Shown in pieces: positions 1 through 52,095 of a stretch of DNA of 52,095 nucleotides. The DNA comes from a virus: positions 1 through 52,095 of IMG/VR virus record IMGVR_UViG_3300000405_000005; one strand, written 5' to 3'. How positions within the stretch are numbered: the first letter of the stretch is position 1; each line of letters starts with the position of its first letter. A program made the position numbers and the translations under genes. The notes below the pieces were generated by a model. That model worked only from the letters and a program-made list of their open reading frames with translations. It searched no databases and was not told where the DNA came from.

Positions 1-821
1 CCCAGATTGGTGCGCGCCTGCGTCACGTTCGAGGCGGCGGTGCCGCCCCTAGCTACGGGCAATACCCCCGTAACCTGCGTGGTCAGCGAGACGTTCGACA
101 GCGCGCCGCCAAGCGTCAGATCGCCGGCGGCGGTGACTGTGCCGGAGAGGCTGATCCCGTTGACTGTGCCGGTGCCGGACACGCTCGTCGCTGTGCCCGT
201 GTTGGTGGTGTAGCCGCTGGGGTTGGTGGCGTTGTAGGGCGTAAACCCAAGGGCCGTTGTGACGTTACCGCTGGTCAAGGCGAGCGTGCCGCCAAGGGTC
301 AGACTGCCAGCGGTAGTGACGCTGCCCGTAAGGCTCAGGCCGCTGACTGTGCCTGTGCCCGCAACGCTGGTGACGGTGCCCGTGTTGGTGGTGTAGCCGC
401 TGGGGTTGCTCGCCGCATAAGCACCGAGCGTAGTGAGCGCAGCCGCCGCAGTCGTCGCAGCGGTTCCGCCGTTGGCAACAGGTAGTACGGCACTACCAGC
501 TAGTATATTAGCGCCGTCTTGAATTACCGTCTTACCCGAAGGGTAAGTGACGAATATGTTTGAAGTACCGCTAAGCGCTATCTTAGAACCCGCTGCGCTT
601 GAAGACAGCACTGTATCCCGAGATAACGTAGTACCCGACGCCGTGTAGGTACCGATACCAACCTCCCAAGCTGCGCCGCTGGTGATGGTGTAGTACGTCG
701 TATTAGTATTACCGATAACAGCAAACGACTGATAACCACTAACGGCACCCGCAAGGGTAATGGTCCCCGTCCCCGTGGACGTGGTCGTTTCTTGTACGCG
801 ATCAGCAGTAACGAGAGCCAT
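1..821 (-). CDS. Tail fibre / receptor-binding protein, 3' end missing
   Basis: An open frame starts at ATG 821 (MALVTADRVQETTT) and runs off the left window edge without a stop, giving at least 273 residues. The sequence is rich in Gly, Thr, Ser and Val. Its N-terminal part is probably the virion attachment region; later come repeated blocks such as GTVTSVAGTGTVSGL, LTLGGTL and PVANGGTAA, ending in ARTNLG. This Gly/Thr repeat style is typical of phage tail fibre shafts. A 33-bp segment at 193-225 recurs exactly at 376-408 (offset 183 bp, 61 codons). The start codon shares one base with the stop of the upstream gene (TAATG), so translation is probably coupled. The adhesin tip lies outside the window. 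The fibre role is inferred from composition and position. Confidence 0.75.
   Translation of the reverse strand, partial: MALVTADRVQETTTSTGTGTITLAGAVSGYQSFAVIGNTNTTYYTITSGAAWEVGIGTYTASGTTLSRDTVLSSSAAGSKIALSGTSNIFVTYPSGKTVIQDGANILAGSAVLPVANGGTAATTAAAALTTLGAYAASNPSGYTTNTGTVTSVAGTGTVSGLSLTGSVTTAGSLTLGGTLALTSGNVTTALGFTPYNATNPSGYTTNTGTATSVSGTGTVNGISLSGTVTAAGDLTLGGALSNVSLTTQVTGVLPVARGGTAASNVTQARTNL
193..408. repeat. In-frame 33-bp direct repeats of the fibre gene
   Basis: Bases 193-225 and 376-408 are identical. The offset of 183 bp is a whole number of codons, so both copies encode the same peptide (NPSGYTTNTGT) in the fibre shaft. Such repeats can break assemblies or allow recombination, which may explain why the window ends here. 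Confidence 0.85.
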
Positions 822-1294
822 TATGCAATCCTGATAATAGCTGAGGTGTTGTTATTCGTTGGGAAGATGATGGTGAAGTCACCTGCCGTCGAAGTTTTAT
901 CCGAGCCAAAATCAAGCACAGCCACAGTAGGGTTGGTAAGCGTGGTGTTCGCCGTACCGTTAGCTGAGGGAGTCGTGTTATAGATTAACGCACCACGAGC
1001 CGTTATACTTGCATTACTAAACGTTAGGTTGCTGAAGGTTGTGAATCCTGTACCAGCCGAGGTTGAAGTGTTCGTAGCAGTAACACCGCCATTAATAAGT
1101 ATGCCACCACCAGCGGTGTAGTTTATACCGGTAGACTCGTTGGTAGCCGTGTAGGCAGTCGTATTAGCGTCAATCGTGGCCGACGAAGTATACAACGCCA
1201 ACTTAAAGGTGTCCCCGCCAGTGCTACGGAAATCGTGAACAGCCAGCAAAATTTCAGCTTTGAAGCTGGTTGTCATAGCTTGTGTAATAGGCAT
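821..1294 (-). CDS. Virion-associated protein, 157 aa, unknown function
   Basis: The protein begins MPITQAMTTSFKAEILLAVHDF and continues with a Thr/Ala/Asn-rich body that looks all-beta (for example FKLALYTSSATID and YTAGGGILINGG). A strong Shine-Dalgarno (AGGGGGA) lies just upstream of ATG 1294. It sits between adaptor-type genes and the fibre gene and shares one base with the fibre start. Composition and position suggest a tail or fibre-associated structural protein. I recognise the N-terminal pattern as common in uncultured aquatic phages but can assign no function. No signal peptide or membrane segment is visible. Confidence 0.75.
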   Translation of the reverse strand: MPITQAMTTSFKAEILLAVHDFRSTGGDTFKLALYTSSATIDANTTAYTATNESTGINYTAGGGILINGGVTATNTSTSAGTGFTTFSNLTFSNASITARGALIYNTTPSANGTANTTLTNPTVAVLDFGSDKTSTAGDFTIIFPTNNNTSAIIRIA

Positions 1295-1305
1295 AGGTAT
1301 TCCCC

Positions 1306-1590
1306 CTAAATATCGATTAGCTTCACAAACTCAGGAAACCCAGCTTCGGTAAACTTAGCTGCTAGAGTTACGTTACGAGAGCGCATGGCTTCACGCATAA
1401 AATAAATGAGCACTTCGCGTAGGTTTTCTTGGAAGGCACGGGCCTGATCCGCAATCACCGGGGGTGCATTATCACCTATGTTGATAATTTGGTTAAGGGC
1501 GCGCTCAGCAAGCTCCTCAGCAGAAAAACCACGGCTATTAGTAGTCATTACCTGCACGGTGCCGATAGCGGAGGAAAGCCCATCAATCAT
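1306..1590 (-). CDS. Hypothetical phage protein, 94 aa
   Basis: A small, mostly helical protein (MIDGLSSAIGTVQVMTTNSRGFSAEEL...). The central part includes FQENLREVLIYFMREAMRSR, an amphipathic helix, and the end is FPEFVKLIDI. Its start overlaps the end of the 219-aa adaptor-like gene by 4 bases (ATGA-type). It lies in the tail-assembly cluster, so a minor tail or chaperone role is possible. I do not recognise a family with a known function. Confidence 0.7.
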   Translation of the reverse strand: MIDGLSSAIGTVQVMTTNSRGFSAEELAERALNQIINIGDNAPPVIADQARAFQENLREVLIYFMREAMRSRNVTLAAKFTEAGFPEFVKLIDI

Positions 1591-2246
1591 CGTACGGGAT
1601 ACCTAACTTGAGGATTGCGATACATATCCTGCCGGTTCTTACCTTCGCCAAGTTGTTTAAGCATTCCCATCGCTTCATCGTATCGTTTCTGATACCCAAC
1701 TATAATATCCTGCTCACCTTTCATGAAGGTGTAAGCTTCAAGCAAAGAGCCATAGAGTAGTACGCTATCAAAATTATCACCTAACCACGTAGTACCCGCT
1801 GTCACGATAGATGGTGGGTAGTAAAAATAATGGAGTTCGACCGAGTAGTTTGCATTAGGCGTAGGGCCAAGGATGTATGAGTTTTCGTCGAAGTAAGAGT
1901 AGTGCGTAGGAAGCCCCGTAATGGACGGATTCGGGAACGACTCGCGGATAAAGTTTACATCCTTGTTTAGCATATAGCTGTAGTTCCCGCTAGCGTCTAT
2001 CACAGCCAATGAGAAGTTTGCCAACCAGTCAGATGGTACTGAGAGGTATTTATTCCCTGACGTGACGTTTCCAGTCACATTCTTACGTAGGTCCAACAAC
2101 TGAACCGTATTGAAAATACGCTGCTCTGCCTCTTCAATAAAGATATTAATCTGCTCAGTAGACGTAAGACCGCCAGACCCCGCCGTGTCCGGGAAGTCGT
2201 TCTCGGTATACGCCTTAATGGCGGAGACAAGAGCAGCGTAGTTCAT
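1587..2246 (-). CDS. Head-to-tail adaptor-like protein, 219 aa
   Basis: The N-terminal part (ALVSAIKAYTENDF ... TEQINIFIEEAEQRIF) is followed by a beta-rich section with SVPSDWLANFSLAV, GPTPNANYSVELHYFYYP and a C-terminal helix ending KRYDEAMGMLKQL. This layout matches phage adaptor proteins that extend the portal channel, such as the SU10-type adaptor family known from short-tailed phages. It starts at the last base of the preceding stop (TAATG). A second, related adaptor-like gene lies at 3023-3739. The family call rests on motif memory, not on a search. Confidence 0.65.
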   Translation of the reverse strand: MNYAALVSAIKAYTENDFPDTAGSGGLTSTEQINIFIEEAEQRIFNTVQLLDLRKNVTGNVTSGNKYLSVPSDWLANFSLAVIDASGNYSYMLNKDVNFIRESFPNPSITGLPTHYSYFDENSYILGPTPNANYSVELHYFYYPPSIVTAGTTWLGDNFDSVLLYGSLLEAYTFMKGEQDIIVGYQKRYDEAMGMLKQLGEGKNRQDMYRNPQVRYPVR

Positions 2247-2449
2247 TAGCCCATCTTCGTGCTACTGCAATTACCACGAGTGGTGTTTTTAGTACCCCGG
2301 GTACGCAGTGTTTGAGTGTTAGCGATCTTGTTTGGGTAGCCATTGTTGCCAAGATCAATAGCAGTTCCGCCAGACATGTTGTGTGGTTCAGCGTAGACGC
2401 TGGCAGGACCAACTTCATTGCCGCCTTTTATCATACTGAACTTAGCCAT
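2246..2449 (-). CDS. Hypothetical protein, 67 aa
   Basis: A small Gly/Asn/Thr-rich protein starting MAKFSMIKGGNEVGPASVYA. It has no membrane segment and no recognisable domain. Its start lies within the last 8 bases of the 42-aa gene upstream, and its stop shares a base with the next start, so it is embedded in a tightly coupled operon. The two small genes here resemble the short Lys/Gly-rich virion proteins common in this phage type. Function unknown. Confidence 0.6.
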   Translation of the reverse strand: MAKFSMIKGGNEVGPASVYAEPHNMSGGTAIDLGNNGYPNKIANTQTLRTRGTKNTTRGNCSSTKMG

Positions 2450-2570
2450 TTTTCACCACCTTAACTTCGTTCGTGGGCACCTTATGCACGGACTTTTTTT
2501 GGTTAGCTACCTTAGCAAGATTGCGCCCTAATTCCAACATCTGCTCGTTAGTCTTACCACCCTTAGCCAT
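2442..2570 (-). CDS. Very small basic protein, 42 aa
   Basis: ATG at 2570 opens a 42-codon frame ending at TAA 2444-2442: it begins MAKGGKTNEQMLELGRN and ends EVKVVKNG. It has many Lys residues. The 8-base overlap with the following gene (ATGGCTAA holds both its stop and the next start) and upstream GGAGTAAG support translation. Function unknown; it may be a small DNA- or capsid-associated protein. Confidence 0.6.
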   Translation of the reverse strand: MAKGGKTNEQMLELGRNLAKVANQKKSVHKVPTNEVKVVKNG

Positions 2571-2579
2571 AACTTACTC

Positions 2580-3014
2580 CTATATTTCTATTGTTACCAT
2601 ACCAACACTAGCTGTAGCTAATAGCGTATTTGGTAGATTAGGCAAAGCTAAAGCGTTATTTAGCCCTACTGGTGCCCAACCCCACTGAATAATACGGCTA
2701 CCCTCACTGGGGCTACCGAAAGCTAGTGAGCTACTTGATGGCACTTCCCCCCGGATTAACTCCTTAACCCCGGTCATACCCGCCTGCCAAAAGCTGACAT
2801 CAGGGCGTGGGTTACGCAACGCCTGCGGGTCATTGATCGGATACATGCCAATTTGAAGCTGCGGCTGGTCTTTCTCCCAACAAGTAGGGCACACAAGGAT
2901 ATTGGTGCTCTTAGTCTTGATGGTAATATTTTTAAGCTGCTTCAGCTTATATCGGAAACCACAGCGGTCACATTCCGCAATGGCCCTTCTACCAGAGGCA
3001 AACGGATTGGGCAT
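2580..3014 (-). CDS. Zinc-finger-like virion cluster protein, 144 aa
   Basis: The N-terminal third carries two Cys pairs: CDRCG at about residues 16-20 and CPTC at about 42-45, separated by basic residues. This is a typical four-Cys zinc-binding knuckle. The remainder contains Pro/Ser-rich linkers, and the end (LPNTLLATASVGMVTIEI) is beta-like. It lies between two adaptor-type genes in the late operon, so a tail or connector role is likely. The zinc site is read from the sequence; no function is known to me. Confidence 0.65.
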   Translation of the reverse strand: MPNPFASGRRAIAECDRCGFRYKLKQLKNITIKTKSTNILVCPTCWEKDQPQLQIGMYPINDPQALRNPRPDVSFWQAGMTGVKELIRGEVPSSSSLAFGSPSEGSRIIQWGWAPVGLNNALALPNLPNTLLATASVGMVTIEI

Positions 3015-3022
3015 CGTACCTC

Positions 3023-3739
3023 CTACATAAACATCTGGCGCGGAGTAATCCGCAGTGTAGCCTTTTCGCGGTCTTCGTCAGCAGCCTGCTGCCAAGCTTC
3101 GTCGTACATCTGTTTCAGCATCCCTGTACGTTCCATAGCGCCGGGGATTTTCATCGATAGGTAATAGGCTAACCCTGCTACCATACAAGGAAGGAAACGA
3201 AAGGGTATGTCGTGTGTGTTAATACCATCACCTGAGTCCTGCATACGGCGCAAACGGTAGTAGAAAAAGGTGTAATAATCGCTCTGCTCAGGAGCAGGCC
3301 ATATATTAATCTGTGGGTAGGCAACGCCAGTACCCGGATAGTCTGCACCTGACTGACGGTTGATCCATACTTGGATAGGACGCCCTTGAGCGTTCTTGTT
3401 CGGGATCGTGATGTATGTATCGCCGCTGATACGGTTGATGTTAATGTCAAGCTGGTTTGAAGTTGTACCAGCATTTGTACGGATGACGTGCTCCAACAAA
3501 TCAATCGTGTCTACCGGCAGGTCGTAAACAATCTGCCCTTGGACCAAGGGGATCGAGCCTTGCTCGATAGTCCATAGGTTAATACCTCGGTTGGACCACT
3601 CAATCGTCAGAAGGTTCAAGCTACGACGCGCAGTGCGTAGGTCATAACCTGTACGAAGCTCAGCACCGCAGCGCTCAAAAGCCTCTTCGACAAGGTCGTT
3701 GAGGTTCAAGTTAAATGTGCTGGTGCCGCTTGTTGTCAT
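3023..3739 (-). CDS. Tail tubular protein A-like adaptor, 238 aa
   Basis: The N-terminal part (LNDLVEEAFERCGAELRTGYDLRTARRSLN) forms helices, followed by a beta-rich core (VYDLPVDTIDLLEHVI, PQINIWPAPEQSDYYTFFYYRLRRMQD). A C-terminal helical region (YYLSMKIPGAMERTGMLKQMYDEAW) completes it. Length and pattern fit T7 gp11-like tail tubular / adaptor proteins that form a ring below the portal. It overlaps the upstream gene by 4 bases. The family call is from pattern recognition. Confidence 0.65.
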   Translation of the reverse strand: MTTSGTSTFNLNLNDLVEEAFERCGAELRTGYDLRTARRSLNLLTIEWSNRGINLWTIEQGSIPLVQGQIVYDLPVDTIDLLEHVIRTNAGTTSNQLDININRISGDTYITIPNKNAQGRPIQVWINRQSGADYPGTGVAYPQINIWPAPEQSDYYTFFYYRLRRMQDSGDGINTHDIPFRFLPCMVAGLAYYLSMKIPGAMERTGMLKQMYDEAWQQAADEDREKATLRITPRQMFM

Positions 3740-4131
3740 CGGTATTTCGCCGTCTTTTCAGCTATAGCCTTCGGCTGTTTAACAAACTGCTTGCCCTTAG
3801 CGGTGCCTTCACGCTTAATCTTACTTGTAGCAGAGTATTCTTTACTTGTCAGCGACTCTCTTGCCTTCTCAGGTAGGTACCGCTCGCCCGTGGCTTTCTT
3901 ACCTTGCGTAGACGGCTTACCCGACTTAGTACCCCAGTCTTCCTTCGTCCATTTGGATAGAGATTTCTGAGCTTCGGTCTTAGGGCCACTATAGCTACCC
4001 CCCGACTTCTTATACCGCTGCGTAGCAAGCTGAGCCTTGCGGCCAGACCACTGCCCCGGATCGCCGCCCTTGCTGCCAGCTTTTACACTAGCAACAATAC
4101 GTTTCCATTTAGGTTCATCCGAGCGCGCCAT
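3736..4131 (-). CDS. DUF5872-like basic protein, 131 aa
   Basis: A strongly basic protein with the patterns WTKEDWGTKSGKPS and GERYLPEKARESL, which I associate with DUF5872, a family found in phages and large DNA viruses without a defined role. The N-terminus (KWKRIVASVKAGSKGG) and C-terminus (KQPKAIAEKTAKYR) are also Lys-rich, so nucleic-acid binding in the head is plausible. Its start shares a base with the upstream stop (TAATG), and its stop overlaps the adaptor gene by 4 bases. Confidence 0.65.
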   Translation of the reverse strand: MARSDEPKWKRIVASVKAGSKGGDPGQWSGRKAQLATQRYKKSGGSYSGPKTEAQKSLSKWTKEDWGTKSGKPSTQGKKATGERYLPEKARESLTSKEYSATSKIKREGTAKGKQFVKQPKAIAEKTAKYR

Positions 4132-4391
4132 TACTTTTTCTTCTTAAAGCCCTTGAGCATCTCAGCAAAGCGGGCGCGTTGACCCATTTTACCGGGGGCC
4201 TTGGCGGCTTTAGCTAGCTCATTAGTAGGGATTTTCTCACCTTTCTTGGTCCCGAGGGCCGAGCGCAGAGCACCCGGCTTCTTGATTGCCTTCGAGATGT
4301 CGAGCTTAGGTTTACCACCCTTTGCGAAAGAGTTTCTAGCCCCACGCATCTTGGTAGCGCTCATGTCTCCCATACCACGACTAGCACGCAT
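4131..4391 (-). CDS. Small basic protein, 86 aa
   Basis: A Lys/Gly/Ala-rich protein (MRASRGMGDMSATKMRG... ending EMLKGFKKKK). I use ATG 4391 because it overlaps the stop of the upstream gene (TGATG), the coupling style seen throughout this operon; a longer upstream frame would run into the neighbouring gene. No known domain. Charge and location suggest a DNA-associated virion protein. Confidence 0.65.
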   Translation of the reverse strand: MRASRGMGDMSATKMRGARNSFAKGGKPKLDISKAIKKPGALRSALGTKKGEKIPTNELAKAAKAPGKMGQRARFAEMLKGFKKKK

Positions 4392-4951
4392 CAGCAGGTT
4401 TTCCCGCCACGCTTGTAACCTGCCATGCCACCCATGGCCATACGAGCCTTGGTCTTGCCCCTTGTAGCGCAACCGTCGATTGAGCCGCCCTTAGCGAACT
4501 TCTTCATCGCACGGCCCTTTGTATCAGCCGACTTCTTCATCATTGCAGCGCCAAACTTAGTCGCCATGACGCTGTCCTTAGCCTTAGCCTTAGCCTTACC
4601 GCCCTTTTTCATACCCGGAGCGCCCATAGGTGGGGCCGCAGAAGCCATAGGAGCCATAGGTGGGGCCGCAGAAGCCATAGGAGCCGGAGGAGCCATAGAG
4701 GCTTCTGCACCACGATCAGCCATGGCGCGACCCATGCGATCTTTTATCATAGCCAGAGCCATCATAGCCTTACCTTCAGCCTTACCTTCAGCCTTGCCTT
4801 TAGTTTTAGCCTTAGCCTTAGCCTTAGCCTTAACCTTGCTCTTGGCGATACCCCCCTTAGCCATATCCATACTGCCCATAGCAGCAGAGGTTGGCATTTG
4901 TTTGGCTACGCCACTACCAGAACCAAATCTATCCATCTTTCTGCGAATCAT
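4391..4951 (-). CDS. Ala/Lys/Met-rich low-complexity protein with DGCA motif, 186 aa
   Basis: Residues about 35-62 form a Lys-Ala array (KSKVKAKAKAKAKTKGKAEG). Residues about 85-115 carry repeats of APPMAPMASAAPPM. The C-terminal region contains GGSIDGCATRGKTKAR, a motif shared with two other proteins in this cluster (4978-5700 and 6147-6464). The protein is very basic and probably disordered, like histone-tail-like condensing proteins, but that function is inferred. Its length differs from its neighbours mainly through the low-complexity repeats. Confidence 0.65.
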   Translation of the reverse strand: MIRRKMDRFGSGSGVAKQMPTSAAMGSMDMAKGGIAKSKVKAKAKAKAKTKGKAEGKAEGKAMMALAMIKDRMGRAMADRGAEASMAPPAPMASAAPPMAPMASAAPPMGAPGMKKGGKAKAKAKDSVMATKFGAAMMKKSADTKGRAMKKFAKGGSIDGCATRGKTKARMAMGGMAGYKRGGKTC

Positions 4952-4977
4952 TTTAAAACCCTTTCCTGTAGACTAGT

Positions 4978-5700
4978 TTATATCACTCTTCCCCTAGTTT
5001 TACCACGTTGGGCGCAACCATCAGCACGAGACGCAGAGGAGCCACCCTTAGCGAGCTTAGTCATGGGAGCGCCCTTGTGCATAGCGCGCTCGTGCTTGTG
5101 GACAGCCCTAGATGCAGTCGCCTTATCTTGGGCCATGTCCTTAGAACCGCCCTTGGCATAAGCCGCGCCGCCCATTGCCATGTTTTTATCCATAAAGCGC
5201 GCCTCGGCAGCTTCCATCGCCGACATGCGATTGCCGCTCTTCACCGCATCACCGGTAGATGGGCGCATCGCAGTCCGCTTCTTAGCCATAGCCTCGCGCT
5301 CAAGCATGATCGCTTCACGGTTTTCCAGCGCCGACATGCGATTGCCGCTCTTCACAGCATCACCGGCAGACGGCATACGCGAACGGCTACCCGCGTCCGC
5401 CATGGCGCTGCCACCCTTCTTCATACCTGCAGGTGCAGGATTTCCTCCTCGGCCTTTCACGATGTCCTCGAATGAGCGGGGAGGACTTCCTAGTCCTCGG
5501 CCTTTCACGATGTCCTCGAATGTTTTCCCAGAAGGTGCAGCGGCCTTAGCTGCAGGTGCAGTGGCCTTAGCTGCAGGTGCAGCGGCCTTCTTTGGCGTGT
5601 CTTCTTCGCGTGTCCGCGTATGGTAGCGTTCACCACCAAAAGTAAATTCCTTCTTGCCTGCCTTACGCGCAGCAGCAAATGCTTTCCCAAATTTAGTCAT
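4978..5700 (-). CDS. Basic virion-cluster protein with internal repeats, 240 aa
   Basis: The N-terminus (MTKFGKAFAAARKAGKKEF) is a basic segment seen in many aquatic phages. It is followed by an Ala/Pro/Lys linker (KAAAPAAKATAPAAKAAA), two copies of SFEDIVKGRG-type sequence, and two copies of GDAVKSGNRMSA. The C-terminal part has AVHKHERAMHKGAPMTKL and ends DGCAQRGKTRGRVI, the shared cluster motif. It overlaps the upstream membrane-protein gene by 4 bases. Probably a structural or DNA-associated head protein; function unknown. Confidence 0.65.
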   Translation of the reverse strand: MTKFGKAFAAARKAGKKEFTFGGERYHTRTREEDTPKKAAAPAAKATAPAAKAAAPSGKTFEDIVKGRGLGSPPRSFEDIVKGRGGNPAPAGMKKGGSAMADAGSRSRMPSAGDAVKSGNRMSALENREAIMLEREAMAKKRTAMRPSTGDAVKSGNRMSAMEAAEARFMDKNMAMGGAAYAKGGSKDMAQDKATASRAVHKHERAMHKGAPMTKLAKGGSSASRADGCAQRGKTRGRVI

Positions 5701-5891
5701 GGTTTGTCTTTCTTATTAGTGCCTCTATTAACCCAATCCTGCACTGTATTAGTCTCGTATATACGAAACGAAGTCCAAATTATAGTGAAAATGGCGGCAA
5801 TAGAGGGGAGCATATTAACGAGCGTTCCGACCACCGTGACAGCAGATATGGTATCCAATAGCTGCCTATCTATGTTAGACTCAATGCCCAT
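5697..5891 (-). CDS. Small membrane protein, holin candidate, 64 aa
   Basis: Residues about 14-42 are hydrophobic (ISAVTVVGTLVNMLPSIAAI then FTIIWTSF), enough for one long or two short membrane segments. A charged tail follows (DWVNRGTNKKDKP). Size, hydrophobic core and charged C-terminus fit small phage holins. No endolysin lies beside it, so the lysis role is only a candidate; a virion membrane protein is the alternative. Its stop overlaps the next start by 4 bases. Confidence 0.55.
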   Translation of the reverse strand: MGIESNIDRQLLDTISAVTVVGTLVNMLPSIAAIFTIIWTSFRIYETNTVQDWVNRGTNKKDKP

Positions 5892-5892
5892 A

Positions 5893-6147
5893 TCAACAGT
5901 TCCACGCCTTTAGTGATTTATTGATGCGGCTATTGGGGTCGTTAGCGGTTTTAGCCGAGGTATTTTTCTTTTTCATACCTGTCATGCGGGCACAAAAAGA
6001 CTCCTTACGAGGTCCACCTTTTGGTTGTGGAGCTTTAAGCCCCGGCTTCCCCGGGTTGGCTTTGTTGTAAGAGGCGCGGCCCTTAGCATTCAACCCCCCA
6101 GCGGGGTTTTTTCCCGCCTTACGGGTCCACGCGGGCGTCTTGGGCAT
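5893..6147 (-). CDS. DUF6321-like protein, 84 aa
   Basis: The sequence MPKTPAWTRKAGKNPAGGLN, then AKGRASYNKANPGKPGLKAP and ESFCARMTGMKKK...SAKTANDPNSRINKSLKAWNC, matches my memory of DUF6321, a small conserved phage family. It is basic, with two Cys residues, one being the C-terminal residue. Role unknown; the position among small basic proteins suggests a virion component. Its start overlaps the upstream stop by one base. Confidence 0.7.
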   Translation of the reverse strand: MPKTPAWTRKAGKNPAGGLNAKGRASYNKANPGKPGLKAPQPKGGPRKESFCARMTGMKKKNTSAKTANDPNSRINKSLKAWNC

Positions 6148-6464
6148 CAGACCATCTTACCCTTAGTGTGGCCCTTCTTGGCAATTCCGTCGCCGCGAGT
6201 GACTTTGCCGCCCGCAGCCATCTTCTTGGTCTTAGCCTTGGTCTTAACCTTACCGCCCTTTTTGTAAGAACCAGCAGAGTTAAACTTATTACTTTTTAAA
6301 AAGTTTTTATCTGACTCTTTGTCAGTATCAGAGTCTCGTTTGGCCTGAGTAGCTTGGTAAAGCAGACCCGCCATCGGACCTAGAGCTTTCTGGATGTCCC
6401 CAAAAATACCTTTACCAGTGATTGACCCCGCAAGCGGTGAAATGTCGCCCAACTTAATAGGCAT
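6147..6464 (-). CDS. Small protein with C-terminal DGIA motif, 105 aa
   Basis: The N-terminal half (IKLGDISPLAGSITGKG, FGDIQKALGPMAGLLYQ) is mildly hydrophobic. The C-terminal half is Lys-rich (KKGGKVKTKAKTKKMAAGG) and ends GDGIAKKGHTKGKMV, the motif shared with the proteins at 4391-4951 and 4978-5700. It shares one base with the glycosyltransferase stop. It may be a virion protein whose tail acts as a packaging or assembly signal; that is inference. Confidence 0.65.
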   Translation of the reverse strand: MPIKLGDISPLAGSITGKGIFGDIQKALGPMAGLLYQATQAKRDSDTDKESDKNFLKSNKFNSAGSYKKGGKVKTKAKTKKMAAGGKVTRGDGIAKKGHTKGKMV

Positions 6465-7201
6465 TATGCTACTTCCTTCTGTGGGGGCACAACCATCGGG
6501 TAGAGGACATCCCTACCAAATTCACCTTCATACTCTTGGACACCCATGTGTCCCAGCTTGATCGAGGGGTCTATCCAGACTTCAAAGCCATGTTCACGGA
6601 CGCGGTCGCAGAAGAGATAATCCTCCCCGATGTAGCCCTCTTTAGTGAGCATGAAGTCAAACATACAGGGGACGGTGCGCGCCGAGCGTTCGTCGTAATA
6701 ACGCCACTCAGGGTGAGCAGCGTCAAGAGTCTCGAAAACATCACGCCGAACCATCATGAAGGCGGTAGCCACGCGGCGTGCGCGTACGAGGCCCATGTTG
6801 TCCATCGTAAGCTCGTTGTCGCTGCCGTGGTCCAGAGTCGCTATATACGTCTTGGTTGTGCTGCGGGTGCGCGGGACGCCAGCAACGATACCCTTCTTGG
6901 GGTCTGCGGTCCAAGCCATCAGCCGGAAAACATCAGCAGCTTCAAAGTTGATATCGCTATCAATGAACAACAAGTCCGTGCAGTCAGAGTCCAACATATC
7001 CTGCGTGAGCAAGTTACGAGCGCGGGAGACAACAGAGCAGCCACAGATACTGCCAATCTGGACATCTACGCCGTGCTGCTGGGCTTGCTGAGCAAACTGA
7101 GCCAATGAAATAGCCAGCTTCAAGGAGACCTTGAAGTCGTAAGCAGGTAGCGCAATGAAGATGCTGCGTCCTGCTAGATCAAAAGCTTTTTCGTTTTGCA
7201 C
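6464..7201 (-). CDS. GT-A glycosyltransferase, late-operon copy, 245 aa
   Basis: The sequence contains SIFIALPAYD near the N-terminus and the metal-binding DxD motif in LLFIDSDINF (D81, D83). It also has VVSRARNLL, a conserved FMMVRRDVF segment and GEDYLFCDRVREHGFEVWID near the C-terminus. This order is typical of GT-A fold transferases acting on nucleotide sugars. A paralogue lies in the early block at 30051-30797. Its place in the capsid cluster suggests modification of a virion protein, but DNA or surface glycan targets cannot be excluded. The fold is well supported; the acceptor is unknown. Confidence 0.8.
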   Translation of the reverse strand: MQNEKAFDLAGRSIFIALPAYDFKVSLKLAISLAQFAQQAQQHGVDVQIGSICGCSVVSRARNLLTQDMLDSDCTDLLFIDSDINFEAADVFRLMAWTADPKKGIVAGVPRTRSTTKTYIATLDHGSDNELTMDNMGLVRARRVATAFMMVRRDVFETLDAAHPEWRYYDERSARTVPCMFDFMLTKEGYIGEDYLFCDRVREHGFEVWIDPSIKLGHMGVQEYEGEFGRDVLYPMVVPPQKEVA

Positions 7202-7204
7202 ATA

Positions 7205-7510
7205 TCACCCGTAAAAGACGACGGTTGAGGTAGCGTTCGTTACAGTACCGTAAACCGCCCTCTCTGCAAGAATACCTTCTCCCGGAAGGATTATATAGGC
7301 GTACCCTGCATCAGCAGCGGTGGGGGTATTGAGTGTCAACAGCGTAGTCCCACCATTACCATTAGCAATTACTACGGAGCCAGCGGAAACGCCGCACACT
7401 ACGTAGATGCCCTTAATGCGAACACGCGCGAGTGCATTAGCACCTTGGTCCAAAAAAGACCCGGTAGTAGTTAGCGGGGTAGTGGCCTTAATATCGGTTT
7501 GCATACCCAT
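7205..7510 (-). CDS. Virion protein, 101 aa, unknown
   Basis: A small beta-rich protein (ARVRIKGIYVVCGVSAGSVV, TLLTLNTPTAADAGYAYIIL, ending STVVFYG). A clear AAGGAG site precedes ATG 7510. It lies downstream of the decoration-like gene at 7542-7907 and the capsid gene, so a capsid-stabilising or spike-base role is plausible. No enzymatic motif is visible. Confidence 0.65.
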   Translation of the reverse strand: MGMQTDIKATTPLTTTGSFLDQGANALARVRIKGIYVVCGVSAGSVVIANGNGGTTLLTLNTPTAADAGYAYIILPGEGILAERAVYGTVTNATSTVVFYG

Positions 7511-7541
7511 CGGTATTCTCCTTCTTAGGGGTTAGTACCGA

Positions 7542-7907
7542 TTAGCTCACACCAAGTACAGCTACGCTATAGGTAGCGGCAGGAGGGTTAATTGCGCCAG
7601 CAGTGATATTAGACGCACGGATAGTCACTGTGTTAGCTGCCGAAACAAAGGCGTTAAACACGATACCCGCAGTCGGGGCAGCAGGCAGGCCGAGCACTAC
7701 TTCATCGTTGATGGCAGCGCCCGTAACCGTAACGGTAAGGCTGGCTTGCGAAACAGCATCGATTGAAGGGAAGTCCAACGACGCCGAAGCGGCGAGGATT
7801 TTGTTGAGAGTAGCCCCGACAGTTACCGTGCCGGTAAGCGAGTTAGTCGTAATCGACTGGAAGCCGTTCTCCGAACGTACTGGGCCAGAAAAGGTAGTAT
7901 TAGCCAT
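7542..7907 (-). CDS. Capsid decoration / head fibre-like protein, 121 aa
   Basis: The start MANTTFSGPVRSENGFQSIT is a pattern I associate with small head-decoration proteins of aquatic phages. The rest is Ala/Val/Thr-rich beta sequence ending SVAVLGVS. I use ATG 7907, preceded by GGAGATATTATC, over an in-frame ATG 24 bases upstream, because the conserved N-terminus begins there. It lies just downstream of the capsid gene and its hairpin. Function inferred. Confidence 0.65.
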   Translation of the reverse strand: MANTTFSGPVRSENGFQSITTNSLTGTVTVGATLNKILAASASLDFPSIDAVSQASLTVTVTGAAINDEVVLGLPAAPTAGIVFNAFVSAANTVTIRASNITAGAINPPAATYSVAVLGVS

Positions 7908-7991
7908 GATAATATCTCCGTGTAGTAGCACAAACTCATACCGTCTCTACTAAGTCTGCTAGGGCAGTCGGTATAAGTATAAATCCTAGTA

Positions 7992-8007
7992 GGTGTAGCC
8001 ATACACC
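7992..8007 (-). other. Small inverted repeat downstream of the capsid gene
   Basis: GGTGT and ACACC flank a 6-base loop (AGCCAT). It lies just beyond the larger hairpin at 8018-8047 in the direction of late transcription, and may add to RNA processing or stability. Confidence 0.35.
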
Positions 8008-8017
8008 ACATAAAGTA

Positions 8018-8047
8018 AGAGGGGAAGAGGTTTCCCTCTCCCCCTCT
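8018..8047 (-). terminator. Hairpin after the major capsid gene
   Basis: A 13-bp stem with one mismatch (8018-8030 pairing with 8035-8047, loop 8031-8034) sits 7 bases after the capsid stop codon. The downstream minus-strand tail is only weakly U-rich (TTACTTTATG), so it may be a partial terminator or an mRNA-stabilising hairpin that raises capsid mRNA over distal genes. Confidence 0.55.
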
Positions 8048-8053
8048 GAGTTC

Positions 8054-8965
8054 TTATGCAGAACCCGACGAACCGAACATACCGAGCGGGTCAGACCAAC
8101 CGAACGAATAACGTTCGCGGGCCTTATAACGCACATTGCCGGTGTCAAAATCCCCGTCCATGCCCGTACTCATTGGAGTACGAACAAAGTGCTTCAGGCC
8201 GTTTGGCACATCGGTGGTGAGATACCAACCGTTCGTGTCGGTCAAGAAGTGGTTTACGGTATACCCTTCAGGGATCGAGCCGTTGTTCTTCAGCGCGTTG
8301 ATGTCGTTGTCTGCGGTACCGACGCGGAGTTCGGTTTCGAGCAGACGAGTAGCGACAAACATCAGGCTTGGTGGAACGACCAGTTTACGCGGTTTCGCGG
8401 CAATGAGCAGACCACGTTCATCAGTCCAAGCGGCAATCTGAATGACTGCAGCTTCAAGCGATGTTTCGTTAAGGTCAGCCTGCGTTGAAGGCGTGTTCGA
8501 GTTCGTACCACCAGATACCAACGGGTGCGAAGCCGAGAACAGAGCCACGCCATCGCCACCGGGGTAGCCAGAGCTAAAACCATTGTTCAGAACCGCAGCA
8601 GCCTTAGTCTGCTTGGTGTAGGACATCGCACGGGCGAGGGCCTTAGTATAACGCGCCGAGAGGCTGTCATACAAGTTATCTTCAATCGCTTCTTCAGTCA
8701 GCGAGAACCCGAGGGCAATCGTTTCATGGGTGTAGCGAGCAGTGAAGACTTCCTGACCGTTGTCATACGCGATGGCCGAACCTTCGTTCTTAACCGGAGC
8801 AGCGGAGAAGCCCGACAGCTTGGTTTCTTCTTCGAACGAACGCTCGGAGGTTTCGGTTTCGAAGATTTCCTTATGCTCTTCACCGTAGCGAGAGTATTCC
8901 AGACCGAACAAGGCGTTCAATCCCGGGAGGAGTTCCTTGAGGAGTTGTGCGCGTGAAATAGCCAT
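8054..8965 (-). CDS. Major capsid protein, HK97-fold, 303 aa
   Basis: The protein forms the icosahedral shell. The N-terminus MAISRAQLLKELLPGLNALF is followed by a region rich in Glu and aromatic residues (EYSRYGEEHKEIFETETSER). The central part holds FTARYTHETIALGFSLTEEA, ALARAMSYTKQTKAAAVLNN and FSASHPLVSGG, as in Mu gpT-like HK97-fold capsid proteins. The C-terminus (YKARERYSFGWSDPLGMFG) matches the same family. Length is normal for it. A strong Shine-Dalgarno (GAGGAG) precedes the start. The gene order scaffold, two genes, capsid, hairpin supports the call. Confidence 0.88.
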   Translation of the reverse strand: MAISRAQLLKELLPGLNALFGLEYSRYGEEHKEIFETETSERSFEEETKLSGFSAAPVKNEGSAIAYDNGQEVFTARYTHETIALGFSLTEEAIEDNLYDSLSARYTKALARAMSYTKQTKAAAVLNNGFSSGYPGGDGVALFSASHPLVSGGTNSNTPSTQADLNETSLEAAVIQIAAWTDERGLLIAAKPRKLVVPPSLMFVATRLLETELRVGTADNDINALKNNGSIPEGYTVNHFLTDTNGWYLTTDVPNGLKHFVRTPMSTGMDGDFDTGNVRYKARERYSFGWSDPLGMFGSSGSA

Positions 8966-8980
8966 GTGTTATAACTCCTC

Positions 8981-9580
8981 TTAGACGCCGGTTGGGTTAA
9001 GATAAGGGTGCACGCCTTGGTTCCACTTAACAACAACCTCGGTGTAAGAACCGGGGAAGCCAGCAGGCGAAGTTTCAGCGATTACATCGATGATACGGAC
9101 AGGGAACGTTGAGGTAGTACCCGTAGTGCCACTAATAGCGACACGCGAGTCACCGTTGGTTACGTTACCAGCGTTCTGAACCAAAACAGCGTTCTCACCT
9201 ACGTTTGCACGGGTGACTGTACCGATGGTGATGCCGCTCGAAACTACAGCAACCTTATACAGAGCATCAGGGTCATCTTGCACGAATGCAACAATATCAG
9301 TGATGTTCGTAGTAGCTGCGTAGAACTGTCGGAACGTCTTACCAAAGGTTGGATCGGTATACGAACAACCAAGGAAAACGCCAACGGGGGTGGCCGAGCT
9401 TGTGCCAGTGTCCTTGTCGAGCGTACCCGCGCTGTTCAACTTTACAACGTCACCAAAGAAAATGGCTGTTGCAGAGTTGGTAGCAATCGGGATCGAACGA
9501 GTGGCACTAGCAAAAACCTGACCGCCGATCAGATTGATCGGAATGAGACCATATGGTCCCGAAACAACAGGGTATGCCAT
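8981..9580 (-). CDS. Minor capsid / decoration protein, 199 aa
   Basis: A beta-rich protein (MAYPVVSGPYGLIPINLIGG, IFFGDVVKLNSAGTL, TPVGVFLGCSYTDPTFGKTF, DIVAFVQDDPDALYKV). The pattern of short Gly-punctuated beta strands fits head-associated beta-barrel proteins. It sits directly upstream of the major capsid gene with its own AGGAG site. Expected role: shell stabilisation or decoration; inferred from context. Confidence 0.65.
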   Translation of the reverse strand: MAYPVVSGPYGLIPINLIGGQVFASATRSIPIATNSATAIFFGDVVKLNSAGTLDKDTGTSSATPVGVFLGCSYTDPTFGKTFRQFYAATTNITDIVAFVQDDPDALYKVAVVSSGITIGTVTRANVGENAVLVQNAGNVTNGDSRVAISGTTGTTSTFPVRIIDVIAETSPAGFPGSYTEVVVKWNQGVHPYLNPTGV

Positions 9581-9598
9581 GTTTCTAAACTCCTAAGA

Positions 9599-10078
9599 TT
9601 ATTTGCCTGAACCAAACGATGTTTTAGATTTACGCTCCGTAAAGAGCGGCATCCTCGGATCGTTCTCGCGCATGAAGTTGTTGTCCACGGAATCATTCTG
9701 AGTTTGGGTCTTTTCCTCGAAATATCTCCGACGTTGGGCCATAAACTCTTCTGGTACCTTGCACAGCAACAAACCTGCGACTTCGATGTTGTCTTTAAAA
9801 CGACTGTCCGGGTCCACCATGAATTTGAACTGCGGTTGCTCTCCTATAGATACTGGCTCCCAACCTTCGCGGAGAGCAGCAGAAATATTACGAGCATCGT
9901 TTACACCGAGCGTGGAAACACGAACCCAACGGTACGTAAATCCGGGCTGCTTGTTTGGTTCGGGCAGCGTTGAAGCTGGTTGCCAAACCTTTAAGCGCTC
10001 TTCTTGTTCACGACTTTGACGAGGCGCACGCGCCACATCGACCTCATTCAGTTCATCCACAAGCCTATTCTGTACCAT
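9599..10078 (-). CDS. Conserved capsid-cluster protein, 159 aa
   Basis: A charged protein with a conserved-looking core, YRWVRVSTLGVNDARNISAA followed by LREGWEPV, then VAGLLLCKVPEEFMAQRRRY and a Lys/Ser-rich end. I recognise the core from other podovirus-like aquatic phages but know no function. It lies between scaffold and decoration genes, so an assembly role is likely. No signal peptide or membrane segment. Confidence 0.6.
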   Translation of the reverse strand: MVQNRLVDELNEVDVARAPRQSREQEERLKVWQPASTLPEPNKQPGFTYRWVRVSTLGVNDARNISAALREGWEPVSIGEQPQFKFMVDPDSRFKDNIEVAGLLLCKVPEEFMAQRRRYFEEKTQTQNDSVDNNFMRENDPRMPLFTERKSKTSFGSGK

Positions 10079-10080
10079 GA

Positions 10081-11016
10081 TTACCGCTCCATCTTCATGA
10101 CTTCCCGAGCATACTGCTCGGGGGTAAGACCCAATTTTTTCGCAATTGTAAGTTGGGACTGTCTCAACACGATCTTCTTGGCGGATGTGCTGCGTGATGC
10201 GGGTGCAACCACAGTTGCAGATTTGGGCTTCGGAGTATCCGAAACTTGCTTCTCTGACTCCCCAAAATATTCGGGGAAGCGCCGACCCATCGTTTTGTCA
10301 ACGGCCTGCCAATACTCGTCGGTGCCCACAAACTGTGAACCTCGTTCTCTCTCCAGCTTCTGATGAAGCCCAAGAGCAGTGGCCGTCATCTCCGGATCGG
10401 TTCCCCACCACGTATTGCGCTCTTGCCACGCAGTAGTTTTGGAGTCCACCCGAGGGATTTGAACCTGCTGTTGAGCTGTTTGTATATCATACTCAGTAGC
10501 TTGTAAAGTAGGTTTGTACCCAGCAAGTTGTTGAAGCTTATATTGTACATTTGTAAGCTTCTCTTGTGCTTCGATAACACGATCAGAGTCGCCCGCTTCA
10601 TACGCATCTTTGTAGGCACGGCGAGCGTCGTGGAGTTCAAGTTCCGCCGACTGCTTAAAACTACCTACGAGCGTCTGTTCACCCTCAGAGAGGGTACTCT
10701 TTAGCTGTTTGTTCTCAGCAAGGACGCGCTGCATCGCAGAAATAGTTTCATTCTGCTCACGCTGGTACCGCTCTTTCTCGCGGCGTTCATCATGCCAGAC
10801 CTTCTTCATCTGCTTAAGGCGGATCTTTACCTTTTCAGAATATTCCTCAAGCTCATCGGCTTCAAGTTCGTCAACGATCCCTTGTGGCATTGGGCCACGG
10901 CCTCGGTCGGCCTCAGGAGTATCGTCTTCTACCTCAATATCGAGTTTTACGGAACCACCTCCCGCAAGTTCTTCTTCGATTTCAAAATCAAAGTCATCAT
11001 TTGATGTTTTAGGCAT
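10081..11016 (-). CDS. Scaffolding protein, 311 aa
   Basis: The N-terminal 60 residues are strongly acidic (DDFDFEIEEELAGG, DELEADELEEY). A long coiled-coil-prone region follows (VKIRLKQMKKVWHDERREKE, ENKQLKSTLSEGEQ, then the ALA/YKDAYEAGDSDRV part). The C-terminal end is basic (SAKKIVLRQSQLTIAKKLGL, EQYAREVMKMER), as expected for the capsid-binding helix of scaffold proteins. Position two genes upstream of the capsid gene fits. It would organise procapsid assembly and leave before or during packaging. Confidence 0.78.
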   Translation of the reverse strand: MPKTSNDDFDFEIEEELAGGGSVKLDIEVEDDTPEADRGRGPMPQGIVDELEADELEEYSEKVKIRLKQMKKVWHDERREKERYQREQNETISAMQRVLAENKQLKSTLSEGEQTLVGSFKQSAELELHDARRAYKDAYEAGDSDRVIEAQEKLTNVQYKLQQLAGYKPTLQATEYDIQTAQQQVQIPRVDSKTTAWQERNTWWGTDPEMTATALGLHQKLERERGSQFVGTDEYWQAVDKTMGRRFPEYFGESEKQVSDTPKPKSATVVAPASRSTSAKKIVLRQSQLTIAKKLGLTPEQYAREVMKMER

Positions 11017-11046
11017 ATTACTTCTCCTATGTACGGTTGCCCGTTT

Positions 11047-11484
11047 TTACCCGCGACTAATGCCACGGGGGTCTTCCACAACACCTTCGACCGAGTCATC
11101 ATTGATGAGACGGAACTCACGGCCATGGATCTTTACCCGACTACCTGCGTGCGGGCGGGTGAGGATAAAATCACCTTCCTTACACCATGGGCCTGACGGA
11201 AACTTACGTTCGTCAGCATAAGCGTCGGGACCAAGCCTAATGACGAATAGTACTGGTGTAGTAAGTTCTTCAAACTTCTTGGTCTCGTCGGCCTTAATGA
11301 TGCCACCAAAGGTTTTGTCCCCCACTTCAGGGATACCGCACAAGATGCGATACCCAGAAGGTTTCGGAAGCTGTGTAGCCCGGTCTTCAACCGGCACTTC
11401 CGGTTCAACAGAGATACTTAAAATAGGCTTACCATCGAGGTTAACGAGCGCGGGTTTGGTCGCACTAATAATCTCAGTCATCAT
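11047..11484 (-). CDS. GroES-like co-chaperonin, 145 aa
   Basis: The region PSGYRILCGIPEV ... FGGIIKADETKKFEELTTPV ... IRLGPDAYADERKF ... WCKEGDFILTRPHAGSRVKI ... REFRLINDDSVEGVV follows GroES order: first strand, mobile loop with GGII, glycine turn, the VGD-like KEGD segment, and the C-terminal strand. An N-terminal extension of about 35 residues is unusual for GroES. I use ATG 11484 (a second ATG follows at 11481), because the upstream frame lies inside the neighbouring gene. It probably works with host GroEL to fold the capsid protein, as phage co-chaperonins do. The 5' end overlaps the 64-aa gene by 11 bases. Confidence 0.8.
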   Translation of the reverse strand: MMTEIISATKPALVNLDGKPILSISVEPEVPVEDRATQLPKPSGYRILCGIPEVGDKTFGGIIKADETKKFEELTTPVLFVIRLGPDAYADERKFPSGPWCKEGDFILTRPHAGSRVKIHGREFRLINDDSVEGVVEDPRGISRG

Positions 11485-11668
11485 CTTGTTCCATTCTTTG
11501 CGCGATTTCTGCAATAATGTTATTCGCCACCAGCAAACCACGATAAATACCGCAGGCGTACTTATAGGCTCCGTAGTCAGCAGCATTGCCCATGGCCATG
11601 TCTGCCTCGATAACCTTAAGTTCTTCTTGCACCTTGTTTGAGAGGTGTCTTAGTAGGTCTATATTCAT
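11474..11668 (-). CDS. Small helical protein, 64 aa
   Basis: The sequence MNIDLLRHLSNKVQEELKVI, then EADMAMGNAADYGAYKYACG and IYRGLLVANNIIAEIAQRMEQDDD, is almost all helix with an acidic tail. I know this pattern as a small conserved protein next to phage portal genes, without a function. It lies 2 bases after the portal stop and overlaps the GroES-like gene. Confidence 0.65.
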   Translation of the reverse strand: MNIDLLRHLSNKVQEELKVIEADMAMGNAADYGAYKYACGIYRGLLVANNIIAEIAQRMEQDDD

Positions 11669-11670
11669 TA

Positions 11671-14187
11671 TTATTCCTCAGTTTGCTCTTGGGGAGGGGT
11701 GTTATTTCCGTTTCCCCCCAGACGGGGCGCATTCCCCATCCGGTTGCGGGCGACCTCAATACCCAGCCGAAGCCCAGCTTCTTGCTGCTTAGCCGACAAA
11801 TCAGCCTTACTGGTCGCCATCTTGGCACCAACCTGCATCCCCGCAATCTCAGCCTGAGCTTTGATACGCGCATGTTCGAGGTCTATCTTGTCGTTCTTCT
11901 CGGCAGCGTCGATCTGGAACTTCTTCTCTTTGAGACCAAATTCCTTCTCTTTAATCTCAAGTTCCTTCATCTGCATCTGGACAATTGGGTCTTGAGCGGT
12001 TTGCTGATTCTGTTGTTGCTGAGCTTCTGACTGATTCTTCTGGAGAAGCTGCTGCGCAGCGGCGGCTACAAGGCGCGAAATATGAAGCTCAACATCTGGC
12101 GTCATCTCAGCATTAGGTGGTGGTAGTGGAACACCAGCCTGCTCTTCAATCTGCTTACGGTACTCAAACGCTAAATGCTCATTGATGTGAGCCTGCATAG
12201 CTGCCTGCATCGCTTGCGCATTAGGGTTCTGCCCTAGCAACTGCGCTATTTTGGGGTCCTGCATAGCGGTTGTGTGGACCGTGATATGTGCCCCATGATC
12301 TTGGTAAATAAACGCCTTAACTGGCTTACCGTTGATAATATCCATGTTTTCGGACACGGGGTCACGCGGCTTCATATCTTCATCATCCTTCAGCGGGACG
12401 AGCTTCTGGGCATTCTTGATACCTAGTGCGTCAAGCATCTGGCGGTGCAGATATGGCATATCGTAAATCTGTGGAGCACCTTGAGCAAGTTGTAGCACCG
12501 CTTGGTACTGCACGATCTTCTGCGCCATTGTAGCCGCGTTCGGGTCGCTGACAGGGATGACCGTGACCATGTCATAGTCACCCTGCTTAGCCCTACGACC
12601 ACCTTCTTCTGGCTCGTAATCGTACGACTTTGGCGTATAATCGCGGATGATACCCTTAAGAAGCCGGAACTCCTGCTTCATCGAGTAGTGGACGCGTGCC
12701 TGAATAGCAGACATCGTCTTAAGCGTGCGTTCAAGGATAGCTAGCGTAGTACCCACGGGGGCATTAGCCGACATATCACTAACCTGTAGGTCAGCAGCGC
12801 CAGCGAACCTACGGCCTTCTATGACGATGGTGTTAAGGAGGCTGTAGAGGACTTGGCTTGGTTCTTTATAGGGTAATGGCATGATGTTATCACGCATTGT
12901 CCCTGAGGCTACGTCTACATCCCGGAACTCCCCGGGTCCGATGGGTGTGTCGTCACCCTTAACGCGAAGGCCCTTAGTTTTGAAGCCTCCCGGGAGGTTA
13001 GATAGAGTACCAGCATCAACAAGCTGGCGAATGAGACTAGTACCAGACTTAGCAAAAGCACCAATGAGGTGAATAAGACCAAAAGCATAGAAGCCGAAAC
13101 CCGGAATATATGCATAATGTACGAAGTGATTACGCTTCTTCTTGAGTTTGTCATCGGGGTCCCAGTTGCGGCGGATAGCAAGGATCGTAGTCGTACTCTT
13201 CTCGATGGTGACAATATAAGGAACAGCAATCTCCGCCTCGGACTCTTCCTTGGTAAACTTGTCATCAGGCAACACTAAGTTAACCTGCATCTCGAGTAGC
13301 TTATACCGGTCATCCGTCGATGCGCGGAAGCCCATCTTCTCGGCAATAGCCTTCTCGATTTCGTCTAGGCTATCTACAGGGTCTCCAAGGTCAACATCAC
13401 TGTAGAACCCAGCAGCCTGCAGCTTGGCCATCTCGTTCGGGGTCTTGCGCATAACATGGGTGACACGTTCAGTGACTTCTAGACTGGACGCGCCATAAGG
13501 TACCACAACGTCTTCGGCGGGTACGTACATTGACGTCTGGCGACCGAGTGACGGGTCGTAATACACCTTCTTAAACGCATTACCCGCAAGGCCCAATCCC
13601 CACAGCATCCGCTCATGTTCCGGGCGATACTCAACCATCACATCAGTCAACTGGTAATTCATATCGTCTTGGACACGCCGAGCAGCGTCTTTCTTCTCGG
13701 GTGTCTCTTTGCCAATAATCTCGGTTTTCACCGGCCCCGCTGCAGGGAACGTCCCCATCATGGTCTCAGCTTGGAATTTAACCAAGGCTTCTGATAGCAT
13801 CGGGTGGTATACACCGCATGCACCGGGCCAAGGTTCAGTGCGGTCCTCAATCTTCATACCAAGCAAGTCGAGGCCATCTACGTAGGTCTGCATCCAGTCC
13901 TTACGCGCCGAAATATCTTCCTCAAACTCACCAATAAGGTCGCCAGCAAGCTCTGTAAGCGTCCCCTCATCCATGTCTTCAGCGAGGTTTTCAGCGAACT
14001 CGTCTTCATCAACCTCATCAGGGTTAATCTCAAACTCCATATCACCTGTGCGAATGGAAACGCTTTCCGGGTCCTCAATTTCGATCTCAATACCTTCATC
14101 TGCGGTGTTTACCCCCCGCATTACACCAGAAGAGAACGAACTATTTAACCCCAGAGGGGCTTGGTTGAGAGCTTTATCAATTGCCAT
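11671..14187 (-). CDS. Portal protein, 838 aa
   Basis: The portal forms the dodecameric DNA channel at one capsid vertex. Visible segments include a charged N-terminal part (EIEIEDPESVSIRTGDMEFE), PWPGACGVYHPMLSEALVKF, KETPEKKDAARRVQDDMNYQ, YRPEHERMLWGLGLAGNAFK, and the stem/crown-type helix ANAPVGTTLAILERTLKTMS. The C-terminal 130 residues are Gln-rich coiled coil (LLQKNQSEAQQQQNQQTAQD). This length fits the large portals of podovirus-like phages. I use ATG 14187, whose A is also the last base of the terminase TGA; a TTG codon one step upstream is possible. Confidence 0.85.
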   Translation of the reverse strand: MAIDKALNQAPLGLNSSFSSGVMRGVNTADEGIEIEIEDPESVSIRTGDMEFEINPDEVDEDEFAENLAEDMDEGTLTELAGDLIGEFEEDISARKDWMQTYVDGLDLLGMKIEDRTEPWPGACGVYHPMLSEALVKFQAETMMGTFPAAGPVKTEIIGKETPEKKDAARRVQDDMNYQLTDVMVEYRPEHERMLWGLGLAGNAFKKVYYDPSLGRQTSMYVPAEDVVVPYGASSLEVTERVTHVMRKTPNEMAKLQAAGFYSDVDLGDPVDSLDEIEKAIAEKMGFRASTDDRYKLLEMQVNLVLPDDKFTKEESEAEIAVPYIVTIEKSTTTILAIRRNWDPDDKLKKKRNHFVHYAYIPGFGFYAFGLIHLIGAFAKSGTSLIRQLVDAGTLSNLPGGFKTKGLRVKGDDTPIGPGEFRDVDVASGTMRDNIMPLPYKEPSQVLYSLLNTIVIEGRRFAGAADLQVSDMSANAPVGTTLAILERTLKTMSAIQARVHYSMKQEFRLLKGIIRDYTPKSYDYEPEEGGRRAKQGDYDMVTVIPVSDPNAATMAQKIVQYQAVLQLAQGAPQIYDMPYLHRQMLDALGIKNAQKLVPLKDDEDMKPRDPVSENMDIINGKPVKAFIYQDHGAHITVHTTAMQDPKIAQLLGQNPNAQAMQAAMQAHINEHLAFEYRKQIEEQAGVPLPPPNAEMTPDVELHISRLVAAAAQQLLQKNQSEAQQQQNQQTAQDPIVQMQMKELEIKEKEFGLKEKKFQIDAAEKNDKIDLEHARIKAQAEIAGMQVGAKMATSKADLSAKQQEAGLRLGIEVARNRMGNAPRLGGNGNNTPPQEQTEE

Positions 14188-16685
14188 CAATAATATCCTT
14201 GGTTCCTACGGCTCTTAAAGTACATAATATCATCCGGTTCGTCGAGATTAGTTGTAATGTATCCCCCTTGCCGAAAACGCATTAGGGCTAAGGAAGTACT
14301 ATCGACATAATCGTCATGTTCTCCGCCCGGGAAAGATGCCACTTCTTCGATTACTTCTTCGGCCCAGTGAGTAGCAGGTGCCCACACCCGCCCAGACGCA
14401 AACAAGTCGCTCACAGCGTTCAAACGGCTGATCTTGTCGTTCCCCCTGCTGGGCGTAAACTCCTGCACCGGGATGCCCATTGCCCGCATCTCGTAGATCA
14501 AGGGCGCACCTGAAGCCTTCTTCTCAATTATGATGCTGTCTGGCTCCCACTCCCGATACTCCTGAACTGCTGTCCGCTTTAGTTTCGGAAACTCCATTCG
14601 CTCCCTGAACGCATTCAGAAGTATAATGTTCGCTTGTTCAACCCCGTTATCATCAGGCCGATAAAACACACCCCATGTGGTAAGTGCTGAATAATCGGCG
14701 CGTTGGGTCTTCTCAAAAGCCGTATCCCAACTTTGCAGGATAAAATCACATGTAGGCGGCACATTACTATCCCAAGTCTTCCACCACTCACGCTTAATGA
14801 TAGCCGAGGTGTCAGATGTGGGGGCCTGCTGATACTGCGCCATCCACTTAGAGTTAGGAAGCTCAGTACGGAGAGCCGAAAGCTCGTCCATAGACCAAAA
14901 TTCAGGCCAAAGTGGGTTGCCAGATGGTAGGATAGCGGGAAATTCGATGACTTCCCACGCATCACCACCGCGTAGGGCTTCGTTTTTAATTACCTGCCCC
15001 GTCAGGTCTCGCTTTGACCATCGTGTCATCACGATCACAATAGACCCACCCGGCTGGAGACGCTGACGCGGGCCAGATGTGTACCACTCATATGTCTTAT
15101 CGTAGATATCTGGATTGATTTCGGCTAAAGCCGCTTCCTGCTCGCTGTGGGGATCGTCGATGATGAGCACATCAGCGCCCTTACCAGTTACGGCCCCTCC
15201 AATACCGATAGCAAAGTAATCTCCGCCCTTAGATGTGTTCCATCGGCCAGCCGCCTTAGAGTCCGAGGCCAGAGCAAGAGCCGGAAAGATGTTATGGTAC
15301 ACATCGGTATCGACAAGGTTACGCACTTTGCGCCCGAAACCTACTGACAATTCAGCCGTGTGGGAGCATTGAATGATTTTTTTGTGTGGGAATTTACCTA
15401 AGAACCATGCCGGGAGTAGGTAGGAGGCGAACTCGGACTTAGTGTTATGCGTTACAACCCACCCGCGTCCCGCCATGAACAGCCCGTCCTCGTTGGCCAC
15501 TTCAAGGCACTGTACTGTTCCGCGCTCGGCTGTTTTGCGTATATCTATACTGCGGCCCCAATTACCCTGCTTGTCCCTGCACCGGGTTGCTTTTCTAGGT
15601 AGCCGCGCCGCGTTCGCCAGCTTGAACATGACCCTGAACGACGGCTGGCTGAGCTTCCCGCCATAACTTGTCTGGCGGCGTGTCTTGCGCGCCTGCACTC
15701 CCAACCCATGCAACAGGCAGAGCACGTCATCTATCAGCCGCTCGTTGCTGTTGTTGAAGGTTACCTTGCCTTCCTTGGTAACGTCCCCATCGGTGTCGAT
15801 AAGCCCCTGAAGCAGCGCCATACGCTGCGCGACAGAGGCGCAGAGATAGGCTTCGGGGATGTGCTTGTTACGCAGGAGACCCTGCTCACGTAGTGGTTTG
15901 TACAACCCAAGCACATTGAACTGCTGGTATTTCGAATTGTGCGTGGTTTTGTACCCCTCGGCCTCCACTTGGGCGCGCATAGCGGACTGGTCACTATACC
16001 CGCAGCCGACAGTAGCATTGTAGCTACTCCCATCCCCAAGCCATACACCTAACATGTACGGCGTTAGGGGTAAGTTGTCCTTGTGTGGGTACTCAGCGGC
16101 TCCCTGCGGGGGTAGTATCGGGAGGTTGCCCGCCCTACGCCAACTCTCTGTCTCCAACTTATGAAGTATTTCTTGTGTAGAGAGCGTCTGATACGGCCTG
16201 TCGTTTGATCCAAACCGCACCGTCCACAGGTGAGTGGCATCACACCTAACCACTTGACCGTCGCTCGTCGTCACTTCATACAGGTCTTCCTCATACTGAG
16301 ATGACTTACCTGTAACCCGCACAGGGGTGCCGGATGGCGCAAACACATAATCCCCGACTTCCACGGTTTCCACGGTTTTCCACCCTTGCGTAGTGGGAAT
16401 TTGTTCTTTTATATCAAGCCGGTGCCTTGGAGGCATGTTGATAATAAGCCGCTTGCATGTGCCATTAGCCACACGCTCGAACGCATCTGCCATGCGTGCA
16501 TGGTGCCTACCGCCGATGAATGTCGGCCAGACCTGTTTAACAAACGCAAGGAACTTATCCTGCGCCAGCTTTTTACCCTTAAGCTCTTCCAACTTCTCAA
16601 GCTGGGCTAGCAATAGCTCCTGCTCCGCCTGAGATAGAGAATGCAGGATACCGGGTATATCCTGCAGGGTGACATCAGTCAGCAT
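14187..16685 (-). CDS. terL: Terminase large subunit interrupted by an intein, 832 aa precursor
   Basis: This ATPase-nuclease packages DNA through the portal. Removing residues 89-414 (intein) leaves about 506 residues, a normal TerL length. The P-loop reads MPPRH then TKSEF across the splice site; Walker B is DVLIIDDPHSE. The nuclease domain has LQSWDTAFEKTQRADYSALT, IIIEKKASGAPLIYEM and HDDYVDSTSLAL, with the expected acidic residues. The insertion splits the P-loop, so the precursor should be inactive until splicing. The start overlaps the TerS end by 11 bases. ATPase, nuclease and intein assignments are read from motifs. Confidence 0.92.
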   Translation of the reverse strand: MLTDVTLQDIPGILHSLSQAEQELLLAQLEKLEELKGKKLAQDKFLAFVKQVWPTFIGGRHHARMADAFERVANGTCKRLIINMPPRHRLDIKEQIPTTQGWKTVETVEVGDYVFAPSGTPVRVTGKSSQYEEDLYEVTTSDGQVVRCDATHLWTVRFGSNDRPYQTLSTQEILHKLETESWRRAGNLPILPPQGAAEYPHKDNLPLTPYMLGVWLGDGSSYNATVGCGYSDQSAMRAQVEAEGYKTTHNSKYQQFNVLGLYKPLREQGLLRNKHIPEAYLCASVAQRMALLQGLIDTDGDVTKEGKVTFNNSNERLIDDVLCLLHGLGVQARKTRRQTSYGGKLSQPSFRVMFKLANAARLPRKATRCRDKQGNWGRSIDIRKTAERGTVQCLEVANEDGLFMAGRGWVVTHNTKSEFASYLLPAWFLGKFPHKKIIQCSHTAELSVGFGRKVRNLVDTDVYHNIFPALALASDSKAAGRWNTSKGGDYFAIGIGGAVTGKGADVLIIDDPHSEQEAALAEINPDIYDKTYEWYTSGPRQRLQPGGSIVIVMTRWSKRDLTGQVIKNEALRGGDAWEVIEFPAILPSGNPLWPEFWSMDELSALRTELPNSKWMAQYQQAPTSDTSAIIKREWWKTWDSNVPPTCDFILQSWDTAFEKTQRADYSALTTWGVFYRPDDNGVEQANIILLNAFRERMEFPKLKRTAVQEYREWEPDSIIIEKKASGAPLIYEMRAMGIPVQEFTPSRGNDKISRLNAVSDLFASGRVWAPATHWAEEVIEEVASFPGGEHDDYVDSTSLALMRFRQGGYITTNLDEPDDIMYFKSRRNQGYY
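15444..16421 (-). other. Intein with LAGLIDADG endonuclease, class 3-like
   Basis: Residues 89-414 of the terminase precursor (326 aa). The N-terminal block reads DIKEQIPTTQGWKTVETVEV then GDYVF, with Arg (CGG) as the first intein residue instead of Cys/Ser/Ala. The block B region is RCDATHLWTV with Trp154; block F is TVQCLEVANEDGLFMAG with Cys393; the C-terminal block is WVVTHN with Thr412 before His-Asn, followed by Thr415 of the extein. Trp/Cys/Thr at these places is the signature of class 3 inteins, which attack from the block F Cys. Two LAGLIDADG motifs, LGVWLGDGS (212-220) and GLIDTDGDV (294-302), indicate a homing endonuclease. Splicing activity is inferred. Confidence 0.88.
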
Positions 16686-17313
16686 TATCAGCTTCTCTGC
16701 GCAAGATGTCGTCGTCTTCCTCTTCGTCGTCTTCCTCTTCGTCGTCTTCGGGTATCTCAGCGATACCTAGTTCTTCATCTAGGTCGCGGCCTAGTGGTGT
16801 AATGTCGATGATGTCTGCGTTCAGCAAACGCTTCACGCGCTCCTTAATAGCATTCTCAAGGTCTTCAGGGTTCTTGTATTTGATCGTGATCTCTGACTTG
16901 TTAGTAAACAACCCAATGTCACTATGCTTGCCGAGAAGCTCAAGAGCCTTAAGCTCGAACTTAGTATCACCACAATTGGCGATCTCCATAAGCTTATTAG
17001 TAATGGCAGCACGCGCTTGATTCGCGTCCACACCCATAGCCTGCCCATAAGTACGCAGGAAAGCAGCAGCAGCATAAGCCGTGTTGATCTGGGTTAGCGG
17101 GGCTTTGTCTTGGTTTTTAACTACCGCTTTGAGCAGCCTCTTCTCGCGCTCATAATCCTCCGGGGATACTTCGATAGAAGCACCAAGGTGCGCCATAAGC
17201 TCTGCTGTTCCGCCTGCTACTGCCAGTTCGTCAATAAAACTTGTAGTCCCCTCATCAGCCCAATCATATGGGGTGGGGAACTCAGCAGTAGCTTCAACTT
17301 TTAGAATAGGCAT
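16675..17313 (-). CDS. terS: Terminase small subunit, 212 aa
   Basis: The protein recognises phage DNA and presents it to TerL. The central part (PLTQINTAYAAAAFLRTYGQ ... AAITNKLMEIANCGDTKFEL then KALELLGKHSDIGLFTNKSE) matches the oligomerisation and DNA-recognition pattern of phage TerS. The C-terminus is strongly acidic (EIPEDDEEEDDEEEDDDILR). It is the first gene of the leftward block and overlaps terL by 11 bases. The Shine-Dalgarno is weak. Confidence 0.8.
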   Translation of the reverse strand: MPILKVEATAEFPTPYDWADEGTTSFIDELAVAGGTAELMAHLGASIEVSPEDYEREKRLLKAVVKNQDKAPLTQINTAYAAAAFLRTYGQAMGVDANQARAAITNKLMEIANCGDTKFELKALELLGKHSDIGLFTNKSEITIKYKNPEDLENAIKERVKRLLNADIIDITPLGRDLDEELGIAEIPEDDEEEDDEEEDDDILRREADNAD

Positions 17314-17391
17314 GCAGCGCAGCGTCCGGTTTGGGGGAGCAGGATTACTATGTAGCAGTGTAGGAGGAATGGGTAAAGGGGGGTTTTACCA

Positions 17392-17419
17392 AAAATAGAG
17401 TATTTGAACTATTTAGCAA
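17392..17419 (-). promoter_or_regulatory. Weak candidate promoter for the late operon
   Basis: On the minus strand TTGCTA (17419-17414) and TATTTT (17397-17392) are separated by 16 bases, about 80 bases upstream of terS. The match to sigma70 consensus is moderate, so late transcription may instead need an activator. Confidence 0.3.
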
Positions 17420-17424
17420 AAATA

Positions 17425-17525
17425 TAGGGGGTGGGGGGTCTTGGTTTAGAAAAGTGACGGGGGGGGTCTTCCTATGTACGAAGTGGCCGTAATCCGTAGG
17501 GTAAAAATAGGGGGTGGGGGGTCTT
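17425..17525. repeat. G-rich 18-bp direct repeats
   Basis: TAGGGGGTGGGGGGTCTT occurs at 17425-17442 and again at 17508-17525; a third partial copy (GGGGGGGTCTT) ends at about 17470. The runs of 5-8 G could form four-stranded structures on the plus strand. They lie in the leader of the late transcript, where they are read as C-rich RNA. Confidence 0.8.
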
Positions 17526-17683
17526 TTATGTTAAAAACTTGGGGGAATGAGATCGACTGTGCAAAACAGTATGTATAGGAGTTGGTACCTTTTCCCTCCC
17601 CATTAGCGTGGGTGCCCGGGTAGTAGGGTCCAAAAGGTGAACAAACACGATACCTCCCCCCCATTGTAGAACAAAAGGTGAAT

Positions 17684-17696
17684 CTAACACTGTTAG
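17684..17696. promoter_or_regulatory. 13-bp palindrome, site 1
   Basis: CTAACACTGTTAG, central base C. It lies directly upstream of the -35 box of the first early promoter, where a bound protein could activate or block transcription. Confidence 0.8.
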
Positions 17697-17707
17697 TGCG
17701 ATTTTCC

Positions 17708-17737
17708 TTGCAATACGGGAAAAAATATGGTTATATT
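17708..17737 (+). promoter_or_regulatory. Sigma70-like promoter of the early block
   Basis: TTGCAA (17708-17713) and TATATT (17732-17737) are spaced by 18 bases, about 75 bases upstream of the first early gene. Palindrome site 1 ends 12 bases before the -35 box. Confidence 0.6.
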
Positions 17738-17812
17738 AATCATCGAAACGGACTAGCCGCTTCGAGCCACTGCCTCGCTGGATAGCAAGGCACATCTTAA
17801 GGACTCTTCTCT

Positions 17813-18358
17813 ATGACAAACACGACAGTAGTTGACGGCGTGGACATTAACGTTGCTGACGTAACACTAAACGTTATTCTTGCCGATATGGTCGAAGCGA
17901 CTAGCAAGGCATACGGAGCGCATATCCGCATCGCCGCTAAGTTCAACCACCTCATGAACTTTGCGTGGTTCGACATAGCACCAAACGAGAAGAGCGAAGC
18001 CAACAAAACGCTCCGAGGCTATAAGGCCGCGCTCTATGCCGCGCTCAAGTCGGCTGGCCATACCAACCCTAGTGTTCCTTTCAAGCGCATTTGCGACTAT
18101 GGCCGCAACCTTGCTAATGGCTTGGCACCAAGTGGCAAAACTACTCTTGACGGCCAGCCTGTAGAAGCCGCTTCGGATGCGGACGGTGCGGCTCCCGCTC
18201 CCCGCTCCGCCATGCTTCGCAATGTAGAAGAACTTACTGCGCTCTGGAAGTTCAACGATAAACAGGACGGCCTGCCTGCTAAGGTTGCCCTTGCTCAAAA
18301 GCACATTGAGGCGGCTCTCAAAGCCCTAGGGCTGGACGTTGCAAATATCGCCAAGTGA
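17813..18358 (+). CDS. First early protein, 181 aa, unknown
   Basis: The protein begins MTNTTVVDGVDINVADVTLN and is Ala/Lys/Asn-rich and mostly helical (ADMVEATSKAYGAHIRIAAK, LRGYKAALYAALKSAGHTNP, the end KHIEAALKALGLDVANIAK). An AAGGA site precedes the start. It is the promoter-proximal gene of the rightward block and is followed at once by a very long palindrome. Promoter-proximal early genes often encode host-takeover or regulatory proteins; here that is only an inference. No known domain is recognised. Confidence 0.75.
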   Translation: MTNTTVVDGVDINVADVTLNVILADMVEATSKAYGAHIRIAAKFNHLMNFAWFDIAPNEKSEANKTLRGYKAALYAALKSAGHTNPSVPFKRICDYGRNLANGLAPSGKTTLDGQPVEAASDADGAAPAPRSAMLRNVEELTALWKFNDKQDGLPAKVALAQKHIEAALKALGLDVANIAK

Positions 18359-18364
18359 TCAACC

Positions 18365-18389
18365 GGGGGCCTAACATTGTTAGGCCCCC
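18365..18389. terminator. 12+1+12 palindrome after the first early gene, containing palindrome site 2
   Basis: GGGGGCCTAACA, a central T, and TGTTAGGCCCCC form a perfect inverted repeat 6 bases after the stop codon. It can form a stable RNA hairpin but has no U tract, so it may attenuate transcription or protect mRNA. The palindrome core is the same 13-bp sequence found at 12 other sites. Confidence 0.65.
18371..18383. promoter_or_regulatory. 13-bp palindrome, site 2
   Basis: CTAACATTGTTAG, central base T, forming the centre of the 25-bp inverted repeat at 18365-18389. Confidence 0.8.
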
Positions 18390-18410
18390 CTACTTTGAAA
18401 GGTGTAGGAT

Positions 18411-18512
18411 ATGAATGTTTTTAAGTCGGCGTTGCGCATAACGGCCTACCTGCTAGTCGGCGTCGCGCTCTTGCTTGTTTTTGTTGGTTTTTGGGTGATG
18501 ACCCCGGCCTAA
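18411..18512 (+). CDS. 33-aa single-pass membrane protein
   Basis: The frame MNVFKSALRITAYLLVGVAL continues LLVFVGFWVMTPA. Residues about 8-29 form one strong membrane helix after a basic N-terminus, which predicts an N-inside orientation. AAGGTG and AGGAT upstream give ribosome binding. The stop codon lies inside palindrome site 3. Such tiny early membrane proteins can act in superinfection exclusion or host-membrane control, but the function is unknown. Confidence 0.6.
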   Translation: MNVFKSALRITAYLLVGVALLLVFVGFWVMTPA

Positions 18513-18521
18513 CAGTGTTAG
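18509..18521. promoter_or_regulatory. 13-bp palindrome, site 3
   Basis: CTAACAGTGTTAG, central base G. Its second to fourth bases (TAA) are the stop codon of the 33-aa membrane protein gene. Confidence 0.8.
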
Positions 18522-18524
18522 GTC

Positions 18525-18601
18525 CCCGCCGCTTCTCAACCCCATGCACAAGTGCATGGGGTTTTTTTCTGCCCCCGTCAAGCGGTTTTTATGATAGTTC
18601 C
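18525..18601. repeat. 77-bp direct repeat, copy A
   Basis: This segment recurs at 18646-18722 with four mismatches (offset 121 bp). Each copy carries the same terminator hairpin and the shared end CGGTTTTTATGATAGTTCC. Confidence 0.9.
18540..18568 (+). terminator. Rho-independent terminator in repeat A
   Basis: CCCCATGCAC, loop AA, GTGCATGGGG, then seven T. The perfect 10-bp stem and T tract make this a strong terminator of rightward transcription from the first early promoter. Confidence 0.85.
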
Positions 18602-18645
18602 CGAGGTATATGTAGTGGGCGGATGCGGGCGGATGCGTTCTGTTG

Positions 18646-18722
18646 CCCGCCGCTTCTCAACCCCATGCACAAGTGCATGGGACTTTTTTCTGCCCTAGTC
18701 AAGCGGTTTTTATGATAGTTCC
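18646..18722. repeat. 77-bp direct repeat, copy B
   Basis: Near-identical copy of 18525-18601. The four changes fall at the foot of the terminator stem and in the following spacer. Confidence 0.9.
18661..18689 (+). terminator. Terminator in repeat B
   Basis: CCCATGCAC, loop AA, GTGCATGGG, then AC and six T. One base pair is lost at the foot of the stem relative to copy A. Two terminators in series insulate the region to the right. Confidence 0.75.
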
Positions 18723-19104
18723 GGCGGGTGTGCGAGCGGGCAGGCGCGTTATGTTAGAAAGTTAAGTTTGCGAGCGGCGACTGTAAGAAAAAAAACCCTT
18801 TGTTTTCAAGCTTTGTAAGCAATGTTATATTGTAAGGGCATTTTTAGAGAACGATCCCTTTTTGAGAAAGCTCGGCCCTCTGCGCAAGTGCAGTGTGAAA
18901 AATCTCAAAGATCCCCTTATACTTATTTTTTATACTTACATTATAACAATACAATACAACAACGGAAAAACCCAATGTTTTCGGGCGCTTCAGACCGTTT
19001 CTATTGTTAACTGATTTTTTAACATCCGTCTTACAAAGCACGAAATTCCCTTACATCCCTAACTGCCCCCAAACCACCCCCAGTCGCACTACGTCCAGTA
19101 TTGC
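18723..19104. other. AT-rich non-coding region
   Basis: I see no supported gene. The stretch is A/T-rich between about 18780 and 19040 and contains several short ORFs without ribosome-binding sites. Its position after two terminators and before a promoter makes an origin, small RNA or regulatory region possible, but nothing specific is visible. Confidence 0.5.
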
Positions 19105-19139
19105 TTGACATGGACGTGTTTATGCTATACACTTATAAT
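19105..19139 (+). promoter_or_regulatory. Early promoter, type TTGACAT-GACGT
   Basis: A perfect TTGACA (19105-19110) is followed by GACGT and ATGCTATACA, with TATACA at 19126-19131 (15-base spacer) or TACACT at 19128-19133 (17-base spacer). The same layout recurs at 21972. Palindrome site 4 lies downstream, between this promoter and the gene. Confidence 0.75.
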
Positions 19140-19193
19140 AAGTTAAAAAGCAGCCCCCCAACTGCCCCCACTGGATAGTGTGGCACCCAGAAC

Positions 19194-19206
19194 CTAACAA
19201 TGTTAG
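19194..19206. promoter_or_regulatory. 13-bp palindrome, site 4
   Basis: CTAACAATGTTAG, central base A, between the promoter at 19105 and the start at 19246: a classic operator position. Its internal ATG opens a 28-codon frame overlapping the next gene. Confidence 0.85.
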
Positions 19207-19245
19207 CCCAGCAACCAGCAACCACCAACCCCCCGGAGCCACACC

Positions 19246-19842
19246 ATGACCAACAAAACAAACCACACCAATCGAGATATCGTTAATGCAACCGTGGGGC
19301 GGCACTATGCAGACGCGGCGAAGCTATTGGGTATGTCCCCCCGGTCACTATCGCGCCGGTTTTCCGAAATGCCAGAGCAAATGCGGCGTATAGTCCTCGC
19401 CAATAGACCAGCCCGGGCTGCACCCGTCCGCGATGCGCGCAAAGCTACCAAGGATGCCCGCAAAGCTACCAAGTCTAACGCCGCAGCATCCCTGCGCGAC
19501 CGCGACCGAGCCAAGCTGGCAATCGTGCGGGCAATGGTCGAGAGCGGGTGCGACTGGGCTGATATCGCCGCGAAGTTCGTCACTGATACCGTGGAGATTC
19601 GGAATTACGGCAAGAATAATCTCATCAAGCTTAACGAGCAGGGGCGTGTACGCGCAAGCGCCCGGAGCCATACCAGTGTCGGTGGATCAATGTATAACGA
19701 GTGGGGTATGGCACCTATGCAGCCGCCGTGTAGTGGCTCCGCTGACAGACTAGTAACGCTGATCGCGGAAGGGCAGGCGACAGCACGACCCCTCCTCTCT
19801 GCATCCATCGAACCAACCAAGGGAGAAGCCGATGAAGTTTGA
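19246..19842 (+). CDS. HTH-type DNA-binding protein candidate, 198 aa
   Basis: Residues about 10-39 (DIVNATVGRHYADAAKLLGM then SPRSLSRRF) form a helix-turn-helix like Fis-type or homeodomain-like elements. A basic Arg/Ala/Lys region follows (VRDARKATKDARKATKSNAA), then a second possible helical unit (IVRAMVESGCDWADIAAKFV). The gene has its own promoter and operator, as expected of a regulator, and could bind the 13-bp palindrome. Bases 19672-19719 belong to a sequence repeated at 26890-26937. Specific binding is inferred. Confidence 0.65.
   Translation: MTNKTNHTNRDIVNATVGRHYADAAKLLGMSPRSLSRRFSEMPEQMRRIVLANRPARAAPVRDARKATKDARKATKSNAAASLRDRDRAKLAIVRAMVESGCDWADIAAKFVTDTVEIRNYGKNNLIKLNEQGRVRASARSHTSVGGSMYNEWGMAPMQPPCSGSADRLVTLIAEGQATARPLLSASIEPTKGEADEV
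19672..19719. repeat. 48-bp direct repeat, copy 1
   Basis: Matches 26890-26937 at 45 of 48 positions. Here it is inside the HTH-type gene, read in the frame giving MYNEWGMAPM. Confidence 0.9.
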
Positions 19843-20086
19843 CGTCCAACATGATGGAAAAGACTATTTCACTAGGTATTACGCCCAGCTTAGTGGCCTC
19901 ACCGTCATCAGTATAAAACTCGAAAATAACAACGATGGCGGTGATCCATACCCTGTGCTGCTTATGGGTAGGGACGACGGCAACGGCGGTGTGTACGACA
20001 ACACCCTGTTGTGGGTAATCATCCAGCGTGACCCATCTGGCGGCGCTGGATACGCAGCAATACATAAGATTGGAACAGAACAATGA
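19832..20086 (+). CDS. Hypothetical early protein, 84 aa
   Basis: A small protein (MKFDVQHDGKDYFTRYYAQL ... DPYPVLLMGRDDGNGG ... LLWVIIQRDPSGGAGY) that looks beta-rich. It overlaps the HTH-type gene by 11 bases and the next gene by 4, so translation is probably coupled. No domain recognised. Confidence 0.6.
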   Translation: MKFDVQHDGKDYFTRYYAQLSGLTVISIKLENNNDGGDPYPVLLMGRDDGNGGVYDNTLLWVIIQRDPSGGAGYAAIHKIGTEQ

Positions 20087-20271
20087 ACCCCGACGATAAA
20101 GCAGACCTTCGTGACCTGCGCGACAGCACAGAGCAACCGGAAGATAAGAAGCTGCTGCGCAAGGCTATCAACCACATCCATATGCTCGAAGCTAAACTCT
20201 TCACGGTGCGAGTCTATGCCAAGTCGATCCTGACTGAAGCATACAGCAAATCCAGCAACGAGGGAGACTAA
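20083..20271 (+). CDS. Hypothetical helical protein, 62 aa
   Basis: Acidic N-terminus (MNPDDKADLRDLRDSTEQPE) followed by helices (LLRKAINHIHMLEAKLF). It starts in an ATGA overlap with the previous gene; its stop falls within palindrome site 5. Function unknown. Confidence 0.6.
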   Translation: MNPDDKADLRDLRDSTEQPEDKKLLRKAINHIHMLEAKLFTVRVYAKSILTEAYSKSSNEGD

Positions 20272-20280
20272 CAATGTTAG
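20268..20280. promoter_or_regulatory. 13-bp palindrome, site 5, over a start codon
   Basis: CTAACAATGTTAG. The central ATG (20274-20276) is the start codon of the next gene, just after the ribosome-binding sequence GAGGGAG. The TAA of the previous gene (20269-20271) lies within it too. Confidence 0.85.
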
Positions 20281-20498
20281 ATCAGGACGCAGACCGGGAG
20301 GCTATCCGGCTGCTCAAGCAGGTGGATAGCCTGCGCAAGGAGTTAACGGCACTCGAACCGCAGCTAAACGAGGCCGCACTTTCATACGGTAGGCGGCGCG
20401 GGATGTTCCTATTCCGAGAGTTTCACCTACGTAACAGTTTGGGTGGCAGGTCCCTCAAGCACAAAGACCAAATCGACATAAAGGAACCCACCACATGA
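20274..20498 (+). CDS. Hypothetical protein, 74 aa, starting in palindrome site 5
   Basis: The frame MLDQDADREAIRLLKQVDSL then RKELTALEPQLNEAAL is a coiled-coil-prone helix, followed by a basic part (GRRRGMFLFREFHLRNSLGG). The start codon is the centre of palindrome site 5, so a protein bound there would sit on the translation start region at DNA level. It overlaps the next gene by 4 bases. Function unknown. Confidence 0.6.
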   Translation: MLDQDADREAIRLLKQVDSLRKELTALEPQLNEAALSYGRRRGMFLFREFHLRNSLGGRSLKHKDQIDIKEPTT

Positions 20499-20749
20499 GC
20501 AGCGCAGAAAACGGGCCGGCGATGACTGCGGATCACGTGAAGGCTGCACGGCTGTCTGCCAGACACCACGCGGACGAAGCGGCAGAGGCCGAATGGTCGC
20601 TGAATAACTTTTTGCTTAGAGGCGAAGACCGCGCGGACGCCGAAGCTTTATCCAAGAGCGGCGTAATCATGGCGCGCATCCTTGCCGAAGTCGCCACCTA
20701 CATTGAGGCGCAGATCGAAGCCATCGCCACAGAGGGGCACACATCATGA
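20495..20749 (+). CDS. Hypothetical protein, 84 aa
   Basis: A helical protein rich in Ala, Glu and His (MTADHVKAARLSARHHADEA, AEWSLNNFLLRGEDRADAEA, VIMARILAEVATYIEAQIEA). ATGA overlaps link it to both neighbours. No known domain. Confidence 0.6.
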   Translation: MSSAENGPAMTADHVKAARLSARHHADEAAEAEWSLNNFLLRGEDRADAEALSKSGVIMARILAEVATYIEAQIEAIATEGHTS

Positions 20750-20880
20750 TGATTGGAACAGGCGCGCCGGCGTTTCCGGTCACTTGGGACAGCGCAGCAA
20801 GAGCCGAAGAAAAGGTGGAGGCCGCAAATTGCCATTCCTCGACACTCACCCGGACCCGCATCCAAGCAGAAGACAAGTGA
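20746..20880 (+). CDS. Hypothetical small protein, 44 aa
   Basis: ATG 20746 overlaps the previous stop (ATGA) and opens MMIGTGAPAFPVTWDSAARA then EEKVEAANCHSS, ending AEDK at TGA 20880. The coupling pattern supports it; the sequence offers no functional clue. Confidence 0.45.
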   Translation: MMIGTGAPAFPVTWDSAARAEEKVEAANCHSSTLTRTRIQAEDK

Positions 20881-20916
20881 AGAAGGCAGCATTCAGATGA
20901 TGGAAGGAAAAGTATC

Positions 20917-21075
20917 ATGAAACACGACCGCAGCTACTACCGCACACTGACCCACAACGAGCTTTGTGAGGAAGTAAAGTACAGCACTAACACAAACTGG
21001 CAGGAGCTTGCTATCGCATTGGCCGAGCGCCTCGATACCATTGGCTTTGGGCTGGGTATCGCGCGCAGCGAGTAA
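20917..21075 (+). CDS. Hypothetical small protein, 52 aa
   Basis: A good ribosome-binding site (GGAAGGAAAAG) precedes ATG 20917. The protein MKHDRSYYRTLTHNELCEEV continues KYSTNTNWQELAIALAERL and ends GLGIARSE. The helical pattern resembles small phage accessory proteins; function unknown. Confidence 0.6.
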   Translation: MKHDRSYYRTLTHNELCEEVKYSTNTNWQELAIALAERLDTIGFGLGIARSE

Positions 21076-21131
21076 GAAAAAACGGATAAATACTATGGCT
21101 ACGGACGTAGCCGGAAAGAAGGAGCAAGAAT

Positions 21132-21944
21132 ATGTTCGGAGCAAATCTAAGTGAAGTAGGAGTACTGCGTACCTATGCCGATGCAGCCCGTTGGGAGGCA
21201 CTCGTTAAACCTGTCCGGGGCCGCGCTGTAGAGTGCAAGCCACTTGGTGCAAGGAGCAAAAGCTATGCCAACATTCGCAAGGATGTGGCTACTGGTGACA
21301 TCATCATCCGCCTCTATAGTACCGACATCGTGCGCTACAAACCGGACGGCACCCTTATCGTGAATCAAGGTGGGTATGAGAGCCAGACCACGCGCCAGTA
21401 CCTCAACGCTGTCCTGCCCATATGGTTTAGTTCGCACCAAGGCAAGACGGTCACGTGTAGAAGTCGAGAAGGGAGTCATCACTTGCTGCACTCAAGCGAT
21501 GACAACATCTTCAAGTACACAACTAACAATGTTAGTGGGTTCTCAGATACGTACTACTTCGTTAACCCTAAGCCATGCGTCATCCACACCAAGAACCGCG
21601 CTAAGTCAAAGGAAGTTCGCTCGCGCTACGCGCCGTTCATCAATTACGTGAGTCGCATACGTAAGCTGCTAGGTAGCGACATCGAGGTCGCTATCGATAG
21701 GAGCAAAGGCAGCACCTTCCTCCATACGAGCGATATACTCGCCTTAGCCGCAACGAACGACCCAGAAAGCCACCACGCTGTCATGACACAACTCGCTGGT
21801 CAGTGGTGTAGATGGGGTAACAAACCCAATGTGCTGAACCGGTTCAAGGATATTATGTTCCGCGCCCACCGTGACGATATATTTGACGAGACCACACTGC
21901 CTCGCGGCGAGCTAAAGTACGATAGGTTCAAAGGGCTTTTCTAA
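21132..21944 (+). CDS. Conserved hypothetical phage protein, 270 aa
   Basis: The N-terminal part (DAARWEALVKPVRGRAVECK then PLGARSKSYANIRKD) and the segment IIRLYSTDIVRYKPDGTLIV followed by NQGGYESQTTRQYLNAVLP match a pattern I recall from many phages without a known function. The C-terminal third holds TSDILALAATNDPESHHAVM. There is no membrane segment or catalytic motif I can name. Palindrome site 6 lies inside the gene (21523-21535), encoding TNNVSG. It ends the small-gene group before the promoter at 21972. Confidence 0.7.
   Translation: MFGANLSEVGVLRTYADAARWEALVKPVRGRAVECKPLGARSKSYANIRKDVATGDIIIRLYSTDIVRYKPDGTLIVNQGGYESQTTRQYLNAVLPIWFSSHQGKTVTCRSREGSHHLLHSSDDNIFKYTTNNVSGFSDTYYFVNPKPCVIHTKNRAKSKEVRSRYAPFINYVSRIRKLLGSDIEVAIDRSKGSTFLHTSDILALAATNDPESHHAVMTQLAGQWCRWGNKPNVLNRFKDIMFRAHRDDIFDETTLPRGELKYDRFKGLF
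21523..21535. promoter_or_regulatory. 13-bp palindrome, site 6, inside a gene
   Basis: CTAACAATGTTAG, extended to a 15-bp palindrome by flanking A and T. It lies within the coding region of the 270-aa protein, where it could act as a roadblock site. Confidence 0.8.
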
Positions 21945-21971
21945 TCTGGTCGGATCACCGACTGGAATGTG

Positions 21972-22006
21972 TTGACATAGACGTAACAATGCTATACAAG
22001 TATAAT
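21972..22006 (+). promoter_or_regulatory. Early promoter, type TTGACAT-GACGT
   Basis: TTGACA (21972-21977), GACGT and ATGCTATACA as at 19105, with TATACA at 21993-21998. It is followed by palindrome site 7 and the AAA+ gene, repeating the promoter-palindrome-gene layout of 19105-19246. Confidence 0.75.
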
Positions 22007-22060
22007 TATAAATATGAGTCGGTGCAATGGCTTATATTTATAATCACGCCGCAGCCCAAA

Positions 22061-22073
22061 CTAACAGTGTTAG
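22061..22073. promoter_or_regulatory. 13-bp palindrome, site 7
   Basis: CTAACAGTGTTAG, central base G, between the promoter at 21972 and the AAA+ start at 22113. Confidence 0.85.
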
Positions 22074-22112
22074 CTGGTACTAAGCTAACCGCAAGAAGGA
22101 GCAACGACTACC

Positions 22113-23204
22113 ATGACCACGATCAACTTCGGTTCAACAGTGAGCCTCAAGCAAGCCGCTACTCTCATCATGACTAACCCCAAGGTTCGCTTCCTTGTTC
22201 GCGGCGAACCCGGCATCGGCAAGTCCACGATGCTCTCCATGATCGCTAAGGTCAAAGCCTCTACTCACCTATCCTCTTACATCGACGTGCCAAACATGGA
22301 CTTGGGCGACATCGCCATGCCTGTGATTGATCATGAGACGCGCACTACCCGGTACTATCCTAATGCGCGGTTCCGATTGCACGAGGGCAAGCCCGTCATC
22401 ATCATGCTCGATGAGTTCACCAAGGGTGCAGAGCCTATCAAGAATATGCTGCACCCGCTGCTGGAGGTTACGGCCCCACGCCTTGGTGACTTGTTCATTG
22501 ACGCGGGTGTCGAGGATGACGCTGCCCGCTCTATCATCTTCATGACGGGCAACCTTCTGACCGACGCAGTAGGTGATAACATGAAGGCGCATACTCGCAA
22601 CCGTATTGTCGAGATTGTTGTCGCTAAGCCTGATGATACGCAGTGGCTTGAGTGGGCAGTCAATAACGGCATCGACCCTGTTATCATGGCATGGGTACGC
22701 CAATTCCCGCAAGCCCTAGCTAGCTATACAGAGGCGGGCCAAGACGATAATCCCTACATCTTCAACCCACGCAAGCAACAGACAGCTTATGTGACGCCGC
22801 GCTCACTCGCTATCGCATCTAACATTGTTAGGAGCCGCGAGGCCAACGGTGCCGAGGCTACCATCGCTGCGCTCAAGGGTGCCATCGGTGAGTCCGCTGC
22901 CCGTGATATGCAAGCGTTCATTGACTACCAAGACCAGCTTCCAACATGGGATAGCATCATCGCTGGACCCAAGTCGGCGCAAGTGCCTACGTCTGCTGGC
23001 GCATCCGCAGTGCTTGTGTTTGGTGCCATCCAGAAGGTCGATAAACAGTCGCTAACCCCGTTCATGCAGTACATGGAGCGGTTCGACAGTGAGTGGCAAG
23101 CTTGCTTCGCCATCAACCTGTGCGCCAACGCAACCAAGCAGCCTATGGCATTTACTAACCAAGCGTTCGCTGACTGGCTGGAGCAGAACGAAGACCTGCT
23201 GTGA
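22113..23204 (+). CDS. MoxR-type AAA+ ATPase, 363 aa
   Basis: Walker A GEPGIGKST lies at about residues 31-39 and Walker B VIIMLDEF at about 95-102, followed by a sensor-like IIFMTGNLL. A MoxR-like pattern is seen in RNRIVEIVVAKPDD and in the C-terminal lid region. MoxR ATPases act as chaperones with VWA-domain partners; such a partner is encoded at 23450-24673. The pair may remodel a host or phage protein complex early in infection. AAGGAG precedes the start. Palindrome site 8 lies inside the gene. Confidence 0.85.
   Translation: MTTINFGSTVSLKQAATLIMTNPKVRFLVRGEPGIGKSTMLSMIAKVKASTHLSSYIDVPNMDLGDIAMPVIDHETRTTRYYPNARFRLHEGKPVIIMLDEFTKGAEPIKNMLHPLLEVTAPRLGDLFIDAGVEDDAARSIIFMTGNLLTDAVGDNMKAHTRNRIVEIVVAKPDDTQWLEWAVNNGIDPVIMAWVRQFPQALASYTEAGQDDNPYIFNPRKQQTAYVTPRSLAIASNIVRSREANGAEATIAALKGAIGESAARDMQAFIDYQDQLPTWDSIIAGPKSAQVPTSAGASAVLVFGAIQKVDKQSLTPFMQYMERFDSEWQACFAINLCANATKQPMAFTNQAFADWLEQNEDLL
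22819..22831. promoter_or_regulatory. 13-bp palindrome, site 8, inside a gene
   Basis: CTAACATTGTTAG, central base T, within the AAA+ coding region (encoding SNIVRS). Confidence 0.8.
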
Positions 23205-23223
23205 GCGGCAGATCGGGGACATC

Positions 23224-23460
23224 ATGAACGGTACGATACATAGGTGGAGGCGGCAGAACTTCATGCCGCCTCCATCCCTGACGGGTAAGAATATAGAACT
23301 GATAGAGATGAAGCGGTCACTCAGAGACCCATTGGTTTGGGTGGTGACACTTAATCTTAATGGTTGGCCCCACGACATCAAGATGTGGGCCAAGGATGAG
23401 TTAGATATATTCAAGCAGGTCAAAGAACTACAAAGAGGAGTCCCTAACAATGTTAGTTGA
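23224..23460 (+). CDS. Hypothetical protein, 78 aa
   Basis: I use ATG 23224, with GGGGA 8 bases upstream; it reads MNGTIHRWRRQNFMPPPSLT and then LIEMKRSLRDPLVWVVTLNL, ending KELQRGVPNNVS. The last 11 bases overlap the start of the VWA gene and carry palindrome site 9. It lies between the ATPase and its probable partner and may belong to the same complex. No known domain. Confidence 0.6.
   Translation: MNGTIHRWRRQNFMPPPSLTGKNIELIEMKRSLRDPLVWVVTLNLNGWPHDIKMWAKDELDIFKQVKELQRGVPNNVS
23444..23456. promoter_or_regulatory. 13-bp palindrome, site 9, over a start codon
   Basis: CTAACAATGTTAG. The central ATG (23450-23452) starts the metallopeptidase/VWA gene; the ribosome-binding sequence AGAGGAG lies just before the palindrome. 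Confidence 0.85.
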
Positions 23461-24673
23461 ACAAAAAGATAAGGTCGAACGCAAGCTTAAGAAGGTCAAG
23501 ATCGACCTCATGCGTAACCCTAAGTTCGCACTGTGGTCTGGCATCATGATGGTGGGCAAGACGGAACTATCAGACGATATTCCTACCGCTTGCACCAACG
23601 GACGCGACGAACTCTACGGACGCGAGTTCGTCAAAGGCCTGACCGATAAAGAGTTGGCCTTCGTTATCCTCCACGAGAATATGCACAAGGCACTGCGTCA
23701 CCTGACTATCTGGCGCAAGCTGTGGGATAAGGACAAACGCCTCGCCAACATGGCTTGTGACTACGTTATTAACCTGATGATTGTTGAGTCTGATCCAGCC
23801 GAGCAATGGTCTGCGTTTCCACGAGATGCGCAGGGGGCGCGTATCGGCTTCTTCGACACTCGCTTCAAGGGTATGAACGCCAAGCAAGTGTTCGACATAC
23901 TCCAGCAGGAGGATGAAGATGAGGATGAGGGTGGCGGGGGTTCCAGTGGTGATGGCTTTGATGACCATGATTGGGAGGGTGCCGAGGCGCTCAATGCTGA
24001 GGAGAAGAAGGAGCTTGAGCGCGAGATCGACCAAGCTATCCGCCAAGGTGTGATGGCCGAGCAGAAGGTTGTTGGTAATCAGAAGGGTAATCGGTTCCGC
24101 GAGTTAGGTGACTTGCTCGCGCCGCAGATTGATTGGCGTGAGGTATTGCGCGAGTTCGTCAAGTCCATCTGCAATTCTAAGGATACGTCATCGTGGCGTA
24201 GGGTTAACCGCAGGTTCCTTGGTACTGATATCTATATGCCCACCATGATTGGTGAGCGTGTTGGTTCACTGGCTATCGGCGTAGATACATCAGGCTCAAT
24301 CAGCGGTGCAGAGATCAATCGGTTTCTGTCCGAGGTTAAGTCTATCGCGGAGGACGTTCGCCCTGAAAAGATCGACCTTATCTATTGGGACGCAAGCGTT
24401 GCCGCTCACGAAGTATATGAAGAGCATGACATGGCTAACATTGTTAGCTCTACCAAGCCTAAGGGTGGCGGCGGCACTGACCCCCGCGCCATGATGCACT
24501 TCCTCAAGAAAGAACGCATCGAGCCGGAGTGCATCATCATGCTCACCGATGGTGAGATTGGTGACTGGGGTAACGAGTGGGGTGCGCCCATCATGTGGGT
24601 GGTTTGTAACTCATATCGCGGCAACTCTATCACTGCCCCGGTGGGCAAGACGGTTCACATCAAAGATAATTGA
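23450..24673 (+). CDS. Metallopeptidase-like / VWA-domain protein (DUF2201 type), 407 aa
   Basis: The N-terminal domain contains FVILHENMHKALRHL, an HExxH-like zinc site written HENMH (H75, E76, H79). An acidic linker follows (QQEDEDEDEGGGGSSGDGFD). The C-terminal VWA-like domain has the metal site IGVDTSGSISG (D279-S283) and later IIMLTDGEIGDWG. This order matches DUF2201 proteins, which pair with MoxR-type ATPases such as the one at 22113. VWA domains bind protein ligands through a metal ion. Whether it cleaves protein is unknown. The start codon is inside palindrome site 9; site 10 is internal. Confidence 0.8.
   Translation: MLVEQKDKVERKLKKVKIDLMRNPKFALWSGIMMVGKTELSDDIPTACTNGRDELYGREFVKGLTDKELAFVILHENMHKALRHLTIWRKLWDKDKRLANMACDYVINLMIVESDPAEQWSAFPRDAQGARIGFFDTRFKGMNAKQVFDILQQEDEDEDEGGGGSSGDGFDDHDWEGAEALNAEEKKELEREIDQAIRQGVMAEQKVVGNQKGNRFRELGDLLAPQIDWREVLREFVKSICNSKDTSSWRRVNRRFLGTDIYMPTMIGERVGSLAIGVDTSGSISGAEINRFLSEVKSIAEDVRPEKIDLIYWDASVAAHEVYEEHDMANIVSSTKPKGGGGTDPRAMMHFLKKERIEPECIIMLTDGEIGDWGNEWGAPIMWVVCNSYRGNSITAPVGKTVHIKDN
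24435..24447. promoter_or_regulatory. 13-bp palindrome, site 10, inside a gene
   Basis: CTAACATTGTTAG, extended to 15 bp by flanking G and C; it lies in the VWA-domain coding region (encoding ANIVSS). Confidence 0.8.
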
Positions 24674-24686
24674 GGGGAGTATTCCA

Positions 24687-24938
24687 ATGAGCAAAGCACT
24701 AATCCGCGTAGGGTATAACGAATACGTAATGGACATCAGTGATGCTGTTACGGTTATGGAAATCATACTCAAGGCCGAGAACTACAGGGCCAATACCAAC
24801 TACAACACCGCGCCTAGCACCACCACTTACTATATCTGGGGCCAAGAGGAGAAGCAGGCGGATAATATCTCCGTGCAACTACTGCCTGAAACGCGATACC
24901 GAGTGGCTAAGTTAGCGGGTAGGCCAGAAGATAAGTAA
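24687..24938 (+). CDS. Hypothetical protein, 83 aa
   Basis: I use ATG 24687, preceded by GAGGGGAG; it gives MSKALIRVGYNEYVMDISDA then VTVMEIILKAENY and IWGQEEKQADNISVQLLPET. The region upstream in the same frame belongs to the VWA gene. Probably a small globular alpha/beta protein of the MoxR-VWA cluster. Function unknown. Confidence 0.65.
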   Translation: MSKALIRVGYNEYVMDISDAVTVMEIILKAENYRANTNYNTAPSTTTYYIWGQEEKQADNISVQLLPETRYRVAKLAGRPEDK

Positions 24939-24991
24939 ATATCGGATAGCAGACCGGACGGTCTACATCCACTAAACAAGGAGCAAACACC

Positions 24992-25846
24992 ATGAGTATT
25001 ACATCATCCGCCGTGCTGGTGGAAATGAACATCAGCGTATGGACTGCTAACAAGCTGGATAAGGGAGCCACCGAGGGTGTGCTTGCCTCTAACGGAGCAA
25101 CATCAGGCGATGCAGCGCAGGTCCGCAAGAACCTGATGGCTGGCACATCAGCCCGTAAGGAGGTTGCCGACTACGCCGCTGGCTGTCGCCTCTGGCACAA
25201 TACACGCACACTACCGTGGGCGGACAAAGGTGCGCGGCTTCTGCCCACCAGCCTGTTCCTCGCCTACAAAGCAGAGGCCAACATCCGGCGAGACACGTTC
25301 AACCAGATGGTAGGCACCTTTATTAGCAACTACCCCGCACTGGTGCAGACCGCTAGTAACTACATGGGCACTCTGTTCAATCAGGATGACTACCTAAGTA
25401 GTGACGCGGTACGTGAGAAGTTTGGCTACCGCCTTGTGTTCTCACCTGTGCCAGACAGCGGTGACTTCCGTCTAGACCTGCCGAAGCAGGACATAATTGA
25501 GATGGAGCAGAGCTATCAATTAGCATTCAATGATCGGTTAGCCGAGGCTATGCGCACTCCGTGGGATCAGCTTCACAAGATGCTTGGCGCTATGTCCACC
25601 AAGCTGGCAGAGGGTGACGAGGATACCAAGAAGCGGTGGCACGATACGTTCGTTACCAATGCGCAGGAGATGTGCGCGATGTTGACACACCTCAACGTAG
25701 CTAAAGACCCCCAGCTTGAGAATGCACGTAGGCAGCTAGAGGTAGCAATGATTGGTATCGACATCGAAGACATCAAGGATGATGAACTCACCCGGGCCAG
25801 CCTTAAGGACAAGCTCGATAATATCCTCAAGGGATATGACTGGTGA
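24992..25846 (+). CDS. MoxR-cluster protein, DUF3150-like, 284 aa
   Basis: The N-terminus (LVEMNISVWTANKLDKGATE) and the layout of long helices resemble DUF3150 proteins that I associate with phage MoxR-VWA loci; the family call is tentative. Segments include DYAAGCRLWHNTRTLPWADK, GARLLPTSLFLAYKAEANIR and a C-terminal helical part (LENARRQLEVAMIGIDIEDI). An AAGGAG site precedes it, and a GTGA overlap leads to the next gene. It may be a substrate or adaptor of the ATPase. Confidence 0.6.
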   Translation: MSITSSAVLVEMNISVWTANKLDKGATEGVLASNGATSGDAAQVRKNLMAGTSARKEVADYAAGCRLWHNTRTLPWADKGARLLPTSLFLAYKAEANIRRDTFNQMVGTFISNYPALVQTASNYMGTLFNQDDYLSSDAVREKFGYRLVFSPVPDSGDFRLDLPKQDIIEMEQSYQLAFNDRLAEAMRTPWDQLHKMLGAMSTKLAEGDEDTKKRWHDTFVTNAQEMCAMLTHLNVAKDPQLENARRQLEVAMIGIDIEDIKDDELTRASLKDKLDNILKGYDW

Positions 25847-26031
25847 GCCTATGGGTAGTCACCAAGACGTATGATGTAGCTAACTGCAAAACTAACATTG
25901 TTAGTGTTGAGCCTTACGAAGAGTTCATCCTCAAATACGGATGGAACTTGAACCTTGGCGACATCATTGAAGCTATCGACGCGCTAGACGCTTGGAAGAA
26001 GACAAGGGAGATATACAATGAACGTTATTAA
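25843..26031 (+). CDS. Hypothetical protein, 62 aa, GTG start
   Basis: GTG 25843 overlaps the previous stop (GTGA) and begins a protein reading SLWVVTKTYDVANCKTNIVS then VEPYEEFILKYGWNLNLGDI. The end overlaps the next start by 14 bases. Palindrome site 11 lies inside it, encoding KTNIVS. Function unknown. Confidence 0.6.
   Translation: MSLWVVTKTYDVANCKTNIVSVEPYEEFILKYGWNLNLGDIIEAIDALDAWKKTREIYNERY
25892..25904. promoter_or_regulatory. 13-bp palindrome, site 11, inside a gene
   Basis: CTAACATTGTTAG, extended to 15 bp by flanking A and T, within the 62-aa gene. Confidence 0.8.
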
Positions 26032-26938
26032 TAACGACTACATACAGCTCGATATGCCTAATATTCTGTTCGAGCGGCGGAAGATAGACCAAGATACCAC
26101 CGTATTAATTACCGCAGATAACACTACGGTCGCTCCGTTTATACTCCCGCTAATACTGCGTCTTGCGCGAGCACGGCCCCAATGGAATTTCGTGGCAGTC
26201 AGACGCTATATGGTTAGCGACTCGATGTACAACGTAAATAGGTTCGCAGTTAGCGTGGGTAACACCCATCTTGGCGAAATATGGAAATCTACCGGTAACA
26301 ATGGCAGTGAGGTGGGTATTAACAATGACCGCATGTCAACCAGTAGGATGCGCGGCAATGCCAGTAATACGAAAGACTTGAAGAAGGCGTTCAAGCTAGT
26401 GACCCAGAACTTTCATGTTCTGACTGTGGCCGAGGATATTAGTAATACGCTTAAAGTGGCCGCAACCACTGTGTCCAGCTTGTGTAGTGAAAGCCATTGG
26501 GCGTTCCATAGTAAATATAATGTCTTGAAACATTTCTTGGAAACTTACACCATAAACAATTGGGATCATGTCAAGCAAATGGCTATCGAAGCAGGAGTAA
26601 ATGCTACTTCGCTCGATGGGATGCTAGAAGCATATAAGTCGCGGCTAGCCACAGAAGCGCTTAATAAGGCTATGGACGACAACTCCGGTACTACTGTGCT
26701 GATACGCGACGAGAAGTATGTTCTAGTTACTGGTGGAGTCACCAGCATTCTTGATACTGACCAACTACCTCTGCATATTAAACGGTCTGTAGGTATTCTC
26801 AAGATGGTTGAGAACAGGACATGTGTAGAGGGCCACGGCGTTCGTTTGGAAAAAGATAAGTTTTTTGTATCGTCTAAAGAAGGAGTAACACCAGTGTCGG
26901 TGGATCGGTGTATAACGAGTGGGGTATTGCACCTATGA
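26018..26938 (+). CDS. Hypothetical protein, 306 aa
   Basis: The protein starts MNVINNDYIQLDMPNILFER and contains NTTVAPFILPLILRLARARP, SDSMYNVNRFAVSVGNTHLG and several helices in the C-terminal half. I recognise no family. The last 16 codons fall in the 48-bp repeat and end at TGA 26936-26938, which overlaps the ATG of the next gene. It is the last large gene of the MoxR-VWA group. AGGGAG lies upstream of the start. Confidence 0.65.
   Translation: MNVINNDYIQLDMPNILFERRKIDQDTTVLITADNTTVAPFILPLILRLARARPQWNFVAVRRYMVSDSMYNVNRFAVSVGNTHLGEIWKSTGNNGSEVGINNDRMSTSRMRGNASNTKDLKKAFKLVTQNFHVLTVAEDISNTLKVAATTVSSLCSESHWAFHSKYNVLKHFLETYTINNWDHVKQMAIEAGVNATSLDGMLEAYKSRLATEALNKAMDDNSGTTVLIRDEKYVLVTGGVTSILDTDQLPLHIKRSVGILKMVENRTCVEGHGVRLEKDKFFVSSKEGVTPVSVDRCITSGVLHL
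26890..26937. repeat. 48-bp direct repeat, copy 2
   Basis: Matches 19672-19719 at 45 of 48 bases. Here the frame used gives SVDRCITSGVLHL, different from copy 1. It ends exactly with the ATG that starts the 60-aa gene. AAGGAG lies just upstream. Confidence 0.9.
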
Positions 26939-27117
26939 CCACTCAAGTAGACCTAACAATGTTAGCTAAGCAACCAACCGAAATGAGCAAGGCTTCTCCT
27001 GCTACGGCTGCGGAACTCGTCGCCTGCTACAGGTCGGGCCAAATTGACGAAGGCACGATGGTGCAGATTTGCTACGACCGGCCAGACGTGCGGGCTATTT
27101 TTGAGGGAACAACATGA
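26935..27117 (+). CDS. Hypothetical protein, 60 aa
   Basis: ATG 26935 overlaps the upstream stop (ATGA), the rule in this block. The protein is MTTQVDLTMLAKQPTEMSKA then SPATAAELVACYRSGQIDEG, ending DVRAIFEGTT. Other possible starts are GTG 26908, in the repeat, and ATG 26959, in the centre of palindrome site 12. The C-terminal part is helical. Function unknown. Confidence 0.6.
   Translation: MTTQVDLTMLAKQPTEMSKASPATAAELVACYRSGQIDEGTMVQICYDRPDVRAIFEGTT
26953..26965. promoter_or_regulatory. 13-bp palindrome, site 12
   Basis: CTAACAATGTTAG, 18 bases after ATG 26935. Its central ATG (26959) is in frame and could be an alternative start, as at sites 5 and 9. Confidence 0.8.
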
Positions 27118-27284
27118 CCGAAGAACCCAAACGCTATCGGGGCCAGCGTGGCCCTAACAAGGTGAAGAAGGAAAGCATGAAGTTGGTGGCCATACGGCTA
27201 CCGCAGTATGTGGTAGACCACTTTAATGGTTCATCTACTGCGATGCGCATTGCGCTGATTGAGTTCACCAAACCTAAGACCTAA
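27114..27284 (+). CDS. Ribbon-helix-helix-like regulator candidate, 56 aa
   Basis: ATG 27114 overlaps the previous stop (ATGA). After a basic arm (EEPKRYRGQRGPNKVKKE) the protein reads MKLVAIRLPQYVVDHFNGSS then TAMRIALIEFTKPKT, the strand-helix-helix pattern of CopG/Arc/BrnA-type DNA-binding proteins. These dimerise and bind short inverted repeats. The stop codon TAA lies inside palindrome site 13, so it may bind the 13-bp palindrome and control its own operon. The fold is likely; the target is a hypothesis. Confidence 0.65.
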   Translation: MTEEPKRYRGQRGPNKVKKESMKLVAIRLPQYVVDHFNGSSTAMRIALIEFTKPKT

Positions 27285-27293
27285 CATTGTTAG
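27281..27293. promoter_or_regulatory. 13-bp palindrome, site 13
   Basis: CTAACATTGTTAG, extended by flanking C and G. It contains the stop codon of the 56-aa gene and lies 16 bases upstream of the -35 box at 27310. It is the last exact copy. Confidence 0.85.
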
Positions 27294-27309
27294 GCTATCC
27301 ATTTTGTGT

Positions 27310-27337
27310 TTGACACTGTATAATGTAATGGTATGCT
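27310..27337 (+). promoter_or_regulatory. Promoter of the replication module, type TTGACACTGTA
   Basis: TTGACA (27310-27315) and TATGCT (27332-27337), spacer 16. The sequence TTGACACTGTA-N-AATGT is repeated at 33666, defining a second promoter type. Confidence 0.7.
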
Positions 27338-27356
27338 AATCAACGAGGAGCAACTC

Positions 27357-27668
27357 ATGGCAGCAACACCAGAAAAGAAAGTTAAGGATAAGGTAGTGTC
27401 TGCCCTCAAAGCAGAGGGCGTCTATTATTTTTTCCCCGCAACGCATGGTTACGGACGTAGTGGCGTCCCTGATATTATAGCGTGTGTAAAAGGTAAGTTC
27501 CTTGCCATTGAGTGCAAGGCGGGTGGTGGCAAGCTGACCGTCCTACAAGCCCGCGAGATTGAACGCATCCGCCATTGCGGCGGTGTAGCTGTCGTAGTGA
27601 ACGAGGAGAACTGGGATATGCTCCGCCAGCTATTGAGGGAACTATCATCGGGGGAGATGCCGCGATGA
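27357..27668 (+). CDS. VRR-NUC nuclease, 103 aa
   Basis: VRR-NUC domains are PD-(D/E)XK-type nucleases often found with phage replication and recombination genes. Visible features are AEGVYYFFPATHGYGRSGVP followed by DIIACVKGKFLAIECKAGGG, which holds the acidic D, E and K of the active site (PD...ECK), then KLTVLQAREIERIRHCGGVA. I use ATG 27357 with GAGGAG upstream; an earlier in-frame ATG lies inside the promoter. It overlaps the polymerase by 4 bases and probably processes branched or nicked DNA. Confidence 0.82.
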   Translation: MAATPEKKVKDKVVSALKAEGVYYFFPATHGYGRSGVPDIIACVKGKFLAIECKAGGGKLTVLQAREIERIRHCGGVAVVVNEENWDMLRQLLRELSSGEMPR

Positions 27669-29482
27669 ACATCCTCACAATCGACTTCGAGACTTACTAC
27701 GACCCTGCGTATTCGCTGTCTAAGGTGACCACCGAAGAGTATATCCGCGACCCTCAGTTTGAGGTTATCGGCGTAGCTGTAAAGGTAGGTAACGGCGACG
27801 CAGTATGGTTCAGTGGGACCAGAGCACAAACTAAGCGGTGGCTCGATCAATTCCACTGGGATGACGCCATTGCGCTGGCTCACAACGCTATGTTCGACAT
27901 GGCTATCCTTAACTGGCACTTTGACATCCGCCCCAAACACATCGCTGATACGCTAGCTATGGCTCGTGCGCTACATGGCAATGAGACGGGGGTTAGCTTA
28001 AAGTCTATGGCCGCGTTCTATAATATTGGCGAGAAGGGTACAGAAGTACTCAACGCGCTGGGCAAACGGCGCATCGACTTCACAACTTACGACCTTACCC
28101 GCTATGGGGAGTATTGTCGTAACGACTGCGACCTAACGCTTAAGCTGTTCGAGCGCATGGCACCTAAGTTCCCCGCGCGTGAGCATCGGTTAGTGGACTT
28201 GACGGTTCGTATGTTTAGCGAACCAGTACTACGGTTAGATAAGAACCTCCTCGAGGACCATATTATCCGCGTACAAGCCGCCAAGGCGGAGCTTATGAGT
28301 AAGCTCAACTACGACAGGGCGGAGCTTATGAGTAACCCCAAGCTAGCCGCGCTACTTAAGTTTCATGGGGCAGATGTGCCGATGAAGCTTAGCCCTGCAA
28401 CGGGTAAGGAGACCTATGCTTTTGCTAGAACCGACGAAGCGTTCAAGGCGCTGTTGGAGCATGATGACCCAATGGTGCAAGCTATTGTGGCAGCGCGTAT
28501 GGGCGTTAAGTCTACGTTGGAAGAGACAAGGACGCAGCGGTTCATCAACATCGCCCATCGCGGCACACTGCCAATCCCCCTGCGCTACTACGCTGCTCAC
28601 ACTGGGCGTTGGGGTGGTGATGACAAGGTGAATATGCAGAACCTACCCCGCAAGTCGCTACTCAAGAAGGCTATACTGGCACCGGAAGGTTATATGTTTA
28701 TTGACTGTGATAGCAGTCAGATTGAGGCGCGGACCTTAGCGTGGCTGGCTGGGCAGGATGACTTAGTGGATGCCTTCACTCGAGGCGAGGACGTTTATAA
28801 GATCATGGCTTCCGCTATTTATAACAAGCCAGCAGATCAAATCACGGACCTCGAACGTTTCGTGGGTAAGACCACCATCCTTGGCGCTGGCTATGGCATG
28901 GGTCCCGCTAAGTTTAAGGTGCAGTTAAAGACATTTGGCGTCGTTATGACGCTGAGTCAGTGTGAGTACATCATTAGGGTATATCGTGAGACATACTCAA
29001 AGATTCCCCTACTTTGGCAGCAAGGGCAAAGAACTATCGAAGCCCTGCTTGACGGCGTAACTTCGCCGTTAGGTAGGGAGGGTGTAGTCTTAGTTAACGG
29101 CTTTGGTATACGTCTACCCAACGGGCTGTACCTAAAGTACCCTAACCTACGTAAAGTAACGGGCGACAAAGGTAAGCCAGAGTTCATCTACAACCAGAAG
29201 CGGGGCCGCTCCGCCATCCCCAACCGTATATATGGAGGGAAGCTGATCGAGAACGTGTGTCAGGCATTGGCCCGTATTATTATCGGTGAGCAGATGCTTA
29301 TGATTTCTCGTTCCCAGAAGGTAGTGATGACCGTGCATGATGCCGTGGGTATCGTTACACCTACGGAACAAGCATCAGATGCACGAGAGTTCGTTGAGCA
29401 GTGTATGCGTATCCAACCTAAGTGGGCCACTGGCCTACCACTAAACTGTGAGAGTAAGATGGGGGCAAGCTATGGTGGGTAA
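27665..29482 (+). CDS. Family A DNA polymerase, 605 aa
   Basis: The replicative polymerase. The N-terminal 3'-5' exonuclease begins ILTIDFETYYDP (DEDD-type Asp/Glu) and continues with LAHNAMFDMAILNW and CRNDCDLTL. Polymerase motif A reads FIDCDSSQIEARTLAWL near residue 350; the finger helix has RFVGKTTILGAGYGMGPAKF; motif C is VVMTVHDAVG near residue 557. The start at 27665 gives an ATGA overlap and begins directly at the exonuclease strand. No 5' nuclease domain is present, as in most phage enzymes. Confidence 0.93.
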   Translation: MNILTIDFETYYDPAYSLSKVTTEEYIRDPQFEVIGVAVKVGNGDAVWFSGTRAQTKRWLDQFHWDDAIALAHNAMFDMAILNWHFDIRPKHIADTLAMARALHGNETGVSLKSMAAFYNIGEKGTEVLNALGKRRIDFTTYDLTRYGEYCRNDCDLTLKLFERMAPKFPAREHRLVDLTVRMFSEPVLRLDKNLLEDHIIRVQAAKAELMSKLNYDRAELMSNPKLAALLKFHGADVPMKLSPATGKETYAFARTDEAFKALLEHDDPMVQAIVAARMGVKSTLEETRTQRFINIAHRGTLPIPLRYYAAHTGRWGGDDKVNMQNLPRKSLLKKAILAPEGYMFIDCDSSQIEARTLAWLAGQDDLVDAFTRGEDVYKIMASAIYNKPADQITDLERFVGKTTILGAGYGMGPAKFKVQLKTFGVVMTLSQCEYIIRVYRETYSKIPLLWQQGQRTIEALLDGVTSPLGREGVVLVNGFGIRLPNGLYLKYPNLRKVTGDKGKPEFIYNQKRGRSAIPNRIYGGKLIENVCQALARIIIGEQMLMISRSQKVVMTVHDAVGIVTPTEQASDAREFVEQCMRIQPKWATGLPLNCESKMGASYGG

Positions 29483-29573
29483 GGAGTGCGCCCTATACCG
29501 GCACTTCGATGCCGCTGCAGATAATAGACTGGCTGGAGAGCCGAGAGTTACAGAGCATAAAAGGAGCAAGTAA
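29472..29573 (+). CDS. Tiny protein, 33 aa
   Basis: ATG 29472 overlaps the end of the polymerase gene by 11 bases. The peptide is MVGKECALYRHFDAAADNRL then AGEPRVTEHKRSK. The stretch CALYRHFDAA is reminiscent of the start of GIY-YIG nuclease domains, so it might be a remnant, but the resemblance is weak. Its stop is followed at once by the next GTG start. Confidence 0.4.
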   Translation: MVGKECALYRHFDAAADNRLAGEPRVTEHKRSK

Positions 29574-29987
29574 GTGGTAGAGGGATTGCATGCAGTCGTA
29601 CGACTACTGCTCGCACGGATGAAGAGCCATCCCAGAGAGTTTAGGCAAAGAGAGGGGTTTGCTCGTGCCCGCTGGGAAGAACACATAAACGACATCAACA
29701 CCTATGGGAACGAAACTGATAAGGCTGCAATCCTCGCAGGGATACGGGACATTCGGCTAGCTGAAATCCACGAACAGGTGATGGAGGAACTACTCAACGG
29801 CCCCGAACGCCGCCGTAAGGAAGAGGAAGGAAAAGAGCACGAGCGTCAGAGTATGCAGGACGTACAGCAACTTAGCACTCCTCGATCCCGTCGTAACCAA
29901 TTGGTGGATACAACGTGGCCCTCCCCTACTATGTTAACCACAAATGCATACTCAAAGGCCGCAATCCTCACAGGGATTAAAAAATGA
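29574..29987 (+). CDS. Hypothetical helical protein, 137 aa, GTG start
   Basis: GTG 29574 is preceded by AAGGAG. The protein is helical and charged (VVRLLLARMKSHPREFRQRE, ETDKAAILAGIRDIRLAEIH then EQVMEELLNGPERRRKEEEG). The C-terminal end repeats a short pattern, AYSKAAILTGIKK, similar to the internal DKAAILAGI. No domain recognised. Confidence 0.55.
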   Translation: MVEGLHAVVRLLLARMKSHPREFRQREGFARARWEEHINDINTYGNETDKAAILAGIRDIRLAEIHEQVMEELLNGPERRRKEEEGKEHERQSMQDVQQLSTPRSRRNQLVDTTWPSPTMLTTNAYSKAAILTGIKK

Positions 29988-30046
29988 CCGAATACCAATT
30001 TACAAAATACTGGTTCCATTGGGCACTAAAAGTTAAGGAGGGGTAG
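29984..30046 (+). CDS. Possible 20-aa peptide
   Basis: ATG 29984 overlaps the previous stop (ATGA) and codes MTEYQFTKYWFHWALKVKEG, ending 4 bases before the glycosyltransferase ATG. Its end supplies the ribosome-binding site AAGGAGGGG of that gene, so it may only be a coupling leader. Confidence 0.3.
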   Translation: MTEYQFTKYWFHWALKVKEG

Positions 30047-30050
30047 GAAT

Positions 30051-30797
30051 ATGAAACGGCCTAAGATTATGATTGCCACGCCTATGTACGGTGGAATGTG
30101 CGCGGGTATGTACGTGATGGGCTTGCTTAACACCGTTAGTAAGATGCGGGAGATAGGTGTTGAGGTGCGCTGGGCACACCTGACCAACGAAAGTCTTATT
30201 ACCCGGGGACGTAACGAGCTTGCACGTACTTTCTTAGCTACAGACTGTGACTACCTAATGTTCATCGACGCTGACATCGGCTTCGACGGGGATGCTGTTG
30301 CTCAGCTACTAGCAGTGGATGATGACATCGTGTGCGGCATCTATCCGAAGAAGGAAGTGAACTGGGATAGCATCAAACGTGCAGTATCCGCTGGTAAGGA
30401 TGACCTGCACGACTATGGCGGTGCCTTCGTGTTTAACATGGTAGGAGACGGCCACGTTGAGACCGACGAGCGCGGTGTCATTGAAATACGACATGGCGGC
30501 ACGGGCTTTATGCTTATCAAGCGGGGGGTGTTCGACCACCTTGCGCCACATGTGCCAACCTATCGGGTATCATCATTCATTAAACCAGACGGCGAGTATG
30601 ATAAGCCACTGACACATGAGTTCTTTGCTACCAGCATCGACGAGAGCGGTGCGCTGCTATCGGAGGATTACCACTTCTGCGAACTGTTTCGCAAACACGG
30701 GGGGAAAATACACGCTCACCCCTTCGTGAAATTAGACCACGTTGGAACGTATGTTTACAATGGGGACATACTTAAAAGTGGGGGTAATTTGAAATGA
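30051..30797 (+). CDS. GT-A glycosyltransferase, early copy, 248 aa
   Basis: The protein has KIMIATPMYGGMCAGMYVMG, SLITRGRNELARTFL, the DxD motif in YLMFIDADIGFDGDAV (D73, D75), then GTGFMLIKRGVFDHL and LLSEDYHFCELFRKHGG with a final KLDHVGTYVYNGD. The order of segments equals that of the late protein at 6464-7201, so the two are paralogues. A very strong ribosome-binding site precedes it. Early timing between replication genes fits DNA-base or host-target glycosylation better than virion glycosylation; this is inference. Confidence 0.82.
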   Translation: MKRPKIMIATPMYGGMCAGMYVMGLLNTVSKMREIGVEVRWAHLTNESLITRGRNELARTFLATDCDYLMFIDADIGFDGDAVAQLLAVDDDIVCGIYPKKEVNWDSIKRAVSAGKDDLHDYGGAFVFNMVGDGHVETDERGVIEIRHGGTGFMLIKRGVFDHLAPHVPTYRVSSFIKPDGEYDKPLTHEFFATSIDESGALLSEDYHFCELFRKHGGKIHAHPFVKLDHVGTYVYNGDILKSGGNLK

Positions 30798-31162
30798 CGT
30801 GCAGGCATGACTATATTAATTACAATTCCAAGTTTTGTTATCTGTGTGACGCAAGGCGTCCTCTATACCTGACTGGGGGGCACAGCGACTATTACAGTGT
30901 GTACGTTACTTCACCAACATCTGGTGGCGAGCCTTATACTGCCGAGTGCAACGATATCATTGAAGCAATGGAGATGAACTTTGCCGAGGGTAATATCCTG
31001 AAGGCCGTATGGCGCAGGGCAGCGCATAGAATGGGTAGGGGTAAACCGGGCGGCACTATGCTATACAACTCTGAGAAGATAGTATTTTTTGGTGAGCGCT
31101 GCGTAAAACAGGATACGCACGATACACACGAAGGAAACGAGTATGACAGCGTGGTCGTATAG
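30794..31162 (+). CDS. DUF3310-like protein with N-terminal Cys/His cluster, 122 aa
   Basis: The N-terminus has CRHDYINYNSKFCYLCDARR, a likely zinc knuckle. The core ECNDIIEAMEMNFAEGNILK then AVWRRAAHRMGRG and SEKIVFFGERCV resembles the DUF3310 pattern (helix, GN-K-x-x-W/R, final helix), a family sometimes called phage nucleotide kinase-like. The match is from memory. ATGA coupling joins it to the glycosyltransferase. Biochemical role unknown. Confidence 0.55.
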   Translation: MTCRHDYINYNSKFCYLCDARRPLYLTGGHSDYYSVYVTSPTSGGEPYTAECNDIIEAMEMNFAEGNILKAVWRRAAHRMGRGKPGGTMLYNSEKIVFFGERCVKQDTHDTHEGNEYDSVVV

Positions 31163-31811
31163 CAGCATCAAGACTTTCGACCAGTGCCCGAAAAAGTACT
31201 TCCATTTAAAAGTGGCTAAGGACGTTAGGGATGAGGCTGGCCCTGCCGCGCAATATGGGACCGACTTCCACGAAGCTGCCGAGTTGTTCGTCAAGAACGG
31301 CACACCCATCCCCCCTAAGTTCAAACAGTATGCTAGCGTAGTGGAAGTACTATCTAACTTCCCCGGTCAGAAGCACACCGAGTTGAAATTAGGTGTCAAG
31401 GATACGGACACTGGTTTCGAGCCATGCGGTTTCTTTGACAAGGGGGTGTGGTGGCGTGGCATCGTAGACTTGCTAATCGTGAACGGTAAGACCGCTCACA
31501 TGGTAGATTACAAGACAGGTAAGAACGCTAAGTACGCAGATATGAAGCAGCTAGACCTGATGGCGGGAGCTATATTTACACACTTCCCGGAGGTGATGAA
31601 GATTAAATCAGGTCTAGCCTTCGTGGTCAGCAACGAGTTTCCTAAGAAGACGCACACTCGTGAACACCTAGATGCGTACTTCTCCGTGTTTGATAATCAG
31701 CTAGATCAACTTCATACTGCAATGGACAACGGTGTTTGGAACCCGAAATCTGGACCTTTGTGTGGGTGGTGCCCTGTGGTAAAGTGCGAGCATCATCGCC
31801 CAAGGAGATAG
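31143..31811 (+). CDS. PD-(D/E)XK nuclease with probable Fe-S cluster, Cas4/RecB-like, 222 aa
   Basis: The motif order is YSSIKTFDQCPKKYF, GTDFHEAAELF (His), WRGIVDLLIV (Asp), then HMVDYKTGKN (D122, K124). This is the RecB-type nuclease core. Cys15 and the C-terminal C207, C210 and C215 (CGWCPVVKC) match the four cysteines that bind a 4Fe-4S cluster in Cas4 and AddB-like enzymes. It probably acts as a 5' or 3' exonuclease in replication or recombination. It overlaps the previous gene by 20 bases. No Cas1/Cas2 or CRISPR array is near. Confidence 0.82.
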   Translation: MTAWSYSSIKTFDQCPKKYFHLKVAKDVRDEAGPAAQYGTDFHEAAELFVKNGTPIPPKFKQYASVVEVLSNFPGQKHTELKLGVKDTDTGFEPCGFFDKGVWWRGIVDLLIVNGKTAHMVDYKTGKNAKYADMKQLDLMAGAIFTHFPEVMKIKSGLAFVVSNEFPKKTHTREHLDAYFSVFDNQLDQLHTAMDNGVWNPKSGPLCGWCPVVKCEHHRPRR

Positions 31812-31813
31812 TT

Positions 31814-32107
31814 ATGCCGTACAAGGACAAAGCCGACCGCAAATATGTCAACGCTGCCAAGTACGGGTCTAGCGCTGAGCAAAAGAAGAACCGTGCTGCC
31901 CGTAACGCTGCCCGTGCCGAGCTTATGAAAGCGGGTAAGGTCAAGAAGGGCGACGGCAAAGATGTAGCCCACAAGGTGGCTTTCGATAAAGGGGGTGGCA
32001 ATAAGCAAGGTGTACGTGTTGAGAGCGCCGCCAAAAACCGCTCTTTTAAACGGGATAGTAAACATAATCTGGTAGACGAGACCAGCAAGCGGGAACGGAA
32101 GAAATAA
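31814..32107 (+). CDS. Small basic protein, HNH-like pattern, 97 aa
   Basis: I use ATG 31814 with CAAGGAGATA upstream, giving MPYKDKADRKYVNAAKYGSS. The core GKVKKGDGKDVAHKVAFDKG then GGNKQGVRVESAAKNRSF resembles small HNH-like viral proteins in which DVDH...GG...N occurs; here the second Asp is replaced by Ala (DVAH), so catalysis may be lost. The protein is strongly basic and probably binds DNA. Its stop shares a base with the helicase start (TAATG). Confidence 0.6.
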   Translation: MPYKDKADRKYVNAAKYGSSAEQKKNRAARNAARAELMKAGKVKKGDGKDVAHKVAFDKGGGNKQGVRVESAAKNRSFKRDSKHNLVDETSKRERKK

Positions 32108-33669
32108 TGCAAAGTATTGACGATAAGGTGCTACTCGTCAGGACTACTGAACCCAATATAATTACCGACAACATCAAGAAGAGCGCGGTATATAAGCAGG
32201 ATGGGGATACGTACGAAGTAGCAGTAAGATGGGGCCTCAAGGAAACTAAGGCGCTTATAAAGCTTGGTGTAGCTGACCCACCATCCCCAATCAAAAGGCA
32301 TTATAAGTGGCCCGGTAAGCACAAGCCGTTTGACCACCAGAAAGACACCGCTTCCTTTCTCACCCTCAACGATAAGGCGTTCTGCTTCAACGAGCAGGGT
32401 ACAGGTAAGACCGCTTCGGTTATCTGGGCTGCGGACTACCTGATTAAGATAGGCGAGATTAAACGCATACTCGTGCTGTGTCCGCTGTCCATCATGAAGG
32501 CCGCATGGCAGCAGGATTTGTTCACCTTTGCAATGCACCGCTCTTGCTCTATCGCACATGGTGTAGCCAAGCAGCGTGAGAAGATCATCAAGGCTGGCAA
32601 CGAGTTCGTCATTCTTAACTTTGATGGGTTGGCTGTTGTTGAGGAGGCTGTCCTCAACGGTGGTTTTGATTTAATCGTAGTGGATGAGGCTAGCGCCTAT
32701 AAGAACGCGCAGACTAACCGCTGGAAGGTGCTTAACCGTATCATCAACACAACTAAGCCGCGTCTTTGGATGCTTACTGGTACACCAGCAGCACAAAGTC
32801 CTCTCGATGCTTATGGGTTAGCTAAGTTAGTTAACCCCGATAACTGCCCTAAATACTACGGCTCGTTCCGAGATCAGGTTATGTACAAGGCAACGCAGTT
32901 TAAGTGGCTGGCGAAGCCACAGGCGGAAAGTATCGTGCACAGGGTGTTGCAGCCAGCCATCCGGTTTGAGAGGAAGGACTGTCTCGACCTACCTGACGTT
33001 ACGTATATGGAACGTGAAGCACCGCTAACCAAGATGCAGATGTCCTACTACAAGATGCTTAAGGAAGAGATGCTCTTCGAGGCAGCGGGCGAAGAGGTCA
33101 GTGCGGTCAACGCCGCCACCAAGATTAATAAGCTACTCCAGATTAGTGGGGGCGCGGTCTATACGGATACTGGTGAGGTAATCGAGTTTGATGTTAGCAA
33201 CCGTTTAACGGCTGTCTTAGAAGTCATAGATGAATCTAGCCATAAAGTGTTAGTCTTCGTGCCCTTCACACATACCATCCGACTACTACGTGAGAGGTTA
33301 GAGAAGGAAGGTATCTCGTGTGATGTCATCAACGGCAAGGTACCAGTGAACCGCCGTAGTGAGATCGTGCAGGAATTCCAAACTCGCAAAGACCCACATG
33401 TGCTTATCATTCAGCCACAGGCCGCATCGCACGGGTTGACGCTGACAGCAGCTAACACTGTTATATGGTACGCACCTGTGACGAGCGTGGAAACCTACCT
33501 ACAAGCGAACGCCCGTATCAACCGCCCGGGGCAGAAGAACAACATGACCGTTGTCCATATTCAAGGTAGCGACGTAGAGGCTAAGCTCTACCACATGCTG
33601 CAACATAACATCACAAACCACGAGAAAATTATCGACCTCTATAGGCAAATCGCTACAGATATCCCTTGA
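32107..33669 (+). CDS. SNF2-family helicase / ATPase, 520 aa
   Basis: Superfamily 2 motor with Walker A NEQGTGKTA near residue 95, motif Ia ILVLCPLSIMKAAWQ, motif II LIVVDEASAYKN near 190, motif III LTGTPAAQS near 223, and C-terminal helicase motifs VLVFVPFTHTIRLL, LTLTAANTVIWYAP and QANARINRPGQKNNMTV. It matches small phage SNF2 proteins that move on dsDNA, in replication fork remodelling or recombination. The stop overlaps the -35 box of the next promoter. Confidence 0.9.
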   Translation: MQSIDDKVLLVRTTEPNIITDNIKKSAVYKQDGDTYEVAVRWGLKETKALIKLGVADPPSPIKRHYKWPGKHKPFDHQKDTASFLTLNDKAFCFNEQGTGKTASVIWAADYLIKIGEIKRILVLCPLSIMKAAWQQDLFTFAMHRSCSIAHGVAKQREKIIKAGNEFVILNFDGLAVVEEAVLNGGFDLIVVDEASAYKNAQTNRWKVLNRIINTTKPRLWMLTGTPAAQSPLDAYGLAKLVNPDNCPKYYGSFRDQVMYKATQFKWLAKPQAESIVHRVLQPAIRFERKDCLDLPDVTYMEREAPLTKMQMSYYKMLKEEMLFEAAGEEVSAVNAATKINKLLQISGGAVYTDTGEVIEFDVSNRLTAVLEVIDESSHKVLVFVPFTHTIRLLRERLEKEGISCDVINGKVPVNRRSEIVQEFQTRKDPHVLIIQPQAASHGLTLTAANTVIWYAPVTSVETYLQANARINRPGQKNNMTVVHIQGSDVEAKLYHMLQHNITNHEKIIDLYRQIATDIP

Positions 33670-33693
33670 CACTGTAAAATGTTAAGTTATATT
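33666..33693 (+). promoter_or_regulatory. Promoter of the distal replication genes, type TTGACACTGTA
   Basis: TTGACA (33666-33671) and TATATT (33688-33693), spacer 16. TTGACACTGTAAAATGT nearly repeats the sequence at 27310. The -35 box overlaps the SNF2 stop codon. No palindrome is linked to it. Confidence 0.7.
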
Positions 33694-33721
33694 GGTTGGG
33701 CCTTAGGGTAGAGGAGCAATT

Positions 33722-34129
33722 ATGATCGAAACTGAATTACCAGTTAGTAGTATGGTAGCAATTTACCGGAAAATCCGGGCCGCTATCGAAGAGAAGGAAG
33801 AGCAGCATAAAGACGATATAGCCGCCCTCAAGGAGCAACTTGATATAATTAGTAACAAGCTGCTGGAAATCTGCAGAGAGCAGGACGCCGACAGCATTAA
33901 GACCCCCAACGGTACAATTAGTCGGCGCATTAACTCCCGCTATTGGACTAGCGACTGGGAAACGATGTATAGCTTTATTAAGGAATACGATGCTCCGCAA
34001 CTCTTGGAGCAGCGTATCCATAACGGCAACATGAAGCAGTTCATACAAGATAACCCCGAAGCATTTCCCGCTGGGTTACAGTGTGACAGCAAATATGTTG
34101 TACAAGTCCGCAAACCAACCAACAAATAA
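33722..34129 (+). CDS. Conserved hypothetical protein, 135 aa
   Basis: An N-terminal coiled coil (YRKIRAAIEEKEEQHKDDIA then ALKEQLDIISNKLLEICREQ) is followed by TPNGTISRRINSRYWTSDWE and LLEQRIHNGNMKQFIQDNPE, a pattern I know from many phage genomes beside the ssDNA-binding gene. It resembles nuclease-inhibitor or DNA-end-binding proteins in layout only. It follows the promoter and precedes the ssDNA-binding-like gene. Function unknown. Confidence 0.65.
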   Translation: MIETELPVSSMVAIYRKIRAAIEEKEEQHKDDIAALKEQLDIISNKLLEICREQDADSIKTPNGTISRRINSRYWTSDWETMYSFIKEYDAPQLLEQRIHNGNMKQFIQDNPEAFPAGLQCDSKYVVQVRKPTNK

Positions 34130-34138
34130 GAGGAAACT

Positions 34139-35083
34139 ATGGGCGATATTTCTATTTTCAGAGAGTCTGGCGCAGTTTCTACTGCATCAAAGCGGGAGCT
34201 AACCGGCCTCGCTAAAACCTTCGCAGCCACTAGCAGTATGCGCCGCATCGCCACTAATACCAACGGCACTTTCAAACGTATGATTAATGGTGAGCAGAAT
34301 GGTAACGCTATCCGTGGCGAGTTCAACGCTATAATCGTTGACGCACTACCTAAGGTTAGCCGCACGTTCTACGCTGGCAAGTATGACCCTAATGCAAAGG
34401 CTACGCTGCCTGACTGCTGGTCAAACCTCGGTGATAAGCCGGAGGCTTCTGCCTCTAACAAACAACACTCTAACTGCATGGACTGCTCACAAAACGTGAA
34501 GGGTTCTGGTGACAATGGCGGTCGTGCTTGTCGCTTCCAGCGCCGTATCGCTATCCTGCTTGCGGGTGATCCAACTGGCGAAGTCTATCAGTTTAACGTG
34601 CCCGCCAAGTCGCTCTTCGGTAAGGGTAACGGCAACGTGCACCCATTCGAGAGCTATATTAAGTACCTTCTGGGTAACGGTGAAAGCCCTGATACGGTCG
34701 TGACCAATATCAGCTACAACCTAAACGCTGATAGCATGGAACTGTTGTTCACGCCGCTGCGCGGCATCAGCGATTCAGAGTACGCGCTGGTCGTTGAGGC
34801 ACAGAGAGACCCTGAAACCAAAAAGTACGTGCAGCTTACTATTGCTGCTGCTGACGGTGTTAAGGCTACGCCTAAGCAGGAAGCACCTAAACCCGCTCCT
34901 GCCCCTGTTGTCCCTCGCTCCGAAGAGCCAGACGACGATGATGTTGGTGTTGAAGATGAAGTACCCGCTGCCCCAGTAAAGCGTAGTGCCAAGCCTTCCG
35001 CAACTACAAAAACTTCCGCCGTATCTGGGGACCTTGCGTCTATCGTAAACGCTTGGGGTGATGACACAGACGATGAGGACTAA
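34139..35083 (+). CDS. ssDNA-binding protein-like, 314 aa
   Basis: The N-terminal 200 residues form a beta-rich domain with a Cys cluster (HSNCMDCSQNVKGSGDNGGR then ACRFQRRIAILLAG) that could bind zinc. A Pro/Ala/Lys linker follows (QEAPKPAPAPVVPRSEEPDD). The end is acidic with an aromatic residue (IVNAWGDDTDDED), the typical protein-interaction tail of phage ssDNA-binding proteins. It lies upstream of the primase-helicase. AGGAAAC precedes the start. Confidence 0.72.
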   Translation: MGDISIFRESGAVSTASKRELTGLAKTFAATSSMRRIATNTNGTFKRMINGEQNGNAIRGEFNAIIVDALPKVSRTFYAGKYDPNAKATLPDCWSNLGDKPEASASNKQHSNCMDCSQNVKGSGDNGGRACRFQRRIAILLAGDPTGEVYQFNVPAKSLFGKGNGNVHPFESYIKYLLGNGESPDTVVTNISYNLNADSMELLFTPLRGISDSEYALVVEAQRDPETKKYVQLTIAAADGVKATPKQEAPKPAPAPVVPRSEEPDDDDVGVEDEVPAAPVKRSAKPSATTKTSAVSGDLASIVNAWGDDTDDED

Positions 35084-35085
35084 GC

Positions 35086-35316
35086 ATGTCGCAGGGCTAT
35101 AGCCTTCGACTACGTGATCTTAACCGAAGGGCACCCAGTAATTTACTGGGTGTCCGCCTCGGGCGGGTGTGTATTAAACACGACGTATCGGTTACGACAG
35201 TAGCGAACAGGATGGGCGTTACTCGACAGACGGTATATAATTGGTTTGCGGGAGTAACTAATCCGCATTCGGCATTAGTTACTTTGCTCGAGTCTTATAT
35301 AACGCAATTCGGATAA
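35086..35316 (+). CDS. XRE-like helix-turn-helix regulator, 76 aa
   Basis: After MSQGYSLRLRDLNRRAPSNL a helix-turn-helix of XRE/Cro type appears: VCIKHDVSVTTVANRMGVTR then QTVYNWFAGVTNPHSAL. The N-terminal YSLRLRDL segment matches a small phage regulator group I recall, so the start at 35086 is probably right. A perfect 21-bp palindrome lies inside the gene (35132-35152) and could be its own operator. It may switch early to late expression. Confidence 0.7.
   Translation: MSQGYSLRLRDLNRRAPSNLLGVRLGRVCIKHDVSVTTVANRMGVTRQTVYNWFAGVTNPHSALVTLLESYITQFG
35132..35152. promoter_or_regulatory. Perfect 10+1+10 palindrome inside the HTH gene
   Basis: CACCCAGTAA, central T, TTACTGGGTG. It is different from the 13-bp sites, occurs once, and encodes part of the protein's N-terminal arm. 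It may be an operator for the protein or an mRNA hairpin. Confidence 0.7.
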
Positions 35317-35375
35317 GGCGTAAACCTACTGGTATCAAAACATATGCGAGAGGTAGCTTTCGCTGACTGGCAGAT

Positions 35376-38249
35376 ATGACACAATTTGACCTCTTAAACG
35401 CTGTGCAACCTTCCTCTGGATGGTTTGCCGTGCTTGGTATTAAGGGAGTCGATAACATCAAACAGTACCTCGTGGAAACCCGCGAGGAAGTAGATGAAAT
35501 TGCCGCTTTGATGGTGCAACAGAAGCGGAATGTTTTCTTCGGTGTAGCAAAATACACTGACGGATCAGGCCGAAAAAAGAGTAACGTCAGAGCCATTAAA
35601 TCTTTCTGGTTGGACATCGACTGCGGACCTACCAAGGTAATAGTAAACCAAAAAACCCAAAGGCCGGATGGTTATATAGACCAGCCTTCCGCCTTAGCCG
35701 CATTACAAAAGTTTTGTCGGACTATCGGCCTACCTAAACCCATCCTCGTTAATTCAGGGCGCGGGTTACACGTATACTGGCCGATGACCGAGGAAGTGAC
35801 TCGTGAGCAGTGGGAGCCTGTCGCTGCGCGACTACGCGAACTCTGTGTAACCCACGAACTTCACGTTGATCCTGCGGTTTTTGAGGTGGCACGGGTACTA
35901 CGTATACCGGACACCCTTAACTTTAAAGACGATCCAGCTAGCCTAGTATCAGTAATCCATGAAGGTAAGCCAACTAACTTCGAGGACTTTATAACCCTAC
36001 TGGGTATTAAGCAGGTTACAACGGAGCCACTACCAGCGAAGCGCCCCCTCACCGCTCTAGGCAAAGCGTTGCAGGAAAGCATAGGCAAAAGCTTTAAGCG
36101 CATTATGACGCGCAGTTTCAAGGGTCAAGGGTGCCAGCAGCTTCTCGACTGTTACCAGAACCAGACTACTATCTCGGAGCCTCGGTGGTTCGATGCTTTG
36201 TCAGTAGCTAAGTTTTGCGACGACGCCGATAAGTCTATCCACCTACTATCGAACCAGCATCCCGATTATAGTCCCGGGAAAACGGTGCAAAAGATTGCTC
36301 ACATCGAGCAGCCGCACAACTGCGCCACTTTTGAACGGAACAATCCCGGTGGCTGCACTGGGTGCCCAAACTTCGGGAAGATCAAGAACCCGATATCTTT
36401 GGGCATGATAGTTCCCCGCGCTACGGTTGAAGAGCGCACGATGGAATTGCTCAACGAGCGCACAGGTGAAATGGAGATGGTCACCATCCCAGAGTATCCC
36501 AAACCGTTCTATCGCGGCAAGGAAGGTGGCATCTGGCGAGAACCCTTTAAGGACGAGGGTGATCCGGTCTTTGTCTACCAACACGACCTTTATGTGGTGA
36601 AGCGGATGCACGACCCCGTGCAGCGCGATGTTGTCGTTATCCGGCTGCACACACCCAGCGATGGCGTGAAAGAGTTTATCATCCCTAACAACAAGATAAC
36701 AGACAAGACAGAGCTACGCAAAATACTGTCAGGCGAAGGCGTGATGGTTGGCGCGAAGCGCTTCGACCTTATCTGTGAGTACCTAATTTCGGCAATCGAC
36801 ACGTTCCAATATGGCAAAAAGGCAGAACTTATGAGACTCCAATTTGGTTGGGCTGATAATGACAGTAAGTTTATCGTAGGTGATAAGGAAGTCACCGCAG
36901 AGGGCGTATTCTATAGCCCCCCTTCATCAACTACTGAACAGATAGCCACGCATATGGGCGCTGTGGGCACCCTCGATAAGTGGAAGGAAGTGTTCAATAT
37001 CTACGGTCGTCCGGGACTTGAGGGTAATGCGTTTGCTGCGCTTACTGCCTTTGGTGCACCACTTCTGCGCTTCTCTGGCCAGAGTGGTGCCATCATCAAC
37101 GTCATCCATCAACACTCCGGCACTGGTAAGACTACCATCCTACATATGTGCAACAGCGTCTGGGGCCACCCAAAGCACCTCTGCACGACCCCGCAGGACA
37201 CGGTAAACGCCAGTATCATGCGCCTCGGCGTGTATAATAACCTACCTTACACGGTGGATGAAGTGACTAACATGGCCCCAATGGCTTTCTCCGACTTTGC
37301 TTATGCAATGGCGAACGGTAAGGGGAAGGAGCGCATGGAGGCCAGCGGTAACAAGCTCCGCATCAACAACACACGGTGGCAGACAATCAGTCTCTGCTCC
37401 TCGAACGCATCCTTCTATGAAAAGCTAATTAAGGCAAAGGCTACGCCAGACGGGGAGATGATGCGCATGATGGAGTATAAGATCGACTACTCTGGTGTCC
37501 TTGAGGTGGATTATGCAAAACAGATGTTCGACCACCAGCTATTTGGCAACTACGGCCATGCGGGGGTAATCTACGCCACCTACCTGATTAAGAAAAAGAA
37601 GGAAGTGATCGAGACGTTCAAGCAAATCCAAGCTAAGTTAGACCGCGAACTCAAGTTGACGCAGCGCGAACGTTTCTGGTCCGCCGTCATTGCTGCGAAT
37701 ATTACTGGAGGCTTGATCGCTAAGGAGCTTGGCCTAATTGATTGGGATATGAAGCGTATCTATAAGTGGGCTACCCAGATGCTGCTTGTTCTACGTGAAG
37801 ATGTGCAGCCCCCCGCTACTGACCTTGCGACCATCATTGGTGACTATCTGAACCGCCACGTACAGAATATTCTCGTCGTTAACGATAACGTGGACCGCCG
37901 CACTCAAATGCCGATGCTGCCGCAGCTTGAACCGAAAGGTGAACTGCTGGTACGCTACGAGCCAGATACCAACCGTATGTATATATCTGCAAAGCACTTT
38001 AAGAACGACTGTGTTGATACCCAGATTAACTACAAGGAAACCCTAGACCAGCTTAGGAAGCAGGGCATATACCTCAGGCCAGAGGTGAAGCGGCTATCAA
38101 AGGGTATGAAGGTTATCACGCCGGGGGTCTATTCGTTGGTCTTTGATACGACTGTGGGTGGCTTCCTCAACTTGGATAGCATCGTGGGAAGCGACACTAC
38201 GGAGCAGACTGGCGAGGTGGGGCAGGTCGATGAGAGTGGGGGGGATTGA
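35376..38249 (+). CDS. Primase-helicase (AEP primase plus SF3-like helicase), 957 aa
   Basis: The N-terminal domain has SFWLDIDCG near residues 76-84 and NSGRGLHVYW near 125-134, with VDPAVFEVARVLRIPDTLNF: the acidic D-x-D, S-x-H and later D of archaeo-eukaryotic primases. A Cys-rich middle follows (CATFERNNPGGCTGCPNFG), then a C-terminal ATPase with Walker A HQHSGTGKTTILHM near residue 577 and ATAP/Walker B-like LPYTVDEVTNMAP. The enzyme would both prime and unwind at the fork, as no separate DnaB- or DnaG-like genes exist here. It starts at ATG 35376 with weak ribosome binding. Confidence 0.82.
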   Translation: MTQFDLLNAVQPSSGWFAVLGIKGVDNIKQYLVETREEVDEIAALMVQQKRNVFFGVAKYTDGSGRKKSNVRAIKSFWLDIDCGPTKVIVNQKTQRPDGYIDQPSALAALQKFCRTIGLPKPILVNSGRGLHVYWPMTEEVTREQWEPVAARLRELCVTHELHVDPAVFEVARVLRIPDTLNFKDDPASLVSVIHEGKPTNFEDFITLLGIKQVTTEPLPAKRPLTALGKALQESIGKSFKRIMTRSFKGQGCQQLLDCYQNQTTISEPRWFDALSVAKFCDDADKSIHLLSNQHPDYSPGKTVQKIAHIEQPHNCATFERNNPGGCTGCPNFGKIKNPISLGMIVPRATVEERTMELLNERTGEMEMVTIPEYPKPFYRGKEGGIWREPFKDEGDPVFVYQHDLYVVKRMHDPVQRDVVVIRLHTPSDGVKEFIIPNNKITDKTELRKILSGEGVMVGAKRFDLICEYLISAIDTFQYGKKAELMRLQFGWADNDSKFIVGDKEVTAEGVFYSPPSSTTEQIATHMGAVGTLDKWKEVFNIYGRPGLEGNAFAALTAFGAPLLRFSGQSGAIINVIHQHSGTGKTTILHMCNSVWGHPKHLCTTPQDTVNASIMRLGVYNNLPYTVDEVTNMAPMAFSDFAYAMANGKGKERMEASGNKLRINNTRWQTISLCSSNASFYEKLIKAKATPDGEMMRMMEYKIDYSGVLEVDYAKQMFDHQLFGNYGHAGVIYATYLIKKKKEVIETFKQIQAKLDRELKLTQRERFWSAVIAANITGGLIAKELGLIDWDMKRIYKWATQMLLVLREDVQPPATDLATIIGDYLNRHVQNILVVNDNVDRRTQMPMLPQLEPKGELLVRYEPDTNRMYISAKHFKNDCVDTQINYKETLDQLRKQGIYLRPEVKRLSKGMKVITPGVYSLVFDTTVGGFLNLDSIVGSDTTEQTGEVGQVDESGGD

Positions 38250-38424
38250 TTACGACATTGACTGGCGCACCTTCAAAAAAGGTAGGTCAATGTTCTTCCC
38301 GTGCCTCGACGTTGTGGAGGCCAAGCAAAGCATAGTGGACGTCTGTGGGCGTCTGCGGATAAAGATCTTGATGAAAGTCGTGATCTGCGATGGAATTAGG
38401 GGTTTACGTATCTGGCGTCAGTGA
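38230..38424 (+). CDS. Conserved small protein, 64 aa
   Basis: ATG 38230 lies 20 bases before the end of the primase-helicase gene. The protein MRVGGIDYDIDWRTFKKGRS then MFFPCLDVVEAKQSIVDVCG and LRIKILMKVVICDGIRGLRI is an alpha/beta unit that I recall as a small conserved phage protein without a role. It is the last gene of the rightward block. Confidence 0.65.
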   Translation: MRVGGIDYDIDWRTFKKGRSMFFPCLDVVEAKQSIVDVCGRLRIKILMKVVICDGIRGLRIWRQ

Positions 38425-38459
38425 GTATAACATCGTTTCAGGAAGTTTGCTCCTTCCCC

Positions 38460-38475
38460 GGTACCCTCGGGTACC
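38460..38475. other. Short inverted repeat before the main terminator
   Basis: GGTACCC, TC, GGGTACC. With the terminator at 38479 it makes two successive hairpins at the end of the rightward transcript. Confidence 0.5.
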
Positions 38476-38478
38476 ACT

Positions 38479-38512
38479 AGCCCCCCAGTTTGCACCAACT
38501 GGGGGGCTTTTT
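38479..38512 (+). terminator. Strong rho-independent terminator at the convergence point
   Basis: AGCCCCCCAGTT, loop TGCACC, AACTGGGGGGCT, followed by TTTTTA. The perfect 12-bp stem and T tract end the early block. The 2048-aa late gene ends at 38511 on the other strand, so the hairpin serves as the convergence point. Confidence 0.92.
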
Positions 38513-41500
38513 ATTGACCTTGCGCCAACATATCTTGGGCAAGTACCCGCATATTCTTATCTGTCTGGATACCGCCAATATCCCCGGCCACTGCACGATC
38601 CTCCGCACGGGACACAACTGACTGCTTCATCTGGGGGCCAGTGATTGGCTTGATGAGGCCATACTCCATATTATACTCATCCCACCGCTCAGTAGCCTTC
38701 TCGTAGGCAGTTTCGTTCTCGGGAGTAGGTTTAGATAGGTACTTAAGGTACGCTTCCGCATAACCGCGCTGAACCTTTGACCTAATAGTATCGATCTTAT
38801 CCTCGGCGCGGGAGAACAAGATGTTGCGCTTCTGTATTTCTGCCACCTCAGTCGAACCAAAACCTATATTTTGCGCGAAGAGCTTACCTACAGTGTAAAA
38901 CTCTTCAGACTTAAGCTCTACGTTCTTAGAGGTAATGTATCCTTCTTCCTGAAGGCGTTTAGCAATCAGGGGTTGGCGCAGGAAGTTGTATGGCATGAGC
39001 TTTTCAGCCGCACGTTGACCATCACCTGCAAGCATAAAGTCAATGCCTTGAGATATTTGCTTAGCCATACCGCCAGACGCACCTAGACCAGCGCTCATGA
39101 TCAGGTTCTGCACTGCATCAGCAACATTCTTCGCTGGCTGCTCGTCACGGAAGAACATATTGTTAAGCGACATGGACGATTCAAAGTTGATGTCCGTGTA
39201 GGCCGAGATCGGCCCCATCTCAAGTGCACGTTGCGCAACGCCCCCACCCAACATATTGGGTAAGAACCACTGCCGGAACCAAAGATCCATGCTGGCGTAA
39301 GCCATAGGATTACCAGACTCCGCATTATACATGCCCGGGTCTTCATCGTCGTCCTCAAGTAGAGGGCGGAATAACTCTCGTGCAACATCAGCAAGCCCCA
39401 TGAACGTCGTGTACAACGGCAAACCAGTGGCACCAGCCCACATGAAGGTTGAGGCCATCGTGCCGAAGAACATAATCGACGCATCCCTACGTTCTTTAGA
39501 TGTCGATTTAAGGCTCACGGCGTTGTAAAAACTCCTGATGAGCAGCGAGGACATGTTCATCGGGAAAGTAGCGAACTGAAAAACAACGCGACCTAGAGGC
39601 CCACGCGCTACCATCGGCTTAGAGTCTACCTCATAATCAAATAGACCCTCAAGGGTAAGCTCCGCAGCCTTCTGCTCTGCACGTTTAGCAGCATCTGCTT
39701 CGCTAACACCTGCTTTACGTAGCTTCTTATACTCAAGCTCACCGGCTGACATGAACATGATTTCACGCGATAGACGCTCAGTGTGAAAGCCCGCGCCTGT
39801 CATGAAGTTATGCACAAAGTTTAAGGTCTTACGCCCTGACTCAAGCACTACGTTATTAAAAACTCCAGTGTCTACCTGTGCGTCACCCACGATGTCGCCG
39901 GTATAATTAGTAGAGAACATCCCACGGTCATTACCACCACTCCACAAACCTTTAAGGAATGTTCGCATCTCGGGATTAGGGTTGTCGTTGATGTAGCCGC
40001 CATCATTCATGGAAGGCTGGCCCCAGTTGGTAATGACGTTACCATCCTCATCAAGCTTTGATACACCTAGCAGCTTATAGAAACGAGTCATGTTACGGAA
40101 GGCCAGCGCGGGGGCACCGACACCGTAGTCGCGGATGAGCAGCGTTATACCGACAGTCGAAAGCTGCAGGGGTTGGATGATAGCCGTTTTAAGGCTGGTC
40201 ATCATATACAAGAACGTAGCGCGATTTAATCCAGTAGCAATAAACTCAGCCCAAGGATCACCTTTAGTAGGTGCTAGCTGCCGCCCAGCAAATTCAGCCA
40301 TTTGATCGACGTAAGGCGACAACCGGTCTTTATCAGGATCGTTCTGAATAATAGCGTAGGCCCTGCCTAAATTATTACGGATAGTATCTGCGTGCTCTAA
40401 ACGAGCAAGGCGGCTAGCCGCTGCACTCTGAGTGACGACAAAACTACGCAATGTATTAGCCGTAAAACCCGTAACGCCTTGACGCCGCCGCATAGCCGCA
40501 GCCTGCATAGTCTTTGGCATAGTCTGCAGATACATCTCAGTAAGCTGTTCTTTGACAGCCTTAAGATCTCCAATATTCCCGGCATCCAACTCATTAAGCA
40601 TTTTCTGCAGTATATTTGTAGGATCGTTTTCTACAACATCGCTCTGCAACGTGTTGGCGTTATCACCAAAGCTAAGCTCACCTGAGTTGATAACGTCGTC
40701 GTATAAGCGCCTTTCACCCCTCTCAACCATCCCATCGTAACGTTCACTAAGCACAAGATCACGTTCAACCTTGCTAGCAAACTGGAAGTATCCACGGTCT
40801 TTACCGGTACCAAACCGCATCCAGTAATCGCCTTCGCGCCCAAGCGGGAAGTAGAGACCAATCTTTTCTGCTTCTGCAAACATTGCCTTTAGCTGCGTAG
40901 TAGCAGCAACCTTACGGGTAGGTGAAAGAGTGGAGTTGTTGATACGGTTTAGCATTGTACTAAGTTGGCGGTCGAAAGTTTCCCGATAGGCTTTAGCCGC
41001 CATATCAAATATTTTTCGGCCTTCGCCGTTACCGTTCGCGGGGTTAGCAAGGGCATCCCAACGTTTATACACGGCTTCAGCTAACTCGGTGCGGTCCTTG
41101 ATCCGGTTGTTTTTGGCACGCTGCCCCAGCTTGGAGTCCGCGATGACTGCCTTAATTTTTTCGTCCTGCGCAATGAAATCACGGACGTTGGTCGCAAGGC
41201 GCGGGTCAATATCGTATAGGGTGCTAAGGTTCATCATATCAGATAGGAGTTTACCCCCTTCCTTAAAACGCCCATTAAACTTGTTCCAACGATACGCGCT
41301 GGCTTGTACCTTCACTTGCATCGCAGACCGGGTGTTGCGCATCTCCGTCATAGCTAGTGCTACTTTATCAAGGCGCGTCCCTAGAGCATTTGACTGGCGC
41401 TTCGCCAGCCGAACCACATTTATAGGAGTAATGAACTGCAACATAATCCGACCACGTTTGATCGTGATATTGGCGGGGATGATACGCATGAGGTGGCGCG

Positions 41501-44500
41501 AACGACGAACGCTACGCTCTATCGACATAATGATTGAAGTAGCTTGGTTAGTAGCGCTAGGGTTATGTGAGTCGGCAAGCATTTTTTCAGCCCGCGTCAC
41601 TGCTTTGCCCGGGCCAGTTTTCTTTTTGCGGGCGTAACGCTGACCAGTTTCACCTTCTTGCGTACCGTTAATGGCCATATCATGAGCACGTGAGAGGATA
41701 GCTCCGACTTCAGCGTCACTGAAGTTTGACTTAATACCGATACGGCGACCAACATCCTTGATGACCCCCGTAATCTTGGCCAGTAGACTAGCTTCGATTT
41801 TACCAGCTTCCGACCGCTTTGCGAGGATTTCCTCTACTGCACGGGCAAGTGGGTCAGGGTCGTTAGGGTATGCGTCAGGGTTCTCTGCAATGAACGCATC
41901 AGTGTCGTCACGCAGCTTCTTATTGCCGCGATACATTTCTTTAAGGCGAGTATCGAGACGGCTACGGAACAACCGCGATAGACCCACGTGCCCCAAGACT
42001 TCATGATACAGGGTAGCCACCGCATCAGCAGCGTCAGCAAGTTGGTCGGCAATAAGGTGCACCCGCCCATCGGGGGTAGTGATACCGGCTGCGTCTGTTG
42101 CGCCATCTGCTTCAGCCTGCTGTCGGGCTTCTATCGGTAAATCGGAGAACGACTGTACCACATTTGGGCTAGCGCCAATACCCTTAGATACTGCGCCTAC
42201 AGCAGCTTGCGCATCAGCAAGTGGTATACCTGCATTCTCAGTGCCGGGACGGTAGCGTTGATTGAACTGTTCTTCAGAAAAACGAGACCTAGCCCGCTCG
42301 AGTGCGGCAAGGATTTTCTCAGGAGTACCACGTTTACCCTCTGCCGCAGAGATAAGTAGATTGTACGTCTTCTCGTCGATCTCAGGTAGTGGGTTACCAT
42401 TATCATCTTCAGCCCAATAGGCATCTTCAACAGCTTCTAGCGCCCCATTAAACGCGGCTTCCTCGTCTTCGGCCACTGGCTCAGTTACGGCGGTTTCCTC
42501 CACCGCCACCTCGGGCGTAGTTTCTTGTATGGTTTCTTCGGCCACTGGCTCAGTTACGGCGGTTTCCTCCACCGCCACCCCGGGCGTAGTTTCTTGTATG
42601 GTTTCTTCGGCCACTGGCTCAGTTACGGCGGTTTCTTCGGCCACTGGCTCAGTTACGGCGGTTTCCTCCACCGTCACCTCGGGCGCAGTGGGGGTTTCAG
42701 TGATACCAACATCACGTGCTGCTGTCTCAGCCAGCGAAGGAACAACACTACCAGTAGGCGCAGCAGCTTGCTCGATAGCCTCTACAACAGGAGCCACCGC
42801 AACTTCGTCAACCGAAGGTGGCGCGGGGACAACAGCGGGAGCCGGAGCTTCCATCGCGGGTTGCGCAGCAATAGCTGCAAGCTGGGTTTTGTTAAGGACT
42901 GCGTTAATAGCTGTAGCAGCATCAGGTTGGCGACCGTTTGCAAGTTGGTTCTTCGCCATCGCCTGCTGTCTATCGGTAATCTCAAGACCAGCAAGGGTAG
43001 GGTCGTTAGCCACCGTGTCTACCACAAGTTGCTGCGCGGCCACAGTCCGCTGCTTAAGCGGAGCCGCCATATCAATAGTGGGTGTAGTCCCGGCGGTATC
43101 TAATGCGGGGGCAGGAGTAATTTCAACCGGGTTTACAACTGAAGCAGTTGGAGCCAACATATCAACAGTAGGCGCAACTGAAGCAGTGGCAGGGGTAGCC
43201 GCAGCCCGCTCAGCACTCCGAAGTATACTACCGATAGCATCAATTGGCGCAATTTCCGGCGATGAAACAATAAGCTCCGCCACAGCGTTGCGGGTTTCGG
43301 GGGTAAGCTCTGTTACCCCATACTCAGCCTCAATATCATCTACATACGTTGCAAACTCGGCGTCGATAGCTGGTAAAACTTCTGCTACCTTCTCAGGAGT
43401 AACCGCTTGTGGTGGTACACGTAATATAGTAGCGCCAGTAGTATTAGCCTCCGGGGCGTTAACGTTAGCTACACTTACTGTGGGTGCAGCCGCTGGCGTA
43501 CCGCCTGAAGTATCTATCCCTCCAAGATCATCAGCGGAAACACCAATAATACTAGGTAGGGAACGGCTAGCTTTGATCATTGCCTGATCCATAGGCATAC
43601 CATCAGCCACATATTTATTAACTAGGGCACTATAAGTAGCGCCAATCGACTCCTCATCGAGGTCAATACTCGCAGATCTAACTTGTCGCGCAAGTTCACG
43701 GCTAGCACGAAGTTGTGTTTCTTTATTACCAGCCCCAAGCTCACCGACCTTAGGCCGGAAGGGGGCGACTACAGCTTCCTTGGCCCCACTAAACACGGTG
43801 CCACCAAACGCACCCGCTAGACCGGCTTCGAGAGTCTCGAGCATAGACCGTTTGGTAGTAGGGTCAGTACCTCCCGCCACCTGCTCGATTATGTTCTGAA
43901 GGATTTCGGTACCGGATTCTACGCCCGCTGTCTTAGACACCCGGATTACAGCCTGCTTAAGCCCCCTCTCGAGGACTTTACGCGCCGCGAGCGCAGCGGT
44001 TGTGCTAAGTACTTTACCGCCTACACCTGTAAGAATATCAAGCGCGGAAGATACAGCGGTGCCGACAACTGCGCGACCTATATCATCAATGCCTTCGGTC
44101 TTCTGCCGCTCTCGGATACCCCCGTAAGTTACTGGTGCACTGCCACCGAACATAACTGCCCCAGCAGCTACGGGGCTACGAGTAACAGCGCCGGTAACTA
44201 TACCTGCTAGGGTCGGAATAGAACTCTCTGCTACCGTCTCGGCCAGTGAGCCAATTTTACGCCCGAAGCCTTCTTCCTCAAATACCCCCTTAAACTTACG
44301 GGGTCCAAGCTCTTCTTCGCGAGCCTGTGCAGCTTCGCGTAAATACTTAGCTGATTCCCCGGTTAGACCCTGTAGGCTATTGGGTAAGTCTTCAATTACA
44401 GTAGCCAAACCCGACTGGGTTGCGGGTACGCCCCGCTTGAGCGCACGAGTAAGAAAGTTTCCCTGCTCTTCATCGGCAGCAGGTGCAACGGTAGGTACAG

Positions 44501-44657
44501 CTACAGGAGTAGGTGTGGTGGGAGTACCACCTTGGGACTCAAGATAAGCGCCAATACGCTTACGTAGTTCCGCTTTAACTTTTTCAGGTGGTACATCATC
44601 CGTAGCGGCAAGCTGAAACACCTGACCACCGGGACCCGTCATTGTATATGTCGGCAT
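38511..44657 (-). CDS. Giant polyvalent virion protein with metallopeptidase-like domain, 2048 aa
   Basis: By size and content this is an ejected internal virion protein. The N-terminus is MPTYTMTGPGGQVFQLAATD; a Gly/Ala-rich membrane-like section lies near residues 155-260. Residues about 655-735 hold acidic repeats (VTEPVAEETIQETTP). A zincin motif, LYHEVLGHVGL (H885, E886, H890), suggests a metallopeptidase. Long helical regions follow, and the C-terminal third contains segments such as LYMMTSLKTAIIQPLQLSTV and FQFATFPMNMSSLLIRSFYN, which could insert in a membrane. Such proteins travel into the host with the DNA and can form an ejection channel. Confidence 0.75.
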   Translation of the reverse strand: MPTYTMTGPGGQVFQLAATDDVPPEKVKAELRKRIGAYLESQGGTPTTPTPVAVPTVAPAADEEQGNFLTRALKRGVPATQSGLATVIEDLPNSLQGLTGESAKYLREAAQAREEELGPRKFKGVFEEEGFGRKIGSLAETVAESSIPTLAGIVTGAVTRSPVAAGAVMFGGSAPVTYGGIRERQKTEGIDDIGRAVVGTAVSSALDILTGVGGKVLSTTAALAARKVLERGLKQAVIRVSKTAGVESGTEILQNIIEQVAGGTDPTTKRSMLETLEAGLAGAFGGTVFSGAKEAVVAPFRPKVGELGAGNKETQLRASRELARQVRSASIDLDEESIGATYSALVNKYVADGMPMDQAMIKASRSLPSIIGVSADDLGGIDTSGGTPAAAPTVSVANVNAPEANTTGATILRVPPQAVTPEKVAEVLPAIDAEFATYVDDIEAEYGVTELTPETRNAVAELIVSSPEIAPIDAIGSILRSAERAAATPATASVAPTVDMLAPTASVVNPVEITPAPALDTAGTTPTIDMAAPLKQRTVAAQQLVVDTVANDPTLAGLEITDRQQAMAKNQLANGRQPDAATAINAVLNKTQLAAIAAQPAMEAPAPAVVPAPPSVDEVAVAPVVEAIEQAAAPTGSVVPSLAETAARDVGITETPTAPEVTVEETAVTEPVAEETAVTEPVAEETIQETTPGVAVEETAVTEPVAEETIQETTPEVAVEETAVTEPVAEDEEAAFNGALEAVEDAYWAEDDNGNPLPEIDEKTYNLLISAAEGKRGTPEKILAALERARSRFSEEQFNQRYRPGTENAGIPLADAQAAVGAVSKGIGASPNVVQSFSDLPIEARQQAEADGATDAAGITTPDGRVHLIADQLADAADAVATLYHEVLGHVGLSRLFRSRLDTRLKEMYRGNKKLRDDTDAFIAENPDAYPNDPDPLARAVEEILAKRSEAGKIEASLLAKITGVIKDVGRRIGIKSNFSDAEVGAILSRAHDMAINGTQEGETGQRYARKKKTGPGKAVTRAEKMLADSHNPSATNQATSIIMSIERSVRRSRHLMRIIPANITIKRGRIMLQFITPINVVRLAKRQSNALGTRLDKVALAMTEMRNTRSAMQVKVQASAYRWNKFNGRFKEGGKLLSDMMNLSTLYDIDPRLATNVRDFIAQDEKIKAVIADSKLGQRAKNNRIKDRTELAEAVYKRWDALANPANGNGEGRKIFDMAAKAYRETFDRQLSTMLNRINNSTLSPTRKVAATTQLKAMFAEAEKIGLYFPLGREGDYWMRFGTGKDRGYFQFASKVERDLVLSERYDGMVERGERRLYDDVINSGELSFGDNANTLQSDVVENDPTNILQKMLNELDAGNIGDLKAVKEQLTEMYLQTMPKTMQAAAMRRRQGVTGFTANTLRSFVVTQSAAASRLARLEHADTIRNNLGRAYAIIQNDPDKDRLSPYVDQMAEFAGRQLAPTKGDPWAEFIATGLNRATFLYMMTSLKTAIIQPLQLSTVGITLLIRDYGVGAPALAFRNMTRFYKLLGVSKLDEDGNVITNWGQPSMNDGGYINDNPNPEMRTFLKGLWSGGNDRGMFSTNYTGDIVGDAQVDTGVFNNVVLESGRKTLNFVHNFMTGAGFHTERLSREIMFMSAGELEYKKLRKAGVSEADAAKRAEQKAAELTLEGLFDYEVDSKPMVARGPLGRVVFQFATFPMNMSSLLIRSFYNAVSLKSTSKERRDASIMFFGTMASTFMWAGATGLPLYTTFMGLADVARELFRPLLEDDDEDPGMYNAESGNPMAYASMDLWFRQWFLPNMLGGGVAQRALEMGPISAYTDINFESSMSLNNMFFRDEQPAKNVADAVQNLIMSAGLGASGGMAKQISQGIDFMLAGDGQRAAEKLMPYNFLRQPLIAKRLQEEGYITSKNVELKSEEFYTVGKLFAQNIGFGSTEVAEIQKRNILFSRAEDKIDTIRSKVQRGYAEAYLKYLSKPTPENETAYEKATERWDEYNMEYGLIKPITGPQMKQSVVSRAEDRAVAGDIGGIQTDKNMRVLAQDMLAQGQ
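42466..42690. repeat. 69-bp tandem repeats in the giant gene
   Basis: A unit beginning TCTTCGGCCACTGGCTCAG recurs at 42466, 42535 and 42604 (69-bp steps) and again at 42634 (30-bp step). All steps are multiples of three, so it adds EETAVTEPVAEETIQETTP units to the protein linker. Confidence 0.88.
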
Positions 44658-44691
44658 TTACACGGCTTTCTTATCAGTAGTAGCCTTTAAC

Positions 44692-46131
44692 TTACGGTTG
44701 ATAATCGCCAAGGTTTACGGGGGTATCGCCAGCGTCAAAGGCATCTAAGGTACTTTGCATCTCTTTTTTAATAAACTCAGGACCCTTACCAGCCTCAACA
44801 GCTTTTCTATACGCTGCACTTAGTGCCCCACCCGGTCCTATCGATTCAGCGAGAATTTTAGACGCTTGAATATACATTCGTTGTTCATTTTGCTTTTCCC
44901 TAATTCGTGCCGCGTCTACCTGCCCACTATAACCTAGTTTACTACCATATATTGATGCATTATAACCCGTAAGTGCGCCGTAGTTCGATGAAGCAGCGCT
45001 AAGTTTACCGATATACCGGCGAGTGGCATCATCCATCTGCGCCCAACGCTCCTTGAAGGCGTTATCCTGCAGAGCTATAGCAAGCGTACCGTACTTAGTC
45101 TGCATATCCAGAGCGATGTTTGCTGCTTCCTTAGCTTCCTTATTGCTAAGACCTTCCTGCTCCTGCAGGTTCTTGAGAAGTTGCCGCTGGTCAGCTTTAC
45201 GTTCTTTAGCCGAAGCTGCAATACCGGGCAAAGCCTCGGCCATACCAGCACTGGCAGCTTGTAGGAACGAGCCGGGAGTAGAGGCCATCTTGGCACCAAT
45301 CTGCCCCAGAGCCATCCACATATCTTGCTTTTTGGCTTTCTTAATACTCTCAGGGCTAAGCTCATCTTCATAAGCTGCAGTCAGACGGTCCCGCTGCTTC
45401 GTTTCAATAGGGGTTTTAGCTTGATAGTCAGCAAGGTTGGTTCCTAGATCACCGCTCACACCAAAGATAGTTTCGGGCAGATCGAACGTAGGTATCCCAC
45501 CAAGGGACACACGCGGAGCCAAAGCAGGGTCTCGCCGTCCGGTAACGATGATCTCATCCTCTTCGGCTAGTTCTGCGGCTATTTCTGCTGGTGTCATTTC
45601 TTTACCGTCAGCACCAGTCCTAAACGCAACAATGCCGCCACTGGCATAACCACCGTTGTTTGGTCCATCGAACATAGTATCAGGAATAGGGAGGTCGGTA
45701 AGACCCCCGGAAGCATACGGGGGCACCATACCGCCCATAGCCATACCCGGAGGTGGAGCGCTAGGCTGACCCATAGTAGGGGGCGGACCCATAGTAGGGG
45801 GCGGACCCATAGTAGGGGGCGGACCCATAGGTGCAGCTTCCGGCATAGCACCAAGGCCAGCCGGAAGACCCATAGGTGGAGCGCCCATAGGTGGAGCGCC
45901 CATAGGTGGAGCCTGAGGCTGCGGGGCCATAACCTGTTGAGCAACAGTCTGCTGCGGTGTCTGTTCTGCTTGCGCAGCGGAACGCATCCGGTCGATGAAC
46001 ATACCAGCCAACGTACCCGCAGTCGGGTCAATAATCCCCATCTGCATGGCTTGAGCAATCTTCTGTTTATTACCGCCGTACTGCTTGGCAATTACCTCAG
46101 GAGACTGAATGCTGAATGGTTTAGTTTCCAT
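44692..46131 (-). CDS. Internal/tail virion protein, 479 aa
   Basis: The N-terminal part (SPEVIAKQYGGNKQKIAQAM) is followed by Pro/Met/Gly repeats (GAPPMGAPPMGAPPMG, MGPPPTMGPPPTMGPPPTMG), then short Gly-rich motifs (YASGGIVAFRTGADG). The C-terminal half is helical (QDMWMALGQIGAKMASTPGS, SKILAESIGPGGALSAAYRK). The pattern fits a long internal or tail-lumen protein such as those ejected by podoviruses. It lies directly upstream (in late transcription) of the giant protein. Confidence 0.68.
   Translation of the reverse strand: METKPFSIQSPEVIAKQYGGNKQKIAQAMQMGIIDPTAGTLAGMFIDRMRSAAQAEQTPQQTVAQQVMAPQPQAPPMGAPPMGAPPMGLPAGLGAMPEAAPMGPPPTMGPPPTMGPPPTMGQPSAPPPGMAMGGMVPPYASGGLTDLPIPDTMFDGPNNGGYASGGIVAFRTGADGKEMTPAEIAAELAEEDEIIVTGRRDPALAPRVSLGGIPTFDLPETIFGVSGDLGTNLADYQAKTPIETKQRDRLTAAYEDELSPESIKKAKKQDMWMALGQIGAKMASTPGSFLQAASAGMAEALPGIAASAKERKADQRQLLKNLQEQEGLSNKEAKEAANIALDMQTKYGTLAIALQDNAFKERWAQMDDATRRYIGKLSAASSNYGALTGYNASIYGSKLGYSGQVDAARIREKQNEQRMYIQASKILAESIGPGGALSAAYRKAVEAGKGPEFIKKEMQSTLDAFDAGDTPVNLGDYQP
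45771..45913. repeat. Short tandem repeats encoding Pro/Met/Gly
   Basis: An 18-bp unit (CCATAGTAGGGGGCGGAC) occurs three times from 45771, and a 15-bp unit (CCCATAGGTGGAGCG) about three times near 45869-45913. They encode MGPPPT and MGAPP repeats. Confidence 0.85.
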
Positions 46132-46133
46132 AA

Positions 46134-47867
46134 TTATCCACCCGCGAAAGTCTTATAGATGCTGGCCGCGCCAAGGCCCGTACCCATGATCTGCTGCGCT
46201 AGACCCGGATTAGGGACTGACTGTGTTGAATTTGTATTAGCTGCAACTGGCACACCTTGAAGCAGGCTGCTGTACTGCTGCAGTTGGTTATTATAGTAGT
46301 CCCGCTGGTTCAGGAAGTCCTGATACTGCTGGCTCATTGTCTCCTGCTGCAGCGCCTGCTGCTGAGCCGCTGTCGCCTGCTGCTGACCGTACATAGCCAA
46401 GTTGCTCTGCTGCTGCGCACTACCAAGGTTGGAAAGTGTCTGAGCCGATTGGTTAGCTTGAGCCAAACCTGCAAGCCCCTGCTGCGCACCAAACTGACGC
46501 GACTGCTCGTTAAGCTTCTGGGCTTCAAGGTTATACTGTTGGTTCGACTGCAGCGCAGCAAGGCCCGTTTGAGCGCCAAGCTGTTGTGTCTGCATCGCAG
46601 CGCCGAGGTTCTGTTGGCCGGTGTTGAAGCCCATCTGCTGGTTAGCCATAGCAGCCTGCAGCGATTGTTGCTGGTTAAGACCTTGTTGTTGAAGCTGAGC
46701 CGCTTGGTTCTGCACATTGGCCTGCTGCTCGGATGACAAGTTAGCCAACGCAGCCTGAAGACCTGTCTGAGTACCAAGCTGCTGCGTCTGCAAATTAGCG
46801 CTAAGGTTCTGTTGACCTGCGGTTAGACCTGCTTGCTGATTAGCAAGATCCGCCTGCATTGCCTGCTGCGCGTTCATACCCTGAGCTTGGAACTGCTGAG
46901 CCTGATTAGTAATCCGTGACTGCTGCTCGTTCGTGAGGTTAGCGAGAGCAGTCTGCGCACCTGTTTGGGTACCTAACTGCTGAACTCCAAGTCGAGCCGC
47001 AAGGTTCTGCTGACCCGCCTGCTGCTGTTGAGCCTGCTCGGTATTAAACTGCTGCTGCGCATTCTGGAACGCTTGTTGTGACCCCTGAGCTTGAATGTTT
47101 CCAAGCTGAATACCAAGGTTGCGTTGGTTTTCTGTCTGAGAAAGAAGCTGGCGGGCACCGCCATAAGTGCCCTGCCGTACAGCGCCAAGGTTCTGGGTAA
47201 GCTGCCCCTTCTGTGCATCACGGACTGCTTCGTTCTTTTGGACGTCAACCACATTCTGTATGTATGGCGACATGTACTGCTGGGCCTGAGTAGAACCGAA
47301 GCTGCCCGGACCTTGCATTTGGAAGTAGTCGAGGTTCGGGTTATAACCTGTTTGTGCACTTTGCATGTCTTGCGACTGCACACTGTTGCCCTGCACGCTA
47401 CCCGGCTGCTGCATCTGGTAAGCGTTTAGGTTAGGCTGATACCCAGTCTGAGCAGTGCCCATCCCGGGCGCATCCTGCTGCATCGCCTGTACATCATTCG
47501 GACCCTGCATAGCATACTGGTTAAGGTTCGGCTGGCCAATCTGCTGGGAATTGAATTGGTTTGGGTTATATTGGGCCGCCTGTAGCGCACCAAGACCGCT
47601 AGTAGCAGCAAGCTGTGAGCCTGTGCCAAACTGACCCGGCGTCTGTTGGTTTAGAACGTCTTGCTGAACTCGCTGCTGTTGCGGCGTGAAGCCTGCAATA
47701 CGCTGGATAGGATTACCACCGGCGTCCTGATAGGGCTGGAAGCCCGTTGTCAGGTTCGCCTGCGCACGGCTCATAAGATCAGTATAATATGGCTGCGCAT
47801 ATGAAGGGAGGTTGGATGTCTCTGACTTCACATACTGCGTGGTAGTGCCACCTCCACCGCTGGACAT
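46134..47867 (-). CDS. Gln-rich repeat virion protein, 577 aa
   Basis: The N-terminal third has Asn/Gln/Tyr/Pro-rich sequence (LPSYAQPYYTDLMSRAQANL, IQRIAGFTPQQQRVQQD). From residue 285 on, a 66-residue unit beginning GQQNL repeats at 285, 351 and 417 (partial), each with QQLGTQTG and ANL. Such helical Gln/Ala repeats suit long fibrous or tube-lining proteins. It lies between the GNAT-like and 479-aa genes in the late block. Possible roles are tail fibre, tail needle or internal protein; I cannot decide. Confidence 0.68.
   Translation of the reverse strand: MSSGGGGTTTQYVKSETSNLPSYAQPYYTDLMSRAQANLTTGFQPYQDAGGNPIQRIAGFTPQQQRVQQDVLNQQTPGQFGTGSQLAATSGLGALQAAQYNPNQFNSQQIGQPNLNQYAMQGPNDVQAMQQDAPGMGTAQTGYQPNLNAYQMQQPGSVQGNSVQSQDMQSAQTGYNPNLDYFQMQGPGSFGSTQAQQYMSPYIQNVVDVQKNEAVRDAQKGQLTQNLGAVRQGTYGGARQLLSQTENQRNLGIQLGNIQAQGSQQAFQNAQQQFNTEQAQQQQAGQQNLAARLGVQQLGTQTGAQTALANLTNEQQSRITNQAQQFQAQGMNAQQAMQADLANQQAGLTAGQQNLSANLQTQQLGTQTGLQAALANLSSEQQANVQNQAAQLQQQGLNQQQSLQAAMANQQMGFNTGQQNLGAAMQTQQLGAQTGLAALQSNQQYNLEAQKLNEQSRQFGAQQGLAGLAQANQSAQTLSNLGSAQQQSNLAMYGQQQATAAQQQALQQETMSQQYQDFLNQRDYYNNQLQQYSSLLQGVPVAANTNSTQSVPNPGLAQQIMGTGLGAASIYKTFAGG
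46535..47015. repeat. 198-bp (66-codon) coding repeats
   Basis: Two full units and one partial unit start at about 47015, 46817 and 46619 on the minus strand. They are similar but not identical, so the array is an older duplication. Confidence 0.8.
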
Positions 47868-47868
47868 A

Positions 47869-48309
47869 TTACTCTCCTAGACCTTCTACACCCATAGGTA
47901 ACTCAAACATCTGCCACATAGGGCGGTAACCATCATCTTTAAAAATCTTAGCCCATCCAAGACGCGCACAGGACTCTATACCACTACAATTATTATCGTA
48001 AGCCCAACGCTGAAGAATGTCGAGCATTTGATCTTTCCATTCCATACCTTCGTCGCCACCAATAAAGGAAAGCTCAAGGTACGTCTTACGTGGATATTGC
48101 CGTATGGCAGTTATCATTGAACCAATAATACGATTCCCCGTAAACACGATCCAGAGATTATGGTTGCGGTTGATTAGCGCATCGTAAACGTCTTCAACAA
48201 CGTAACGTCCGTTAGTCATCTCTACCGCTCGTTCCATAAACGGTAGAACAGACTCCCATGCGGCTGGTACATGCTCCGGGGGCACAAGGCTAATATGGAT
48301 ATCGCTCAT
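47869..48309 (-). CDS. GNAT-like acetyltransferase, 146 aa
   Basis: The layout VPAAWESVLPFMERAVEMTN, LWIVFTGNRIIGSMITAIRQ, TYLELSFIGGDEGMEWKDQM and LQRWAYDNNCSGIESCARLG, then WAKIFKDDGYRP follows the GNAT fold: beta strand with GNxIIG, central strand and the helix-strand end. The acetyl-CoA loop is not strongly conserved, so activity is uncertain. It sits among late virion genes and overlaps the 475-aa gene by 4 bases. Target unknown. Confidence 0.7.
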   Translation of the reverse strand: MSDIHISLVPPEHVPAAWESVLPFMERAVEMTNGRYVVEDVYDALINRNHNLWIVFTGNRIIGSMITAIRQYPRKTYLELSFIGGDEGMEWKDQMLDILQRWAYDNNCSGIESCARLGWAKIFKDDGYRPMWQMFELPMGVEGLGE

Positions 48310-49733
48310 ATCGCACGAAGTCCTTTGGCTACATTAAGACCGCTACCACCACGTGTTGCTTTCTTGCGCGACTGTTCTGCTTGCTTCATCATTGCGTACA
48401 GTTTATTTGTCCCGCGCTTCTCGCTACCTTTGCCTATACGACGTACAGCTTCGGATGGGAAGTGGACTTCCCCATCTGCAACGCGGGCTGGTTGCCCCCC
48501 AATGCTAGCATGGATATCATCGCTAGTGCCGTCACCGGCACCGCGAATGGGAATACCGCCAAGACCAGAAAGAACTCTCTGTCCCGCCTGAGTGCTACCT
48601 TTACCAAACTCAGCAGTCTCACGAGCAGGCATAACAAACGAACCAGCATTCATATGGACTACGCCGCCATCAGCGTAACGGGGCATCTGCTGCTCTTCCT
48701 GCTGACCCATATAGGGTTGCGGCAAGAACGAGTACATTGGTTGGCCTTTTTTGGCGTTCTGGTTGAGCATTGGTGTCATGAGCATTGTGCCCGGAGCAGT
48801 ATTTGACCCCGGGGATACCTGTTGGCCTTGACCGTTGAACACACCCGGAACTGACCGGTCGAACCATCTACGCTCACCTGAGAAAGCAGGATCAATAAGT
48901 TCCTGAGGGTTTGGTGTAGCAATAACATTACGCTGTTCGTTGTAGTAAGGGCCTTGATAGGAATTATCTACCGCACCTGATGGCGCACCACCGCCAGTCG
49001 GCGCAAATGCGTTAGAGATGCCGCCATGTACACCAGAGAGAGCCATAGGAACAGCAGCTTTAGCAAATAACCCAGTAGCCGCAGGACCGCCAGTAAGCGG
49101 TACACCCTTGGCCGTATTAGCGAAACCCTGCGCAAAACCGCTAAGACCTTTTTTAAGGACCGCTCCGGGTACTGCTGCTGCTCCGGGTACTGCTGCTGCT
49201 GCTCCGGGTACTGCTGCTGCTCCGGGTACTGCTGCTGCTGCTACCCCTTTCGCTGCTGCGGTAGGTAGAGCGGCACCCGATATCGCGCCTTGTATACCAC
49301 CGCCCAGCGCAGCGCCGCCATATGCGCCGAGACCGGCCATCAGACCTTTCTTAAGGTCACCTGTGATTGCGGTAGCACCCGCACCAACAAGAATGCCTGT
49401 ACCAGCAGCGCCACCAATACCACCTAGTGCGGCACCAATAGCGCTACCAACACCGGGAAGCGCGAAGTTCAGACCCATACCAATAATCATCGGGAGAAGT
49501 TTACCAAGCCAGCCAGCTTCAGCAAGACCAGTCTCCGGGTTGATTGTAAGAGACCCACCATGCGCCATAGCAAGAGCCTGCAACCCACTAACCTCGTTGG
49601 GAGTCATATGCACAAGCACCGAGTCTTCACCTCGGCCTTGCGACTGAATCTTCTGCGCCATTGGGTTATTAGGGATGTACGCGCTGCCTTCCAGCGCCTC
49701 ACCCTGTGGTTGTGCCATCTGTTGAAGGTCCAT
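48306..49733 (-). CDS. Gly/Ala-rich virion protein with membrane-like region, 475 aa
   Basis: A conserved start segment (VHMTPNEVSGLQALAMAHGG then SLTINPETGLAEAGWLGKLL) leads into a long Gly/Ala hydrophobic region (MIIGMGLNFALPGVGSAIGA, ALGGIGGAAGTGILVGAGAT) and a repeated AAVPGAA section. The C-terminal half ends with basic helices (KLYAMMKQAEQSRKKATRGG). Gly-rich hydrophobic regions like this are found in ejection or tail-tip proteins that enter the host envelope. Role inferred. Confidence 0.65.
   Translation of the reverse strand: MDLQQMAQPQGEALEGSAYIPNNPMAQKIQSQGRGEDSVLVHMTPNEVSGLQALAMAHGGSLTINPETGLAEAGWLGKLLPMIIGMGLNFALPGVGSAIGAALGGIGGAAGTGILVGAGATAITGDLKKGLMAGLGAYGGAALGGGIQGAISGAALPTAAAKGVAAAAVPGAAAVPGAAAAVPGAAAVPGAVLKKGLSGFAQGFANTAKGVPLTGGPAATGLFAKAAVPMALSGVHGGISNAFAPTGGGAPSGAVDNSYQGPYYNEQRNVIATPNPQELIDPAFSGERRWFDRSVPGVFNGQGQQVSPGSNTAPGTMLMTPMLNQNAKKGQPMYSFLPQPYMGQQEEQQMPRYADGGVVHMNAGSFVMPARETAEFGKGSTQAGQRVLSGLGGIPIRGAGDGTSDDIHASIGGQPARVADGEVHFPSEAVRRIGKGSEKRGTNKLYAMMKQAEQSRKKATRGGSGLNVAKGLRAI
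49167..49250. repeat. CTGCTGCTCCGGGTA-type tandem repeats
   Basis: Short units of 15-18 bp built from GCTCCGGGTACTGCTGCTG recur four times; they encode the alternating AAVPGAA repeats of the 475-aa protein. Confidence 0.85.
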
Positions 49734-49742
49734 CGTTATTTC

Positions 49743-50045
49743 CTACACCGAAGTCACAGTCTGCCAAGCAGACCCATCATATACACAAAGCTTGCCCAAA
49801 GTGATATCGAAAACAATCCACCCCGCATCAGGGGTTAGCGCGTTCTTCTCTGTGGTAGTTACGTTCTTTGTGGCCGCGATCCCATTAAAGGTATCAGCCG
49901 TGTATTTTTGAGCGTTATTTGGTGTGCGCGAGTCCAACTGCGAGAAGTAGTTTTCTAATATACGGATAACCTGCCGCATGTATTGCGCATCCCATTCCTC
50001 CGTAGGGTTAGGTAGCGGAGCGGCACGGAACCTATCGAGTGCCAT
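49743..50045 (-). CDS. Virion protein, 100 aa, unknown
   Basis: The N-terminal half is helical (EEWDAQYMRQVIRILENYFS) and the C-terminal half beta-rich (GWIVFDITLGKLCVYDGSAW). The ending YDGSAWQTV is common in tail-fibre and spike-associated proteins. It starts in a one-base overlap with the upstream stop (TAATG). Possibly a spike base or fibre connector. Confidence 0.6.
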   Translation of the reverse strand: MALDRFRAAPLPNPTEEWDAQYMRQVIRILENYFSQLDSRTPNNAQKYTADTFNGIAATKNVTTTEKNALTPDAGWIVFDITLGKLCVYDGSAWQTVTSV

Positions 50046-51979
50046 TAACGTTTACCATCCGGTCGTGCATCGAGACGCGGCGCACCAAGCTGCCACTGAG
50101 TACCAAGTTGAGTTGAGATAACTTTAAGCGCCATCTGTCGCGCTCGGGTACGAAGAAAAACCTGCCCTGTATACACATCAACTGAACTTTGAATCACTCG
50201 TGCTGTATCATCTGTGTTAGTATTAAAGGCATTACCGGGGAAGTTACGGCTCTTGATCTCCAGAGTTACTTCAGGTGTTAACGCGGCCTCATCGCTATCA
50301 GACCCAGAAAAGTCGATGTCCGGGATGATACGCCGGGTAAGCATGAACTGCTCACCATCGTCGATGTCAAAGTCATTCGATTGGATATAAGCCTGCATTG
50401 CTATATCATCATCATCGACTCCGTCCTCATGGTTATAGAGGGAACCGTAGATAGAATCCTCCGCCGTATCTGTTGCCTGCGGAAAGTAACGTATTGGGGT
50501 ATCAAGCCAAGCCGTACGCCTAATACTACCATAATACCAAATTTTATCGAGGTAGTTGTACACTACGTAGGCATTATTCCAGTTAGAATCTGCAGTTGGG
50601 TAGAACCACCATACTTCGTTCCACTGCTCATTGGTCCCAGAGATGATCTGATCTGATTGAGCCAAGTTGATGTTCATAAAGACATGGTTACGTAGGGTGC
50701 ACGGAAGCGTTTCGACACGGCCAGTATAGGCGTAAAACTTATCCTGCCCCATCCAATAAATAACGTTAGCAGCGCTAGCTACAGCCCGTGGAGAAGCGAT
50801 AGAGATATTATCCGCATACTCCTGAACCCCGAAGACATCCGTCGTCCCGAGGAATTGCAGCGTGTAGAGGTTTGTATCAGTCCAGATTAAGACTTCCTGC
50901 CGGGTTGGGAGCGCACGGACAATACGTGACCCACGAGAAATACGCAAAAAACCGGCGCTATTAGTGACCGTTGGCCCCCACTCACCGGGGCTATCCTGAG
51001 ATGCCCAACGAACAAGAAGAGGATCAAAATCATCTATGTTTACGCTACCGAAAGGTATAGCCCCGAATGCTAGTAAGTGTTTATCCTGCTGAGATACCAG
51101 AAGCTGCATGACTTTAAGTGGCACATCATTTGCGTCGTAACTTTGGCTTGTAGCATACGCTTGTAGCGTAATAGCTCGGGCGGCAAGTGCAGTGGTGGGG
51201 TTAGCCGTAGCTCCACGCGCCCAATAGTACGGCGCACCATTGCGGATATTAACTACAAGGTCGTTATCAAAGTTGTCCATCCACCAGTCGCGCTGCGCTA
51301 GGGTAACCGGGCTAGTTGAGTTAGAACCCCATGCGCCACGACTCCATGTGCCTGTCCCCCAACCATAACCTAAAGTTGCGCTAGCGAAGCCAATGTCAAT
51401 TTCAAAACTGACTGTAATCCCCGCGCCACCCCCGCCTGATACAGTTGAAGTAGCAGCCGTGGTTGTAGTGAAAGTGAAGGAGTTAGCTGGTGCCCCCGCA
51501 GTCGTAATAAGGTGTGATATGTTAAGCTCAGAAGCTGGAATACCACCTACTGCCGCAGCGCCAGCTACATTAACATAATTATCCACGGTAGCATTAGGAT
51601 CGACGGCAAGCGTCATTGTTACGATGTTTGATCCAATGGTGGTGTATACCGAGTTAGTAGTATTGGAACCCGTGTATGTCGGCGCAGTGGGGCGTAGCGG
51701 AGTGATATCAGCAAAGATGCCACCCGGGCCGTTCTGGATATAAAGTTTAAGGTTCGTGCCCAACGATAAAAAATCATCGCCAAACGTGGTGATCCAACTC
51801 CACATTTGACGGCAGGTGCCAAGGAAAGGTGTAGCTACGTTCTTAGTCCAGCCACCAAGCTTCTCAGGATAACCATAGCGGAACCTAATTTTGTCGCACT
51901 CGTACCAGCCGCCCTCACCAGAGTAGTTAGTCTGGTCGCGGTTTATGCCGGGTTTAAACTGGAGTTTAATGAAGGGCAT
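50045..51979 (-). CDS. Tail nozzle / stabilisation-like protein, 644 aa
   Basis: A beta-rich protein starting MPFIKLQFKPGINRDQTNYS with the typical GGWYECDKIRFRYGYPEKLG segment. Repeated Trp/Gly/Asp strands follow (LLVSQQDKHLLAFGAIPFGS, EWGPTVTNSAGFLRISRGSR, ALPTRQEVLIWTDTNLYTLQ), as in a propeller. The pattern fits the large tail-nozzle or head-stabilising proteins of podovirus-like phages (T7 gp12-like in role). It is upstream of the 100-aa gene in a tight late cluster. Confidence 0.68.
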   Translation of the reverse strand: MPFIKLQFKPGINRDQTNYSGEGGWYECDKIRFRYGYPEKLGGWTKNVATPFLGTCRQMWSWITTFGDDFLSLGTNLKLYIQNGPGGIFADITPLRPTAPTYTGSNTTNSVYTTIGSNIVTMTLAVDPNATVDNYVNVAGAAAVGGIPASELNISHLITTAGAPANSFTFTTTTAATSTVSGGGGAGITVSFEIDIGFASATLGYGWGTGTWSRGAWGSNSTSPVTLAQRDWWMDNFDNDLVVNIRNGAPYYWARGATANPTTALAARAITLQAYATSQSYDANDVPLKVMQLLVSQQDKHLLAFGAIPFGSVNIDDFDPLLVRWASQDSPGEWGPTVTNSAGFLRISRGSRIVRALPTRQEVLIWTDTNLYTLQFLGTTDVFGVQEYADNISIASPRAVASAANVIYWMGQDKFYAYTGRVETLPCTLRNHVFMNINLAQSDQIISGTNEQWNEVWWFYPTADSNWNNAYVVYNYLDKIWYYGSIRRTAWLDTPIRYFPQATDTAEDSIYGSLYNHEDGVDDDDIAMQAYIQSNDFDIDDGEQFMLTRRIIPDIDFSGSDSDEAALTPEVTLEIKSRNFPGNAFNTNTDDTARVIQSSVDVYTGQVFLRTRARQMALKVISTQLGTQWQLGAPRLDARPDGKR

Positions 51980-52095
51980 TAGCTTGTTTCCGTGAGCGTT
52001 GCTTCAACCGTGCAGTCGGGACCAAAAATCACTGCGCTGGCGTTGTCTGTTACGCGGCAGCGATAAACGCCAGTTTTGGTTACGCTTTGGCTAAC
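51979..52095 (-). CDS. Ig-like domain protein, 5' end missing
   Basis: The frame enters from the right edge and ends at TAA 51981-51979, giving 38 residues: VSQSVTKTGVYRCRVTDNAS then AVIFGPDCTVEATLTETS. The Y-R-C-x-V sequence with a second Cys is the mark of an Ig-like fold, common on phage tail fibres. The start is outside the window. It may be the 3' end of the fibre gene that leaves the window at position 1, if the genome is circularly permuted. Confidence 0.6.
   Translation of the reverse strand, partial: VSQSVTKTGVYRCRVTDNASAVIFGPDCTVEATLTETS

Follow-up and report, generated by a model that had tools for sequence, protein, structure and literature searches.

Thirteen exact copies of the palindrome CTAACANTGTTAG lie between positions 17,684 and 27,293 of the window, by which we mean the whole stretch of 52,095 bases analysed here, from an uncultured virus of bacteria (table 1). 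Every position listed for them in the first-pass annotation was recovered in a scan of all 52,095 bases, which yielded no further exact copy, and the late region and the sequence past 27.3 kb are indeed free of them, as had been claimed; the reversed pattern, as a control in the same window, gave 0 matches. The array is limited to the first ~10 kb of the early block, with no exact sites from the DNA polymerase gene at 27575 onward. Start codons lie under three of the sites (ATG of 20274, 23450 and 26959) and a stop codon under another (TAA of 27284), while at 20268 and 27281 the site reaches over a gene's end as well as the start, or promoter region, of the gene that follows. Site 2 is locally widened into a longer inverted repeat (GGGGGC...GCCCCC), and site 13 is likewise part of an extended inverted repeat.

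Table 1. Palindromic sites of the window and the genes and features around them.
Feature	Position	Strand	Sequence and context
Site 1	17684..17696	.	CTAACACTGTTAG; intergenic; ~11 bp upstream of -35 of promoter-like sequence 17708-17737
Promoter-like sequence by site 1	17708-17737		TTGCAA-18-TATATT
Site 2	18371..18383	.	CTAACATTGTTAG; directly after stop of ORF 17813-18358
Site 3	18509..18521	.	CTAACAGTGTTAG; upstream of intrinsic-terminator-like hairpin 18538-18563
Site 4	19194..19206	.	CTAACAATGTTAG; intergenic; ~40 bp before ORF 19246
Site 5	20268..20280	.	CTAACAATGTTAG; covers stop of ORF 20083-20271 and ATG of ORF 20274
Site 6	21523..21535	.	CTAACAATGTTAG; within ORF 21132-21944
Site 7	22061..22073	.	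CTAACAGTGTTAG; ~40 bp 5' of AAA+ gene
MoxR/AAA+-type ATPase	22113..23204	+	phrog_1297; conserved early module
Site 8	22819..22831	.	CTAACATTGTTAG; within AAA+ gene, codon ~236
Site 9	23444..23456	.	CTAACAATGTTAG; includes ATG of VWA gene
VWA/DUF2201 putative metallopeptidase	23450..24673	+	phrog_1314; conserved early module
Site 10	24435..24447	.	CTAACATTGTTAG; within VWA gene, codons ~329-333, A-N-I-V-S
284-aa protein	24992..25846	+	homologue of gene annotated DUF3150 in Synechococcus phage MinM2
Site 11	25892..25904	.	CTAACATTGTTAG; within small ORF 25843-26031
Site 12	26953..26965	.	CTAACAATGTTAG; includes ATG of small ORF 26959-27117
Candidate reader, RHH-like, 56 aa	27114..27284	+	basic RGQRGPNK tail; last gene of palindrome domain
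Site 13	27281..27293	.	CTAACATTGTTAG; includes TAA stop of RHH gene; ~25 bp upstream of TATAAT
Family A DNA polymerase	27575..29482	+	first large gene 3' of palindrome domain
One-mismatch copy	33452..33464	.	CTAACACTGTTAT; in helicase gene; probably not functional
HTH_3 protein, 76 aa	35086..35316	+	weighed as reader, disfavoured

A dyad with CTAACA/TGTTAG arms is expected ~0.01 times by chance against the 13 copies seen (corrected Poisson P ~1e-31), in keeping with the earlier estimate of far less than one. The count of one-mismatch sites that the first-pass annotation had proposed gives a single copy in the window, the near-match it had already pointed out, and two further copies carry two mismatches (5866 and 30127). 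The mismatch spectrum is thus sharply bimodal, with background reached from three mismatches, and 13 exact copies plus a one-mismatch copy against ~0.01 expected rule out a chance origin of the array. The 13 sites are spaced more evenly than random (CV 0.46, P = 0.004), and 54% touch intergenic DNA versus 12% of random points (P = 0.0008). The share lying deep in genes is 38% in the window, 36% in the Rhizobium phage isolate RHph_TM3_14A and 20% in the Planktothrix phage isolate Pag-Yong1, which carry arrays of their own (28 and 25 sites, respectively) that span most of the genome; gene boundaries are preferred by the sites in three independent systems. Shuffled sequence gives promoter-like matches at least as often as the palindrome region does, and few sites lie near such a match.

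The first-pass annotation had reasoned that a control role would fail if relatives with similar proteins lacked the sites inside genes; in relatives with 58-90% identical proteins the positions are kept, intragenic ones included, the places being homologous and the codons frozen, and phages using another palindrome lack this one there. The position of site 5 is common to three close relatives, site 11 falls at codon 17 in five close relatives as well, and all close relatives have site 13 at the same place. Several relatives carry a site in the homologue of ORF 21132-21944 (site 6), and relatives down to 58% identity have one at codon 227-236 of the AAA+ gene (site 8). The VWA gene carries the exact 13-mer of site 10 in 23 distinct loci, with flanks that differ among them, and in two others (L221 and L237) a palindrome sits ~12-15 nt upstream in the same segment of the gene, with the protein sequence altered. 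Among 79 loci picked solely by homology of the VWA protein, 66 have an enriched palindrome, yet the spellings diverge (CTAACA with spacer 1, 2 or 3; TTAACA-2; TAAACA-2; ATTAAA-4). At the VWA start (site 9) many relatives have their own variant, which depending on the phage is CTAACA-1, -2 or -3, TTAACA-2, TAAACA-2, TAAACA-1 or ATTAAA-4. Because relatives keep the sites in the same places, often with changed spelling, these must be selected. At the level of sequence, the comparisons establish real DNA sites under selection, symmetric without orientation, restricted to the early domain and diverging together in spelling across phages.

Phages that have only the virion module in common with the window (DSL-LC04, HTVC027P, CRP-902), or only the replication module (KPP25, Rollin), carry no arrays. 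RHph_TM3_14A and Pag-Yong1 share AAA+/VWA with the window and have arrays; however, this gene pair is not a sufficient cause, given that the N4-like LUZ7 and a Variovorax contig have it without an array. A nucleotide search of the palindrome region against phage records found no match, a literature search on the exact half-sites returned chance matches only, and a scan of 84,980 genomes for the 284-aa protein gave three homologues, none clearly a prophage.

The sequence is self-complementary, and sites 2 and 13 lie within extended inverted repeats, as might be expected of RNA hairpins that end or process the early transcript. Nevertheless, a comparison of 288 sites from 23 genomes shows inner arms that are nearly invariant and no interior G-U variants, so that the sequence is frozen and not just its pairing. 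The centre is variable and A/T-rich between invariant arms, and the dyad is perfect, its central base on the coding strand (A 155 : T 114) giving no orientation; most sites are moreover without a T-tract after them. Since the inner arms scarcely vary and G-U variants are missing, we reject the hairpin reading, which retains hardly any credibility, in favour of a DNA site.

Which protein would read such a site? The first-pass annotation had named an HTH and an RHH candidate. Across palindrome classes the recognition helix of the HTH_3 protein is almost constant, which makes this protein an unlikely reader, and HTH_3 also occurs where no palindrome was found. The RHH protein fares better, and on comparative grounds we lean towards it as the reader. 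Among loci with both flanking genes, it is present in 36 of the 39 of the TAACA class versus 9 of 34 others (Fisher 5e-9, shared ancestry ignored). Furthermore, locus G007, whose core genes mostly match those of the window at 62-84% identity and whose RHH tail is near-identical, has VAVSIRL as RHH strand, as in G025 and L250 (similar in G028 and G029), in place of the KLVAIRL of the window. G007 shares the site spelling TAAC-4-GTTA with G025, G028 and G029, and the change extends to the site at the stop of the RHH gene. Natural variation in spelling and spacer, along with this one natural exchange, points to a specific 56-aa gene. Elsewhere, G019 and L024 lack this RHH but encode a CopG-like protein that ends in an AT-hook tail, and the CopG-like gene of L024 has a palindrome 19 bp ahead of its start.

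Several observations speak against the RHH protein. L216 and L219 have it with no palindrome detected, G017 has no palindrome and G018 only a different one in four copies, while G024 and G026 have palindromes and no RHH homologue, with other putative DNA-binding genes nearby. In addition, the window-type and G009-type RHH strands differ where the palindrome is identical, and the strand type TSLRLP is found with spacers 1, 2 and 3. The pattern of one strand and two helices is visible in the sequence of the candidate; Pfam gave a weak BrnA_antitoxin match for the G009 homologue (E = 0.0002) and none for the window protein, and the predicted monomer has two helices with no strand assigned (pLDDT 74). 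The RHH sequences all together form an alignment too diverse for use in a collection scan.

Selection keeps the palindromes along the early transcription unit over its first 10 kb, and we put forward that the RHH protein, encoded by the last gene of this unit (27114-27284), binds them. Once enough of it is made, the sites would be occupied along the whole early block and would turn it down as roadblocks to elongating RNA polymerase, with RHH occluding promoters at the few promoter-adjacent sites, and the downstream replication genes would remain on. The outcome would be a stoperator system of symmetric sites that work irrespective of orientation, and this in a phage without a recognisable integrase. 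Judged from sequence, we give even weight to the proposal that the palindromes are sites of a phage-encoded dimeric protein acting in stoperator-like silencing of the early block, and early silencing as the effect of the array seems slightly better than an even prospect. If silencing by symmetric roadblocks holds true, it would provide an early-gene shut-off route for phages without lysogeny. The question of what such arrays do now narrows to one small protein and one 13-bp palindrome. A more speculative and rather improbable extension is that a large group of apparently virulent phages maintains a rapidly diversifying code of dispersed palindromes, the early genes of genomes with the same spelling being silenced by interchangeable small regulators (RHH, CopG-like or HTH) encoded in the same region, as an immunity-like, self-recognising exclusion without lysogeny.

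Alternatively, the sites could form a dispersed regulon of ordinary operators, each controlling how a weak early promoter close by initiates and none acting as a roadblock, as the preference for gene boundaries and the positions of site 1, just upstream of TTGCAA-18-TATATT, and of site 13 with respect to TATAAT would suggest. The conserved sites deep in genes and the lack of any excess of promoter-like matches over shuffles render this unlikely, if less so than the remaining scenarios. The even spacing, and a number, length and dispersal like those of KorB operators on RK2, recall loading or organising sites that act at a distance, be it through a KorB/ParB-like clamp or a centromere-like or nucleoid-like compaction. 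Yet a search confined to ParB families gave no ParB_N match in 21 related records and only one sub-threshold HTH_ParB match, on which we reject a ParB/KorB reader; also, in agreement with the first-pass annotation, 28 related records contain no match to Phage_integrase, the one integrase family covered (the window may be an incomplete genome), and such a role appears improbable.

A host protein exploited or titrated by the phage, with spelling differences reflecting different hosts, would account for the variation between phages, and the half-site AACA-N2-TGTT resembles Gram-positive LexA boxes. This origin is somewhat more doubtful still, in that related phages (G007 and the window) already differ in spelling and spacer, both of which co-vary with a phage gene, and the sites are limited to phage early genes. 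A part in replication, recombination, packaging or genome entry would fit sites that adjoin the replication module at one end of the early block; it is very improbable in view of their even spread over 10 kb at gene boundaries, and of the arrays of RHph_TM3_14A and Pag-Yong1 that cover most of the genome.

By analogy, the closest precedent for the window array is the 17-bp palindrome TGTTCGG-N3-CCGAACA of Cluster O mycobacteriophages, present in 34 copies in Corndog and reported in 2015 with neither function nor reader identified (PMC4351075). Both systems have invariant arms around an A/T-rich variable centre, no orientation, and intergenic sites with about one third inside genes; a higher density in one operon and phages without an integrase are likewise common to both, and no Cluster O lysogens were recovered (PMC4351075). 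In contrast, the phage groups are unrelated, the palindrome sequences unlike, and a single spelling serves the five close Cluster O genomes where the window group has many spellings and spacers with a co-varying candidate reader. Arrays of this kind are seen in dozens of loci of the window group, which consists of environmental phages unrelated to Cluster O, and in two phages that have been cultured.

The first-pass annotation had likened the sites to stoperators. Those of Cluster A phages (L5, TipsytheTRex) number more than 20, are 13 bp long, occur genome-wide at promoters and between genes, and are proposed to halt elongation (PMC9283540). The comparison stands as regards distribution, with a real dispersed array of 13 sites in 9.6 kb, 54% of which touch intergenic DNA. 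It fails on asymmetry: Cluster A sites are asymmetric, orientation-dependent and monomer-bound in temperate phages with an immunity repressor, whereas the window sites are perfect, unoriented dyads (A 155 : T 114), intragenic as well, and neither Phage_integrase nor ParB_N was found in the related records searched.

The repeated 15-bp regulator site SPBRE of SPbeta was likewise spotted by sequence, its reader MrpR being named later (PMC10516654); unlike the candidate here, MrpR is a prophage repressor with a tyrosine-recombinase fold and sites at promoters. On plasmid RK2, the operators of the global repressor KorB can exert their effect over distances of up to 1.5 kb (PMC11790492). They parallel the window array in being palindromic, dispersed and in many cases remote from promoters, but their reader is of the ParB family, with no ParB_N match in the related phage records searched. 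Regarding the start-associated sequences of Cluster K mycobacteriophages (PMC4351075), most window sites have no link to translation starts, although some do lie on start codons.

The palindrome CTAACANTGTTAG occurs exactly 13 times in the window against a chance expectation of about 0.01, at every position given by the first-pass annotation and nowhere else in the window, and the reversed control pattern has no copy there. The near-match that had been placed outside the array, at 33452, proved to be the sole single-mismatch copy in the window, which also holds two copies with two mismatches. Distances between sites are more even than random, intergenic DNA is touched by 54% of sites (12% expected), and several sites form part of start or stop codons. 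In this 52-kb virus record the array occupies the initial portion of the plus-strand early block and stops just ahead of the DNA polymerase gene. The minus strand carries the late genes, which match a virion module of podovirus-like type also present in phage DSL-LC04, Pelagibacter phage HTVC027P, Roseobacter phage CRP-902 and Planktothrix phage Pag-Yong1. The replication module has its nearest counterparts in Rhizobium phage RHph_TM3_14A and in KPP25 and Rollin.

Location of the palindromes and of associated genes (window unless a related locus is named)
Feature	Location	Strand	Remark
Palindrome-domain genes		+	small genes, MoxR/AAA+ ATPase, VWA/DUF2201, DUF3150-like, 306-aa, 56-aa basic protein, in this order
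CTAACAATG	VWA gene start		site built into start codon
Site on stop codon	TAA of gene ending 27284		site built into stop codon
Homologous site	inside AAA+, codon 227-236		CTAACA-1 relatives
Homologous site	VWA start		CTAACA-1 relatives
Homologous site	inside VWA, codon ~323-343		CTAACA-1 relatives
Putative DNA-binding genes, RHH-less phages	L253 13894-14247; L255 14094-14441; L258 6915-7073; L265 13518-13925; G024 53745-54101		HTH, sigma-70 region 4-like, winged-helix-like
AAA+ (MoxR-like)/DUF3150-like/VWA/DUF2201 trio	22113-25846; L283 8861-12236		L283, Variovorax sp. WDL1 contig
Terminase large subunit	14187-16685	-	832 aa
Late protein	38511-44657	-	2048 aa

Relatives were fetched from IMG/VR with the DUF3150-like protein (41 loci) and the VWA protein (80 loci), the palindrome being used in neither search. 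Palindrome over-representation is significant in 66 of the 79 VWA loci scanned, which include some overlapping copies of contigs already covered. Relatives with the window's spelling (CTAACA-1, arm and spacer length) keep sites at homologous places down to 58% protein identity, those inside the AAA+ and VWA genes included, as the first-pass annotation would have expected of a control element. The identical 13-mer lies in the VWA gene of 23 distinct loci despite differing flanking codons; phages with other palindromes have similar residues but different codons at this place, and in loci L221 and L237 the palindrome is displaced 12-15 nt upstream, still within the same VWA segment. At the VWA start, phage-specific spellings include CTAACAATGTTAG, CTAACAAATGTTAG, CTAACAAAATGTTAG, TTAACAGATGTTAA, TAAACACCTGTTTA and ATTAAACATGTTTAAT, among others. 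Judging by this conservation, the palindromes are under selection as DNA sequence. One VWA-bearing locus, L251, has a different enriched pair, TTCTTA-2-TAAGAA and CTTAG-0-CTAAG, and contigs G022, G023 and G024 carry a separate second repeat family, GCCTGT-1-ACAGGC (6 copies), alongside TAAC-4-GTTA.

Within the CTAACA-1 class (288 exact sites in 23 genomes), 11 substitutions fall over the five inner arm positions versus 56 at the outermost base, and interior G-U variants are absent. Such near-invariant inner arms and the lack of G-U variants rule against an RNA element; on sequence grounds, the palindromes are DNA sites. At the centre, 269 of the 288 sites have A or T, and orientation is not strong.

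Like the window, most relatives are uncultured contigs, many of the loci being fragmentary. In complete or long relatives the early domain holds all listed sites. Two cultured phages have arrays of this kind, each in a spelling of its own, RHph_TM3_14A (28 sites, TTACC-N6-GGTAA) and Pag-Yong1 (25 sites, GGTTCAG-N-CTGAACC), and gene boundaries are strongly favoured in both. No arrays were found in phages sharing the virion module alone or the replication module alone. The records of Planktothrix phages Pag-Yong1 and Pra-JY27 and Synechococcus phage MinM2 (OL906435.1, OQ594354.1, PP438419.1) are each exactly 65,014 bases, with a measured G+C of 69% for Pag-Yong1; they may represent one phage of a heterotrophic contaminant, not of the named cyanobacterial hosts.

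Which protein might read the sites? A 76-aa HTH_3 protein is unlikely, since its recognition helix is kept while the palindrome changes. The supported lead is the 56-aa product of the last domain gene, small and ribbon-helix-helix (RHH)-like with a basic AT-hook-like tail. Of 73 loci with both flanking genes, obvious duplicates removed, 39 have TAACA-type palindromes, and 36 of these carry the RHH gene; of the other 34 loci, 9 do (Fisher 5e-9, with no correction for ancestry), a statistic that overstates independence because many loci are fragmentary and related by descent. Two of the three TAACA-type exceptions, G019 and L024, encode another protein, which is CopG-like and has an AT-hook tail. 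The related G007 shares 62-84% identity with the window in most core genes and has a near-identical RHH tail; its putative RHH strand reads VAVSIRL, which G025 and L250 also have (G028 and G029 are similar), versus KLVAIRL in the window, and its sites, that on the RHH stop codon included, are TAAC-N4-GTTA, as in G025, G028 and G029. HTH-like genes occupy the RHH slot in TTAACA-2 or ATTAAA-4 phages. The palindrome was undetected in RHH-bearing L216, L219 and G017, and RHH is absent from palindrome-bearing G024 and G026, so the assignment is only a lead; G018 has RHH and only another palindrome, in four copies. The AlphaFold model of the RHH protein, of moderate confidence, has two helices and no strand. 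Phages lacking the RHH gene have different small genes, putatively for DNA-binding proteins, in the interval from the 306-aa-family gene to the polymerase, as if regulators had been exchanged in place.

Symmetric, unoriented sites repeated along one transcription unit, both at gene boundaries and inside genes, would most simply act on transcription through it. Operators of initiation alone are a less supported account. KorB-like clamp loading is likewise less supported, the ParB_N domain not having been found in the related records searched, as are sites for a host protein or a replication role. If the palindromes do act on transcription, the early genes would be transcribed once, at first, and accumulation of the candidate reader would then close the early block; with its gene at the end of the unit, the expected net effect would be delayed negative feedback.

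The closest precedent comes from Cluster O mycobacteriophages, which show no lysogeny and carry an array of 17-bp palindromes in 34 copies, about one-third of them in genes; no function was assigned to that array (PMC4351075). The first-pass annotation had asked whether this is a stoperator-like system. In L5, stoperators lack symmetry and depend on orientation (PMC9283540), whereas the present sites are symmetric and unoriented, and the array thus falls outside that family, although it may function in a similar way. As in the first-pass annotation, which saw no integrase, the Phage_integrase domain had no match in the related records searched. New features of this system are its breadth, its diversified spelling and spacer, the way one spelling has taken another's place at the same sites, and a candidate reader open to testing.

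The AAA+/DUF3150-like/VWA trio also occurs on a palindrome-free bacterial contig, from Variovorax sp. WDL1, and so this module exists outside these phages. In the terminase large subunit, an insertion of ~320 aa interrupts the ATPase motif, separating MPPRH from TKSE, and gives matches to LAGLIDADG and homing endonuclease (PF14528, PF05204). It is an intein, terminating in HN followed by T, whose first residue is apparently R, not C or S. The 2048-aa late protein weakly matches LPD39 (large polyvalent protein), and both Rollin and RHph_TM3_14A carry long homologues.
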